From NCBI GenBank assembly GCA_026874595.1, contig CM049313.1:39956659-40020658 (forward strand): a stretch of 64,000 nucleotides of DNA, given 5' to 3'. The translations under genes were made by a program, and so were the position numbers. This DNA is from Sipunculus nudus. Lineage: Eukaryota; Annelida; Sipuncula; Golfingiida; Sipunculidae. Positions 1-64,000 of the stretch are shown here, in pieces. The notes below the pieces were generated by a model. It made no database searches and was not told where the DNA came from. It worked only from the letters and a program-made list of their open reading frames with translations. Each line of letters opens with the position of its first letter. Position 1 is the stretch's first letter.

Positions 1-2095
1 AGTTTAATCCTACCCCATGATTGGGAAATTAAGCAGTAAAACTGTGTCTGTCTAATGAACACTTGAGAAATAGCAATTTACGCAGTACCATTTGGTGAAA
101 GTATAAGCATTAATGGTCCATTATCCAAACTAGTGGTAAGTGCTCATAAAATGAAATAAATTGTCTGGGATGGGGTAGCCCTTAACACGACGCTTGTCAA
201 GTACAGGATGATCTCCTCAAGAAGGTCTTGTGCAGCCGTCTCGGAGAAAACTTCAAAGGTAATAGCTCTATCCATTACAAAACTTCTCTGCTAGATTCTG
301 GAACAAGCTTCTTTGCTCAACTTACAGCATTAAAACTTGATGATAACTGATCCATCCATTACAGTCTCAGAGACTAGATAAAGACCACATACTTCCTACA
401 CTATAAACCGATGCAAAACAATGACAGGCCTTAGAGAAAACCAGCCTGGCTTCCACTGGAATATTTAATGTGATTTTGCTACATTGATAATCACTGCCTA
501 TGAATTGTTAATGGCATTGTTTCACAGATTTCTACAATAATCTTTAGGTTAACACCAATATTTATGAAACAGCTATCTGCATTAACCCAGCTTACCAGAA
601 ATGATGTTGGATAAGCATTCCACATCTAGCATTAATTGTTAATGTCATTTTCAAAGTTGGCCTTGTTATACTTATTGAGTTTAAATTGGACAAAAACATC
701 CTCATCAATGGGACTGTCATTATGACTTACACAGTCTTAAAGATGTCACCTTGTGATGAGCTGGACATTGCAATTATTCAAATGTAGACACAAACAGGAG
801 ATGCCGTGGTACCGAGAATTAAGGAAAGCCAGAAAAAACATTCAGAGATGCTTAGGATTGGCTTAGTATGCTAGGCTATGGTACCATGAGCATTCCAGGG
901 GTTTCTGGCTGAACAATCTAATATTAATCAAAGCACAAAAGCTATGGCAAGACCTGATATATGATAAAAGACACTGCCACAGAATTAGTTTATGCATAAA
1001 CTTAATTTAAAAAAAAAAATATTGAGTTCTATAATTTACATTCAGGTATTTGTGATATAAGCTACTTTTAATCACTTATATCTGTAACTGAATCTGATCT
1101 AATATAAATGGAGTACCTTTACTGGGAGAAATTAGCTTAATACAGTTTTCCTGATTTTTTGGCTAAACTCCAACAAAGTGCTAAAGTGTACAATTAGGGT
1201 ATTAGTCCCCTAGAGTAAACTCATTCCTTCCCACCCTCACAGTAATTCTGGATCCACCCCTGACATATATATGTTTGTCAGGGTGAAGCAGAATCTGTAC
1301 ATCAGTGATGGTTATCTTATTGGTCTGTCTTAACAACAAGCGTGGCATCTAACCATTCAAAGTGACAAATGCTGGAAGCCGGAATATGCCACATCCATCT
1401 TGTATACAGTCAAATCGGTGTCCAATCTGAAGTAAAACGCCCTGACCCAAGACACAAAGAAGCAGGTCCTGCAACTTCTCATAAATCTGTGTGGTAAACG
1501 GAGGGATTCATCAGAACGCAGGAGACATTAAGGCCATCAGACTTGCAGAGACCGCTAGTGATGTATATTAGTCCTGAGGGAACCTTGGGATAGTGTTCAG
1601 AGTGCAAGGTCCACAGGCAATTATAAACACTGTGAAGAAAGTCTGGCCTTACCAAGCCAGACTCATTTGTCTTGAGCCTGTCTTGAAATCCAGATGGCAG
1701 CCCAGTCATATCTGAATCCTGTATTACATCCCCGTGTCTGGATCAGTCTGGAAACACCTTCATGACATCAGTTCCTTGTGTCATGCATCTCAAAGAAGCA
1801 GTGACTCAACACCTGTATTATCTTTTAAAGATTTCCATCTGTGATTCATTTAGTGTGTGATATGCCCGTATAAATGATACAAAAGTGTTACTTTTAGCAA
1901 CTCAAACAATTCATACCACTATGTATTAACAAAGAGGCCTACAGGCCTAATGCGAACCTGTGCAAAGTTTGAGAGTATGAATGTTTATTTTTAAAATTTA
2001 ATACTGATCCTCATGTCCAGCATATCTACCCTAGTCATTATGATTTCAGCCAAGTGGATGTTTCGGACCTGCACATTTTGGACTAGGACATTTTA
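1..2095. other. Intron sequence, no supported feature
   Basis: AT-rich, no splice-consistent Mint exon seen. A CpG-bearing patch at 190-260 reads as an open minus-strand frame (SETAAQDLLEEIILYLTSVV) but has no convincing donor and is not recognised. A minus-strand open frame at 1709-1479 is also unrecognised. Confidence 0.5.
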
Positions 2096-2109
2096 AAACT
2101 AGAATATGG

Positions 2110-5029
2110 GTGGTCTACAAGCGACCACATGTATCCGCTAAAATCGGAGTAGGACGGGTGAAGTTAGGCATGGATTGAGTGGCAAGGGGAAATATGTGTG
2201 CTGCATATTAGCATGGATGTCTGCAGCTAAAATGTGTATGTAGGTGGTGCCACCTACCAAAATATCCAGAAAGCTATCCAAGTTGTATACATATGCAAAA
2301 TTTTATGCAGATAAGTGAACCCAATACTTGCATATGCGTGATTTTATCCAACAGCAGACAAACAGAAGGATGCTGTGCAAAAATGGAGGCAGGTGGCGCC
2401 ACCAGTTTTGTGTATGATAAAGAGCTATGTGAGATCTATACACAGGCAATATTTAACAAGGCCTACAGGCCTAATGCGAACCTGTGCAATGAGATTACAC
2501 CAGGTATAATGCTTCAATGCTTGACCATTACTTTTCAAGAACTTGTGTAACATGTATATGAACAATGCAAGTACTAAACACTTAGAACAAGAAACAATTA
2601 AACAAACATTACTGCTGCAATTCTGGCATGGGTGCACACAACACAAAAACTAGAATATGGGTAGTCAACAAGCGACTACGTGTATCCTCCAAAATCAGAG
2701 TGGGAAAGGTGAAGTGAGGCACTGGATTGAGTGGCAAGGGGAAATAGAGTGAGGTGTGTTGCATAATAGCCTGGATGTCTGCAGCCTAAATGTGTATGTA
2801 GGTTGCGCCATCTACCACAAAATCCAGAAAGCTGTCCAAGATGTATAAACATGCAAAATTTTAGGCAGACAAGTCACATCACTACTGAGATATGACTGAT
2901 TTTAGCCCACAGCAGACAAACGGATGGACACTGTGCAAAAATGGTGGCAGGTGGCACCACAAATTTTGTGTATGATTAAAGTTATGTGAGATCTATAAAC
3001 ATGCAAAATTTCAGGGGGATATGTTAAACAAGTCCTGAGATATAAGCCTGAATGTTTGCAGCGTATACATAAATGTAGGTGGTGCCACCTGCCACAAAAT
3101 CTAGAAAGCATTTCAAGATGTATAAGACTACAACTTTTTAGGCAGATATGTCAAACCACTGCCGAGATATGAGTGATTTTATCCCACAGCAAACAAATAG
3201 ATGGATGCAGTGCAAAAATGATTGCAGGTGGCACCACCAGTTTGCGTATGATAAAGAGCTATGTGAGTTCTATAAACATGCAAAATTTTTGCCAAATCAG
3301 CCAAATGGTTCCTAAGAAATGAGCTTGGATGTCTGCAGAGTAAATTTGAATGTAAGTTGTGCCACCTGTAATAAAACAAGAAAGCTGTCAAGGATGGATA
3401 AACCTGCAAAATTCAGGTGGATAAGTCAAACCCAGCTGAGATATGAGTGATTTTATCCCAAGGCAGATGAATTGATGGAGGCTGTGCAAAAATGGTAGCA
3501 GGTGGCGCCACCAGTTTTGTGTATGATAAACAGCTATGGGAGATCTATACACATGCAAAATTTTGGCCGAACTGGTCAAATGGTTCCCGAGATACGAGCT
3601 TGGATGTCTGCAGCTTAGACTTGAATGTAGGTGGCGCCACCTGTCATAAAATCAAGAAAGCTGTCCAGGATGTATACACATGCAAAATTTCAGATGGATA
3701 AGTCACACCACTACTGAGATATGAGTGATTTTAGCCCATGGCAGACAAACCGACAGATGCTGTGCAAAAATGGTGGCAGGTGGCACCACCAACTTTGTGT
3801 ATGATAAACGGATAAGTGAGATCTATACACATGCAAAATTTCAGGGGGATATGTTAAACCTGTCCTGATATATAAGCCTGAATGTCTGCAGCATATACAT
3901 TAATGAAGGTGGCGCCACCTGCCAAAAAATCCAGAAAGCTTTCCAATTCCTGAGATATAAGCCTGAATGTGTGCAGCGTATACATAAATGTAGGTGGCGC
4001 CACCTGCCATTAAATCCAGAAAGCTATCCAAGATGTATAAACCTGCAAAATTTTAGGCAGATATGTCAAACAACTGGCGAGATATGTGATTTTATCCCAC
4101 GGCAAACAAACAGAGAGACGCTGTGCAAAAAATGATTGCAGGTGGCGCCAACGCTTTTACGTATCATAAAGAGCTATGTGAGATCTATAAACATGCAAAA
4201 TTTTTGCCCAATCAGTCAAATGGTACCTGAGACATGAGCTTGGATCTCTGCAGAGTAAATTTGAATGTAGGTGGTGCAACCTGTCATAAAATCAAGAAAG
4301 CTGTCAAGGATGTATAAACCTGCAAAATATCAGGTGGATAAGTCAAACCACTGCTGTGATATGAGTGATTTTATCCCAAGGCAGATGAACAGATGGATGC
4401 TGTGCAAAAATGGTTGCAGGTGGCACCACCAGTTTTGCGTATGATATAGAGCTATGGGAGATCTATACACATGCAAAATTTTGGCCCAACTGGTTAAACG
4501 GTTTCCGAGATATGAGCTTGGATGTCTGCAGCTTAAACTTGGATGTAGGTGGCGCCACCTGTAATAAAATCAAGAAAGCTGTCCAGGATGTGTACACATG
4601 CAAAATTTCAGATGGATAAGTCCAAGCAATGCAGAGATATGAGTGTTTTTATCCCAGGGCAGACGAACAGATGGATGCTGTGCAAAAATGGTTGCAGGTA
4701 GCGCCACCATTTTTAGTGTATGTTAGAAAGCTTTCCAAGGGCTACATTTGTGCAAAATCTTTAGCCAGATTGGTCAAACAATTCCAGAGATATATGGGTT
4801 TATGTGTGGAAACAGACACACAATTGGACGCTGGGCAGAGAGGAAAAGTCAGAGTTCATCAAAAAATAAGGGTACAGCAGTTCACATGTGACCCGATCAT
4901 AATTCTGAATTTTATAAAATTCCGCCCAGTGGTTAAGGAGGAGTTCTCCAGAAATCTATGCAGCTGCTGTGGCAGCGGCGGCAACCAACTGAAAACATAG
5001 TATTCACGAACTCTGTTTTGGCGGATACA
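2110..5029 (+). mobile_element. Palindrome-box element, family A (composite, two 5' ends)
   Basis: Two 5' ends are seen: hairpin GTGGTC/GACCAC at 2110-2128 followed by TATCCGCTAAAA, and hairpin GTAGTC/GACTAC at 2661-2679 followed by TATCCTCCAAAA. The stem change (GG/CC to AG/CT) is compensatory. There is one 3' end at 5001-5027, a hairpin whose right arm is GTTTTGGCGGATA. The body is made of diverged units that alternate GGTGGCGCCACC boxes with stretches such as gatgtctgcagc, atgcaaaatttcag, gagatatgagtgatttta and gctgtgcaaaaatgg. No transposase reading frame is present; short open frames here are repeat artefacts. A second copy is at 47940-49121. Confidence 0.8.
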
Positions 5030-5286
5030 ACTTGGATGTATCAGTCAGGATATTTCCAATATGTTCTTTTTGCCAGGGAGGGATATTGGGACAGATGAAT
5101 GGACCATTTGGCAGCATGGTTTTGGAGACAACAAAAATTTTAAAACTGTTTTTTTAGCTTTTCCCTTTAAAATCTAAGAACAAGTTCCTTTTTTAGCCTT
5201 GGTATTGAGTCACACCTACTCATGCATCCTGGCAATGGAGGCTCAGCTTTCCCTCAAGTCAAGAGTACCTAATGTGGCAAATGTAA

Positions 5287-5343
5287 CCGAACCACTGGCT
5301 CTTACAGACTGAAACTTACCACTGGCTCTTACAGACTGAAACT
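5287..5343 (+). repeat. Short direct duplication
   Basis: ccactggctcttacagactg followed by aaactt is repeated twice about 27 bp apart. Recent slippage product in intron sequence. Confidence 0.85.
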
Positions 5344-5795
5344 TTACCTGTTGACAAATCTGAAATGGTTGGCAGTCTGCCAAAGTTGTTAATAGATACA
5401 GAGCGTAACTTGAACAATTGTAAAATCTGACACAATTGTCAGGTTCTAGACATCTAGAAGTCTAGACACATGGTCTAGTCTGTATCTGGACACCTGGCAG
5501 AGCCAAGTCAGTTGCCATGGTGATGTCTGGACTGCACCCATCTGCAATGATTGACCTCTTGACCTGACATGTTGAAACTTGTCATGCTGCCAAATATGTT
5601 TTCAAACAATGAAAGCCTTTTCAATTGGCTACACTGCTTTTTTAAAGCTGCATTTACCCAATCTATTCTTATAAAACTGACAGAATAATACCATAGAACA
5701 ATTCTTGTAAAGTTAAAACCAATCAGCTTAACAGTTTCTTAAAAAATACAGTGTATAAGCTAGAAGAGTCTACACTTACATTTTGGCTTGTAAAA

Positions 5796-6790
5796 AAACA
5801 GATCAACGTAGGTGGTGCCACCAACACCTCAATTTCAGATATGACTCATGTGACACACATTGGCATAAAATTTTGGGATGACAGCTCCAGCTGTTTCTGA
5901 GTTTAAGTTTAGTATGCTTTTTTGCACAGATGACTAAGTTAAACCTCCTGTAACTTGGCCAAAAATCACCGAACTGGAGCCATTCAAACAAATTTGCGAG
6001 AGATTGTTCTAGGGATCATTCTGTGAAATATTGGACAATTTTGCTGGAAAGTTTTGGAGAAGAAGATTTTTATATCTATTTTAACTTTTCCTTTATAAAA
6101 ACTGAAGATTAAATTTTTATATCTATTTTTAACTTTTCCTGTATTAAATCTAAGAAAAATCACTAAATCAAAACCATTTGAACAAATTTGAATTATCAAC
6201 ATCTAAGGATAATTCAGGAGTGAGATTAAAGATTCTGACCCATTGGTTTTTGAGAAGAAGATCTTTGTAGCCACTGAGCAGAAATGGGCTGCTATAACAT
6301 TTGACTATACTCAGCTTCCCATAACTCGGCCAAAAGTTATTGAACAGAGACCATTTGAACAAACTTAAGAAAGCACTACCATATGAGCATTTCTGTGCAA
6401 TATTAAACAGTTTGGCTTTATGCTTTTAGAGAAGTTGTTTTTTGCAGCCCTCTGTATGCTTCAAGCACCGTTGACCCCCCTTACAAAAACACCAATGCAG
6501 GTGGTGCCATCAATACCTCAATTTCAGATACGTTTCATGTGACCAACATTAACATAAAATTTGATGATGATAGCTCCAGCGGTTTCTGAGATTGTAATTT
6601 TAGCATACAAATGATTAAGTTCAACTTCCTGTAACTCAGTCCAAAATGACCTAACTGGAATCATTCAAACAAACTTGAGAGAGATTGTTCCAGGGAACAT
6701 TCCTATTAAATATTAGACAATTTGGCTTAACGGTTTCAGAGGAGTGGATTTTTTAAAAGTTTTTAAGCTTTTTCTCTATAAAATCTTAAT
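5796..6790 (+). repeat. Diverged direct duplication with ggtggtgcca boxes
   Basis: Two copies of a roughly 260-bp sequence, 5805-6060 and 6494-6740, share caatttcagata-g-.tcatgtgac, ataaaattt, gctccagc.gtttctgag, and gagagattgttc.aggga. Each starts with aggtggtgcca, a degenerate form of the box in families A and B. The stretch between holds a further internal repeat (tttttatatctatttt-aacttttcct) near 6065-6145. Likely an old relative of family A or B; no termini were identified. Confidence 0.6.
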
Positions 6791-8026
6791 TAAAGCAGAT
6801 ACCCAATAATAAGCTCTAGGGCACCAAGTTTCACATGTGACTAATTCTAATTATATACTTATATGATACACAGATCCATAGAGGGCAGATGAAATGTAAT
6901 TTTATTGTCCAGCTTTTATCAAGCATGCTGTACATGGGCCTAGAAGAAATATATTTTATTTTTGCTGTTTTTTCTTCCATTAATAGGATTATATAATCAC
7001 CTTAAAAGACTATTTTCATGCATGACATCAATATATATGTATGGTAAATATTGCATTTCAATTTTCAATCATGAGATTGACCCCAAAGTCTGTAATGTTT
7101 GATGTGCACTTCAATGAGCAGAAACAGGGGGCATCTAAGGATTTTCTATACAACCTTCAGTGAAAAAGCACACCCTGAGTTCTGGCTGGTTGATAATTCA
7201 ATGTATGCCTGGAGCTAAGATCTTTCCATGACTAACAGTTTTCTTGTAGAATAATTTTTTTTGTAACTGAAACCAACTCCCACCACAAAGAATCAGTATC
7301 CTACACAGACCTGATTGATGTGAGACTACTGATAAATCAAAGAATCTGTTTTTGGACATTTTACCTAACAAAGGACAAGCTCGTTATTCTCACATTCTCA
7401 TCAGCTGGCAATCAGAACATGGGAGTTCTTTCACACCAACATCAGAGGAAAACGAGTGCTTCATAAAGTGTTCCCACAGCAATCAGGTAATGGATAACCT
7501 GAGGAGATCATAAGCGTAATCATGCGGTACCTGTCTGTTCTCTCTACCGCCATTCTGGTGTATGAGTAAAACAGATGGAGCAACGGCTCTGGTGGGTGCA
7601 TGCTATTGGCCTGCAGGTAAACTCAACCAAATTCAATACTGTGCACTTTGTGGACCTCATATTCCCGGAGGACCTCTATTACTGGCCTCTGAGGCAGGAT
7701 AAACTATTATCCTATTGGAAGATTATCACGCTTCCTCAACCACGTGACGGAGCCAAATATTATTAATTTGTCTGGGTCTGTCTTGGGATGTGGTTAAACC
7801 TGCAGAATCTTTTGTTCTCAGATTTCCATAAACTGCACCCAGGTGGTCATTTATGATTTATGGAGCTTGTAAAACTAAAAGAGTATTTTTTTTAGATTGA
7901 ACATTTACCACCATGAACACAGATCTACCAAAAGTGGCAAAACCTTCCAAATCATCTTTGACAAAAATTGATGCACAGAAATAGGTTCCTTTCTGTGTCT
8001 AGAGTAGCTTAAACTAGACATTTCTT
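6791..8026. other. Intron sequence, no supported feature
   Basis: No repeats with clear termini and no coding signal. The 7510-7770 part is somewhat GC-richer, with a 63-codon plus-strand open frame that is not recognised. Confidence 0.5.
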
Positions 8027-9232
8027 GGCACCGCTGGTGCCATAGTATTGCCAGACAAATGAGGTTTTGTGGTATTTTGTTGATATAATGTGATGTATTT
8101 GTATTTTAGCAATGAATGTGAGAAACATTTGTACAAAATATAGGAATATTTTGGATTTGGAAGGACAATTGATCAAAGGGTTTTTGACTGATAATGCTCA
8201 CAGTGCTGTCAAGTGGCCCTTTTTAAGATATTCATGATTTTATGTTTTTCACCAAATATGGGAATATTCAAGGTCAGGGTCACTCTCATAGTCACGGTCA
8301 TGACCCCAAATCAATAAACTGCATTCCAAAATATCCAACATTTGAAAAAAAAAAATTAAAATTAAAAAAAAAATAATTTAAATTAAATTAAATTTTAAAA
8401 TTAAATTTAAAATTAAATATACCTCATTCCATAAACCATATCTATATACATGCATTACATGAAAGAAATTTGTCCATTACTGTTTGACTTATAATGCTCA
8501 CAGTATATACTCTCAAGTGGCAATGATGGGGTATTCAAAGGCACAAAAAACAAGAAAAGGACAACAGGTGGCGCCACCTCACTTCTGCAAAAGACAAAAC
8601 TATCCAAGATCTTCAGTCAACTTGATTTTTGGACCAATCCATGCATCCCTTTTTAAGATATTCATGATTTTATGTGATTTTCACCATATATGGTAATATT
8701 CAAGGTCAAAGCCACTCTCAAAGGAAAGGTCATGACCCCAATTTTAATATACATCATCCCATAACCCATACCTATGTACATGCATAATATTAAAGAAATC
8801 TGTCAATCAGTTTTTGACTTGTGATGCTAAAAGTACTGTCAAGTGGCAATGATGGGGGTATTAAACGGCACAAAAACAAGAAAAGGATACTAGGTGGCAC
8901 CACCAGTTTCCGGTACATGACATCACTATCCAAGATCTTTGTCCAACTTGATTTTTGGATAAATCCATGAAAGATTTCTTGAGATATTTAAGAATTTGTG
9001 TGATTTTCCCCAAAAATGGATCTATTCAAGGTCAAGGTCACTCTCCTAGTTGAGGTCATGCCCCATTTTAAATAGGCTTCGCCCTGTCACCTATATCTAT
9101 AAATGTGTCAAGTTTGAAAAAGATCCTTGAAATATTTTTTGAGTTATTGTGTCCAAAAGAAATCTCTGCGGCGGCGGCGGCGGCGCAACCGTGCCTAAAC
9201 CATAGTATCTCCAGACTATGTCTGGCGATACA
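8027..9232 (+). mobile_element. Non-autonomous element, family B
   Basis: The 5' end is a hairpin GGCACC/GGTGCC with loop GCT (8027-8041), then TATTGCCAGACA at 8046-8057. The 3' end is a hairpin at 9206-9230 with arms TATCTCCAGAC and GTCTGGCGATA, preceded by a (CGG)n run near 9170. The body has three diverged tandem units starting near 8193, 8480 and 8810 (gactt.taatgct, then ctcaagtggcaatgatgggg, aggtggc.ccacc, caaggtca..gtcac). An AT-rich patch at 8344-8420 lies inside. Non-coding. Confidence 0.75.
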
Positions 9233-9370
9233 ATTATTGCCATTAAACTATATGTTATATGAGCTACATGTGGTAATTATTTACATGGACATGGCAAATT
9301 TTGACCAATCAATGTCTGGTTAACTTGGAGAACAAGTATAACCTAGCCACATCTTTGACCTTCCATGATG

Positions 9371-9574
9371 GAGACTACATGAGCTGCTGACTCACCTGTA
9401 AGTCTGTGTTGAGGACTACATGAGCTGCTGACTCACCTGTAAGTCTGTGTTGAGGACTACATGAGCTGCTGACTCACCTGTAAGTCTGTGTTGAGGACTA
9501 CATGAGCTGCTGACTCACCTGTAAGTCTGTGTTGAGTAATACATGAGCTGCTGACTCACCTGTAAGTCTGTGTT
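9371..9574 (-). repeat. 41-bp tandem repeat made from an exon-intron junction (5 copies)
   Basis: Five near-identical units of 41 bp lie at 9371-9410 (one base short), 9411-9451, 9452-9492, 9493-9533 and 9534-9574. Each unit has the last 15 exon bases (AACACAGACTTACAG) and the first 26 intron bases (gtgagtcagcagctc then atg). The real exon end is in the unit at 9534-9574, so four extra 5' splice sites occur, with last exon base at 9519, 9478, 9437 and 9396. Because 41 is not a multiple of 3, using 9519 shifts the frame, and longer versions read into a stop. Confidence 0.93.
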
Positions 9575-9646
9575 GAGGACCATAATCTTTTCCGTAGAGA
9601 CAAAAAGATCAACCTCTGTGCTGGGCTGGTTCTCACCCTCAGGGGC
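9560..9646 (-). CDS. APBA: APBA PTB domain, second exon in window
   Basis: The acceptor is ttccgtgttaccag and the donor is TTACAG|gtgagt. It is exactly 29 codons in phase 0 at both ends. It encodes APEGENQPSTEVDLF, then VSTEKIMVLNTDLQ, matching the Mint PTB loop and strands after the first helix (family pattern APEGE-QP-TEVDLF-ST--I-VLN-D-Q). It directly follows GRIK of exon 21838 in phase. Its last 15 bases and the adjacent donor form the unit of a 41-bp tandem repeat, so four further copies of the donor lie just downstream. The next exon is outside the window. Confidence 0.93.
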
Positions 9647-11640
9647 CTGGTAACACGGAAACATACATCATGTATGTATCAAAATGTAAAATAAAATAAA
9701 ATAAAAAAACAGCAGCTCACCAACTGCTGTTGACACCAGCTTTCTTCTGTTATAAACACATTTTCTAAAATATTAAGGAAAGGTTAGTAATAAAATGATG
9801 AACCCTTTTACACATTTGTGAATCAATTGCCCAATAAACTGAGAAGAATATTAAAGTTCTCAATTGACTATTTTCATTAACGTAAAACATATCATCACAG
9901 CTTGCACCTTTTGAATTCAATTTAATTAATCAGAATGTGAAGTTAATGAGAAGTATAACTGACAGAGCATTTGAACTGAGCTTGGTAGTTTTTTTCTACA
10001 TGTCAAAGGCGAATTCCTATGGTTCTAAATAACTATTAAATTCCTGTTTTTCATGATTTAACACTTTGCCAAGTAATTTTTATAAATTACATTATTTCAG
10101 TTTAATCACCAAAAGATATGAGAAAGTATATATAAAACTGCAAAATCCATACACAACTTTGAATATACAAACCTATGCTTTAATACTTTACTAATTGCTA
10201 ATTCCATCAATATTATACTCTGTTGCTAAAATTTAAATAATCTTTATCTAAAAAGTGGTTCTCCGTTTTGCCTAGTAAAGTTACTTGGAAAATCTCAGCC
10301 CAAAGATAAAAATCAAATTAAATCAATATGCTCCTATTTGCAAAATAACAATGTTACATCCAAAAATATTACCGTGGGTCAAAAATATAAATGATCTCAC
10401 AGGTTTCAGACTCTTTCATTCAGGTATTACAAAGAAAACTCATGCAAGATTGATAATGTATAAATCACATTCTAATAAATATAAAATAAATTCTCTAAAA
10501 AGACCACAATACTGACATGAGCTGTAAAAGACAACAGAGTTTGATTATCATCACAGAACATGATAAATTCGCTTAGCACATGTCCACTGAACACTGGCTT
10601 TACAGTAACTACGAGTATACATATATAAACCAAAGTAACTTATGTCACTCAAATAATATGGTACAACACTGATGTGTCATTCATTATACATTAACAAATA
10701 AACATATCTAACACCTACAAAGCTTAAAATCAGGCATGTGACACACCTATATAAACTGGGCTTCTTAAAATTTAAATCTATATATATATAATGTAAAAAG
10801 CATTCTAGCAAAAAAAAAGCTTTGCTAACACATTGATAAATATGCAATCAACCAGTGCACACAAAAATAAGAACTGCTATGCTATATAATGAGCACTATA
10901 AAAAAATATATAGTAAAGGTTGAAGTCCTGGTATATAATATGTCCACAGAAAATTCAACCATGACAATTATATATCCATCTGATGTCAACAATGCTACAA
11001 ATGGATTGACTCAATGTAACGGAGTAAAGAACAGCCACATTTACTGGCAGGGATCTGTAACAGGGTAGCAGGTGACATCCCTCACTATTGTTTTTTAATC
11101 TTAATCATTGCACAGGAATTTGTAATCAATACCTGGTCTCAATATTTTGAACCAGATGCAGTTGCCAGTGAATACAACGCCATCTGCGGTTGGTAATGCA
11201 AACTAGTTGCAGAGCTGCCAGCTGGAGGAAACCTGCCTTGATGCAAACTTCAATATGGGTTTACTGGCTTTTTACAACCTTGGTGACTTAAGTTCCTTAA
11301 AATGATTTCTTGATTGTAGATAATTTATACAAGATTACTGGAGGAAGAATCACCATTCTGAATACTGATTAACTTTGATACACAACCTTTTTAGATCCAA
11401 ATTTGGAGATGGAATGATGATAGTGAAACTGAAATAACATAAATAAATATGAAAACAGCCTTGGTGCAAGAAAAATTTGCTGAAATTAAATCTTGCACAC
11501 TAAGATGACATGAGCAATATATGGATCACATAGTGAACGAGCAGGAGGGATAAATAGAAAGAAAACAGCTCAGTAGATTCAAAGCACAGACGGAAAAACA
11601 TCGGTCATGCCATGATACAGCGTGGAGATGAGGGCCTTAC
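9647..11640. other. Intron sequence, no supported feature
   Basis: Very AT-rich with scattered TATA-like microsatellites. Nothing coding seen. Confidence 0.55.
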
Positions 11641-11655
11641 CGACAGCGCGTTCCC
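11641..11655 (-). CDS. Candidate 15-nt microexon (GNALS) within the PTB-coding region
   Basis: On the minus strand, ...aaagaaagctcag is followed by GGGAACGCGCTGTCG and donor gtaagg. Fifteen bases in phase 0 would add Gly-Asn-Ala-Leu-Ser at the GRIK/APEG junction, alone or after the Ala-Ser microexon at 18430. Its two CpG dinucleotides stand out against the CpG-poor intron. The upstream tract is less pyrimidine-rich than usual, and a competing AG five bases earlier would give a 20-nt, frame-breaking version. Confidence 0.35.
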
Positions 11656-11814
11656 CTGAGCTTTCTTTGATACACAAGAGAACAGCAATGGTTAACTGTG
11701 GGTGTTACATGCCTTCTACACTACCCTAGTCAAATCATGGTCCATCCACTAAGTCATGTGTCATGTTAGTGACACACTGTACCCATCTGATGTTACTGCC
11801 AAACCTTGATGGCA

Positions 11815-12590
11815 CATATCTGATGTTATTTTGTATCATTATGTCTGGTATTATCCCATAAGTTCAGTGACACAGATGTATGATATTATCCCATATCATT
11901 TATATCTGATAATATTCCCAAGCCTTAATGGCACATGAACCTGATCTTATTTGTATCATTTATGTCTGGTATTATTCCTTAACCTTAATGACACTATTCC
12001 TTAACCTTAATAACACTGTCTGATATTTTCTCATATCATTTATTTCCGATGTTTTTGCCAAACCATAATGGCATGTCTGGTGTTATTTTGTATCATTTAT
12101 GTGTGGTATTATTCCATAATCTCAATGACACAGGTATGTGATATTATTCAACATCATTTATGTCTGTTATTCTCCAACCTTGATTGCAGAAGTGTCTGAT
12201 GTTATTTCATATAATTTATGTCTGGTATTATTCCATTACCTTAAAGACATAGATTTCAGATTTCTGATGTTATTTCATACCATTTATGTCTGATTATATG
12301 ACATAACCTCAATCAAAAAGGTGTAAAATGTGTTCACCTTTTAACATGCATTCTAATCAAGCTTAAGTTTCTAAAATATATGCATGCATGCATTATTGAT
12401 ATGCAGTTTTAATTGTCAGTGATATTAGCCACTGGCGTTAATTGTTTTTTCAAACTGACATGGAATGTAGTATGTTATGACATTATTCCATATGATTTAT
12501 GTTTGGTATCATTGTGTAACCTTAATAACATAGGAGTCTGGTGCTATTTTGTATAATTTATGTCTGGTATTATCCATTAACCTGAAGTGT
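11815..12590 (+). repeat. Degenerate ~60-bp tandem repeat
   Basis: Units of roughly 55 to 65 bp with the pattern tctgatgttattt-.atatcatttatgtc and tggtattattccataacctt-aatgacaca recur about ten times with much divergence. AT-rich, with no coding potential. The array lies between the candidate microexon at 11641 and family E. Confidence 0.65.
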
Positions 12591-13435
12591 TTTGATAATT
12601 TAAGAACAAATGTATCTGATTTTATTGAGAACTTGACTAACTCAGGTATCTGTTGTTTTTTCATACCATAGGTGGGTGTCTTACATGTTACCATCACAGT
12701 GTTGTATCATCCAGTTATGACGTATTATACAGACTTCTGTTTCCTTCAAAGACTTCCATTTATTTGATATAAATTATAATCCTTGCAAAAAGAAAATGTT
12801 ATGTTTTTTTTCATCTATGTAAAATGAATAATGTTGAACTTTCCCTAACACTGCTAGAAACAGGGAAATATCTTCCTCTTTCTTTAAGAATTATTTCCAA
12901 TGAACCAAAGATAACACACTTGGTTTTAGGTAGCACTTGTGGTGCCATCTACCATGATTCACTGAACTAACATGTTTTCAGTTATACCTGACATCTGTTT
13001 AAACCTGTGTTGTCTGCAGGATAAATGGCAAGTTAATTTGATTTTTTTAAGAATATTTAAAATACAAATGATAAATATACCACAACAAAGGATTTATTAT
13101 GCATCCTGTACTGATCATTTTTAAGAATGAAGTCCAGACTAGACTGACCAGTTTATAGCCTCACATATTTCTTTATTGTATTAACTTTTCTCTAGTACAT
13201 AGGATTTAAATATTAATATTTAAAGAAGCTAAAAATGGAACTTAGATGTAAGAATGTATATATGTCAAACTGTGTGAATATAAACAATTTGGTGGCCAAG
13301 TTCAGGAGTGTACAACACTGAATTAAAGCTAACTTTTCTACACTTTAACATTTGATGTCTTGCTTTAACAGACTGACACAGCCATGAAATTTCTATAGAT
13401 AGTTTCTATACTAATGTCTTATTGAAAAACTAGAT

Positions 13436-15143
13436 GTGTCGGAACGACACGAATGCCCCCGCCTTGGGCAAATTAGAAACATTTGTAAAATTTGGAAAAT
13501 TTTTTAAGTTCAGGAGGTGTTGTATGGTCAAAAGAAGGTCAACAAGGGCAAAATGCAAACTCGATCTGTAACGGGTCATTATCAAGCAACACATGAAAAG
13601 TCATGCCAGTATATGCAGGCATTGTGAAAAAAAGTCCATACATGTGCATTTTCCATAAAAATTTCTGTCTTTCATGAAATTTTCTATGTTTAGGATCCGT
13701 AAAACAATCAAAAGTAGGACAACCAGGATGAAACGCAAACTCAATCTGTAACTGTCATTATCTCCCCACACAAAAAAAATCAGGGTGGTATCTGCAGGCA
13801 CTGCGAAAAAAAGTCCATACATGTGCACTTTTTTTATGAAATTTCCTATGTTAGAGCACCGTCAAACCGTCAAAAATAGGTCAACTGGGACAAAACGTGA
13901 ACTCCATCTGTAACTGGTCAATATCTGCCGACACACCAAAAATCAGGCCAATATCTGCAGGCACTGCGAAAAAACGTCTGTACATGTGTATTTGTCATGA
14001 AATTTCATATTTTTCATGAAATTTTCTATGTTCAGCAGCCGTAAAACGGTCAAAAGTCAACCGGGACAAAACGCGAACTGGATCTGTAACTGGTCTATAT
14101 CTGCCCACACACCAAAAATTAGGCCAATATCTGTAGGCATTGCGAAAAAAAGTCCGTACATGTGTATCTGTAATGAATATTTCTATTTTTCATGAAAATT
14201 TCTAAGTTTAGGAGTCGTAAAACGGTCAAAAGTAAGTCAACCAGGAAGAAACGCGAACTCGATCTGTAACTGGTCTATATCTGTCCACACACCAAAAATC
14301 AGGCCAATATCTGCAGGCATTGAGAAAAAAAAACTGTACATGTGTATTTGTCATGAAATTTCACATTTTTCATGAAATTTCCTATGTTAGAGCACCGTCA
14401 AACCGTCAAAAATAGGTCAACTGGGACAAAACATGAACTCCATCTGTAACTGGTCAATATCTGCCGACACACCAAAAATCAGGCCAATATCTTCAGGCAC
14501 TGCGAAAAAAAGTCTGTACATGTGTATCTGTCATGAATATTTCTATTTTTCATGAAATTTTCTAAGTTTAGGAGCCGTAAAACGGTCAAAAGTAGGTCAA
14601 CCAGGACGAAACGGGAACTCGATCTGTAACTGGTCTATATCTGTCCACACACCAAAAATCAGGCCAATATCTGCAGGCATTGCGAAAAAAAGTCCGTACA
14701 TGTGTATCTGTCATGAATATTTCTATTTTTCATGAAATTTTCTAAGTTTAGGAGCCGTAAAACGGTCAAAAGTAGGTCAAGCAGGACGAAACGCGAACTC
14801 TATCTGTAACTGGTCTATATCTGCTCACACACCAAAAATCAGGCCAAATCTGCAGGCATTGCGAAAAAAAGTCCGTACATGTGTATCTGTCATGAATATT
14901 TCATTTTTCATGAAATTTTCTAAGTTTAGGAGCCGTAAAACGGTCAAAAGTAGATCAACCGGGACGAAACGCGAACTCCATCTGTAACTGGTCTATATCT
15001 GCCCACACACCAAAAATCAGGCCAATATCTGCAGGCATTGCGAAAAAAAGTCCGTACAACTGTTTAATTTCGGAATGAAGGAAGGACGGAATGACGGACA
15101 TGGGTAAAACTATATGCCCCGGCCACTTTGTGGCGGGGGCATA
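13436..15143 (+). mobile_element. Non-autonomous element with ~180-bp tandem core, family E
   Basis: The 5' hairpin GTGTCG/CGACAC with loop GAA is at 13436-13450, then ATGCCCCCGCC at 13453-13463. The 3' end is a 31-base hairpin at 15113-15143 with 14-base arms TATGCCCCGGCCAC and GTGGCGGGGGCATA around TTT, preceded by gaaggacggaatgacggac. The core holds about eight units of roughly 180 bp (starts of cgtaaaacggtcaaaa-type segments near 13698, 13860, 14040, 14216, 14396, 14575, 14756, 14936). Later units are more alike than earlier ones, which suggests recent unequal expansion toward the 3' end. No coding capacity. Mollusc elements with a satellite-like core are known. Confidence 0.82.
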
Positions 15144-15270
15144 AAAACGTGTCCCCAAAAATGCAAACTAGCAGTGCTCTATTGAGCAACCTCAAGTTGA
15201 AAATATTACAAAAACATTAAAATTTATCAAATCGGTATATGAGGAAAATCAGAAACAGTGGTATCGTAAA

Positions 15271-16466
15271 GGTAAGTGTATGTAACAGTAGGATCATAAT
15301 GGTAAATGTATGTAACAGTTGGATCATAATGGTAAATGTCTGTATCAGTAGGATCATAATGGTAAGTGTATGTAACATTAGGATCATAATGGTAAATGTA
15401 TGTAACAGTAGGATCATAATGGTAAGTGTATGTAACAGTAGGATCATAATGGTAAATGTATGTAACAATAGGATCATAATGGTAAGTGTATGTAACAGTA
15501 GGATCATAATGGTAAGTGTATGTAACAGAAGAATCATAATGGTAAGTGTATGTAACATTAGGATCATAATGGTAAATGTATGTATCAGTAGGATCATAAT
15601 GGTAAGTGTATGTAACAGTAGGATCATAATGGTAAGTGTATGTAACTGCAGGATCATAATACTAAATGTATGTATTAGCAGGATCATAATGGTACGTGTA
15701 TGTAACAGCAGGATCATAATGGTAAGTGTACGTAACAGTAGGATCATAATGGTAAGTGTATGTAACAGTAGGATCATAATGGTAAGTGTATGTAACAGTA
15801 GGATCATAATGGTAAGTGTATGTAACAGTAGGATCATAATGGTAAGTGTATGTAACAGTAGGATCATAATGGTAAATGTTTGTAACAGAAGGAGCATAAT
15901 GGTAAAAGTATGTAACAGTAGGATCATAATGATAAGTGTATGTAACAGTAGGATCATAATGGTAAGTGTATGTAACAGTTGGATCATAATGGTAAGTGTA
16001 CGTAACAGCAGGATCATAATGGTAAGTGTATGTAACAGTAGGATCATAATGGTAAGTGTATGTAACAGTAGGATCATAATGGTAAGTGTATGTAACAGTA
16101 GGATCATAATGGTAAATGTCTGTAACAGAAGGAGCATAATGGTAAAAGTATGTAACAGTAGGATCATAATGATAAGTGTATGTAACAGTTGGATCATAAT
16201 GGTTAGTATATGTTACAGTAGGATCATAATGGTAAGTGTATGTAACAGTAGGATCATAATGGTAAGTGTATGTATCAGAAAAATCATAATGGTAAGTGTA
16301 TGTAACAGTAGGACCATAATGGTTAAGTGTATGTATTAATAGGATCATAATGATAATTGTATGTAACAGTAGGATCATAATGGTAAGTGTATGTAACAGT
16401 AGGATCATAATGATAAGTGTATGAAACAGTAGGAGCATAATGGTAAATGTTTGTAACAGTAGGAGC
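15271..16466 (+). repeat. 30-bp minisatellite, about 40 copies
   Basis: The unit is ggtaagtgtatgtaacagta followed by ggatcataat. It is in perfect 30-bp register from 15271 to about 16320, then shifts by one base. Because 30 is a multiple of 3 and the unit lacks stops in some frames, long open frames of 276 to 366 codons appear on both strands (for example repeated TIMILLLHTL on minus); these are artefacts, not genes. Block 15871-15950 recurs at 16111-16190, exactly 8 units apart, showing multi-unit duplication. Each unit has a splice-donor-like ggtaagt on the plus strand, antisense to the host gene. Confidence 0.95.
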
Positions 16467-16559
16467 AAATAAGAACTTAAGTATGTGCACACGTGTGTGT
16501 TAAATCATTGCACCTAATCAACACACAAGTTGTACATTTAGCTTGGTACTCTTTCCTAT

Positions 16560-16575
16560 TACACCAGGGGGCTAA
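16560..16575 (+). promoter_or_regulatory. CTCF-like site beside the 30-bp minisatellite
   Basis: acaccagggggctaag resembles the bilaterian CTCF core (CCASYAGRKGGC). It lies 95 bp right of the minisatellite in a short CpG-bearing stretch (16560-16690) that otherwise shows no recognised function. A single motif match is weak evidence. Confidence 0.25.
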
Positions 16576-16699
16576 GATGGAGATGAGGAGCACAAGACGG
16601 CACCGAGGAGAAGTGTTCCGAAATAACACCAGTACTGACCACACAGGGTTTACCGCAAACTATTCAAGGTGGTTCACGGGGACAGCTAGCCACTACAAT

Positions 16700-18424
16700 A
16701 CAGCCATGAAAAATCAAACAAATAAATAAATAAAGATAAATCACAGAAGCTCTGCAAACTAAACTAGCAACAGCTATACATACATATAAATATAAAGGTA
16801 TGTATACACTGGTGAACAAGTATACTGAACTACCTTGAACCTTTTGCCAAAATACAGAGTACCAAGCGCCTGCATGGGTGATGAGAAAAATACATCGCTA
16901 CATTCAGTGACACTGGGAAGTTGATACATCAGTATCGCAACAGTTTTAACTTATCTCATACACCTGTATATAATCAGCTGGTCCACATGAACAGATATGC
17001 AAGTACACCCTACAGAATGCATGCTCCTTGCTAAACTCAAACACGGTGACAGTAAATATATACATGTAATGATCAATACTGACTAACACAAATTTACATT
17101 ATTTTTGCATATGCAAATGACCTTATGAATATGCATTTCATCTGGAAGGCCATCAACTCCTTTCTACATTGGTGGTTGGCTACACAGCAGGCATATAACT
17201 TGACATATATAAGGCCAGTTTGTAGACATTTCTCAGCAAGTATAGCCTTATTAATACAGCAACAATCATTTTCTCAAAATGTTGAAAGTGGTTCAGGTGT
17301 CAAGAGGATATTAATTTTCCAAATTTCTCACTATTTCTCACATACAGTTTAAATTAAGAACAGAATTAAACCTGCAAGTGCTAAACAAGCTTAACATTGT
17401 CAAATCATGCTCCCTCTCACTTAGTATATTATCAATAATAGATATTTTTTTATAGTTTGTATAACTGCTTAGATATACAAATTTTCATTGTCAAGAAGTT
17501 GCCAGTGGTAAAAAGCACTGAGCAACTTTCCCTTCATATACCACAAATAATCAGTTTAGTGTTGTAACTATCAACCAGATGTTAGGCCATATTGCCATAA
17601 AGTAGTTTTTGGAAGCACCACAGAGGGCAGCACCTGATGGTACCAACATTTGATGAATGACGTAATGGGTGTACCCGGTTTCTCAAGGGGTAAGCATCAA
17701 ATATATGAAACAGTTTTATATGTGAGGTAATGTTGAAAATTAACCTGGCATTCAATTAATAAGATATTCCAGCAATTCTTTAAAAGGGAAGTATCACTAT
17801 ATGAATAATCCAAAAGAATTATCAATTAATTTTAATAGCAAAAAAAAAAAGTCTTATCCCTCACAACATGCTGACTGAATGAAGTGACAAGTCAATGGAA
17901 CTTCATGTCAGACACTGACTGGATGCCATATTTATTCTCAAATAAATTTTCAGCAGAAAGACACCATCAGGTGCTGTAACTTCATAAAGAATCATTGAAA
18001 TCCATCAAGAATAACAATAACGAGTTTGAATACAATGTTTCATTCTAAATGATCAGAAAGTGCATACTGTTCTGTCACTGAAACTGAACAGAATGTTTTA
18101 ATTATACTGAGGACAACTGGGAACTGCATGCCAGAATGGATGGACAATTAAAGAAATGAAAGACATGCTTTGTTTTAACAAATGGCATGGCATGCAGCCG
18201 GTCTGCAAGTCTGTTTAAATCTAAGTATAAAATGCAACAAACATCTGCACACATTATGACTATCAGTGCAAGGGGCTAATTAAATCATTTAGGTCCTGAA
18301 TTATAATAAACAATAAAACATACATACGTATATATGTGGTAAATACATATACTAAACTCTATATATGGGAGATTACGACAACAAGCTGACTGCAGCACAT
18401 TGAGAACGAAGCATGCCGACTTAC
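16700..18424. other. Intron sequence, no supported feature
   Basis: AT-rich. No repeat termini or exon-like frames beyond the candidate microexon at 18425. Confidence 0.5.
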
Positions 18425-18430
18425 CGAAGC
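18425..18430 (-). CDS. Candidate 6-nt microexon (Ala-Ser) within the PTB-coding region
   Basis: On the minus strand, a good polypyrimidine acceptor (cctactctctctcaag) is followed by GCTTCG and then a consensus donor gtaagt. Six bases in phase 0 would add Ala-Ser between GRIK and APEG without changing frame. The same junction in vertebrate Mint proteins carries an optional short insert, as I recall, which favours a real alternative microexon. Six-base exons arise by chance easily, so confidence is moderate. Confidence 0.4.
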
Positions 18431-19384
18431 CTTGAGAGAGAGTAGGATCATGGGATAGAGAACAGTACGATAACCATGTCAAACAGTTGTGCCATGCGAC
18501 ATTGTTACTGATAAACCCAGTTAAATCAAGATTGTAATATGGTTGTAATAAGCTGACAGGTGCCCCAGTGGCTGTGATGGGCACTCAGATAATCACAGTG
18601 GCGTCTGGTGAGAAGGTCAAACTAATTATATCTTAAACTGTACACCTGATCACTATGTGCTCGTTAAGATAAAATCTAGGTTTGTAGGTATCATGCATGA
18701 ACTAATTAAAATGGTGTATTCATTAGAACTATCAGAAAACAATCGGATATCTTTGAATAATATGATTGTTGGGATTTACAGTAACACAGCTTTTGCTGCT
18801 CAGTGCCATCTAGTGATAAATGAATAAGATTAATAAGTTTTTTTTACATCACTTACTGTTATCATAAGTAAGCTTGAAGCATATTATATTTCACTGCAGA
18901 GAAAATACTGATATCAACGTCTGAAATCAATTTAACTATATGTGGAGCCTTTATTCAGTATGAATGTGGTGCTCACACGTTACATGTTTTACTGAATGAA
19001 CTCATGATGGCTCTGAGATGTAGAAGCAGTATCAACATTATTAATAATGAAAATGTTTTTTTAGGTTCCCAATTTCACTGAGAGAAGAACTCATCATAAT
19101 GTTTTTTGAGACACAGAACATTATTTGTAAAGAGGGGACAAATATGTGAGATTTCCTATACATTACATAACAAAAACATTCCTGTTTAACAAAGGGGAGA
19201 GGAAACTTAGCCTGTTATCTTTCTCTGGGGACATTTTGGCCAACCTAAATGAACAACCATTAACTTTGCACTATGGTGACCAAATGTTTCTTTCCAAATC
19301 TTGTGCAGCACCTAAAATGTGATTGTAGCTTAAACAAACAGTTTACATATTGTTTACAAACAGCCCTCCTGTCATTATACAAAG

Positions 19385-19996
19385 ACATTCAAACATTTAA
19401 ACACACATTCACTCTCCTATCAGATATACACACCCGCACATACACTAACCATTCAGACATTTACATACTTTCACTCTCCATTCAGAAATTAACATACACA
19501 TACATTCTCCATTCAGATATTTACATGCACATTCACTTTCCATTCTAACAACAACACACTCAATCATTCTCCATTCAGATAACTACATACACATTCACTC
19601 TCCATTCAGACATTCACACACATTTACGTAGACTCTCCATTCAAATATTTATGCACACATTCATTCTCCAATCATACATTTACATACATTCACTCTCAAT
19701 TCAAACATGCACACGCACATTCACTCTCCATTCAGACATTTACATACACATTCAATTTCCCTTCTAACAACCACACACACATTCATTCTCCATTCAGATA
19801 ATTACACACACATTCACCTTTCCTTTCAGACATTTACACACATGTGCATACATTCTCCAAAAAGAAATTAACACACATTTGCTCTCCATTCACACATTTA
19901 CATGCATTCACTCTCCATTCAAACATCCACAACCTCTCATTCACTCTCCATTCAGACATTTAAACCAACATTCACTCAACATTCAGACACTCATTC
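19385..19996 (+). repeat. Degenerate CATTCACTCTCCATTC-rich tandem repeat
   Basis: Repeats of about 30 to 40 bp built from cattcactctccattcagac and atttacatacacattc fill this stretch. The strand is strongly pyrimidine/adenine biased with almost no G. A 91-codon open frame at 19273-19548 overlaps it and is judged spurious. The array ends exactly at the hAT element insertion. Confidence 0.8.
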
Positions 19997-20004
19997 ATTA
20001 TCAA
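19997..20004. repeat. hAT target-site duplication, left copy
   Basis: ATTATCAA, identical to 20853-20860 on the other side of the element. Confidence 0.88.
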
Positions 20005-20852
20005 TAGTGTTGGGACAATATGGGTTTTTGATATCATGATAATTATTCAAATTTTATCACGATATACCGTGATATCGCGATATTTTCAATTATATATAAT
20101 GGCATTAATAAGCCATCAATAATGATATTTATAACAACCACCTTTAAAGTCTTGACTTTATACAAGGGGTTAAGTATTAATATAATTTATACCTATTGTG
20201 CCAGTACCACGGAATGACTCATTAAGTGATGTAAGTTGCATGAAGGTCCTGCAGGTGCGCAAGCTTGAGGCGCGGGAAGTCCTGCCCCAATCGTTGAATC
20301 ACGCTTGTCAGAACTTTCCATCAGTTTCCTTTAGCTACATAAAAGCCGGAGAATCCCGGCGAATTTTCGGAGAGCGTGTCATATGAATCTTGGCTAAATA
20401 TATCATCTCAATTTTATATGGCAAAATATGCAACCCGTATGGAATGTTCGATTCAGTGGTGACACTTTTATGTTGACATTTTCGTTCCATGCAATAAAAG
20501 CATAAATGTGTGTATTTATTCCTCTTTCATTATAATGTTTTTTTCTCCTGGAATTCTCAAGCTTTTGTCCTTTCTGATTCATTCTGCTACTTCCGGACAT
20601 TTCCGACTAATCCCGAAGTCTGTAAGCACACGCTTCCACCCACACGCGGGTATTCCAATACACGTGGTTTATGAAAATAAATGCGATTCTTTGAAATAAA
20701 TTTATTTTGAACTTCAAGGGCTTGCTTGTGAACCAAAATGGTGAACAAAAATTGATATTGTGATATCGCGATAATAGGAAAGTTGATGGTATGATAACCG
20801 TAGCGGTCAGATATCGTGATATTACCGTATACCGGTAACCATCCCAACCCTA
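20005..20852 (+). mobile_element. Non-autonomous hAT element with 8-bp target duplication
   Basis: The element starts TAGTGTTGGGA and ends TCCCAACCCTA, imperfect terminal inverted repeats of hAT type. It is flanked by the direct repeat ATTATCAA at 19997-20004 and 20853-20860, the 8-bp target duplication expected for hAT. Subterminal TATCGCGATA palindromes occur near both ends and could bind transposase. The interior (about 20190-20660) is less AT-rich, with many CpGs and a splice-like or gene-like texture (gaggcgcgggaagtcctgcc), but no recognised protein, so it may be captured host sequence. At 848 bp it has no transposase. Confidence 0.88.
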
Positions 20853-20860
20853 ATTATCAA
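20853..20860. repeat. hAT target-site duplication, right copy
   Basis: ATTATCAA, identical to 19997-20004. Confidence 0.88.
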
Positions 20861-21837
20861 ATTATTCAATGGAAAGAATTTTCACATATTGTATGGGGAT
20901 CCAATTCTCCTGTTCAAATCATGGCAAAAGTTTAGATGACCAGTTAACTGTCTATGTAATATATTCCACAGCAACATTTTACTGGAATCTAAGGATTAGA
21001 CTTTAAATCCACAAGGATATCAGAGAAAACACTCTGTGGCAGTTGGAACATATATTATATTTAATAAAACCCCTGGCAGTGTCAAACACTAAACTATTAA
21101 ACAACATGTTTTTGAAGTGAATATGTTGCACTTAACACAGTGAATGGACCATGAATGACTACAGATAGAACATGATGCTCACTGCATCAGTACATAAATC
21201 AACTAGTAGCACCCTCACAAACTCCCATGTTATACAGGTAATGATATGTTAAAACTGAGAGTGAAATACTAAAGAGAATACATGACTTGTCTAGTGATTA
21301 TGTGTGAGAGATACAGGGATATATTACAAGAAAGAGGAGTACATATAGAATTAGCAGTGGTGTCATAATTACCTTTTCCTTCAGTTACCTTCAAGTCTTA
21401 TAGTTATACTACAGTGGCATCACTTACATCACATGACCTGCTTGATAAAATACTGTCATAAAGACACACTTTTTATAAGTTTCACCATTTCAGCTGGGCC
21501 ACCTGGTCATCATAGAGAGCAATTACAAACCAGAAGCAAATATAAATGTAATATATGCAACTATGTTTTCATACTACAAATCATGACAAGCATGGACATA
21601 TAGCTTGTCTGATAGAATACTACTCATGAAAAGTTAAAATGTCACAATCTTGGAGATTTTGAATTTCCATAACCTTCTTATAAGATGTTATACAATATCA
21701 CTTAGCCTTTCAAAAGATGCTGAAGTAATTTTGATGGATACATCATGTGATACAAGTGAGCCAATAGAAAGGTAGGGACCTCAGTCTGAAAAGATCATCT
21801 GATACCATATTAACCAATAGAAAAAGAGGAGCCTCAC
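20861..21837. other. Intron sequence, no supported feature
   Basis: Immediately downstream (gene direction) of PTB exon 21989-21838. Nothing recognised. Confidence 0.5.
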
Positions 21838-21989
21838 TTTGATCCTGCCCACAGCTTCTTGTGCCTGCATCATCCTCATGGCTTTAGAGGGCTGACCCTC
21901 TGAGATGAGCTGAGTCGAGCCCAGGTAACGAGCTCGGAACAGAACTCCCTCGATAAGGACTGTGTCATCATCAGGGTCACGCAAGGTCA
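21838..21989 (-). CDS. APBA: APBA PTB domain, first exon
   Basis: The acceptor is tatacttacag and the donor is AGGATCAAA|gtgagg. It is 152 bp: 2 bases completing Val, then 50 codons, ending in phase 0. It encodes the start of the PTB fold: acidic lead-in DPDDDT, strand beta-1 with the PTB hallmark [13 protein letters not shown], then the helix [14 protein letters not shown]. The YLGSTQL and [10 protein letters not shown] motifs are diagnostic of the Mint/X11 family rather than other PTB proteins such as Numb or Fe65. This is the anchor for identifying the gene. The peptide-binding half of the domain lies in later exons. Confidence 0.95.
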
Positions 21990-22544
21990 CTGTAAGTATA
22001 ATGTGTATAAACATATCAACAGTAAACAATTGTAATGAACAAATCAACATTATATCAGTTCGAGTATAATGTACATGTATATATCAACAGAACATAACAT
22101 AGCTTTACTTGAATAAAGCAGGTAACTGCAAGTGTAATGTGTATGACTATATCAACAGCATATCATACCAGCTTTAAAAGCAAATTATTCAAACTGTGTT
22201 AAACTGCTTAATCACTTCCATTCATCCACCTGATGATGTTATTTTGGAATCCTATCTTTTATTTCTATTTTACAGAAACTACTTGCAGAGAATTGGTCTA
22301 ATACCAGATAATGGACATGTTAACACATCTTTTCAAGTAACACATGGCCCCTAACAGCACAGTGAATCAGTTTATCTTGCCAACACCAGGTCCACAGGAA
22401 TTACTGCCAAGAAGTGAGGATGGCAGAATTTTGGAACATCAGTGTTCCAATATGCAAACTTAGTGAATGAATACTTGAGTAACTTTATACTGGATTAGAA
22501 AGTCTTTCTTACTCTTCACTCCATAAACTATTCACTTAGTGCAG

Positions 22545-22545
<1 letters not shown>

Positions 22546-22605
<60 letters not shown>
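22546..22605. repeat. (AT)n microsatellite
   Basis: About 60 bp of uninterrupted AT dinucleotides. Likely length-polymorphic. Confidence 0.97.
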
Positions 22606-22610
<5 letters not shown>

Positions 22611-25600
22611 CACATTTCTGGATATGTTTAAATTTACAACAAAGCTGAAATATTAACGCAGAATTGAACCAGTGAAAATATATATAACAGATATATCAAA
22701 GAAAAGAATCCCATGGTCCTGTGTGAAAGTAAAGCATGATTTGAAAGTGACAGAAAAAAATATCAGGTTAAAGAAAGTATGGATATAAATCATTGATCAG
22801 GGAATTCTGAATAAATCAACCTCATGTCCAAACCATGAGTCTTTATGATATTGTCATGATGCAGTAGCAGCTCTGTATGAACTTTCAAATGACACTGTAA
22901 AAATGATTGACAATTGCCTTTACAGTAAGGGCATTACCAGTATGAAGAAATAAAGGACATATGGAGTATATTAAAATAAAGGCCATAATTGATTTGGTGA
23001 TCACCTGTGATCTGTTTGGCACCAGGTTAAGAAAGGATGGGTACATATTTAATGAAACAACATTGCGTACAATAAAACACACTTTTGCTGTTTATTTGAT
23101 TTAGAAATTCTACTTAAAGTGGAAGAATCAATGGAAAATTCAGGCATAGGCAAGGGAAAAGATGAAAATTATATAAAAATATGTTTGCCCTTAATAAGGT
23201 GATACCTGTATTAACCAATCAAATATTTAATATATACTGTAGATTCAGATAATATCATGGGCTTAAAATTCCATGGTTTTTGTGCAAAACACACTTTGTG
23301 GGGTATTTATGTAATGAGGAAGATAATGTGGAAGAAGTAACATGTGTCTTATTAATGGATCACTTTAATGCACCCAGCTGTAGTTCGCAGTAAGTGCTCA
23401 TTACATTCACTTCCCTGTAATGCAAATGAGTTTGCATGGCATTTGATTTTAAAGCCAATGAAAAGCTATGCCGCAATAACCATGGTTACGAAAATCGGAA
23501 CATGTGTACCATTCTGGTGGTGCACATATCAAAACTACCACTTTGAGTGATAGAAATGTGATATTGTTCTTAAATATTTCACCCGAAATGTTGAAAAAAA
23601 AAGAGTTAATATTAAGTTATTGATACTGTTTTATTGTTAACATTCATTGTTATTTCAGGGATGTGTTAGTGTGATACATAAGGAAACATGGGAATGGACA
23701 ACAAACTATTTATAAATAATGTGCAGCATTAGTAATTGAGAGGAAAAGTAATTCAGCATGTTTACTATATGTACCAAGGACATTCATAAAATAAAAAGAA
23801 AATATATGTACTTTTTTTTTAATTACTCATCAGCCTTAACAACTACAGATGAAGATAATTTTGATCATCTCTGACCAGGTGATTTTTTTTTTTCGCTGGA
23901 ATTATGAATTTGTGGATTATCTTGACCCATGAAAACCATGAAAATGAAATCCCAACTAATATTTCTGAATCTACAGTATGTAATTACATCTTTTAGCCCA
24001 AACTAATGGCAGCATCTGACAGTATGTAAGGAAAGTTGATGACTGGTGAAACCATAATCCCTGGTAGGTGAGAATAAATCATAGAAAGTGCTCAATAAAA
24101 AAAAAATCCCAATGTATATGAGAAACTGTGTGCATAATGAACCACAGCTGTCACCTGTAGCCTGAAAATGAAGATTAACTCACTTACCAATGTAATAATA
24201 GGAGACCAGTGCATCACGGGGGAGGGAACAAACAGGAACAAAATTAATAGAACAGTAAGTTTAAAGGAAATAACTACTTATAACAAACAAGCATAAACAG
24301 AAAAAAGCACACTGGCGTCAAATCAGGCAGCTCTATCAGAAACTAGTACATGATCAGGCCACCAGGAGGCCCTAGTGACACTACTCTTCCAGTTGACCTG
24401 CTTGAGTAATCCTGGTATCAAATGACTATGGAGGATTGATCTGATAAATTATTTCAGTCAAAGTGTTAAAACAATGAAAGAAAGGTACCAATCAAGGCAA
24501 TCACTTTTTTATATTTGCATATACATACAAATATACAGATATTTAGTGGGATAAAGCCAGGTATGTACAAAAGAGGTCTGCCTGATGTTTAGATGTAGCG
24601 ATTCCTGTTATTAAATCTGTACAGATATATGCTTTAAGATGGTTCTACTCTGGTGTAAATCTGTTTCTGATAGACCTGTGACACCAAATGATATCAAATC
24701 TAGAGCATACTGACAACAGTTTAAACTTACAAGCAATATTAAAAATATCTAACGATAGATCAATGTAAAAGCATGCTTCACACTACAAACACGTCTATTA
24801 TTGTAAAATATACATCTAAAAACTCTACATATTACTTTTAATAAGAGTGGACAAAAAATGATGATTTTTAATAATAATAAAAAAAATGTAACACATGGGA
24901 TATTAAAGTCACTTATCCAAAAGGGTGATTCAAAGGATGTCCACAGAAAAATGCATGGTAATCGTAAAAGGACAGATAGTGAAATCAAAGTACCGGTAGT
25001 TGAAAAGAATCTTTTGAAATCATGATAGTTAAACACTTCTCAGAGGATATGTGACTATGTTTTAAAGAAGTGTGACTGTGTATTGGTATAATGATGGTAA
25101 GATAATCAGATGTAGCATCTCCAAGCTTTAAGTACTCTGTCCTCCCTCATGAGTCAAAGTGATCAAGTAGTGGGGAATGTTAAGTTATAAAGTCTTTTCA
25201 TTTAGTCTTAAAAAACAAATAAAAACAATCCATGTCACTTTTTCCTTTGTGCTTTTATTAAGAAATTTAGAAAACATACTTAATTAAGAAATTTAGAAGA
25301 CAGACTTTAAAGTTATGGCATTCTTTAATCATTCTGGATGGTATGAGTTTTGCCAATACAGATGTAAATTATTATTTTTACAATTCTTAAACAATAAAAT
25401 TTGCAATGTTTGCACTCATGTTTTCCCCCTACTTACATATTTAAACAAACTGTTTATGCTGAAATTAGGTAGACCAGGGATGGTGATATAGAGAAGAGGT
25501 GTGCTGCAGTGTCATCAGGGCTGCCTTTGTATGTCTACAGGTAATATACATGTGCTGTGGCAGCATCAGGGCTGCCCCATGTGTGTCTACAGGTAATACA

Positions 25601-28049
25601 TGTGTGCAGATGCAGCCTCAGGGTTGCCCATGTGTGTCTTCAGATAATACATGTGTGCTGTTGCAGCTTCAGGGCTGCCCATGTGTGTCTATAGGTAATA
25701 CATGTGTGCTGTGGCAGCAAGCAGGAAATCACTAGAGTGAGGATAACTGTCATCATGCTTAATAACCCAGTCACACAGCAAACTGTCATCTGCGATGAAT
25801 CTACATCTCAAATGTCCAGAGCATTCATACAGCTGTAAAATACAGACTGGATCCAGATTCAATTTGGATTTAACTTTAGTTACATTTAAACAAAATTTAA
25901 TGAATGTGGTTTGAAATCAGATTTAATGATAATCAGACTAACCAGATTTAACCAACAACTGAATGCTGTTTAAAACCATATTTAATTATGATTGCTCAAC
26001 AAAATAAAATTGACTAAAGAATTGGGTTTAGAAACAAGATTGAACTTTTACAAACTAGATGTAGGATGGATCTGATTTGCCATATGAATGCTCTTGTGGC
26101 CCTGATTGGATGACTTAATCCAGTTTGTAGATTTGCTGAGTGACAGGCACACATGATTACACTACAATCAATGCAAAACACTATGTCAGGTGAGTGAAAA
26201 CTTGAGAGTATTTAAATCCATCAGCTTTGTGGCGGTGCAAGTTAAAACTGATGGCATAGTGTGCCTGGAATAGTCAACATACAGTTGGCATTCTTGTATT
26301 GTAATTTGCTTTGGTTGTTTTGCAAATCTTTTAAAATGCTTCATGCTGAAACCATTTTCCCATTTATATTTTAACTTGGTGGTCTAGGAGAATCTAATTA
26401 ACACGACTGTGTATCACTGAAACTGTCTGTGTAGTGACTATTTTCTAATATGGTTATCTATAATACAAAATAACCCAAGCGTCATTGTCACAACAACTTA
26501 TACAACAGTATTGATTATTTTCTGGGAAACAGGAGAGTGAGAAAATATTCACAATATATATCATTTGGATAACTAATTTAACAGAAAAGTCCTAAAATTT
26601 CAAATTTGTGAAATTTTGGATATATCTACAAAACAAATCAAATAATTATTTTAAGTTAGGCTAGTAAAAAGGGTACTTGATCTGTTATTTCCAGAATATT
26701 AGAATAAAAGAGGTTGAATATAATGTTATTGATCCTGTGAGCAGCAGGGTTAAAGGTTACATTAATATTCATGCTGATCCAAAAGCATATTTACACAGTG
26801 GAATACATGGAAGGAAGGTTGGTGCTAAGAGGAATTGTATATTAACATGAGGTGTGGCAGGCTTTTTGTTTTACATATACTATCACTGTGATTCACACAG
26901 GCCTGGCCCTTGTAAATATACAAGAATGTGGCTAATAAATGTACATGTATGCAATGAGAAAAATAATTATCCTGATTAGCCTTGGAATGAGGCATCTCTC
27001 TTCCAGCAGCAGAGAAAATGTTGATTCAAAATAGTAAGTGACATAAAGTATTCTGATATATTAGTGTGGTTATATACTTTGATTCTTTTTGAGATTAAAT
27101 ATCTATGACCATTTTGGATAAAGTTGTACATAGGACTAATAAATCTACTTACAGGTGTTTGTGAGTAACTTTTCAATGTGTTCCAGAATATGCCAGGAAG
27201 AAACACTGTAGCACGGGGAAACATTTTGGACCCATCATGGGGCTACCAAAGCATGTTGTTGGGAAATCAATTTTCCTTGAATGATGGTTTGAAACAAGCT
27301 CTGAAGTTTCTGATCAAACTGTTAGCAAAGTAATGTTCTCATGCCTTTTATTATGCATCTTCTTTGAGTGAATCTACAGTTTGGAAGATGTAACTTCAAT
27401 TTTTTTGCTTAGAAATGACATAAGACTATGTGAGGTCATTTACCCTGCCACATGTACAGCTGGTGTTGTGAAGTTCAAGCAAGTCAGGTAATTTAACTTT
27501 CTGATACCTCACAAGACTGTATTGAGAGAAGCAATTTTCTAAGGTGAGATAAGATATCTGTGTGATATACTTTTTTTTTTATTTTACTTTAGCTGCAAGA
27601 TCCACAAAAATGAGGTTATCTTTTATATTTTTTTAGATTTAAAAAGATGTTCCCCCAAATTTTGTTAATCATTTACATTTTGGTGAAGATCTTACATTTC
27701 TAGCATTCAGAGTTCAATTTGTGGCACTCTAGCTTTCCGGTAAAATGTACAAGAGAATTTACAGGTCTTATAATGTCCATGCAAGATGTTTGGAGGTTTA
27801 TCTGTAAAATGTCACATGGAGACGGAGCCTGTAACTGCTCCTGATTTCATGGAGCAATATTATAGTGTCCCTGGAGAATGTTGTGAAGAAACAACCTTGT
27901 GTCTTTTTTCTGAATATACATTTCTGCAGCAAGTGTTTCCTACATAGTAGGTAAGACATAAAGTGATTCCACTGTAAAAAATTTATGAGACAGGTCAGTT
28001 TTTTCCAACTATCACTGGATATGATAAGGACACGTGGTGGTTACTATGT
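22606..28049. other. Long intron, mostly featureless
   Basis: Apart from the repeat at 25498-25725, I see only AT-rich DNA. A peptide-like string with a good donor at 24187-24215 (minus) lacks any acceptor and is listed among rejected items. Confidence 0.5.
25498..25725 (+). repeat. ~57-bp tandem repeat, 4 copies
   Basis: Four units share gcagc-tcagggctgccc, atgtgtgtctacaggtaata and catgtgtgctgt. A 78-codon cysteine-rich open frame across it (25499-25735) is a by-product of the repeat. Each unit contains tctacaggtaata, a joint acceptor/donor-like string on the plus strand, antisense to the host gene. Confidence 0.75.
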
Positions 28050-28310
28050 AAACCATTGATGGACTGGGCATCTTTTTTTGTGTTTTGACAGCGGGGTATT
28101 GATGGTTTTTTTTTTACCCATAATTTGACATTGGGACTGCGGTGGGTTATTTCACATTTAGACAGCAGCACAGTGGCAGGAGGGTTATTTTTTTTTCTAT
28201 TTTGGCAGTATAATAGATTGTGCTGGGTTATTTTTCACAAGTTTGAAAGCAGCACAGTGGTTGGAAGTTTAACTTTTCTGTTGTGGGTTAATTTCCATGT
28301 GTTTTGACTC
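28050..28310 (+). repeat. Degenerate T-rich tandem repeat
   Basis: Units of about 50 to 65 bp combine gggttattttt, a T-run, a ttttgacagc-like string and cagcacagtgg. They lie less than 100 bp from exon 28432-28402 on its intron-start side. No coding potential. Confidence 0.5.
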
Positions 28311-28401
28311 ACCTGTACGGCTACAGATCATGCAGGGCATGCTAGCATTACGTGACAAAGAATGTTAGAAAGGCTGGGCTTACATGATTCCTGCTGCTCA
28401 C

Positions 28402-28432
28402 CTTCACGAGCTCGAGTGCGCCGCTTGGCCGC
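28402..28432 (-). CDS. APBA: APBA 31-nt exon: basic linker before PTB domain
   Basis: The acceptor is ttgtgttgtttcag and the donor is GTGAAG|gtgagc. The exon is only 31 nt and encodes AAKRRTRARE plus one base. The preceding exon ends in phase 0 and the PTB exon starts with two bases, so this short exon is needed to keep frame; it should be constitutive. The Arg/Lys cluster sits just before the first PTB strand and could contact membrane phosphoinositides or act as a sorting signal, but that is inference. Confidence 0.78.
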
Positions 28433-31034
28433 CTGAAACAACACAATCCATTATCACAAGGATTCCATCAATATCAAGCCAGTATATCTGTGCAATAATC
28501 ATTATAATGACATTTTAAAAGTATTTTTCTCAAGAAAAACAGACTGTACAAATTAATACATGACACAAACTATTCCAGAGTTTACAGTAGCTAACCATCA
28601 AACTGAAACTGAATGCCACAAAAAATGTCACAAGCCTTTCATAACTGAGCTTGCAATTTGGAGAATCTTAGATATTGTTAACTGGTCTGGATTAGTCTAT
28701 TGATTATTTACAACATTTAGGTCGACTATCAACAGAAATGATCATATCTGTTATTAACAAGGATTCTCAGTAAATCATTTTTAACACAACACTTTGAGGG
28801 TCTAATTTTGTTTAGCCTTAAGCCTTGGTTTTTTTACAGAAGTACTAGATTCTCTTCCAGAAGCCAGTGAAGCTAAATGCTTAATCTGCACTTTGTTTCT
28901 AATTGACAGCTCTAAAATCATATGCAGTGCAAAATCATAGTATGCAAAATAAAAATAAATTCATATTTCTCAGAGGGTTTGAAACTACTGTTGATCTAAA
29001 GATTTAATATTATAAACTGTATTTAAATATGTAAATGTTTGCTAAGTTTTCAGCAAATTCCTACTTAATCCATTTTGGAAGGAAAAATCCTCAACAGCCA
29101 AATATCTTTATAGAAACCCATGTGAAGATCATAAATAAGGTACACAACTTACTTTTTTTGTAAATTGGGTTAAAGATATGTCATTTATGACAAATTCATT
29201 TGAGTGGTTTCGACAGCCGGGTGAACCTGTCACAGGGGTGACTGTCAGATAAATGATTTTACTTTAGTTCATTTGTCTATAAACTGAAAAGTCTGCAAAA
29301 CTCCCAAGATTTTTTTCAAAGTAGTTGACAAATCAAGGACTTTTTTCTTCTAATCCTATGCAAACCCTGGCAAGAAACACAGAGGTCAGCACATCTAATA
29401 GGAATGTTTAAAATGGGCAAATGATATATATATAGAGGGCAAACAAGAGTAAAAGAGCCAATTACACCTTGACAGCTAGTCCCAAAAGAACTATCAGAAT
29501 AGGGATGCTCTGGAGAATAAAGAAAATGAACACCCTAGACCATGCCCTGTTCTTCCTTGAGAATTATTCAATGGCGGGAAGACTGCCTGGGAAGCTGAAT
29601 AAATCCCCTGCAATGGCAATATACATAAGAAAAATCAATTTTCAACCAGCTGAGAACATTGCAGGTATGAGCAATAATTATAAGAAATCAATCAGGAACC
29701 TTTCAGTCCAAATGGACACATAAACCACATAAAATCTATATCTGTACTTAGAACAGTTCACTTGGAGGAGCTTGCCGCTTTTCATGGTTAATTTATAGAA
29801 ACTGTAGTATTATTTCATGGAGTTTCTCTATTCCCCATGGAGTTCCCAGTTATAAATGGCACAGTAAAACATTCTTAAATCAGACTTCTGAAAGCCTTTA
29901 TTCCAAGCTTACTACAGTTGAATGGCACGGTTTACCGGGCCTGGACTTGTAAACGACTGGGCAGCCATTCTTCTTCAGGATGAAGGAAACAAAATCAGCC
30001 AAGTCAGCAGATGTAATATAATTCTCAAATAAAGAAGCTCTCAACTCAAGTCCAACTGTACCTTAACCTAAACTGTAGATGGTTTACCTTGAATTGTAAA
30101 AGACAAGGCTGACATTTGAATCCTTATGTACAAGAAATTGATGTATGTTTAAACCTGGGAAGGCAGCTGGTCAAAATCACATTTTCACAAATGCTTATGT
30201 AGTGGCATGTTTAATGAGAAATAATTCGGAACTTCCTGTTTTAAAGATATGGTATGAAACAGGACTCCTCCAAGACAGATGCATTAATTAACATAAATAA
30301 TTCTAAATTGTTTTCAAGTACCCCTGTCCATTTGTTTTTTTTTGGCAAATTATTTTGTAAAATGCACAAAAGCTTTCCTTTTTTCTCTCAAAGGAAATGG
30401 GACAAAACAGATATCAGGTATTTTGACATTTCCCTAAAGGCTTAAGCTAACAGCTTTGAGGTGGATACATTTGAAATTTTAGAGATGATATCACAATGAT
30501 ATAACTTTGTAAGTTTGCATGTATCTTTGTAATGTCACATACATCTCTCTCAAAGACAGAGACACACACGTATGGCCAATTCAAATCACAGTAGCATTTG
30601 GAAAGCTCTTCAAAAGACAGGTTCACCTAGTCACCAGCATCTCAAAGTAAGTACATTTGTTTCATCATTTTTAAAATTATTGTAAATTGGCACATCTGCT
30701 GCAATTCAAAGGGAATTTTATTTGTTTATAAAAAAATATTTGAAAGACATGTCACAAACAAGGGAACATGCTGTGAACATGTTCTCACCCTATTTTCATA
30801 GTATGGTACTTTGGTCTACCTTTGCCAAGGATGTTCATGTATTCCTGAACACTTAAACCCTGAGTTTCCAACTTCTGAACCTTGCTATTAAACTAATAAA
30901 GTCTTGCTCAACTGATATTCATCTCAAACCAAAATGATGAGACTTGTAGCTTAAAAGTCTGATGCCTTATAATGAGTTACCATGGGGATGATTAAGCAGA
31001 GTAAATGAAGAAACTTGTCGTGTGGCCACAGTAC
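28433..31034. other. Intron sequence, no supported feature
   Basis: 2.6 kb between the acidic exon and the 31-nt linker exon. Unremarkable AT-rich DNA. Confidence 0.5.
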
Positions 31035-31144
31035 CTCAGCACTTCTGTTCACCGGGGGTTTTGTAAGCTCCGGTATGTCGACTTTCGCGTTGTTACTCTC
31101 GTGGTTCTCCAGAAGCTCTGCCGTCTCCTCGTCTGTATCATAGT
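31035..31144 (-). CDS. APBA: APBA exon: acidic segment preceding the PTB linker
   Basis: The acceptor is cattgtccttacag and the donor is AGTGCTGAG|gtactg. The 110-bp exon is 2 bases (completing Asp) plus 36 codons, ending in phase 0. It encodes YDTDEETAELLENHE, then a Pro/Lys stretch VDIPELTKPPVNRSAE. CpG content is higher than in the surrounding intron, as in the other real exons. The acidic block followed by the basic linker of the next exon is placed directly before the PTB domain. Confidence 0.82.
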
Positions 31145-31173
31145 CTGTAAGGACAATGCCAAATAGGTATATT

Positions 31174-31261
31174 TCAAGGTCAGACATACTTTATGTAATA
31201 TCTAAGTACACCTCAAGGTCAAACAAAACACTATTTTATATCCCAGTACATCTCAAGGTCA
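31174..31261 (+). promoter_or_regulatory. Three spaced TCAAGGTCA sites (nuclear-receptor extended half-sites)
   Basis: TCAAGGTCA occurs at 31174-31182, 31213-31221 and 31253-31261, spaced 39 and 40 bp, just upstream (in gene direction) of exon 31144-31035. This is the monomeric binding sequence of the SF-1/FTZ-F1 and ERR receptor groups. The regular spacing may mean a decayed 40-bp tandem repeat rather than a selected enhancer. Confidence 0.35.
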
Positions 31262-31299
31262 CACTTGCACTAAATATTATTTCAACATTTCTTTCAAAT

Positions 31300-33172
31300 A
31301 TTACACAAACACCCCATATATCAAAGAGTAATCTCATCACAGATACAGGTACTAGTATATTAAAAATACTAATAATAATACCAACACTATATATTCAGAA
31401 AAAAACACATTCTGTATACTACAGGAAAGGAAATAATTGATCTTAATACACATACACTCATGTATCGAAAAATAATGTAAAAACCACATTTTCGAAATGA
31501 TTCCACAATGTTAAAGGTTGAACTAGATTATATACAAACATTTTCAGTATATACTGTGTTTGCTCTTGAGCAAATTTCTGAGGGTTTCAAATTACCGTTA
31601 TCACCCTCATAAACCCCTGATCAATGTAATATCAAAGAATCTGTCCTTGCTGAGATTAAACTTTCACTCAATATAACTGATTTATTTCTTAATTTTTTTT
31701 TGGTTTTGTGGAAGGAATCATCTGACAAATTCTTTTTAATATGTAAATGCTGATACATTCAGAAGAAAAATCTCCATGTATTCTGAAATATTTATGCCAC
31801 ATACAAATTAGATACTCATAAACTCAAAAAGCAATTCAACATATAAAATATATATTCAGTAATATTCTCAAATTAAATTATATCTGTGTCAAATATTTCT
31901 GAAATGAACTAAACATAGATTACATGCATCTCAACAAAGTTATGATATCAGCTGCATAACCAGAAGTAAAGTTAATAAAAAATTTCTAACTGAAATCTAT
32001 ACATTCCTCATCCTTGTTTATAAATATTCAGAGATAATATCATCAATGGTTTAGATAGCAGGAATGACCCATCAATGGAAAACTTTGGTAACAATTATGC
32101 TACCAAGTTGAGCATGTTGTGCTACTAATGATCCTGGCTGCCACCAGTTTAGCAGATGATCATTACAATTTTCATACTGATAAAAAAAAATTTGTGATAC
32201 CAGTCACTTTACAGAATTAGTTTTCTTGTGATGTCCCTGATTAATGTATTTACGTGTAAAACAAATTAAAATAATAATTTCAGCTGATTTAACTTTACAT
32301 AACTTTACAGGTACATATGTCAAAGACACTGAAAAAACAGATGGAACAAATTCCCGCATTTTTATTTGACAAAACTAATATTTTCTTCCTCAGGTAGAGA
32401 AATGCCCAATTAGCACAATTTGATAAAGGCAAGAGGACATAAGACCTGTCTTCAGTCTCTATGAATCAGCCAACGTCTGGTTTGGGCCTAAGCTCCAGGG
32501 GCAGTCCTTTGTGTTGGTGTCTCAAGGGGACACCATTAATTGGCCATCCCTCCGCTGCCACCAAACAAGTGCATGCTTTGTCTGAGCAGCAATATATGGC
32601 TGGTCCCTAGTGAAAAATGAAGTCGGGACATACTATGCAACTCTCACATGTATTCCAAATCTTTATGTACTGTCATTAGTTTGGGAAACATTACTGTCGT
32701 AAAGGAATGAATCTGTGAGGCATCTCACTGGACAAATAACAACCGGCTGAACAATTAAATTTAAAAAGAGTCCATCTGGGAATTCCCCCCCCCCCCCCCG
32801 ATTTATTTGTTCCATTTGGCTCTGTAGGTTAACTATCTTTGCTGACAAAGCCATGATACATTTGACTTTTAATGGAAACCGAGGTCAGTAGAACAGGTAG
32901 TTCTTCCAAAAGGGAGTTTTATTTTGTCCAAAGACAGGTTATACTGAAGTAAAGTTACAGTATCCAGACTTTTGGACATTTAGAATGTACATGAATTTAT
33001 GGGATTCAATATTCAGTACCCCCCTCCCCTTAGGATAGCAGTATAACCAGAACAAAATTCCCATTTCGACCCATCTGCTTGGTTTACTAAATAGCCCTTG
33101 AATAATTTGATAATTCAAGAACTTTTGTTATTCTGCCACAGAACAAACGTCTCTTGTCACATGGATACGTAC
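31300..33172. other. Intron sequence, little structure
   Basis: Mostly AT-rich. The stretch 32455-32640 is GC-richer (ctccaggggcagtcc, ccctccgctgccacc) without an open frame that fits the gene. Confidence 0.45.
32785..32800. repeat. Poly-C run
   Basis: About 15 consecutive C in the intron between exons 33173 and 31144. A minus-strand open frame crossing it (glycine run) is spurious. Confidence 0.9.
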
Positions 33173-33610
33173 CTGGCTCGTGTGTTGTACATATGTAAGC
33201 ACTGGGTCGCTCGTGCATTTCATCATCACTACCACCCTCCGAACCCCTGCGATCAGGTGTGATATGCTTACTAACATCTGTCTCTGACCTTGACCTAGGA
33301 GCTCCGTTGGAATGAGGGTGACTATTCATTCCTTGGTTACCATTATGACTAGCTGTTCTAGCTCCCATTAGATCAGAATTGGACATAGAAGAGGATTTGT
33401 ACATAGGAGTCCTTTCCAGGGGAGACTTGTACTCAGAGGCATAGCGATTATACTTAAGACTGGGGAAGTGGGGTGAGTTATAGGCCGACTGAACTGTGGG
33501 GTCGTCCGCCTGATCTGTTACAGCACTGTATGTTTTCCCTTTGTTCCAGCGTGTTCTCTCTTGGCCCGCTTTGCGAGCATGCCCAGTCATCTCATCATCA
33601 GACTCAAGAC
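33173..33610 (-). CDS. APBA: APBA large disordered N-terminal exon
   Basis: The acceptor is gcatgttctttgtag and the donor is GAGCCAG|gtacgt. It is 438 bp: 2 bases, 145 codons, 1 base. The product is Ser/Asn/Arg-rich with two SDDEM motifs near its ends (ESDDEMTGHARKAG and GSDDEMHERPSAY), several Ser-Pro/Thr-Pro sites (KSPLERTP, ITPDRR) and a basic-Ser run (PRSRSETDVSKH), which suggests a phosphorylated disordered linker. Codon use is open through 438 bp, far beyond chance in this AT-rich DNA. Both ends are phase 1 relative to neighbours 43648 and 31144. The frame also stays open upstream through the acceptor to an ATG at 33710-33708, giving a possible alternative first exon (see separate entry). 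Confidence 0.87.
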
Positions 33611-33710
33611 CTACAAAGAACATGCAAGCGCAAAATGCACCAAGGTCGGGAACCATGCAGCAGCGGCAGATAGCAGGGATGCTCAACACTGGGGTGACGG
33701 GATCGGGCAC
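33611..33710 (-). CDS. Possible alternative first coding segment of a short APBA isoform
   Basis: The frame of exon 33610-33173 continues without a stop through its own splice acceptor for another 100 bases to an ATG at 33710-33708. It would encode a start MPDPVTPVLSIPAICRCC followed by MVPDLGAFCACMFFVG, then the normal exon. Ten bases upstream of the ATG in transcription direction lies a perfect 14-bp palindrome GTTGCCATGGCAAC, an X-box (RFX-type) consensus, and a second near-consensus box is 107 bp further upstream. A local promoter that skips the long upstream introns is therefore possible. The peptide itself is not recognised, and an open 100-base extension can occur by chance. Confidence 0.3.
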
Positions 33711-33719
33711 ATGTACAAT

Positions 33720-33733
33720 GTTGCCATGGCAAC
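33720..33733. promoter_or_regulatory. Perfect X-box (RFX-like) palindrome
   Basis: GTTGCCATGGCAAC is an exact 14-bp palindrome that fits the RFX X-box consensus (GTNRCC, AT, RGYAAC type). It lies 110 bp upstream of the acceptor-proximal end of exon 33610 and 10 bp upstream of the in-frame ATG at 33710. RFX factors drive ciliary and neuronal genes in animals. Function here is inferred only. Confidence 0.5.
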
Positions 33734-33839
33734 CCCCATTTCAAATCAAGTAAGATCGAGAAAACCCAACATCACATTTATTGCCTTTGAAAACCCCAAG
33801 TTCTTTTCAATTGAATTCATCAATATCTAAAATACACTT

Positions 33840-33853
33840 GTTGCCATGACAAC
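33840..33853. promoter_or_regulatory. Second X-box-like site
   Basis: GTTGCCATGACAAC differs from the perfect palindrome at 33720 by one base and still fits the looser X-box half-site rules. It is 120 bp from the first. Two such sites so close together are unlikely by chance, though a local duplication (shared flank ttgccatg-caaccc) could explain them. Confidence 0.4.
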
Positions 33854-33859
33854 CCATCC

Positions 33860-36800
33860 AAATCAACAATGCTTTGGCAAAATCCAAATATGTAAATCAA
33901 AGCAAAACTTAGAATTCACAGAGTATTCTTCAAATTCAACTGTAAAAGCATTCCATATGCTACACCAAAGATTTTTGTTTTCCTTTCCATATCAGCAGCA
34001 GATATTTCATAAGTTTATTGGTGTAATCAGAATATTTACATTAATTAGACATGTTCAATAGGACTTCCTCTTGTCAAACATGCACACCATCCAATGCATC
34101 TGAAGACCCAACTATACTTACAAAGAAGTACATTCTGGGAAAGAAAATTGTTCCTGGGTTTCTTGGGTAAACTTAATATGTGCACACTTTCAGTATCATA
34201 AAAAAGTATCATTAATGATTTTTAGCTCATAAAGATTTAATGACTGAAACATCCTTCTTCCACTCAAAACATATATATACACATACACAGTCAATCTAGG
34301 TTTTTTAAGAAAAAAAAATGCATTCTGTTGTCTTTAATTTTACAAAGAGAAATGAGAAAGTTAAGCATGAAAATGATTTTTACTGCATTAGGGAAATTTT
34401 TTTGTATCAACTTTCAATTTAATTTTCCTTTCTTTTACCAGACTATCTAAGGTTCTTTGTCTCCAAATGGGACAAGAAATACTTATCTCTGGAAAATTAA
34501 TCTTGAAACAAGAAACCAGTGATTATGTTTCACCTGAATTCTTTATTTCAAATCTAATCAATATGAAAACAAAACATCTAGAATTCAATCTAAAGCAATC
34601 ATAATTTTCAAGATCCATTTTCTGCTGACCTGAATTTAAATCAAATATGAAGGAAAGGGACCTCTAAAAAAGTACCTGAACCCTTCCAGAATCCTTAATT
34701 GCTCTTCTTCAATCATTCATTCAAGTAATTAAATTTTCCATCAAATTTAAGAAAAAGCAATAGAATATGGTAGACAAATATCACACTGTCTCATTTGTAT
34801 CAATTTCAGCAATTTAAATTTAGGAAAGAGATGTTCAAATCTTGTCATAAATATATAAAAATATATAAAATAATTCTTGAAAAATTCCACAAGGTCTATC
34901 TGCTGTCATAATATGTATAGAAACTGAATAATGATCTGTGCTATCACATCAGCTTGCATGAGCATAATCATGCAAAAATAGTAAGACCTATTCTTAGCAT
35001 TGGCTTTAGTGCATTAGCGAAAAGACACATGTCTTTCAAGAGAAATTGTTCCTTTTAATGGATGAATATCAGTGTACAAGGAGAGCGGAAAATCCTAATT
35101 ACACACTTCAATTCATGGTGATGCTTAAAATGATGAGCATAATATGCTGATCCCTTTGAAGTTTAATCTGCACTGTGTTCATTATGTTCACAGCCTCCTA
35201 GCTTGATCCAAGTAATCGATTCTCAAACAGTTCACAGTATTTTCAACATGCCATGGCATGAAATACAAGACATCTAACCACACGTTAGCTTTTCAGAACA
35301 CTCTGGTTTAAGCGAATACACAGCCCTGCCCTTTAACACAAGTGGCTGCCCAGTGTTCCTTTGGGCATGACCTTTAACCATTGGTTACGTGCAATATTTG
35401 ATCTGATAAATACAGCGGTGTAAATAAAAGGAGAGGACTCCTGGCAATGATATCCCATGGTGCATCAGTCAGATCAGTCTTTGATCACCGGGGATTCGCT
35501 GTCTGAATCTTTCACATGTTATTACTTATACCACAATGCACCAATTTCATGCTGAGGGTAAGCCTATAGTGCCTCTATATTTTTTCTACTGGATCAACCT
35601 GCCAGATAAATTCAGTTCACATGTGGAAACCAGTGCATCTTTAAATAGTAATTTGACACTTGGTACTTTGTCAACAGCACAGACACCAGAAGACTTATGT
35701 GACTATGATAATAGCTATGGTTAAACTAACACTGGGTTCATGCCCCTGGGGAATTCCAGATTTTGTAAAAGCAAATCCTTGCAGGTCCAAGGTGATTAAA
35801 AGATGATTAAATCAGATTTTGACAAAAATGCTTTTTAACTGCTCTTGCATACACTGTTATTTTTGCAAACAGATGTCTTAACATAACTGGTACAAAGTAA
35901 GGATATGTCTTTAGTTTTAAAGGTCATATGCATGGTTTGGACAACCAGTAGACAAAATCTATCACTGACCTGCTGTTGAATCTGGTTCTATCAGGGAGGT
36001 ATATGAGGTACTCAGAAAATGAGTCCCACATCTCCATCATTTCAAAGGAGACCATCTTTATGGGAAAATTTTCAAGCCTTGGAAGCATATATTAAGGTAT
36101 CAGGGAAGGTTTTTCTGAGATGACACAAGAATGAAAAACCAGAATGACTTATTGATATTTGCAGCAGCTGTTCATTGTAAATTACTGCTGTACTAACATC
36201 ATGTCAATATTCTGGACAGAGATCTGAACTGAATTATACCTTTGACTATTTCAGAAACTGTTTCACAAAAAGTGCTATGTATGGAAAGGTCACCCTCCTT
36301 TAGACCAAGAATGGTATTTTGAATGGCAATTTTGAAATGTTTCCATTCTGTTTTAAAATTTCCCTGTGGAACCTTTGTTTAATAATTAAGACCATCTGCC
36401 ATTCCAAATATGGTACTTCACAGTACTTAATAACAGTTGATGGAATGCAGCAACCATGAATCTGAAGTACAGAAATAAATATATGAATAAATGGCTCAAA
36501 GTCATAAAATCAATTGACTTAAGTAGGAATGAGAACAGAACTAAGTGTCCACTATAGCAACACAATTATCCCATCATAAAGAAGGCAAAATACTATAAGA
36601 GGGATCTGAAGACATGATCTGCAGGGGAAACTTATACTAGGTGTTCATCTTATTCTGAATCAATTCTAAAATCTAATGAATTTGTCATGATAAAAAGACC
36701 AATCAGTCCACACTGTTTCATGAAAATAATCTCTTCAGCATACTTCTTATTGCTCCTGCTACCAATCAAATGTAGGTGAAAACATTACCTTGTGTCAGAA

Positions 36801-38096
36801 GATCACTGCATTACAATATACAGTGTTCTTCAACCACATGACATTAAACTGCTATGTTATCCAGACATCTGATCAGGTATAACATGAGAACTGAACAGAT
36901 TGAAGAATACTATGTTAAGTAATGAACAATCTGTTGTCCCAAAGAAATTCACTGAGATTTATGAATTCTCCACTCAATATTATTTTAAATCTCACTTTTC
37001 TTTTCATGCTGGTTGTAAATCTTGGTCCACAGTTTCTGATTGTAGGAGTTAGAAGCAGCATTTATAAAAGTGACTTAATGACATGAAATATACCTGGGAA
37101 GTACTTCTAAATGGACTACTAAAAAAGGAATGCCAGAGTACAGATAAGATACAAATATGGATTGGCATAAAAGATAAAATAAGGTAATTTATACAGCACT
37201 GGTAACTGAGGTAACTGCTTGCTGCATGATAAAGTGGTACGTAAAACACCCAACATGGTTGGCTGAAAAGAAAGGTCTTATGGGCCAAGCTGATTTCAAC
37301 AAGAAAAACATCACAATTTGGACCAAAAGTACTCTTGACATTAAATCCTAGATGAAAAGAACATACAACCACATCTTCAATAATTTTCATAATAAGCGTA
37401 GTTTCATGAATCTAACATTACTGATAGGTCACATGACCAGAATCTGTGATAGACTGTTCCAGCCATATGGAGCAGTGTACCAGAAAATCATGTCATCAAA
37501 CAATAAACTCGTCTTTTTGAGATTAAGAACAGACTTGGAAAAGATGATCTCAGATCTAGTGAACCACTTTAAGGGATAAGTTAACTTTTATTAGAACATT
37601 ATTGCACAAGGTCCAGCACATTAAGAAGAGAAAATGAGAAGGTTCCCACTGAAACTTATGTAAGATAAAACAATGATTTTTCTTACACACTGACAATTTA
37701 TATTTAATGTCTGATACTTACTTAACAGCAACAGAAGTGCCACTGGTGTATATTTTACTAATGGTTAAATCATGAAAAACAATACTTTTTTCCACATGAC
37801 ATCCACAAAAGTAAATAAACATAACTTGAAACATAAATAACATTTTATTTGAATACCTTGTTTTCAAGTGATTTACAAAGTGGAATTTTGTTGGCTGTCA
37901 CAACAATGACATTTTTTCAGATGCATGAGAAAAAGTATATAAATCCTACAAGATATATTTGCAGTGTACATAAACACCCATATTATTTGCAGGTGATATG
38001 CTGAGTCACTTGGTAAAACCTTGACAATAAAGGTATGCACTTTTTGCATAAGATATGCAAATTTAGCAAAACTGTCTGAAACAGAAATGCACTGCC
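33860..38096. other. Intron sequence, no supported feature
   Basis: AT-rich with no recognised elements. Short open frames on both strands have no domain signal. Confidence 0.5.
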
Positions 38097-38130
38097 CCCA
38101 CCCCCCCCCACCCCCCCCCCCCCCCCCCCA
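38097..38130. repeat. Poly-C tract followed by A-run
   Basis: An almost pure C run with one A interruption directly before an A run, 65 bp left of the TA-bounded element. Assembly length here is unreliable. Confidence 0.9.
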
Positions 38131-38194
38131 AAAAAAAACAGTGAATGGATGGACTTAAATTTCCAGGTGCAAAATATGATTGTAGAACTGCAAA

Positions 38195-39088
38195 TACTGT
38201 ATTTCCTTGCACAGACGCCAGGCCTTAAATAGTAGCCTGCCTTATTTAGTAGCCGGAGCAAAACAATGTCCCAGAAAAATAAATGTCGGCCATTAATAGA
38301 CGCCGGTCCTGTTCAGAGGCCCGGTGTTAGAAAAGTTGTTAGAAAGAAAGAAAGTGTCATGAAAACAAATCACGCACTGCCATTAAATGTACCAACCCCC
38401 TTATTTCAATTGAACCTATATTACCAGTAGTACAGGGTGTACAGTTAATGGAAGAGCCACCCCGTGCTTGGGTGTACAGAAGGTTGTTAACGCTTGAATA
38501 CACTATGTCAAGCTGAATTGGTTAAAAGACGGAAGGAGAGTGTATGAAAATAAATTACGCTGTGCCGTTACAAGTACCAACCCCTGTATATCAATGGAAC
38601 CAATGTTACCAGTTGTACGTGGTGCACATTTTATTGAAGAGCCATCCCGTGTTTAGGGGGAAACAATGTTATCAACTGCACGCGGTGTAAAATAAATGGA
38701 ACAGCCACATGAAACACCGGGGTTTCAAGAGGCAGGCACAGACAGATTCTTGTTGACAACTGCAATCTCTTGCCGTGATTCCCTGTAAATTCTTATTAGG
38801 TGCATGTTTATGAAGACTGCACGTGTCCCATATCCCTATGGCATCCAAGGAAATTTTATAAACACTATCCTTGTACTGGTGATGTTTTTACTTGTGTCCC
38901 TGAGATGTGACCGACGGGTTTATTTTTTTTACATGTTCTTTTTTATTAAAGTTTTGTCTGATGAGCTTGATACTGTCTTTTTTAATAAACGCTGGCCTTA
39001 AACAGAAGCCAGTTTTGTTTAGACGCCAAGTAAAAGCAGCTTCTGAAAAAAATAAAATGCCCGGACGTCTATTGAAGGAAATACGGTA
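38195..39088 (+). mobile_element. TA-bounded inverted-repeat element (MITE-like)
   Basis: The left end is TACTGTATTTCCTT and the right end is AAGGAAATACGGTA, an inverted repeat of 14 bp with one mismatch; inside it both ends carry agacg-c and ccgg motifs (cacagacgccagg, gcccggacgtct). The terminal TA may be the target duplication of a Tc1/mariner-type mover. The body has two diverged 90-bp repeats, 38389-38475 and 38571-38660, sharing gtaccaacccc, gttaccag-.gtac and gaagagcca.cccgtg. The short open frames have no recognisable domain. 894 bp, so non-autonomous. Confidence 0.7.
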
Positions 39089-39959
39089 CCTGATTAAGCT
39101 GTGGGAGGATGGGAATCTATGCCTGAGAGAAAGGCTTTCATTTTAACTTTGTTTATTTAGCTCTTTTATCACTGTACATTTTATCATGACAGTAGGACAC
39201 AGAGAAAAGACATATTTCTGGAGTTCCTGTCAGGTGTTATTAAGGAGAACCTTTTTTTATATGAAGAGTTAAGAAAACACAGACCATTGCACAAAGCAGA
39301 AGGTTGAATCAAAATCAATGTTAATGAATTCTAAGGTGTTAAATAGGCAATATCTAAGTCACATCTACCTGTGCTTTGTCATTATAGAATGTCAATCTGG
39401 ATCAAGAAATGTTGATCTGTCTTTGCTGAAATGTTGTCTGTCTTAGCATAAAATATTGTTTGGTGAAAATGTGGAAAATAAATGAAACTTAATGAAGTAG
39501 GACGACAGGAACACAGTCTGTTTGCTCTATCTTAACACAAAACCTTTTTCAAACTTTGCAGACCTAGACAAAATAAACGAGACAGCTGTCAGGTGTTAGG
39601 ACATAGAATGACTCCTGGTTAAAGAACTAATTATGATGCAAAATCTACAGCCATGTGTTTAAAGATGTCAGTTACAAGAGCTCCTTATTGATTCGTTCAG
39701 CATGCTGTCTTGGAATAAGTCAACAGGTACCGCAAAGTGAGGATTAAGGTGTTCTTCAGGAAAGATGAGCTTCTATTGGATTTATTCAGGCAGGATGAAA
39801 GGAAACGACCAGTTTAATCAGGATTATCAAACACTCCATCCAAATTCATTCTTAACTGTTTTGCTGGCTTTGTATAGGTCCTTTTATTTCAATCTAGATA
39901 CATTATTCTCAGATGAACAACCCACTTATTACTCTATATAATGAAGTGATGCCTATAGG

Positions 39960-40175
39960 TAAACAGTGGTGCCCATCTCCAAAGAGGTGCCCATACACCA
40001 ATCTGCCTGCAAATTCAACCATGGTGCCCATACTTCCAATGGTGCCCAAACCTCCCGAGGCCAAATGACTTCCATGTGTGCCCAATATGTCAATGATGCA
40101 TACACCAATAACCCACCCACAAATCTCCAGTGGTGCCCATGCAGTGCCCACTACCCCTGGTGGCAATGTTGAGCA
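39960..40175 (+). repeat. Degenerate GGTGCCCA repeat
   Basis: ggtgcccat or close forms occur about eight times in 200 bp, with caccaat and ccacaaatc spacers. Open frames on both strands here are side effects. Confidence 0.5.
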
Positions 40176-43025
40176 TCCTTACCTTGATCAAATGCATCAT
40201 GAGAATGGCACAAAGTATGTGCTAAGAAAGACAATTCACAAACTCTGGACTGAAAACATGCAGAAAATCAAACGCCTACCTGCTAATGCATATACAGTTG
40301 GCTATATATAGGACTCATCAGGCATAATTCAATTGTTCTCTGTCCAGTAGCATGCTCTTAAACAGTTACAGTTACTCCCAATTCTGTATTCAACAAACCA
40401 GTGTACAATTCTAAATTAACCACCAAAAAATGCCATGAAATTAATGTTGATAAATGCATTAACATGACACACTATGATGTTACATGAGCCTATATAGGAA
40501 ATGTTTAACACAGCATCAATGCTTTTAAATCTCAAACTGCTAAAAATATCATTTTGTGAACATCATAAAAAAATAACATGATATTAAAAAATAATATAGT
40601 GTTAATGCTATACACAAGTCTAAATATCAGAAAAACTTACATTTTTAATATCATGAAGAAAAGCTGTGTGACAATTAGAGTTTGATTACATGTTAAAATC
40701 TATGAAAATTGGTTGCATTTTGTATTTGAAATCAGTATGCTGTCTGAAAGTATTAAGCACAAAAGAATAAAAAATTTGCTACTTGTTTTGCAAGAAAATA
40801 GGCACTCACAGGTTTCATTTTACTTCAATATTATGACTATTATATACTTGAATTTTACAGTAAGGAATTGGGGAATTATGCACACATGCTTGACAAATTG
40901 AAAGGAATAATATGTTTTGGACTGACTTTTAATGGCAGGCCCCAAACCAAAAATTAAGTTTCTACCGTGAAAAATTTCCACAAGAAATAACACTATTACA
41001 AGCTTATTTTTATGAAAAACATAATTTTCATAATTCTCAAAACTTTACATGGGTATACCTAGGTATTTCTAAACAAACTGGAATATTTCCAAATTCCCTG
41101 TTAAAATCGAGTGCTTTTGTTTAGTAATGTTTACAATTTACAGAGGAGAAATGTTTTTAAATGAACTTATTAGTTGAAGTATTTAGAAGGCAAGAGAAGA
41201 GAGATCAAGAGGTACATAGTTCAGTCAGTGCATTCTGCTGTCAGAGAACAGGAACCATGCTACATGCTCAGCATGCTGGGATACATGCAAATTCTCAAAC
41301 TTTGACCCCTACTTTTGAATGTCATTAATTAAAAGTATTCACAAGTCTCCCGAGTCACCAGTGTTAATTACCCTGAATTACCTAAAAAGTAACATCTTAA
41401 AGACCATTTATTTAGATTTGTTTTTGTTTACTCTGGAGAATAATATGACAAATGGGTATCTTATTTCTACTATTTGTATTTTGTTGTGTCAGCTATGCTG
41501 AACACCCTGATCCATGAACAAATTACCCATGATCCTGAATGTTAAATAATGTTGAAACGAAAATATTTTTTAATCAATGAAATATTCAGGGTGGTCTGCT
41601 TAATTTAAATGTTTCCAACTTGTGAGAATTATAGAAACTTGACTTAAATTACAGTGTAACACTGCCATCAGAACAGTTTACATTTATAAATAATATCAAA
41701 TATAGGGAGTGTTAACATGTGCAAGGCTTTCACCTGAAAAGTACTCAGAGAATGTGGAAGTTGAAACAAAATGATAGAAATGGTAACCACCGACAGTCAA
41801 ATGATTAAGACGACCACACTTTTACATGCAGCAGGCTGTATCACTCAGAAATGCATCCATTCAGCAAGCATTAAAATACAAGCGAACACAGTGTAAGTGC
41901 AGGATTAGGTTTTCAAATATTCCTTTTTCAATGGACCATGCAGTCATACCATACATCTCAAAGATCCAGGCATAGAGAGAAGTTTGCTGTTGGCACTTCA
42001 AGTGGTGATGATTTGACAAATTTCATATTTTTTTACAGCTGAAAATTACATTTTTCTAATTTACAGACAGTTAATGTGCATAAATCTAATTTGCACAATT
42101 TTCCCTTTTAATGTGCTAAACTGAATACAGTGGAATTACGATGTTTCATCCTGATGATTTTGATTCATCTAATTTGCATATTTCTTATTTGCATATATCG
42201 TGTCCTACCAATCACAGACCAGGAAATATGGCAACAACATTTTAATTAATACAATTTGTCAAAAAGTCCATAAATTTTGCAGCTCAAATTTAATAAAATA
42301 ATGCACTGAAAGGAAGTGCATACAAGCTAAGTATCCAGCTTGAATGAACCAACATGAGAACAGTACTGAACAGTGTTGGCAGGTCTGTGCATTCAGCCCA
42401 TGGGCAGAAAGTTCAGTGTTATGTGGGGGGATAGTGCAGAGGTCCGCCCGTCGTAAGACAAGGAGGGCTCTACCAGAAGCCAGAGATGAGGAGGTAGAAG
42501 ACGTGCCAGTGATGGTCAGGACAGCTGGTGTTAACATTCTCTAGGCAGTGGGGGTAGTGTAGGTTAGTTAATTATTTTCTTGATGTTATTGATGTTGTAA
42601 TTAGCATACATAGATTCAAATCTGAATTTAATTGCAAATGGATTTCTTAGCAATGTTAATAACTAAAAGATTTAGATATTCTGCATTGGACAATTGTTTT
42701 CTCTTGAAGACCTGCATGATTTGTAGCTTCACACAATATATTTCACAGCTATATTTTTAGCCTTAAAGGAAGAAACTAATTAGAAAGCATTTTATTTAAA
42801 ATGAGTGTCTTAACTTTAACGAAAGGAACAGGTGTTCAAATACTGCTTACATTATCCAGTCAAATAATGATTTGATATTCAAAATTCATAATGGGTTGGT
42901 AAATGTCCATATTAATATTATTAAAATTAACTCACAAGGGAGAGGTGACTTTTACCGACTAGGTGATTCTATATTTCTGGACTTTACCACAGATACTTTG
43001 ACAATTACAGATATGTTCCCAGTAC

Positions 43026-43081
43026 AACTGAGTATGGCAGAGTTTCAATTCTTAACTGAGTATGGCAGAGTTTCAATTCTT
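43026..43081 (+). repeat. Perfect 28-bp direct duplication
   Basis: The unit aactgagtatggcagagttt plus caattctt is present twice head to tail, at 43026-43053 and 43054-43081. The two copies are identical, so it is a recent tandem duplication. Confidence 0.93.
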
Positions 43082-43647
43082 GAACAATACATTCTAGTTA
43101 ATTATAATTTCAATTATTTTTTCAGAAAGAAATCAAATTGGGTCATATCATCTGTAAAAGGTATAAAGTAAAATTTCCAACTGTTTCTAACACAAGAATT
43201 TATAACGATTTTCTAAAATAGCATTCAGAAGTTATTTCAAAAAGTTTTTTTTTAATTTATCTAAAATTGCTTTTTACATAGAAAATATTTTGGTAAAATG
43301 TCCAGGTTTTCAGTAACAAGCATAATTACATGTAATAGGAATTTCCAAAGTTTTATATGAGAATTTGTATTTGTCATATCTTTTAAGTAAACAGACCATC
43401 AGACTGTCAAGAGTTGATTATGATACAACTCATTGAGTAAAAATGTTATAAATGTGGACATGAACTGTGTAAGTACAGGAAGAATTAAGCGTTGTGTTAA
43501 TTCTCCTGACTCTTCGTTGTGTGAATCAGTCTAATCTCCTTTCATATCACACACCAGCCATTTTGGTCCAACAGTTCCTGCTGTACCAGAACAAACTACC
43601 TGGTCTGTCTGGACAATGACTGTTTCAATCAGTCTGTGTCAGCTCAC

Positions 43648-43734
43648 CTTTGCTGGCCTGCCCAGCCTTGTCAGTGCTGCGGCCAAACTGTTGTCTTGCT
43701 GGTTTGTCCTCATCCACTTCATGGGACATAGAAT
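43648..43734 (-). CDS. APBA: APBA exon: acidic/polar N-terminal segment
   Basis: The acceptor is ttattaataatttcag-like (ataatttcag) and the donor is AGCAAAG|gtgagctgac. The 87-bp exon has phase 1 at both ends: 2 bases, 28 codons, 1 base. It encodes MSHEVDEDKPARQQFGRS followed by TDKAGQASK, a hydrophilic region predicted to be disordered. The phase-1 end G plus GT of exon 33610 restores Gly. Because both ends are phase 1, skipping this exon would keep the frame, so it could be a cassette exon. No domain is recognised. The call as part of Mint rests on splice phase and strand. Confidence 0.78.
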
Positions 43735-46207
43735 CTGAAATTATTAAAAAGATATGAATATAATGAATAGGATTCAGGTTTTGGGTTTTAATTAAATTCA
43801 GCTGTAGTTTTATAATTTTTTTTTTCAATGATGAATTATCAAGTAACTTATGCACAAAGAATTTGTAAAAAGACATGAAAAAACAAACAGCTGCCACTGT
43901 GACTACTCTGACAGGCTGTTTGTTCATGAATGAATTATAGATAATCAAAAGAAAAGTCCCATGATAAAGTAGAATAATTATGACCCATGACACAAAATAT
44001 GAATCTTCTGTATGACAATGGGGAATGATAGATGTCAAGGAAAGTATGTGTTGTTTCCATGAAACCATACTTCAGGCAGGATTTTACTCTAAAAAGCCGG
44101 GAAGCCAAACTGATGAGCACAAGGTTTTGTAAGTTTCTTGCTGGCTCAACCAATTATGGTTTCAAGGTTTCTTTCTCCTACAGAAACTGAAGTCTGGATT
44201 AGCGTTTCTGATAAATAACTAAAAACATAAGTGGTTTGCTAAAAACAACACTGTGTTTCTTGAATATAAAGTGAGTCACACGCATATGGTTTCAGCAATT
44301 TCTAGTAATTGAATTTTTAAAGCTCTGCATACTACGAAGTAGGAAAAAAATTCAGAGAAAAAAGTTCAAATGTTCTGGCCTGATTTATTTATATTGCTTG
44401 TTTTTTATATTATAACAGGTTACTTTCATCATTATTGAGTGAAGTTCTCATCTTATCATATTCATTTTCAAATGTAGTATTTAAAATTACCACCTCACCC
44501 AAGGAGGTAAAGTTTTCTTCATGGTTTGTTAGCTCATCCTTTGGCAGGATTCCTGTTGTAGTTTAAAGTTTTTTTTTCTTGGATGACTCCTCCCAACAAG
44601 AATATGATGTGATAAAGCCTACTGGATTCCAGGGTTAACAGGCACAGAGCCAGTAAAAAATACAAAGGTCATATTATTAAGACAGTGAATCTTTTCAAGA
44701 AATTCCACCATTCACCGTTGAGGCATCATCAGGGTTTGAAGCGGAGGTCCAACACCTTCACCACTAGGCTTAGTCCTACCAAAAATCAAAAGAATGTTTG
44801 CACATTATGGTTGAATGACAAATCCTGGTTTAAGGATAAAACTGACTTGCAATTTTGAGCTGGATCTAGATACAGATCCAGACATGGATATTGGATAATT
44901 GTATACTGTGTTGATCACATCCCTCCCTTCATTATAAACCTTTTCACATGGCAAATGCAAAGCAGTTTTCAAACTGTTTTGAAGAGAAATCCAAAGCATT
45001 TTTGAACAGTTTTGGCCAAAACAGTTCCAATTAAGCTCAGGAGATGCTTGTGACAGCATGTTGTTATATTGTTTCACCTAATAAAATGAACACACTTCAC
45101 GCATTGGTGCTAGATGCTGAAAATGCATCATATGGTGTGAAACCAATTTGATCAATCCACATGGCCCAAAATGTTTTAAAACCATTTTGTGTGTGAGAGA
45201 GGTACATGTGCAAGTACTTTAAAGACAGGTTCATCAACATACTTTGAACACGAGCTCCAGGGTTGATATTATAATTTAGCTATAAATGAGGGTGGGTTTG
45301 AACTGAGGTTCCACTATGGTTTAGAAAATGGGCCGTGGAATAACATAATCATGTAACATGGATGAACCAGCCGACATTAAGCCTCATCGATTTCAAATCT
45401 GTCATCTGCAGACCAGTTGATAAACAAGTCATGGTGCTTTTTTACTGTAATTAGATGATCTCGCAGTCTAAGATTTTTTAAATTTTAATCAGCTGGGATT
45501 GAGCTAAGGTCTGTTAGTTTTTAATTCAATGCTTTAAAGACATGGCCACATCAGATCCAAGATTACTGCAGTTAATTAACAGTCAAAGTGAATTATGACA
45601 TCACTGGTAATTCAAAGCTTCAAAACTACTCTAAAGAAATGCTGTTAGAAGGTTCTACAGAAAACTACCTGATGTCCTAATGGCGGCAGTTGTCAACACC
45701 TGCCAACATACAAGGGCGTTGACTTTCATGGCATCTTTTATAAACTGATGCCCTGAGAACCTTCGATATAGATATAAAAAAATTCTGTTTTTTCTTTTTG
45801 TATCACAAACCCCAGACGGATAAAAATAACTGCATAACTGAGATTAATAATAATTAAGCATTTCTGGGTATAATTCCAGTAGTTTTTTACACAATCAATC
45901 TTATTCATGAACAATAAATATAAACTACATTTACACTGTATGTCACTGTATGACATCACTAAAGTAAAGTTAGAATGTCAGACTTTTTCATGTCCAATAG
46001 AGCAAAACATAATTTTTTTTTTAACAGAGGCATATTCTTGTGAATAGAGATGCCTCTAACTAGTTAATTCACAAGCAAAGCTTCAACAGGTAAGTTCCAT
46101 AAAGAAAGGAATATATTTTTATTTAAGCCATAATTAAAGAAGAGAGCTCTAAGATGAGTGCACATCCCAATGCCAAGACTGCATATTCAATATTCTTTCA
46201 GTTACAC
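43735..46207. other. Intron sequence, probable SINE only
   Basis: No coding signal. Contains the tRNA-like segment at 44705-44785 and otherwise AT-rich DNA. Confidence 0.5.
44705..44785 (-). repeat. tRNA-derived SINE head (probable)
   Basis: On the minus strand an A-box-like TAAGCCTAGTGG (44772-44761) is followed about 30 bases later by a B-box-like GCTTCAAACCC (44742-44732), the spacing of an internal RNA polymerase III promoter. Acceptor and T stems do not pair well enough for a functional tRNA, so a tRNA-derived SINE is more likely. The 3' extent is uncertain. Confidence 0.4.
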
Positions 46208-47036
46208 CAACTTCCACACAACCAGTCACCTGACTACAGAGTCTCTTGTAGGACAATCACACAACCAGTCTGCTGACTACAGAGCCTCTTGTATGACAAC
46301 CACACAACCAGTCAGCTGACTACAGAGCCTCTTGTAGGACAACCACACAACCAGTCTGCTGAATACAGAGCCTCTTGTATGACAACCACACAAACAGTCT
46401 GCTGACTACAGAGCCTCTTGTATGACAACCACACAACCAGTCAGCTGACTACAGAGCCTCTTGTAGGACAACCACACAACCAGTCTGCTGACTACAGAGC
46501 CTCTTGTATGACAACCACACAAACAGTCAGCTGACTACAGAGCCTCTTGTATGACAACCACACAACCAGTCAGCTGACTACTGACCCTCTTGTAGGACAA
46601 CCACACAACCAGTCTGCTCACTACAGAGCCTCTTGTATGACAGCCACACAACCAGTCAGCTGACTACAGAGCCTCTTGTAAGACAACCACACAACCAGTC
46701 AGCTGACTACAGAGCCTCTTGTATGACAACCACACAACCAGTCAGCTGACTACAGACCCTCTTGTAGGACAACCACACAACCAGTCTGCTGACTACAGAG
46801 CCTCTTGTATGACAGCCACACAACCAGTCAGCTGACTACAGAGCCTCTTGTATGACAACCACACAACCAGTCTGCTGACTACAGAGCCTCTTGTATGACA
46901 GCCACACAACCAGTCAGCTGACTACAGAGCCTCTTGTATGACAGCCACACAACCAGTCAGCTGACTACAGAGCCTCTTGTATGACAACCACACAACCAGT
47001 CAGCTGACTACAGAGCCTCTTGTATCAGGACCACAC
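46208..47036 (+). repeat. 43-bp minisatellite, about 19 copies
   Basis: The unit is gacaaccacacaaccagtca, then gctgactacagagcctcttg and tat. Variants alternate at two places (gtatgac versus gtaggac, and cagtcagctg versus cagtctgctg). Many copies hold the 12-bp palindrome AGTCAGCTGACT with an E-box core CAGCTG. There are no spacers between units, so it is not a CRISPR array. Non-coding because 43 is not a multiple of 3 and frames close quickly. Confidence 0.95.
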
Positions 47037-47939
47037 AATTTTGTATAACTATATTAGCTCTAATGTGCTGAGTATTCATTATACCAGATTGACATAATGC
47101 TGTATAAAAACTGCACAGTAATAAAAAAAAAGACAAATCAGCACAGACAAATGCTGTGATAATATGTTCACTCAGTTGTGGATCTATGAAATTCAAGCAA
47201 ATACTAAAAGATACCTAAACAGACCTGCTGAAAAAAAGCATGGTTTTCTATCACTCTGTTGAATGGCAAGGCATCCAATAAATCATTTAGACAACAATTA
47301 TTTACACATATATTACACTGAGCTGTGAGAAACCTCTAGACCAGCCAGTAATACTGTCAGCGACAGTAGTAATGAGGGCTGTTGGGGACATGTCTGCAAT
47401 TAAACCTAGATGCTTTGCCTGGCTACACAGTGTTATCCAGATGAAATCCTTGCAGTGATGTATAATTCATCCGCACACCACCACACTGGACCAGTGATGG
47501 ATACAGAAATGTATAGGTATTGGCATGGGGGCTTTACAAGCTCGGTCCTCAGATAAATGTTAAGAACCGCAGTGTAATCAATAAGAAATCTGAAACACTG
47601 AATCTTTCACTACAAAGCCAACTCCACTACACTGTTAATCTCCTTCTTTGTCTCCTCCAAGTGAAGGGACATTAAAGCTCCTTTGAGGAAAGACCAATTT
47701 ATTACATTCCGGTTGGTTTCATGGGTATGCAGACACTTGCCCCAATTCAAAAGGCATTTTACAGTGGTGGACCTGTGTTGATAATAATAACAACAAGGTT
47801 ACACATAATTTTATTATTAATTTAGTAATCATCCATACCTTATAACTTATGGGCTTAATGAATTTTAATTTGCAGGCAGTTCATTGACTCTGCAAGATTT
47901 GGCAAAACAACAAACTTCATGAGATTAACTAAAATACGG

Positions 47940-49121
47940 GTAGTTGACAAGCGACTATGTGTATCCGCAAAAATCAGAGTAAGATGGGTGAAGTGAGGCA
48001 TGGATTGAGTGGCAAGGGGAAATAGAGTTACATGTGTTAGATATTAGAATGGATGTCTGCCACGTATACATGATTGTAGGTGGCGCCATCCGTTATTTGA
48101 ACAAGAAACTATCCAAGATGTATACACAAGCAAAATTTCAGGTGGAAAAGTCAAACCACTGCAGAGATATGAGTGATTTTATCCCACAGCAGAAAAACAG
48201 ATGGACTCTGTGCAAAAATGGCTGCAGGTGGCGCCACCATTTTTGTGTATGTTATAAAGCTATCCAAGGGCTACATTTGTGTAAAATGCTTTTCCTGATT
48301 GGTCAAACGAGTCCATAGATATAAGCATTAATGTCTGCAGCGTGCATGTGAATGAAGGTGGCTCCACCTGTCATAAAATCAAGAAAGCTATCTAGGATGT
48401 ATACGCATGCCGAATTACAGGTAATTTGGTCAAACCACTGCAGAGATATGAGTGATTTTAACCAAAGGCACACAAAAGATGGACGCTGTGCAAAAATGGC
48501 TGCAGTGGGTGCCACCATTTTTGTGTACGTTATAAAGCTATCCAAGGACAATATTTGTATAAATTTTTTTTCCTGATTGGTCAAACGGTTCCCGAGATAC
48601 GAGCTTGGATGTCTGCAGCATGAACGTGCATGTAGGTGGCGCCACCTGTCATAAAATCAAGAAAGCTATCTAGGATGTATACGCATGCCAAATTTCAGGT
48701 GAATTAGTCAAACCACTGCAGAGATATGATGAGAGAGTGATTTTAACCCAAGGCAGATGAACAGACGGACACTGTGCAAACATGGTTGCAGGTGGTGCTA
48801 CCATTTTTTGTGTTTGTTATAAAGCTATCCAAGGGCTACATTTGTACAAAATTTTTTTCCTGATCGGTCAAACGGTTCCGAGATATGTGGGTTTATGTGT
48901 GGAAACAGATGCACAAACGGACGCTAGGCAGATAGGAAAGGTCAGAGGTCAAGGCCAATTGGTTAGGCACCAGTTCATATGTGACCCGATAACTTGTGTA
49001 AGTTTCAGAAAAATCCGTCCAGTAGTCTCAGAGGAGTTTTCTGGAAACGAATGCCACTGCAGCAGCGGCGGAACTCAGTCAAAAACATAGTATCCGCAAA
49101 ACTTCGTTTTGGTGGATACAA
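47940..49121 (+). mobile_element. Palindrome-box element, family A, second copy
   Basis: The 5' end has the hairpin GTAGTT/GACTAT (wobble pairs) at 47940-47958 and then TATCCGCAAAAA. The 3' end is the hairpin 49091-49118 with arms TATCCGCAAAAC and GTTTTGGTGGATA around loop TTC, preceded by gcagcagcggcggaac. The body shares most units with 2110-5029 (tggattgagtggcaagggga, gatgtctgcagc, ggcgccacc boxes). It is shorter, with fewer internal units, and non-coding. Confidence 0.82.
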
Positions 49122-51493
49122 TTATGATTGTGAGGTTTACTATTGAAGTATGACACAGAATATGCAAAATTATTGGCTTTTAGTTCCCCTCATCAAATAG
49201 CAAAAAAGTTTAACATGATTCTGAAGGAGCTGATATGCTGTAATAATGGTTTGTTGGAAGTTCATCTTCTGTTTAAAAATATGCAGCAATTCTTTCTGCT
49301 TTTAGCCTTCTCTTTAAAAATAATGTTGAATAAATGTAATAGTGAAATTATTTAAACCAGAGAAGCAGTGTTCAACCTCTGAAAATTTTGAAAGATTCTG
49401 GCCAAAAAAGGGGTAGAACTTCTAAAGAATTAATGCTCCAAAGGCAATATGTGAAAATAACATGTTTCTGCCAACACTCACAAAATTTATTGGAGTGATA
49501 GTATGTATAAATAGAATAAAGGTTTCCCATCCAATGTTAAATTTGAAACACATATTATTAGGCCTTAAATCAGGGAAAATTGTGTTCATGTATAATACTT
49601 ATTTATGCCAGCTGTTCACAAAGTAAGGCTGACTGAACAACGGGAAATGCTAACCGATGAATACCTTTCTCTACATCCTCAATAATTTAAAATATCTCTG
49701 CTGATTTTACATTCATTCTGGGATTCCTTGGTTTTTTAAGACTGAAACATGAAACCTCAATTCAAAGTTCTCCATTGTGTGATCATCAGCAAGGAATCCC
49801 AACACAACCACCGTAAACCACGATATCCTGTCACCCCGCATGTTGTCACTTTGATGACGGAGTGCATGAAGCAAGATTAAAATAACGTTCATCGGTTGGA
49901 GAAATCCTAATTAATACAAAAAAGAGCACACAGCATGAGGTTTCTTCATCTAAGCTTGTAACAGAGAATTTCTTTTGGGTGACGTGCTGTGGTAACAGTA
50001 CTACGGGTAAGGAAATGGCAAAAAAGGAGTGCCAGCTGATATAGTTATACACCATAACTGAGTTACTTTTGTCCAAGTCCAAGTAATCCTTTAGATAATG
50101 ATGTTAGTAAACTATATTGAAGGTAAACACTGCATCAGTTTTGACACCAAATTCTGAAGCTGATGCAGATGTGTACAGATATTTAGCAATAAAACTGTAT
50201 GATCAATGAGTGGGATTTACACATGGACCCTGGTCACCAAAATCTGCTACCCCTAACTGAGAAAATGGAGAAGTTACATCATTTATTGAGGAATAAAGAG
50301 TTATATAGTTTATATATATGTAGATTTTTTCACTTCAGATTTAAGTTACTTTTTTTAAGTCAATGGAATACATGACATTGTTACTATATGTACTTGTAAT
50401 TCCTCATGCTGAAACAAACAGACCTGCAGTGTGTAGTTCACCTAGCCACCATGCTGATCCATTATCATTAACATCTACAGGTAATACATTAAACAGTCCC
50501 TCAAAAAAAGACACTGGAGTGGATTTCTAACTTTTCCATAAAATACCATCAACATGTTAAATATTAAATTATAAAGGAAAACCATATATTATCATAATTT
50601 CATTAATTTATTTTTAGATATAACAGCTATATCTGCAAACATGGTATGTCATCATATATAGTTTTTGAATATTTGATTCAATAAGTATTTCTAAATGTAT
50701 AGATAGAACACAAAACTTTGATTTAAAACAGGAAATTTATACTGGATTCAAAACATGTCTGAATTATAGAGCATGTAATGATGACAATCACACGACAAAT
50801 GATTTTTAGCAATGATCTGTCTGTGGTGAAAATATCCATGGAGGAATTTCAAGAACAACTGAGCAATAAACCAACCACAGGATGTTCATGTATGTTAAAG
50901 AAAATGTGACAGTGATTAAAATAACCCATTGATCTGTAATGACATAGGCCACAAATTAACTCCTCATGCATTTACAATATCTGCCGATTTATGTAGTCCT
51001 CATTAAAGAAGAGGTTACTTGTTGAACTCTTGTTTATTTGCCATTTAATATATCAGCAAGTTATCAATGGATTTCAATAAAATTTTACAGAAATTTTGGC
51101 CACGGGACAAGAATCAACCTGGAAGTAGATCCAGCCACAATGACCCCTTTCTGTCCGTTGTTCTGTTTTTTTTATAACACAATATCAGACACAACACTGA
51201 GTTGACAAACAAACAGAAAACTGATGTGTATCTTTAAATTAAGCAGCACTAAGAGTGAAAGGACCCTTGTATATGGTTCACAGTTATATATTCACAATGA
51301 CTCCTTGTTTGGATGAGGATCCAGGTGTAGATGGAGGTATGTGCTTTCTGAGCATATTCTAATTTTGCTAGGTATCCATGACAACATACACCAGACCTGA
51401 AACTTTTATTTTAGTCGGTACATAGATATTCATTTTATTATTGGTGCCTTCACTATGCTGACAAACATTAATTTTGTGGAATTCCATAACAAG
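49122..51493. other. Intron sequence, no supported feature
   Basis: No repeats with ends and no exon-like frames found. Confidence 0.5.
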
Positions 51494-52974
51494 GGACCTA
51501 TGGGTCACGGCGCTCAGCTGATCATGATTGAACTATTAATGTATCACCATTGTGATACTATATTTAGTCGACAAACCTTACGAATATCATGGACCTATTA
51601 GGCTATTATAAAGGAATATAATGTCATATGTGAGTAAATCATGTATGAAATTACCTGACTGATGGATTAATATGGAGTAAATATAGTGGTTTATTTTTTA
51701 TTTATTTGGGAGCTGTTGAAAATAGCAATATATTTGAGCAAATATGAATGCAATGACAGAACACTAAGCAGTGGTAGAATGATGATAAGGCTATTTGTTG
51801 AAGGATCTATAGTGTATGGAAGTCCGCAAGATTTCAATTTGACATATATAATGTTATTATTAACTATGCTGAAGAGTGGATTTATGAATTGTGACTGTAT
51901 GACATGATATCTCTTAGGTCTTGACAAGGTACATTATATTGATGCCCACCACGTCTACATATTACACAATACTGACATAATTTCTGGCACGTACATAAGT
52001 AACAAACAGTTATACAATATATAAAAATATGAATATATCTGATTCAACTTGTTCTCATTTACTGAGGCTGACATTGGGATGGGGTTCGGAGAAGGAAACA
52101 GTGTGGGCAGCAAGGAGGGTTGGATGTAGAGAGAAAAGGAGATAGAGTGAGAGGGACGGAGCATTCAACAGTACTTAAACACCTGGACGGTTAAAATCTA
52201 AAATATTATGAAATGAAAATAAAGTCTGAGAGAAAGAGGTAATCTAGGCTATGGTTGGTTGATATGATTGAAGAAATTGTTGCAAATAATATTTTAAGAT
52301 CTGACTTTGCGTTTTCATTGGATACCTTTTTGACAGGCTGTTGACAGTTCAACATTTTACACATTTGTCTAATGAGATCCAATTTTTTTAATTTAAACTT
52401 TAATTAAACTTTTTTTTCTATTTTATGATATGTATACAGTTGCTATAAAATCCCCACTCCACAGGCGGAAGGACTTGAAGAGGGGGGGGGTGGGTTACGA
52501 TGGGAGTTACAACGCCTCTGTCTCTCTGTATATATTTTCTTCAAATTATTAAATTTTATGCTATAGCAATAGCACTATTGTTGACAGTGCGAAAGAGCAA
52601 GGACTTAGTGGGGTGGGGAAAGGGGATGGTGGGAGTTACAATACCCTTGCATATACGTACAGGATATGAAATTTAATTAATCAGAGCTTACAGGAAAAAA
52701 AAGTTTATTTATAATTATTAAATATTTAAAAACAGGCAAGAAAGCTAGAGAAACAAAGCAAATAATTTTAATTCCCATTCTTCTGAGCCAGGAAATTATG
52801 AACAATTTTTACATAAATTCCTTTTTTTATAACATCATTTTTTTCCAGGTTTGAAAATGTAACTATACATTTAGAGTATAACATATATATGTGAATATTT
52901 CAGTTGATTCACATTTCTTAATTGCATCAACATATATATCTAATAAATTAGGTTTATAGTACCTGTCAACAGAA

Positions 52975-53080
52975 TGGGGTGGAGGGAGGAAGGGAGGCAT
53001 AGGGGTGAGAGAGAGAGAAAGAGAGAGAGAAAAATAGAGCTAGAAAGAGAGAAAGGGAAAGAGAGAGAGGAGAAAGGCTC
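52975..53080 (+). repeat. Purine-rich (GA)n tract
   Basis: gagagagagaaagagagaga-type low complexity, with G-rich flank ggtggagggaggaagggagg. Open frames on the minus strand are artefacts of it. Confidence 0.85.
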
Positions 53081-54163
53081 TCTGGTAATTACTGCCTGAC
53101 CCAGCCTGACCCAGACACTCACAGAAGCAGTAGGCAAGGAGTGAAGGTGTTATGTAACAGCCTGGAACACTGTTAACCAATGACTTGATGTAAACATTCA
53201 AGACATGGTGCTATAAATATGGGTCACTGTGCTCAGCTGAAGTTGACCTTGAAAGTAAAAATCTAAAATAATAATGGAGATCAAGTCTAAGAGGAAAAGG
53301 TAATATATGCCATGGCTGGTTGACATGATTGGTTTGTATTGATGAGTGAGAAATTGTTGCAAATAATATTTTGTGACCAAACCATGCATTCTCTAATATC
53401 AAAATTGAAGCATGTGAGCAGTTTGTGAACATAAGATGTATATTATTACCATGATCATTGGCTGGCTTTTTGATAATTTGTTGACAGTTCAGTAGTTTAC
53501 ACATTTGCTCAATTTGATCTATTTTACATAATATATATTATTAAATATATGTATTTTTATTTTATAAAATGTATACAGTTGAAATATAACTGATGTCTCC
53601 AGTCCCCAGATGCAAGGACCTGGTGGTGGTGGTTGGGGGGGGGGGGAGGGCTGGAATGATGGGAGTTACAACATCTCTGTATTAACATAGTGTATATACA
53701 TATAGGATTTCCACTTAATTCAACAGTACTTACAGGATTAAATAGTTCATTCACAATTACATAATATTTAAAAAAGGACAGACAGACTGTTAGACAAACA
53801 AAGCTGATAATATATTTTAATATTTTAAAGTTTTTCATCTGCAATATTACACTTTGCTTTCAAATTTCAGACTTTAATGGCTTAAATCCATACACATACA
53901 GCAAATGAAAGTTATTTCAACAGTGCTTAAAGGAAAAATTTCATAATTAGTATATATATTTAATGATAATTGAGAGATGATGGACAGACAAGAGCTGATC
54001 ACTTTATGTTCCATTCTCCTGGGGCAAGAATATGTTTCAATATTAGATCTTAATGTTTTCTAATCCAATTATCTTTCAAATTGAAAAAATTGTACACATT
54101 TGCAATAATAACTAATGTCCCAGTGCACAGGTGACGGTGAGGTGCTAAGGATCAATGACAGCC

Positions 54164-54186
54164 GGGGGGGGGGGGGGGGGGGGGGA
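54164..54186. repeat. Poly-G run
   Basis: About 22 consecutive G. Similar shorter runs lie at 53633-53646 and 54450-54466 and mark the same duplicated unit in family C. Length may be wrong in assembly. Confidence 0.9.
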
Positions 54187-55930
54187 AGAGATGGGATTAA
54201 CAACACTTTTGCATAAACATTCAGGGCAAACAAAGCCTGATCTCCAATTCTGCTGAGGCTCGAACATAATGAACACATGTTTGTATTAGATCCTCATTTT
54301 TTTATTTTAAGTTAAATTTGTATACATTTCCAATATAACATATATTTCTGAATATAAACGTTGATTCATAATTCTAAATTGCATCATCATAAATCTCAAT
54401 CTTGTCATGTAACACCACATCATGCATACAAATGTATATTTATATATTCATGGGGGGGGGGAGGGGGTATGAGAACAATTGTACACCTGTCACAGCAGGG
54501 GATCTCCCCCAGTGACTGAAACAAATCAGAAACCCTGGCATAGCTGACTTCCAGTGACCTGGAGTGGCCTACCTGCATCTGGAACAAAGCAAGTGACTAC
54601 AATAGAGCCTCAAGATAAAATTTAATAACTAGCCTAATTTTCAACCTTTTAGTTTCAAATTTCAGATTTAAACACAATAAATACTTATGTTTACATTCTG
54701 AGAAAATTAAATCAACAGTACTCACAGGAAAAAAATTTGCCATGGTCAAAGTTGGGTAAAATTTCAGGTATTGATTTTATGTTTATGCTAATACCTTATA
54801 AAATTTACAAAATACAGATCTAATTTTGGGTATACAATTGAATCTTAATTAAACAAAGTTATATACTTGAAAAAAATTCTCTAGCTTCAATAATTTTCAT
54901 GTTACCTGAGTAAATATTTTTCCTGATTTTTTACAAAGTCAATTTTTTTTGTGCACATAACTTAAAACAATTACGCAATACTGACATCATTTCTGGCATG
55001 TGCATAGCGAATGTATAGAAAAATATGTATATTATATATGATCAAAGTCAGATCAGTGGTTTTGATACTAGGCAGTCCTGAAGTGTAACAAAGGGTTTTT
55101 AATGAAAAAATGAAGTTTTTCATTAATATCTCAAAGGAATTAAGTTCTGGTGACCAAATTCTTGGCATGGTAGGGGATTTTGGAGACATCTTACTGTATG
55201 CCTAATTTAAGGAACTTAGAGCTGAAGCTGGGGAGCTGAGCTCTAGCAAACTGCATAACATTAGGTTGATGTAAACAATATGTGACATGGTGCTTGAAAA
55301 CTTGAATAAAATCTACAGTTTTTGATCAAGTGGTTTCAAATTTTAAATGTTAACAGTTGAAATGCTAACAAAAACATGCTTTGAAAATTAAATCTACAGC
55401 AGTTACAGGAAAAAAACGTGCCATGGTCAAAGTTGGGCAAAGTTTAAGGTACCAATTTTTTATTTTTGCTAATATTTTAAAAAATTTAAAAGATTTTGAT
55501 CAAATTTTGGGTATACAATTTAATTTTGATTAATAAAAGTTATATTACTGGAAAAAAAGAGCTTAGCTTTAACAAGTTTTGTGTTAAGTGATCAAATTTT
55601 TTTCCTGATCATTTACAAAATGCATTATGTTTGGGCCCATAACTTTTTTAAATTATATAATACAGACCCAATTTCTGGCATGTCCATAGGAACTATATAG
55701 AGGATTATTTATGGTAAAGATGAGGAAAAACAGATGAGTGGTTTTGATATTAGGCAGTCCTGAAGTGTGAAAATAGGATTTTAATAAAAAATTGAGGTTT
55801 TTCCTTAATTTCTCAAAGGAACGAAGTCGCAAAGACCCAGTTTTCGGTTTGGTAGGAGATCTTGGGGATATCTAACATTATGCTGAATTTTGGATTCCTA
55901 GGTCTTACGGTTTCAAAACGTGCCACATCT

Positions 55931-56000
55931 ACGGACGGACGGACGGACGGACGGACGGACGGACGGACGGACGGACGGACAGACGGACGGACGACGGACA
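55931..56000 (+). repeat. (ACGG)n microsatellite
   Basis: About 17 ACGG tetramers with two interruptions, immediately 5' of the family C terminal hairpin. Element E has a degenerate version (gaaggacggaatgacggac) in the same place. Confidence 0.95.
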
Positions 56001-56149
56001 ATGGACCATGACTATAGCTCAGATGACTTATAGTCAGCTGAGCTAAAAACCTTCATCATCTTTAAAAATTAATGAGATGAGCTATAGTGAAAGGTCAAAC
56101 ACATTCAACAAGCCACACCTGAATATTTTATGAGGCTGCATTTAGATAA

Positions 56150-56395
56150 CAAACATTTACTTTTCATATACCTTCAAACACTAATCAAAGTTGTGACTAT
56201 CACAGCGAATGGTGTTCAATTTCATCCCCAGGGAATAAGAAAGCAAGCTTTTTATGGGGCTGTATTTGGATAACATTTATGGGGCTGTATTTGGATAGCA
56301 AACATTTACTTTTCATATACCTTCAAACACTAATCAAAGTTCTGACCATCACACTGAATGGTGTTCAATTTCATCCCCAGGGAATAAAAAAACAA
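56150..56395 (+). repeat. 148-bp direct duplication
   Basis: aacatttacttttcatatac, cttcaaacactaatcaaagt, and gaatggtgttcaatttcatc occur at about 56150-56240 and again at about 56298-56390 with few changes. A smaller duplication, atggggctgtatttggata, lies between. Recent tandem event in intron. Confidence 0.88.
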
Positions 56396-56432
56396 GCTTC
56401 TGGTATTCAACTGACCAGTAAGAGATAACAAG

Positions 56433-57333
56433 TGACCCATGGGTCATGACGCTTAGCTGACTGACATGTTGACAATATGTCCTTGCACAGGAAACTAATT
56501 AAAATAATATAGGTGGCATCATCATTTGTGCATATTAGCTTAAGTTCATCAAGACCCATTAGCACACCAAATTTGATGAAAATCCAACCAGCCTTTCCTG
56601 AGAAACCTGGCAATTTGTGTGTAATTTTCATTACTTCTGGGATGATCAAACATACCCTAAAACTCTAGGAATATAGGTCACAGTGACCCAATTTCAGGTT
56701 TTGAAGGGAGAACTTTTGAGGAACTCTCAGGATGCCAAGTGAAAAGATTCTGGGTCCAATGGTTATGATTTGTGCCCTACTTTGGAATCAAATTATAAAA
56801 TATGCTGGGGTGCTCTTAAAGCCCCATTGCTCATAGGATATGGGTAAGAGAGACTGAATTTCATGTTTTCACAGAGACTTTTCATGGACCTCCCTGCATA
56901 TCAAGAGAGAAGATTCTAGGTCCAGTTGTTATGATTTGTGCCCTGTTAACAGATGACCACATCTTTTAAGGTCTCAAAAATAGAGAAAAAAAAAAAATGT
57001 AAAAAAAATAAAAATATACAGGAAGCACCACCAGTCTGTAGAAACTGATGAAACACTCCATGATCAGTATCTATGCAAAGAATCATGGTGATCAATGCAT
57101 TTGTTGTTCAGATACTTGAGCTTTTGTATCAAATTTTTCATTATTCTGGGGGTACTTCGAAGCCCCATAGCTCGAAGAATATGGGTAACAGAGACCTAAT
57201 TCCAGGTTTTCAAGGAGAAATTTCATGGACCTCCCTGGATGTCAAGTTAGAAGATTCCAGGTTCAGCAGTTACGATTTGTGCCCTGTTAACAGACAGACG
57301 CTATTTTCAGATGACTTGCAGTCAGCTGAGCTA
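56433..57333 (+). mobile_element. Family C element, shorter copy
   Basis: The 5' end is a perfect 14-bp palindrome TGACCCATGGGTCA (56433-56446), then AGCTGACT at 56455. The 3' end is agatgact-tgc-AGTCAGCTGAGCTA at about 57309-57332, the same right arm as 56015-56045 with a truncated left arm. The body holds three diverged units starting near 56655, 56805 and 57150 (ggaatat.ggt, cagagacc.aattt-aggttt, gacctccctgga-.tcaag, ggttatgatttgtgccct). Confidence 0.68.
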
Positions 57334-58059
57334 AAAATACATGGTATGAAGGTAGAAGGAGCCCTGTTGACCCAAACCTACATTCTTTGGGTTTGTCCTG
57401 TGTTATAAGAGAAGTTGGCCCAGCAGGTCTGTACTAATCTGTGCCCGCCAGGAGAAGTCCCCCGTTGTACAACAGTGATAGTTGCCTGTATACCTATGAC
57501 TGCACAAGCTGAAGCCATTGCCAGTGACTACCTGTCAATAGTGTCATTGGGTCCTCCATTTTTTATTTCCAGAAGTAAATTGTATATATACTGTATTTTG
57601 ACTTCTGACAACAGACTTGTGACAACCAGGTCAAACTGTGTACAACAGCTGGCAGAAGGTAATTGCTTTTGAAATGTTTGCCAAGAATGAATCAGTCAGC
57701 ATTTCCCTAAGGCATGGAGGACACAGCATTATGAGGACAGTCCAAAGGCACAAATATGTCTGCTTTGAGAATTTTGTGGCGATAGGACCCATAGCCACTA
57801 AGTATAGGTCATACTCAAGCACATCATTGACTACATCTCTCATCATGGATTATAGTAGGATACAGCAGACAATGTGAAATTATTTGTTCTTCAGCTTATT
57901 GTACTTTTCAAGGCACAAGTGCAACATTCTAAATTTGGTAAAATATTTTTCCATAATTCATTTTTATTCTTGTACAGGAACTCCATAAAAAGTAATAAAA
58001 GGTTCATTCTGAGTTAATAATATTTTCCCATGCTCTGATTAAAATGTCTGTATAAAAAA

Positions 58060-58662
58060 TAATCTTGAAAACAAGGGCACCACAAAGCAGAGCATCCCCT
58101 CACATGGGAGCATAATTATACTGGGTGTATTACAGTGTGAAAATGAGCAGGGTAGCTCTGTGACCTTGATCTTTGAATTCATGCTCAATAGAATTTTTCA
58201 TCTGTGGATGGATGAGCCATACGTGCAAGATGAACGGTTTTAGTCAAAAGGTTTGGCTTAAAATGGGTCCACAAGCTTTTTCAAGAAGCAGGTCCTGTGG
58301 GCTTGACCTTTGACTCCGGCACCTCATAATTCATAGGGTTCTTCATCCATGGGTGGGTAAGCTATATGTACAAGATGAAAGGTTAAAGTCAAACTGTTTG
58401 GCTAAAAATGGGTCCACAAGCTTTTTCAAGAAGTTGGTCCTGTGGCCTTTACGTTTGACCATGTGACGTCAAAATCGAAAGGGTTCTTCATCCATGGGTG
58501 GGTGAGCCATATTTTCAAGAAGAAAGGTTTTGGTCAAATGGTTTGGCTTAAAATGGGTCAACAAGCAAATTCCAGACAGATGAACAGACAGGTACACCAA
58601 CAGACAGAGGAACAGATGTGGTTACTATATCCCCTCCTGCAACTTTGTTGCAAGGGGATAAT
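58060..58662 (+). mobile_element. Non-autonomous element, family D
   Basis: The 3' end is a hairpin at 58628-58660 with arms TATCCCCTCCTGCAAC and GTTGCAAGGGGATA around TTT. The 5' end has ATCCCCT at 58094-58100 after gggcaccacaaagcagagc, which may be a decayed stem. The body has three tandem units of about 140 bp starting near 58140, 58280 and 58425 (gttcttcatccatgggtggg, aaggtt-tagtcaaa, gtttggct-aaaatgggtc, acaagctttttcaagaag). A run of acagac/acagag strings precedes the hairpin. Confidence 0.7.
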
Positions 58663-60217
58663 AAGGCAGACAGGTGTAGCTAATGGAGTATAAATATTAC
58701 CTGTGTGAACACTGACAGGACACTGATTCAACATTTCTTATACAAGTATTATCAAGGAATCGAGAAGGAGTAACTGATAAACTAATTTATGTCTAGTCAA
58801 GAAAAATCTGCAATACCAACATTAACCAAGTTAACCTACAGCCAGTCACTGGAATCTAATGTGAAAGGAGTAACTAACTTATGGAGATCCTGGATATCTG
58901 ACGCCTCACGCATTAACTATCATAAGGCAAGTCCTGGTAATCTGATATCCTGTGGATAAATTAACTTTACGGCAGGCATGAAAACCAGTTACAGAAACAT
59001 ATGTTGACATCAGTGTATGTGGTAAGTGTTCAGCACATCACCAAAGGAGCCACTGTAGTGTGCTGCAGATCTGGGCAAACATCATTGTTGGAAGTTAAAA
59101 ATAATAAAAAATAATAAAAAACTCACATTCATCTGAATGAAAGCTTTTTCATTACATTCTTTTGATATGTTTGTTTTCTTCTGTTTACATTTTCATTATT
59201 TTGAAGAAAACATTACTTAATTATGGTTTGTAAGTCCTACTTTTATTATAACAGTCTTTATGGAATAAAATGTAGATGCCCTGGTGGTGTTTGAACTGAG
59301 GTGTGATTGAAGGTGGGGGTCATTCTGTATGAAGGTGAGGATAATTCAAAACCTTTGCTAATTTTAATTCTTATCCTTAACTACGTACCCACCAGGCTGT
59401 GTACCATCATATCTTGTCATTAGAATGCAGGGTCGCTGCTGAGAGTGAAGTATGTTTAAATCCCTTCATGGAAATTGTAGCATGTTTCTTTAGTGGAAGA
59501 TTTTTCCCAATTTATTTTCTGCCTATATACCCTTGCTTTATTAACTTAGGAAAACTGTGATCTAACACAGATGGATTTACAATTACAGGTAAAGTGTCAT
59601 AAAAATTGAGGGGATGTGATGGAACAAGAATTATACAGGTTGTCATGTAAACATTACTGTTTTTATATGAGAATTATCCACCAGACTAGGTGATGTGTTT
59701 CTTACAACTCTACAAGTGTATTTTGGACCTTTCAAAGTTATTTTAAAACCAGTTAATCCAAAATGCATTTCCTTGTCAATATGAAACCATTTACCATATT
59801 TCAGAGTGTAAATGGTTTGTACATTTAAAATGTCACATTTTTTTATGGGAATCTGAGGTCTAAAGAAAATATTATCTCTATATACATTAAACATAGATCT
59901 CAGCATCTCTGTCATGCTTAGGTAATTTCTAGTTTCTAGGCTATTCTGGGAAACTATAATATAAGTAAGGGAAACATTAAGCAAGAGTTATTTTTATAAC
60001 AATAAAAAAGAAAAATTAATCGTGGTTGAAGGCTTAAAGTTAGCAAATACAAATAAAACCTGTTTGATGCAACAACTTTTTCAAGCATTGTAAGAGGTCT
60101 CGGCTATAACTAAAGTGGATCTGATATCTGATGATAAACATGGTAGAGAATTCAGCTGAAGGGCCAGACAAGAACGGCAGCAACCAGCTCAGGTGTGTGG
60201 TATAAAATTCGAATTAC
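58663..60217. other. Intron sequence, no supported feature
   Basis: AT-rich. A 113-codon minus-strand open frame at 59984-59643 has no domain signal and no suitable splice sites in phase. Confidence 0.45.
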
Positions 60218-60333
60218 CGTCTTCTTCTTGCTGTCTGCGACGGTCCTCCTCTCTCTCCATTTCTTGCATTTCCCTGATAACACGCTGAACTTCTTCATTG
60301 TGTGGCTGCTGCTGCAGGTTGTCACGATCTGAT
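60218..60333 (-). CDS. APBA: APBA exon: charged, coiled-coil-prone N-terminal segment
   Basis: The acceptor is ttttccttctcattcattcag and the donor is GAAGACG|gtaatt. The 116-bp exon carries 1 base completing a codon, 38 codons, then 1 base. It encodes a Gln/Glu/Arg-rich stretch with the core EEVQRVIREMQEMEREEDRR, which has helical heptad character and could form a short coiled coil. The final G joins the AT of exon 43734 to make Asp. The Mint N-terminus is variable and carries binding sites for partners such as Munc18 and CASK in vertebrates; I cannot map a specific site here. The intron to the next exon is 16.5 kb and full of transposable elements. An alternative acceptor 5 bases further in (AGATCAG|ATCG) is possible but would change the frame. 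Confidence 0.8.
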
Positions 60334-61128
60334 CTGAATGAATGAGAAGGAAAAATTACTCAGCAGCTGTACCTAAAGGATTCAGCATCAGGCTGGGCTC
60401 CTCAGAACTTAACTTAACCTTACATCAACATTCACCTATAAACAGGGAATATATAATGGACTCTGAACCCTGCAGGTACAAATTAGTGCATAACAAAGGG
60501 TCAGTTCTCTGTTATACATAATATGGTACATACACCTTAAATTTCATATTAAAATATAATTGATGATTGCATATACCACTTAATTATATGTATTCATGTT
60601 CAATCTCTTTAACTTAACAAAAGACCACTGTGGTCTGTGTTGAACCTAATCAGAAACATGCAATAAATGAAATGATTAAATTCCTCACCCACATACACAA
60701 TACTCACCTGAAGCACACTTGAGCTCAACATTTACAAAGAAGAATTATGCTCTTATAGGTCATAAATACAGCAACATCATATTACAAATTATTTTCCAAC
60801 TGATTGCAAAAAAAAAATCCTTTAATTTGTCTATATTTACTAATTAAAATATAATGAAAGAGGATTCCACTGTATAGAGAAGATACAGGACATGATGAGG
60901 ATTAACTTACCATATTTCCCTCACCTCTGACATCTACCCTTGACCTCTGATCTCGCAATCCAAGCACTACAACTAACTTACCGTCAATACTTCAACATTC
61001 TGATCAATGATTTGGAATTCTGACTTTTTAATTTTTGCACATATACTGTCCTATTCTTGACCTATGAAATTAACTTTGAACTCTGACCCTTAAACTTTGA
61101 CCATTGACAATTTGACCTGCGTACTCAC

Positions 61129-61279
61129 CCTTCTGTAGGCACAACATAATCAGACAGTTTGACGAGATAGAACTGTTTTCCATGTTTAAAGAGGTAACAG
61201 ATTTGTCCAAATCCTTTGCAGACTGGCTGCATGATAAGCAATGTACTGGACCAGTCAGAAGAAATCAGGAGGTTTTTCT
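61129..61279 (-). CDS. Tentative upstream exon of APBA, or remnant of another coding sequence
   Basis: The acceptor context is gctgcttattctcag and the donor is GAAGG|gtgagtac. The exon is 2 bases, 49 codons, then 2 bases (GG), which joins in phase to the next exon (A of 60333) to make Gly. The open frame ends ..FYLVKLSDYVVPTE. Unlike the other N-terminal exons it is rather hydrophobic and cysteine-containing (LLIMQPVCKGFGQICYLF), which is unusual for a Mint N-terminus. The same frame continues upstream of the acceptor to a TGA at 61304-61302, and is open again for 43 codons from 61433, so this may instead be a decayed coding fragment from an element or another gene. I do not recognise the protein. 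The phase match alone has about a one in three chance. Confidence 0.35.
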
Positions 61280-61433
61280 CTGAGAATAAGCAGCATCTAT
61301 GTCATGACAGCGGTTCCATCTTGAGAGCTGGTGCCAGCTCTTCAATCTTGTCCTGCGGGAAATGATTCTGCCACCCATACTGGATCATTTGCATAAGTTT
61401 GTGATGGCATGATGTATCATGTTTAAAGATATG

Positions 61434-64000
61434 CTACAGGTTCAAAATAAGCTTCCACAGGTAATTCAATTCCGTGTCTTGCTGTCATCATTTGCAGCGT
61501 GCTTCCTGATCTTCCTGTGAGGTCTCCTACACTCTTCTGATCGAGGGACTACATGTTGTTGTAGTTAAGGAATCTTAAAATCTTAACACTTCTGTCAATA
61601 AGTAAGTGATGTTCAAAGAACAGCGGTCAATTAATCATCTGTATCTCTTTGTAAAACCTCTAATGTTTAATATTAAGTGGTGTTATAAAACATCTAATAT
61701 CAAATTTTCCATCATGACCAAAATTTAGAAAGTCCTTTTTATCCTAATATTGAAGGTTTTATTTGTCCCTTGGTAAACAAACATAAGGTAGATGTTAACC
61801 AAACTGGGTTATCAGACTTCTAATTTTCATATCTCATGAACCCTGTCAAAAACACTGCTGCAAGTCTAACCTCATAATTATACCTGTCACTCCATGGATT
61901 CTTTGTTATAAACACGCAAGAAATCCTTTGAATACCTTATAAACTTGACAAAACTGATTCCACAGTGTATCTGCCGAGAGTAAGAATTATCAAGCCAACA
62001 AAGCAGGCATCAAGTTCATGCAATCAGCTGTGTATATATGGCATTATAAGCCCAAAATATCCTCCAGTGTGTCCTGTTATTATAAATTGAACAGTCATCT
62101 GGCTATTCATGTCGGTTTTTACCTTATATATGGCACATGAATATTTTACAGCTCTGCCTGTCAAACTGATGCAAACAGACATCACTGAACTCAATAACAC
62201 CGGACCAAGCAGAACATCAGCGACTCAAAACATTGCACACATGCAGGTTCTAATCATTAAATCACAACAAGGTTGTTTTTTAGAGTTCCTCACTATAGAA
62301 AAATTTTAAAATGCCTAAGTGCAATAACCTCAAATGCCAACCTAGTATTTTTTTATCAATGCAGACATATCCAATATAGCTTGTGTTTATGCTGCTGTTA
62401 AAATCCATATTGAGGCAGAGACGGCACTTAACTCTGTACGACCAGAGATAAACCAAAGATGATCCAATATAATGATAAAACCTGTGCTGAGCTGGAGGAG
62501 CATCCAGTGCAACTTCTATGTTGTAGAAGGAGTTATCAAGAAGAATCACAGGTGAAGCCAACATGGCAAGTAAAGTTGTTAAAGTTCATGATCCGTTTTG
62601 GCCAAATCAGCTTTCAAGAAAATCAATAAAGACAAACTATGCAATTCCACGAGGCAGTACGCGCCGAAGGAACTGTATTATACCCCTCGTGGACACCTCC
62701 AGCATCAGATGGTCCTTTCATCTCTCATCCGTGTACTCCATCGCCTGATGACATTAAATTGTTCTGCAAGACCAGATTGGGGGCTCTGCAGAGATTGGGT
62801 TAAGACCTGCTTATAATTAGAACATGTGATCCAGCACGGAGAGCTATCCCTTGTCAATGTACTCTTAACCTGCTTTAGATTAAAGCTCTATAATCTCCTT
62901 GGACACTTCAAAAGAAAGTAAAAATCACAGCACCCTGTATCAGTATGTATACTCTTCTTTATGCTGTCTTTTTTATCTTAGCGGACTTCAAAAAGGACCA
63001 GCTGTTGGATGAATACAAGTGTATCAGACATGTCAAGATGTGCTCCAAGTATACCATCCAGTGGCCTTCATAGCTTTGCTAGTAAAATAAAATGTAAGCT
63101 ATGTAAAACCAACCTTATTCCTATACTTCCTCACATATTTCAAATTTATGATGAAAAATCAATAATCTTGTAATCATATTTTAACAGTGAATGTATTGAT
63201 CTCTTGTTCAATAAAGACTGCCTATTATGTTACAAGGACTAAGCAGTCATGGTTCTTTGGGCCTTGCTGTCAGTGACACAAACAACATGCTGAGCTTCTA
63301 ATCAGGCAAAATTAAGCTGCAATGCGTGTCTTCAGGGCTTATAAGTAAATCTAATCTGGAAATGTCAGATGAAGTTAAAGGCAAGCCCACTGCTACTTGA
63401 TCTTTTGAGTTTTATACAATAAATGCTGCTATATGTCTGGGAACCTTTGCTGAGATGTTCTTATCATAAGAATCTTGCATCCAATCACACACCTGATGTG
63501 TTTCATCTTGCCAGCTAAACATGCTTTAACTTAAATTACTTGCAACCAGCGTTATCCTACCCCTGCTGTTTACAAGTCTTACCTATTTTGATTTTCTGCA
63601 CAGATATATCTTTAGGCATCATATTATTGATAAAGGTACACCTGTATCACTGATTATAATTCTTTAATTCCAATAATGGCCTGTCTGTTATGAACAATAG
63701 GATGTGAGAGATAGGGCTAATAAAATACACTTTTCCCCAAACATGAATCACTAATTGAGTGTTATCAAAATTTCCAGAAAACCATCCAATCTGAACCTTC
63801 AAATGAAGTTAATTTACAATTGACTCAACTCATGTGAACACACAGTTAATCCATACAGCTTCTAATCACTAACATGCTAGAATCCCTTGCTGCTGGACTT
63901 CCAAAATCCATTATATCAATATTAACCGGGTGTTCTGCTGGACTAGGGTTCATACCAGTACTCAGTATGTAAATGCAAAGAAAATATTTTTCTATTTCAT
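61434..64000. other. Sequence upstream of the last called exon, no supported feature
   Basis: Probably intron or 5' flank of the APBA gene. A minus-strand frame 62564-62280 (ASPVILLDNSFYNIEVALDA) has exon-like edges but no phase support. No CpG-rich promoter was recognised. Confidence 0.4.
62647..62692. repeat. Inverted repeat CCACGAGG / CCTCGTGG
   Basis: Perfect 8-bp arms at 62647-62654 and 62685-62692 enclose a CpG-rich 30-base spacer (cagtacgcgccgaaggaact). This could be a decayed transposon end like those at 15113 or 58628. No partner end was found. Confidence 0.4.

Follow-up and report, generated by a model that had tools for sequence, protein, structure and literature searches.

What does a gene do with a splice donor that is present in five tandem copies at the end of one of its conserved exons, and is such an arrangement peculiar to one gene? 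The question is raised by an exon of a Mint/X11 gene on the minus strand of a 64,000-nucleotide stretch of DNA (here called the window, in which all positions without a contig name are counted). We therefore examined the repeat, its host gene, the predicted consequences of using each donor and the occurrence of similar arrays in the genome (1.43 Gb in 153 contigs of a single assembly).

TRF reported a 41-bp unit present in 5.1 copies with 97% matches at 9373-9580, and script reading placed the starts of the copies at 9577, 9536, 9495, 9454, and 9413. Copies 2 to 5 are identical over 41 bp; copy 1 differs by two mismatches near its 3' end (TATTA versus TAGTC in copies 2 to 5). Every unit (5/5) carries a consensus donor in the context CTTACAG/GTGAGT (the slash marks the junction), and CAG/GTGAGT follows 9560, 9519, 9478, 9437, and 9396, exactly reproducing the last exon bases given in an earlier note on this DNA. 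The five donors are identical from -18 to +20. TRF and script reading thus agree with that note's view of a conserved exon's donor amplified fivefold into identical, evenly spaced copies, that is, a natural series of equal sites. Its unit of 41 bp and its five copies also stood, while the span had to be corrected to 208 bases (9373-9580). This length is 5 x 41 + 3, because GTC at 9580-9578 recurs at 9375-9373; as GTC is common to both ends, the proposed split into 15 coding and 26 intron bases can slide by 3. A 3-bp microhomology of this kind would be expected from slippage or end-joining duplication. Sequence, translation, and X11 structure matches together describe a tandem minisatellite that begins at the 3' end of an exon.

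A genome search with a 27-base core of the unit, allowing up to 3 mismatches, gave five matches, all inside the Mint array, and none for the reversed control; the unit is therefore neither a chance match nor a dispersed satellite, and both candidates were rejected. The 401-base segment around the array likewise has one genome match. Other tandem repeats occur in the window. A 30-bp unit in 40 copies (15254-16464) can be read through for over 300 codons on each strand (15221-16339, plus; 15217-16212, minus) and looks like a satellite array without stops. Arrays of an approximately 277- to 278-bp unit with similar unit text lie at two distant places (2768-4722 and 48102-48885) and perhaps represent one satellite family. 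A 43-bp unit is repeated 19 times with 93% matches at 46214-47038, and four copies of a 51-bp unit with CTACAG/GTAATA lie at 25513-25719 on the plus strand, opposite to the Mint gene.

The exon at 9646-9560 translates as APEGENQPSTEVDLFVSTEKIMVLNTDLQ and aligned with PTB structures of X11/APBA1 (4dbb, residues 2-29 of 29, E = 4.3e-8; 1aqc, 1-29, E = 1.4e-7). The three joined PTB exons matched the PID profile at E = 1.5e-29, and a PF00640 match at G000:C8:39978490-39978597 supports the upstream one. Judged by this homology and by the phase-0 join with the neighboring PTB exons, the host gene is Mint/X11 (APBA). A search of the genome with the Mint protein found the three PTB exons with one match each, and a Mint paralog or pseudogene as carrier of the array exon was rejected accordingly. 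The exon is short (87 nt) and lies between introns of 12.2 and 16.4 kb, the latter spanning 16,377 nt between the first donor and the PTB exon that follows. The features are listed in Table 1.

Table 1. Features of the Mint/X11 locus and of exons preceding donor arrays elsewhere in the genome
Feature	Position	Strand	Basis
41-bp x 5 tandem array with 3-bp GTC microhomology	9373..9580	minus	TRF and script reading
Unit 1: exon end and first donor (GT 9559-9558); differs at two positions	9537..9577	minus	script reading
Unit 2: donor after 9519; its GTGAGT gives the in-frame TGA (9517-9515) reached by forms 3-5	9496..9536	minus	
Unit 3: donor after 9478; identical to units 2, 4, and 5	9455..9495	minus	script reading
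Unit 4: donor after 9437	9414..9454	minus	script reading
Unit 5: donor after 9396, the intron-proximal one	9373..9413	minus	script reading
PTB exon APEGENQPSTEVDLFVSTEKIMVLNTDLQ, 87 nt, phase 0 at both ends	9560..9646	minus	PDB X11 matches; PID profile
Intron upstream of array exon, 12,191 bases	9647..21837	minus	interval between the flanking exons
Upstream PTB exon of the same Mint/X11 gene; ends AAA/GTGAGG, phase 0	21838..21989	minus	exon ends read from sequence; Mint protein search
Downstream intron, part within window; continues to next PTB exon at G000:C8:39949840	1..9372	minus	
Next PTB exon, outside window, 165 nt; begins in phase 0, itself ends at a donor	G000:C8:39949676-39949840		
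TOM20-like copies sharing an exon-end donor array	L079 G000:C3:9233800-9235400; L080 G000:C3:9250000-9251600		
TOM20 (L018)			solved-structure alignment, query 7-57 of 57, E 6.5e-18
TFIIH p52 (L032)			solved-structure alignment, query 15-48 of 48, E 5.6e-10
XPD (L021)			solved-structure alignment, query 1-31 of 31, E 3.6e-7
ABCC2/MRP (L010)			solved-structure alignment, query 2-59 of 59, E 8.7e-10
Axonemal dynein intermediate chain 3 (L027)			solved-structure alignment, query 1-42 of 42, E 6.5e-12
HADH (L012)			solved-structure alignment, query 1-41 of 43, E 8.2e-8
M1 aminopeptidase, ERAP2 (L023)			solved-structure alignment, query 14-59 of 60, E 7.5e-9
Kunitz (L022)			Pfam
LRR (L017)			Pfam

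When the exon was joined to the actual next exon, only the form spliced at 9560 kept an open frame, in agreement with the earlier claim that the first donor alone is in frame. The forms from 9519, 9478, 9437, and 9396 run into a stop after 15, 14, 14, and 14 extra residues, close to the approximately 15 codons proposed before. Donor 9519 adds VSQQLMYYSTQTYRK and then a stop, and the three donors beyond it add VSQQLMYYSTQTYR and stop at the TGA in the GTGAGT of the second unit. Stops located sufficiently upstream of the last exon junction lead to nonsense-mediated decay (NMD). The stops of the later-donor forms precede the end of the next exon by 158 to 284 nt, and this end is itself a donor, so that a later junction follows the premature stop in all four forms (4/4) and NMD is predicted for each of them.

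The array had so far been seen as a single curiosity, but the same architecture recurs at other conserved genes. We searched the genome for three CAGGTRAGT donors at 30- to 59-nt spacing and obtained 965 matches versus 294 for the reversed control; a search restricted to GTGAGT gave 483 versus 117. A genome-wide enrichment of donor triples is not claimed from these raw counts, because two long arrays make up most of the control list, and control arrays outnumbered donor arrays, four to two, over the initial 76 Mb of C1. Single sites numbered 26,386 for the donor and 19,427 for the control. The matches listed, roughly 100 per search in genome order up to C4:22.9 Mb and C8:8.0 Mb (the Mint array lies beyond both), were grouped into 35 arrays (L004 to L038). 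Among these 35, the first donor often closes a coding exon on the donor strand, and in 9/35 this exon has homology to a known protein or domain (Table 1). The alignment reaches the last residue before the donor for TOM20, TFIIH p52, XPD, ABCC2, and the dynein chain and comes within two residues of it for HADH and the M1 aminopeptidase. A further seven arrays looked coding by eye (L005, L008 [PH, E = 0.023], L011, L014, L025, L030, and L033). The solved-structure search with eight array exons matched seven and gave no match for L025. Pfam left five of the first ten array open reading frames (ORFs) without a match, among them L021, which was afterwards placed as XPD by structure. XPD, TFIIH p52, and TOM20 are essential, as known from work in other organisms. 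The number of gene copies was examined for Mint, TOM20, and TFIIH p52: TOM20 has two copies, and the p52 exon matched in full at one place in the genome, while its nine further matches, all weak, fall in its own array (eight) and elsewhere (one). The occurrence of the same architecture in other conserved genes therefore points to a mostly tolerated intronic repeat rather than to a control device specific to Mint.

Two of the genes with an exon-end donor array, those for XPD and p52, encode subunits of one complex, TFIIH, which is probably a coincidence. In the ABCC/MRP-like gene, the 42-bp units at L010:1966-3697 are in frame and stay open for several copies, each reading approximately VSRRTIVILYFFIQ, and many of them show a pyrimidine-rich stretch before CAG/GTAAGT. 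From their sequence, these extra units could be added in frame or serve as recursive splice sites.

As a control, 40 isolated CAGGTRAGT sites from the start of C1 were treated like the arrays. The 35 arrays and the 40 isolated sites each yielded 33 ORFs of 25 or more residues, every one of which was scanned against Pfam, with the ORFs of L017, L004, and L009 scored at a common length; the solved-structure searches covered the arrays only. At E <= 1e-3, 7/35 arrays (L010, L012, L017, L018, L022, L023, and L032) and 4/40 isolated sites (L050, L072, L074, and L075) had a match, a difference that is not significant (Fisher p = 0.33); one of the four control matches, to a SCAN domain, may stem from a mobile element. 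By unblinded eye, 16/35 arrays versus about 9/40 controls (L050, L060, L067, L068, L069, L071, L074, L075, and L078) looked coding (p = 0.049), which is too soft a basis for claiming a preference. Hence, a real exon end is found at the start of an array at least about as frequently as at a strong donor sequence. This outcome fits a birth of minisatellites that is blind to exons, with no sign of exon-end protection in the comparison and without an established enrichment. Among the control sites, L057, L058, and L060 (G000:C1, ~1.777-1.794 Mb) lie within about 17 kb on one strand and contain similar exon-end-like pieces (...SNDYIPxSYEQ...), which we take to be cullin-like, with donor-like sites.

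We then compared unit length and donor conservation across the exon-anchored arrays (n = 17; 16 chosen by eye plus Mint), taking TRF periods as unit lengths, except for L030, where the length was set from the read spacing. No selection on frame was seen in this set, as 5/17 units are multiples of 3 versus 5.7 expected. Reading on from the exon, a stop occurs before the fourth strong donor in 15/17 arrays; in L010 and L011 (both 42 bp), the frame stays open past several donors. Conservation of the donor 9-mer was assessed in 20 of the 35 arrays, which we chose as having enough alignable copies and all of which had been selected for intact donors. In the 13 exon-anchored arrays among them, identity of the 9-mer was higher than that of the rest of the unit in eight, equal in one, and lower in four; in the other arrays, it was lower in 7/7. 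The 9-mer is thus relatively better kept at exon ends (mean rank, 0.41 versus 0.74; p = 0.017, post hoc), a difference that strict neutrality does not predict, although intact donors had been a selection criterion for the arrays. Within these 20 preselected arrays, nothing pointed to selection against the later donors of exon-end arrays; if anything, the result may lean the other way.

The TOM20 pair provided information on how long such arrays can persist. The second exon lies 16 kb from the first, and both have an array beside them, with 9.1 copies of a 50-bp unit (89% matches) at one and 6.1 copies of a 48-bp unit (75% matches) at the other. The exons differ at 18/144 bases with one amino acid change (dS = 0.68, dN = 0.019 over 48 codons). 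In the printed sequences, read by eye, later units of the second copy are closer to the units of the first copy than to their own first unit. This likeness suggests that the array is probably older than the gene duplication; alternatively, the copies were made alike by gene conversion afterwards. Since both members of this diverged pair have the array, such a repeat can be retained next to an exon on which strong purifying selection acts.

The array, its reading frames, its single locus, its recurrence, and its presence at two diverged TOM20 copies were established directly. Most likely, the Mint repeat is a young minisatellite in the intron, with the first donor making the functional mRNA. 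In this reading, a 41-bp segment comprising the last ~15 coding bases of the PTB exon and the start of the intron would have been duplicated in tandem at the GTC microhomology, and further units would have been gained later. The exon itself would have remained unaltered, since the original donor stays first in the row and the four extra copies lie in the 16.4-kb intron. Functional mRNA would come from donor 9560, while use of any later donor would interrupt the PTB domain with a stop codon and target the mRNA for decay. An 87-nt exon between introns of more than 12 kb would be recognized as an exon, and its first donor would be the earliest made and the closest to the upstream acceptor. The most likely causes of its choice are exon definition, operating across short exons, and a first-made-first-used order; on these grounds we infer that the first donor wins in practice. 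The Mint array would then be one member of a recurrent class of strong-donor arrays that start at the ends of conserved exons. For this joint explanation, i.e., tandem duplication with unit gain, functional mRNA from 9560, and a largely tolerated minisatellite of a recurrent class, we estimate a probability of about 0.66.

Instead of being tolerated, the array could tune Mint levels through NMD, as the earlier note suggested; in such a rheostat, donors 2 to 5 would take a steady share of transcripts, all with a premature stop, and the number of units would set the level of functional Mint mRNA. The four later donors do lead to stops 14 to 15 codons past the normal end and before a later junction, and the donors are identical from -18 to +20. 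Furthermore, U1 is described as protecting ~23 nt upstream and 12 nt downstream of a donor (PMC6002489), and the 41-nt spacing exceeds this 35-nt footprint, so that all five Mint donors could be bound at the same time. However, XPD, TFIIH p52, TOM20, and HADH are very different genes, and the presence of this architecture in all of them suggests that it is tolerated and not a control specific to Mint; unit lengths also look random with respect to frame. Both points make the rheostat unlikely. Still less probable is that the array heals itself, with the AG of each ...TTACAG/GTGAGT unit serving as acceptor and the GT as donor, so that extra 41-nt units would be removed as tiny introns or by recursive splicing and the same mRNA would result. 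AG/GT is present in every Mint unit, intron gain by tandem AGGT duplication is known (PMC4974935), and a case with several 24-nt repeats is described in fission yeast, with AGGC as proto splice site (PMC3629103). Against this, the candidate acceptors contain 53 to 59% pyrimidines, compared with 59, 65, and 82% in three real acceptors of the gene; an upstream ACACAG would compete; and 41 nt is very short for an intron.

RNA structure was considered as well, because the junction GACTTACAG/GTGAGTC is nearly self-complementary, and in the transcript (GACUUACAG/GUGAGUC) units might pair and mask donors two by two. Pairing of units 1 and 2 is predicted with a probability of ~0.5, and units 3 and 4 pair in the minimum-energy fold, but the whole region folds no better than shuffled sequences (z = 0.45) and all five donors are predicted to be mostly closed. 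Predicted openness of positions +1 to +6 in the five-copy fold is low throughout, at 0.007 for the first donor and 0.04 to 0.08 for donors 2 to 5; if anything, the first donor being the least open in this model would count against the use of the first donor. Exact ACTTACAGGTRAGT pairs at such spacing occur elsewhere at one place in the genome, and therefore RNA structure cannot explain the class. We consequently rejected it as donor selector, as a very improbable explanation. Equally improbable is an assembly artefact with only one or two units at the true locus. Units 2 to 5 are identical and a single assembly was used, but unit 1 differs from the others, a single read would easily span the 208-bp array, and other genes have diverged arrays built in the same way.

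The closest precedent of the Mint array is the human 6-16 (G1P3/IFI6) gene, in which a minisatellite reportedly provides multiple splice donor sites (Turri et al., 1995). The unit there is ~12 bp, and that of Mint is thus much longer (41 bp). Two downstream repeat units of IFI6 are used as donors, and three mRNAs are described (PMC4526556). As in IFI6, each Mint unit carries a consensus donor and the donors would compete in a row; unlike there, donor use at Mint is predicted from sequence, and every later donor breaks the frame. Tandem AGGT duplication has been described as intron gain for ATP2A1, a potato RdRp gene, and Schizosaccharomyces SPOG_01682/SOCG_00815 (PMC4974935, PMC3629103). The Mint copies share with these the proto splice site (AG/GT), in principle both acceptor and donor, and with the fission yeast case the presence of multiple copies, but they extend an existing intron, whereas a new intron arose in coding sequence in those genes. 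Variable internal tandem repeats in human segmentally duplicated genes (on average, 30-bp units x 4) alter gene structure, and some lie at exon-intron boundaries like the arrays described here (PMC2812944). Those repeats belong to recent primate gene duplicates; in contrast, the present arrays reside in old, conserved genes, with a stop before the fourth donor in 15/17. Competing 5' splice sites are described 33 nt apart in ER-alpha exon 1 and 11 nt apart in DOK7 intron 4 (PMC6002489, PMC5585400). Here too, comparable donors lie close together and whether the product is functional or altered depends on the choice, but two donors compete in those genes and the normal one is intron-proximal, whereas Mint has five identical donors with the functional one intron-distal. 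Passages of PMC12783039, PMC3045353, PMC2915984, and PMC7492417 deal with intronic or dispersed repeats and do not describe exon-end donor arrays. Beyond these systems, no other description of such arrays was found in the literature searched, a scope outside which most subscription papers fell. A minisatellite with several donors, AGGT intron gain, and exon-boundary minisatellites are thus already known, while no published account was seen of arrays recurring in conserved genes or of one shared between TOM20 copies.

Of two comparable donors, the intron-proximal one is described as favored, for a reason that is not known, and SRSF1 is described as favoring proximal and hnRNP A1 distal donors (PMC6002489, PMC5585400). 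At Mint, the intron-proximal donor is 9396, which gives a stop-containing form, and this counts against the first-donor explanation. If the proximal preference held, most Mint mRNA would carry a stop, and most other exon-anchored genes would face frame or stop problems; these genes would function most simply if the first donor were used. We therefore propose, tentatively and with somewhat more doubt than confidence, that the recurrent class in conserved, partly essential genes (Mint, XPD, TFIIH p52, TOM20, HADH, and others) may reflect a spliceosome that reliably picks the first, intron-distal donor out of up to 20 or more near-identical ones, by synthesis order or exon definition and not by donor strength. 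If true, this choice would run opposite to what is described in human systems, where the intron-proximal donor is preferred. In this class, donors that are identical or nearly so follow one another at fixed spacing, in three or more units per array, and hence provide a test of first-donor versus intron-proximal choice, in which the product of these genes reveals directly which donor was right. Moreover, an exon-end minisatellite that persists beside a conserved exon, as in the TOM20 pair, matters for annotation, since such exons are easily mis-ended.
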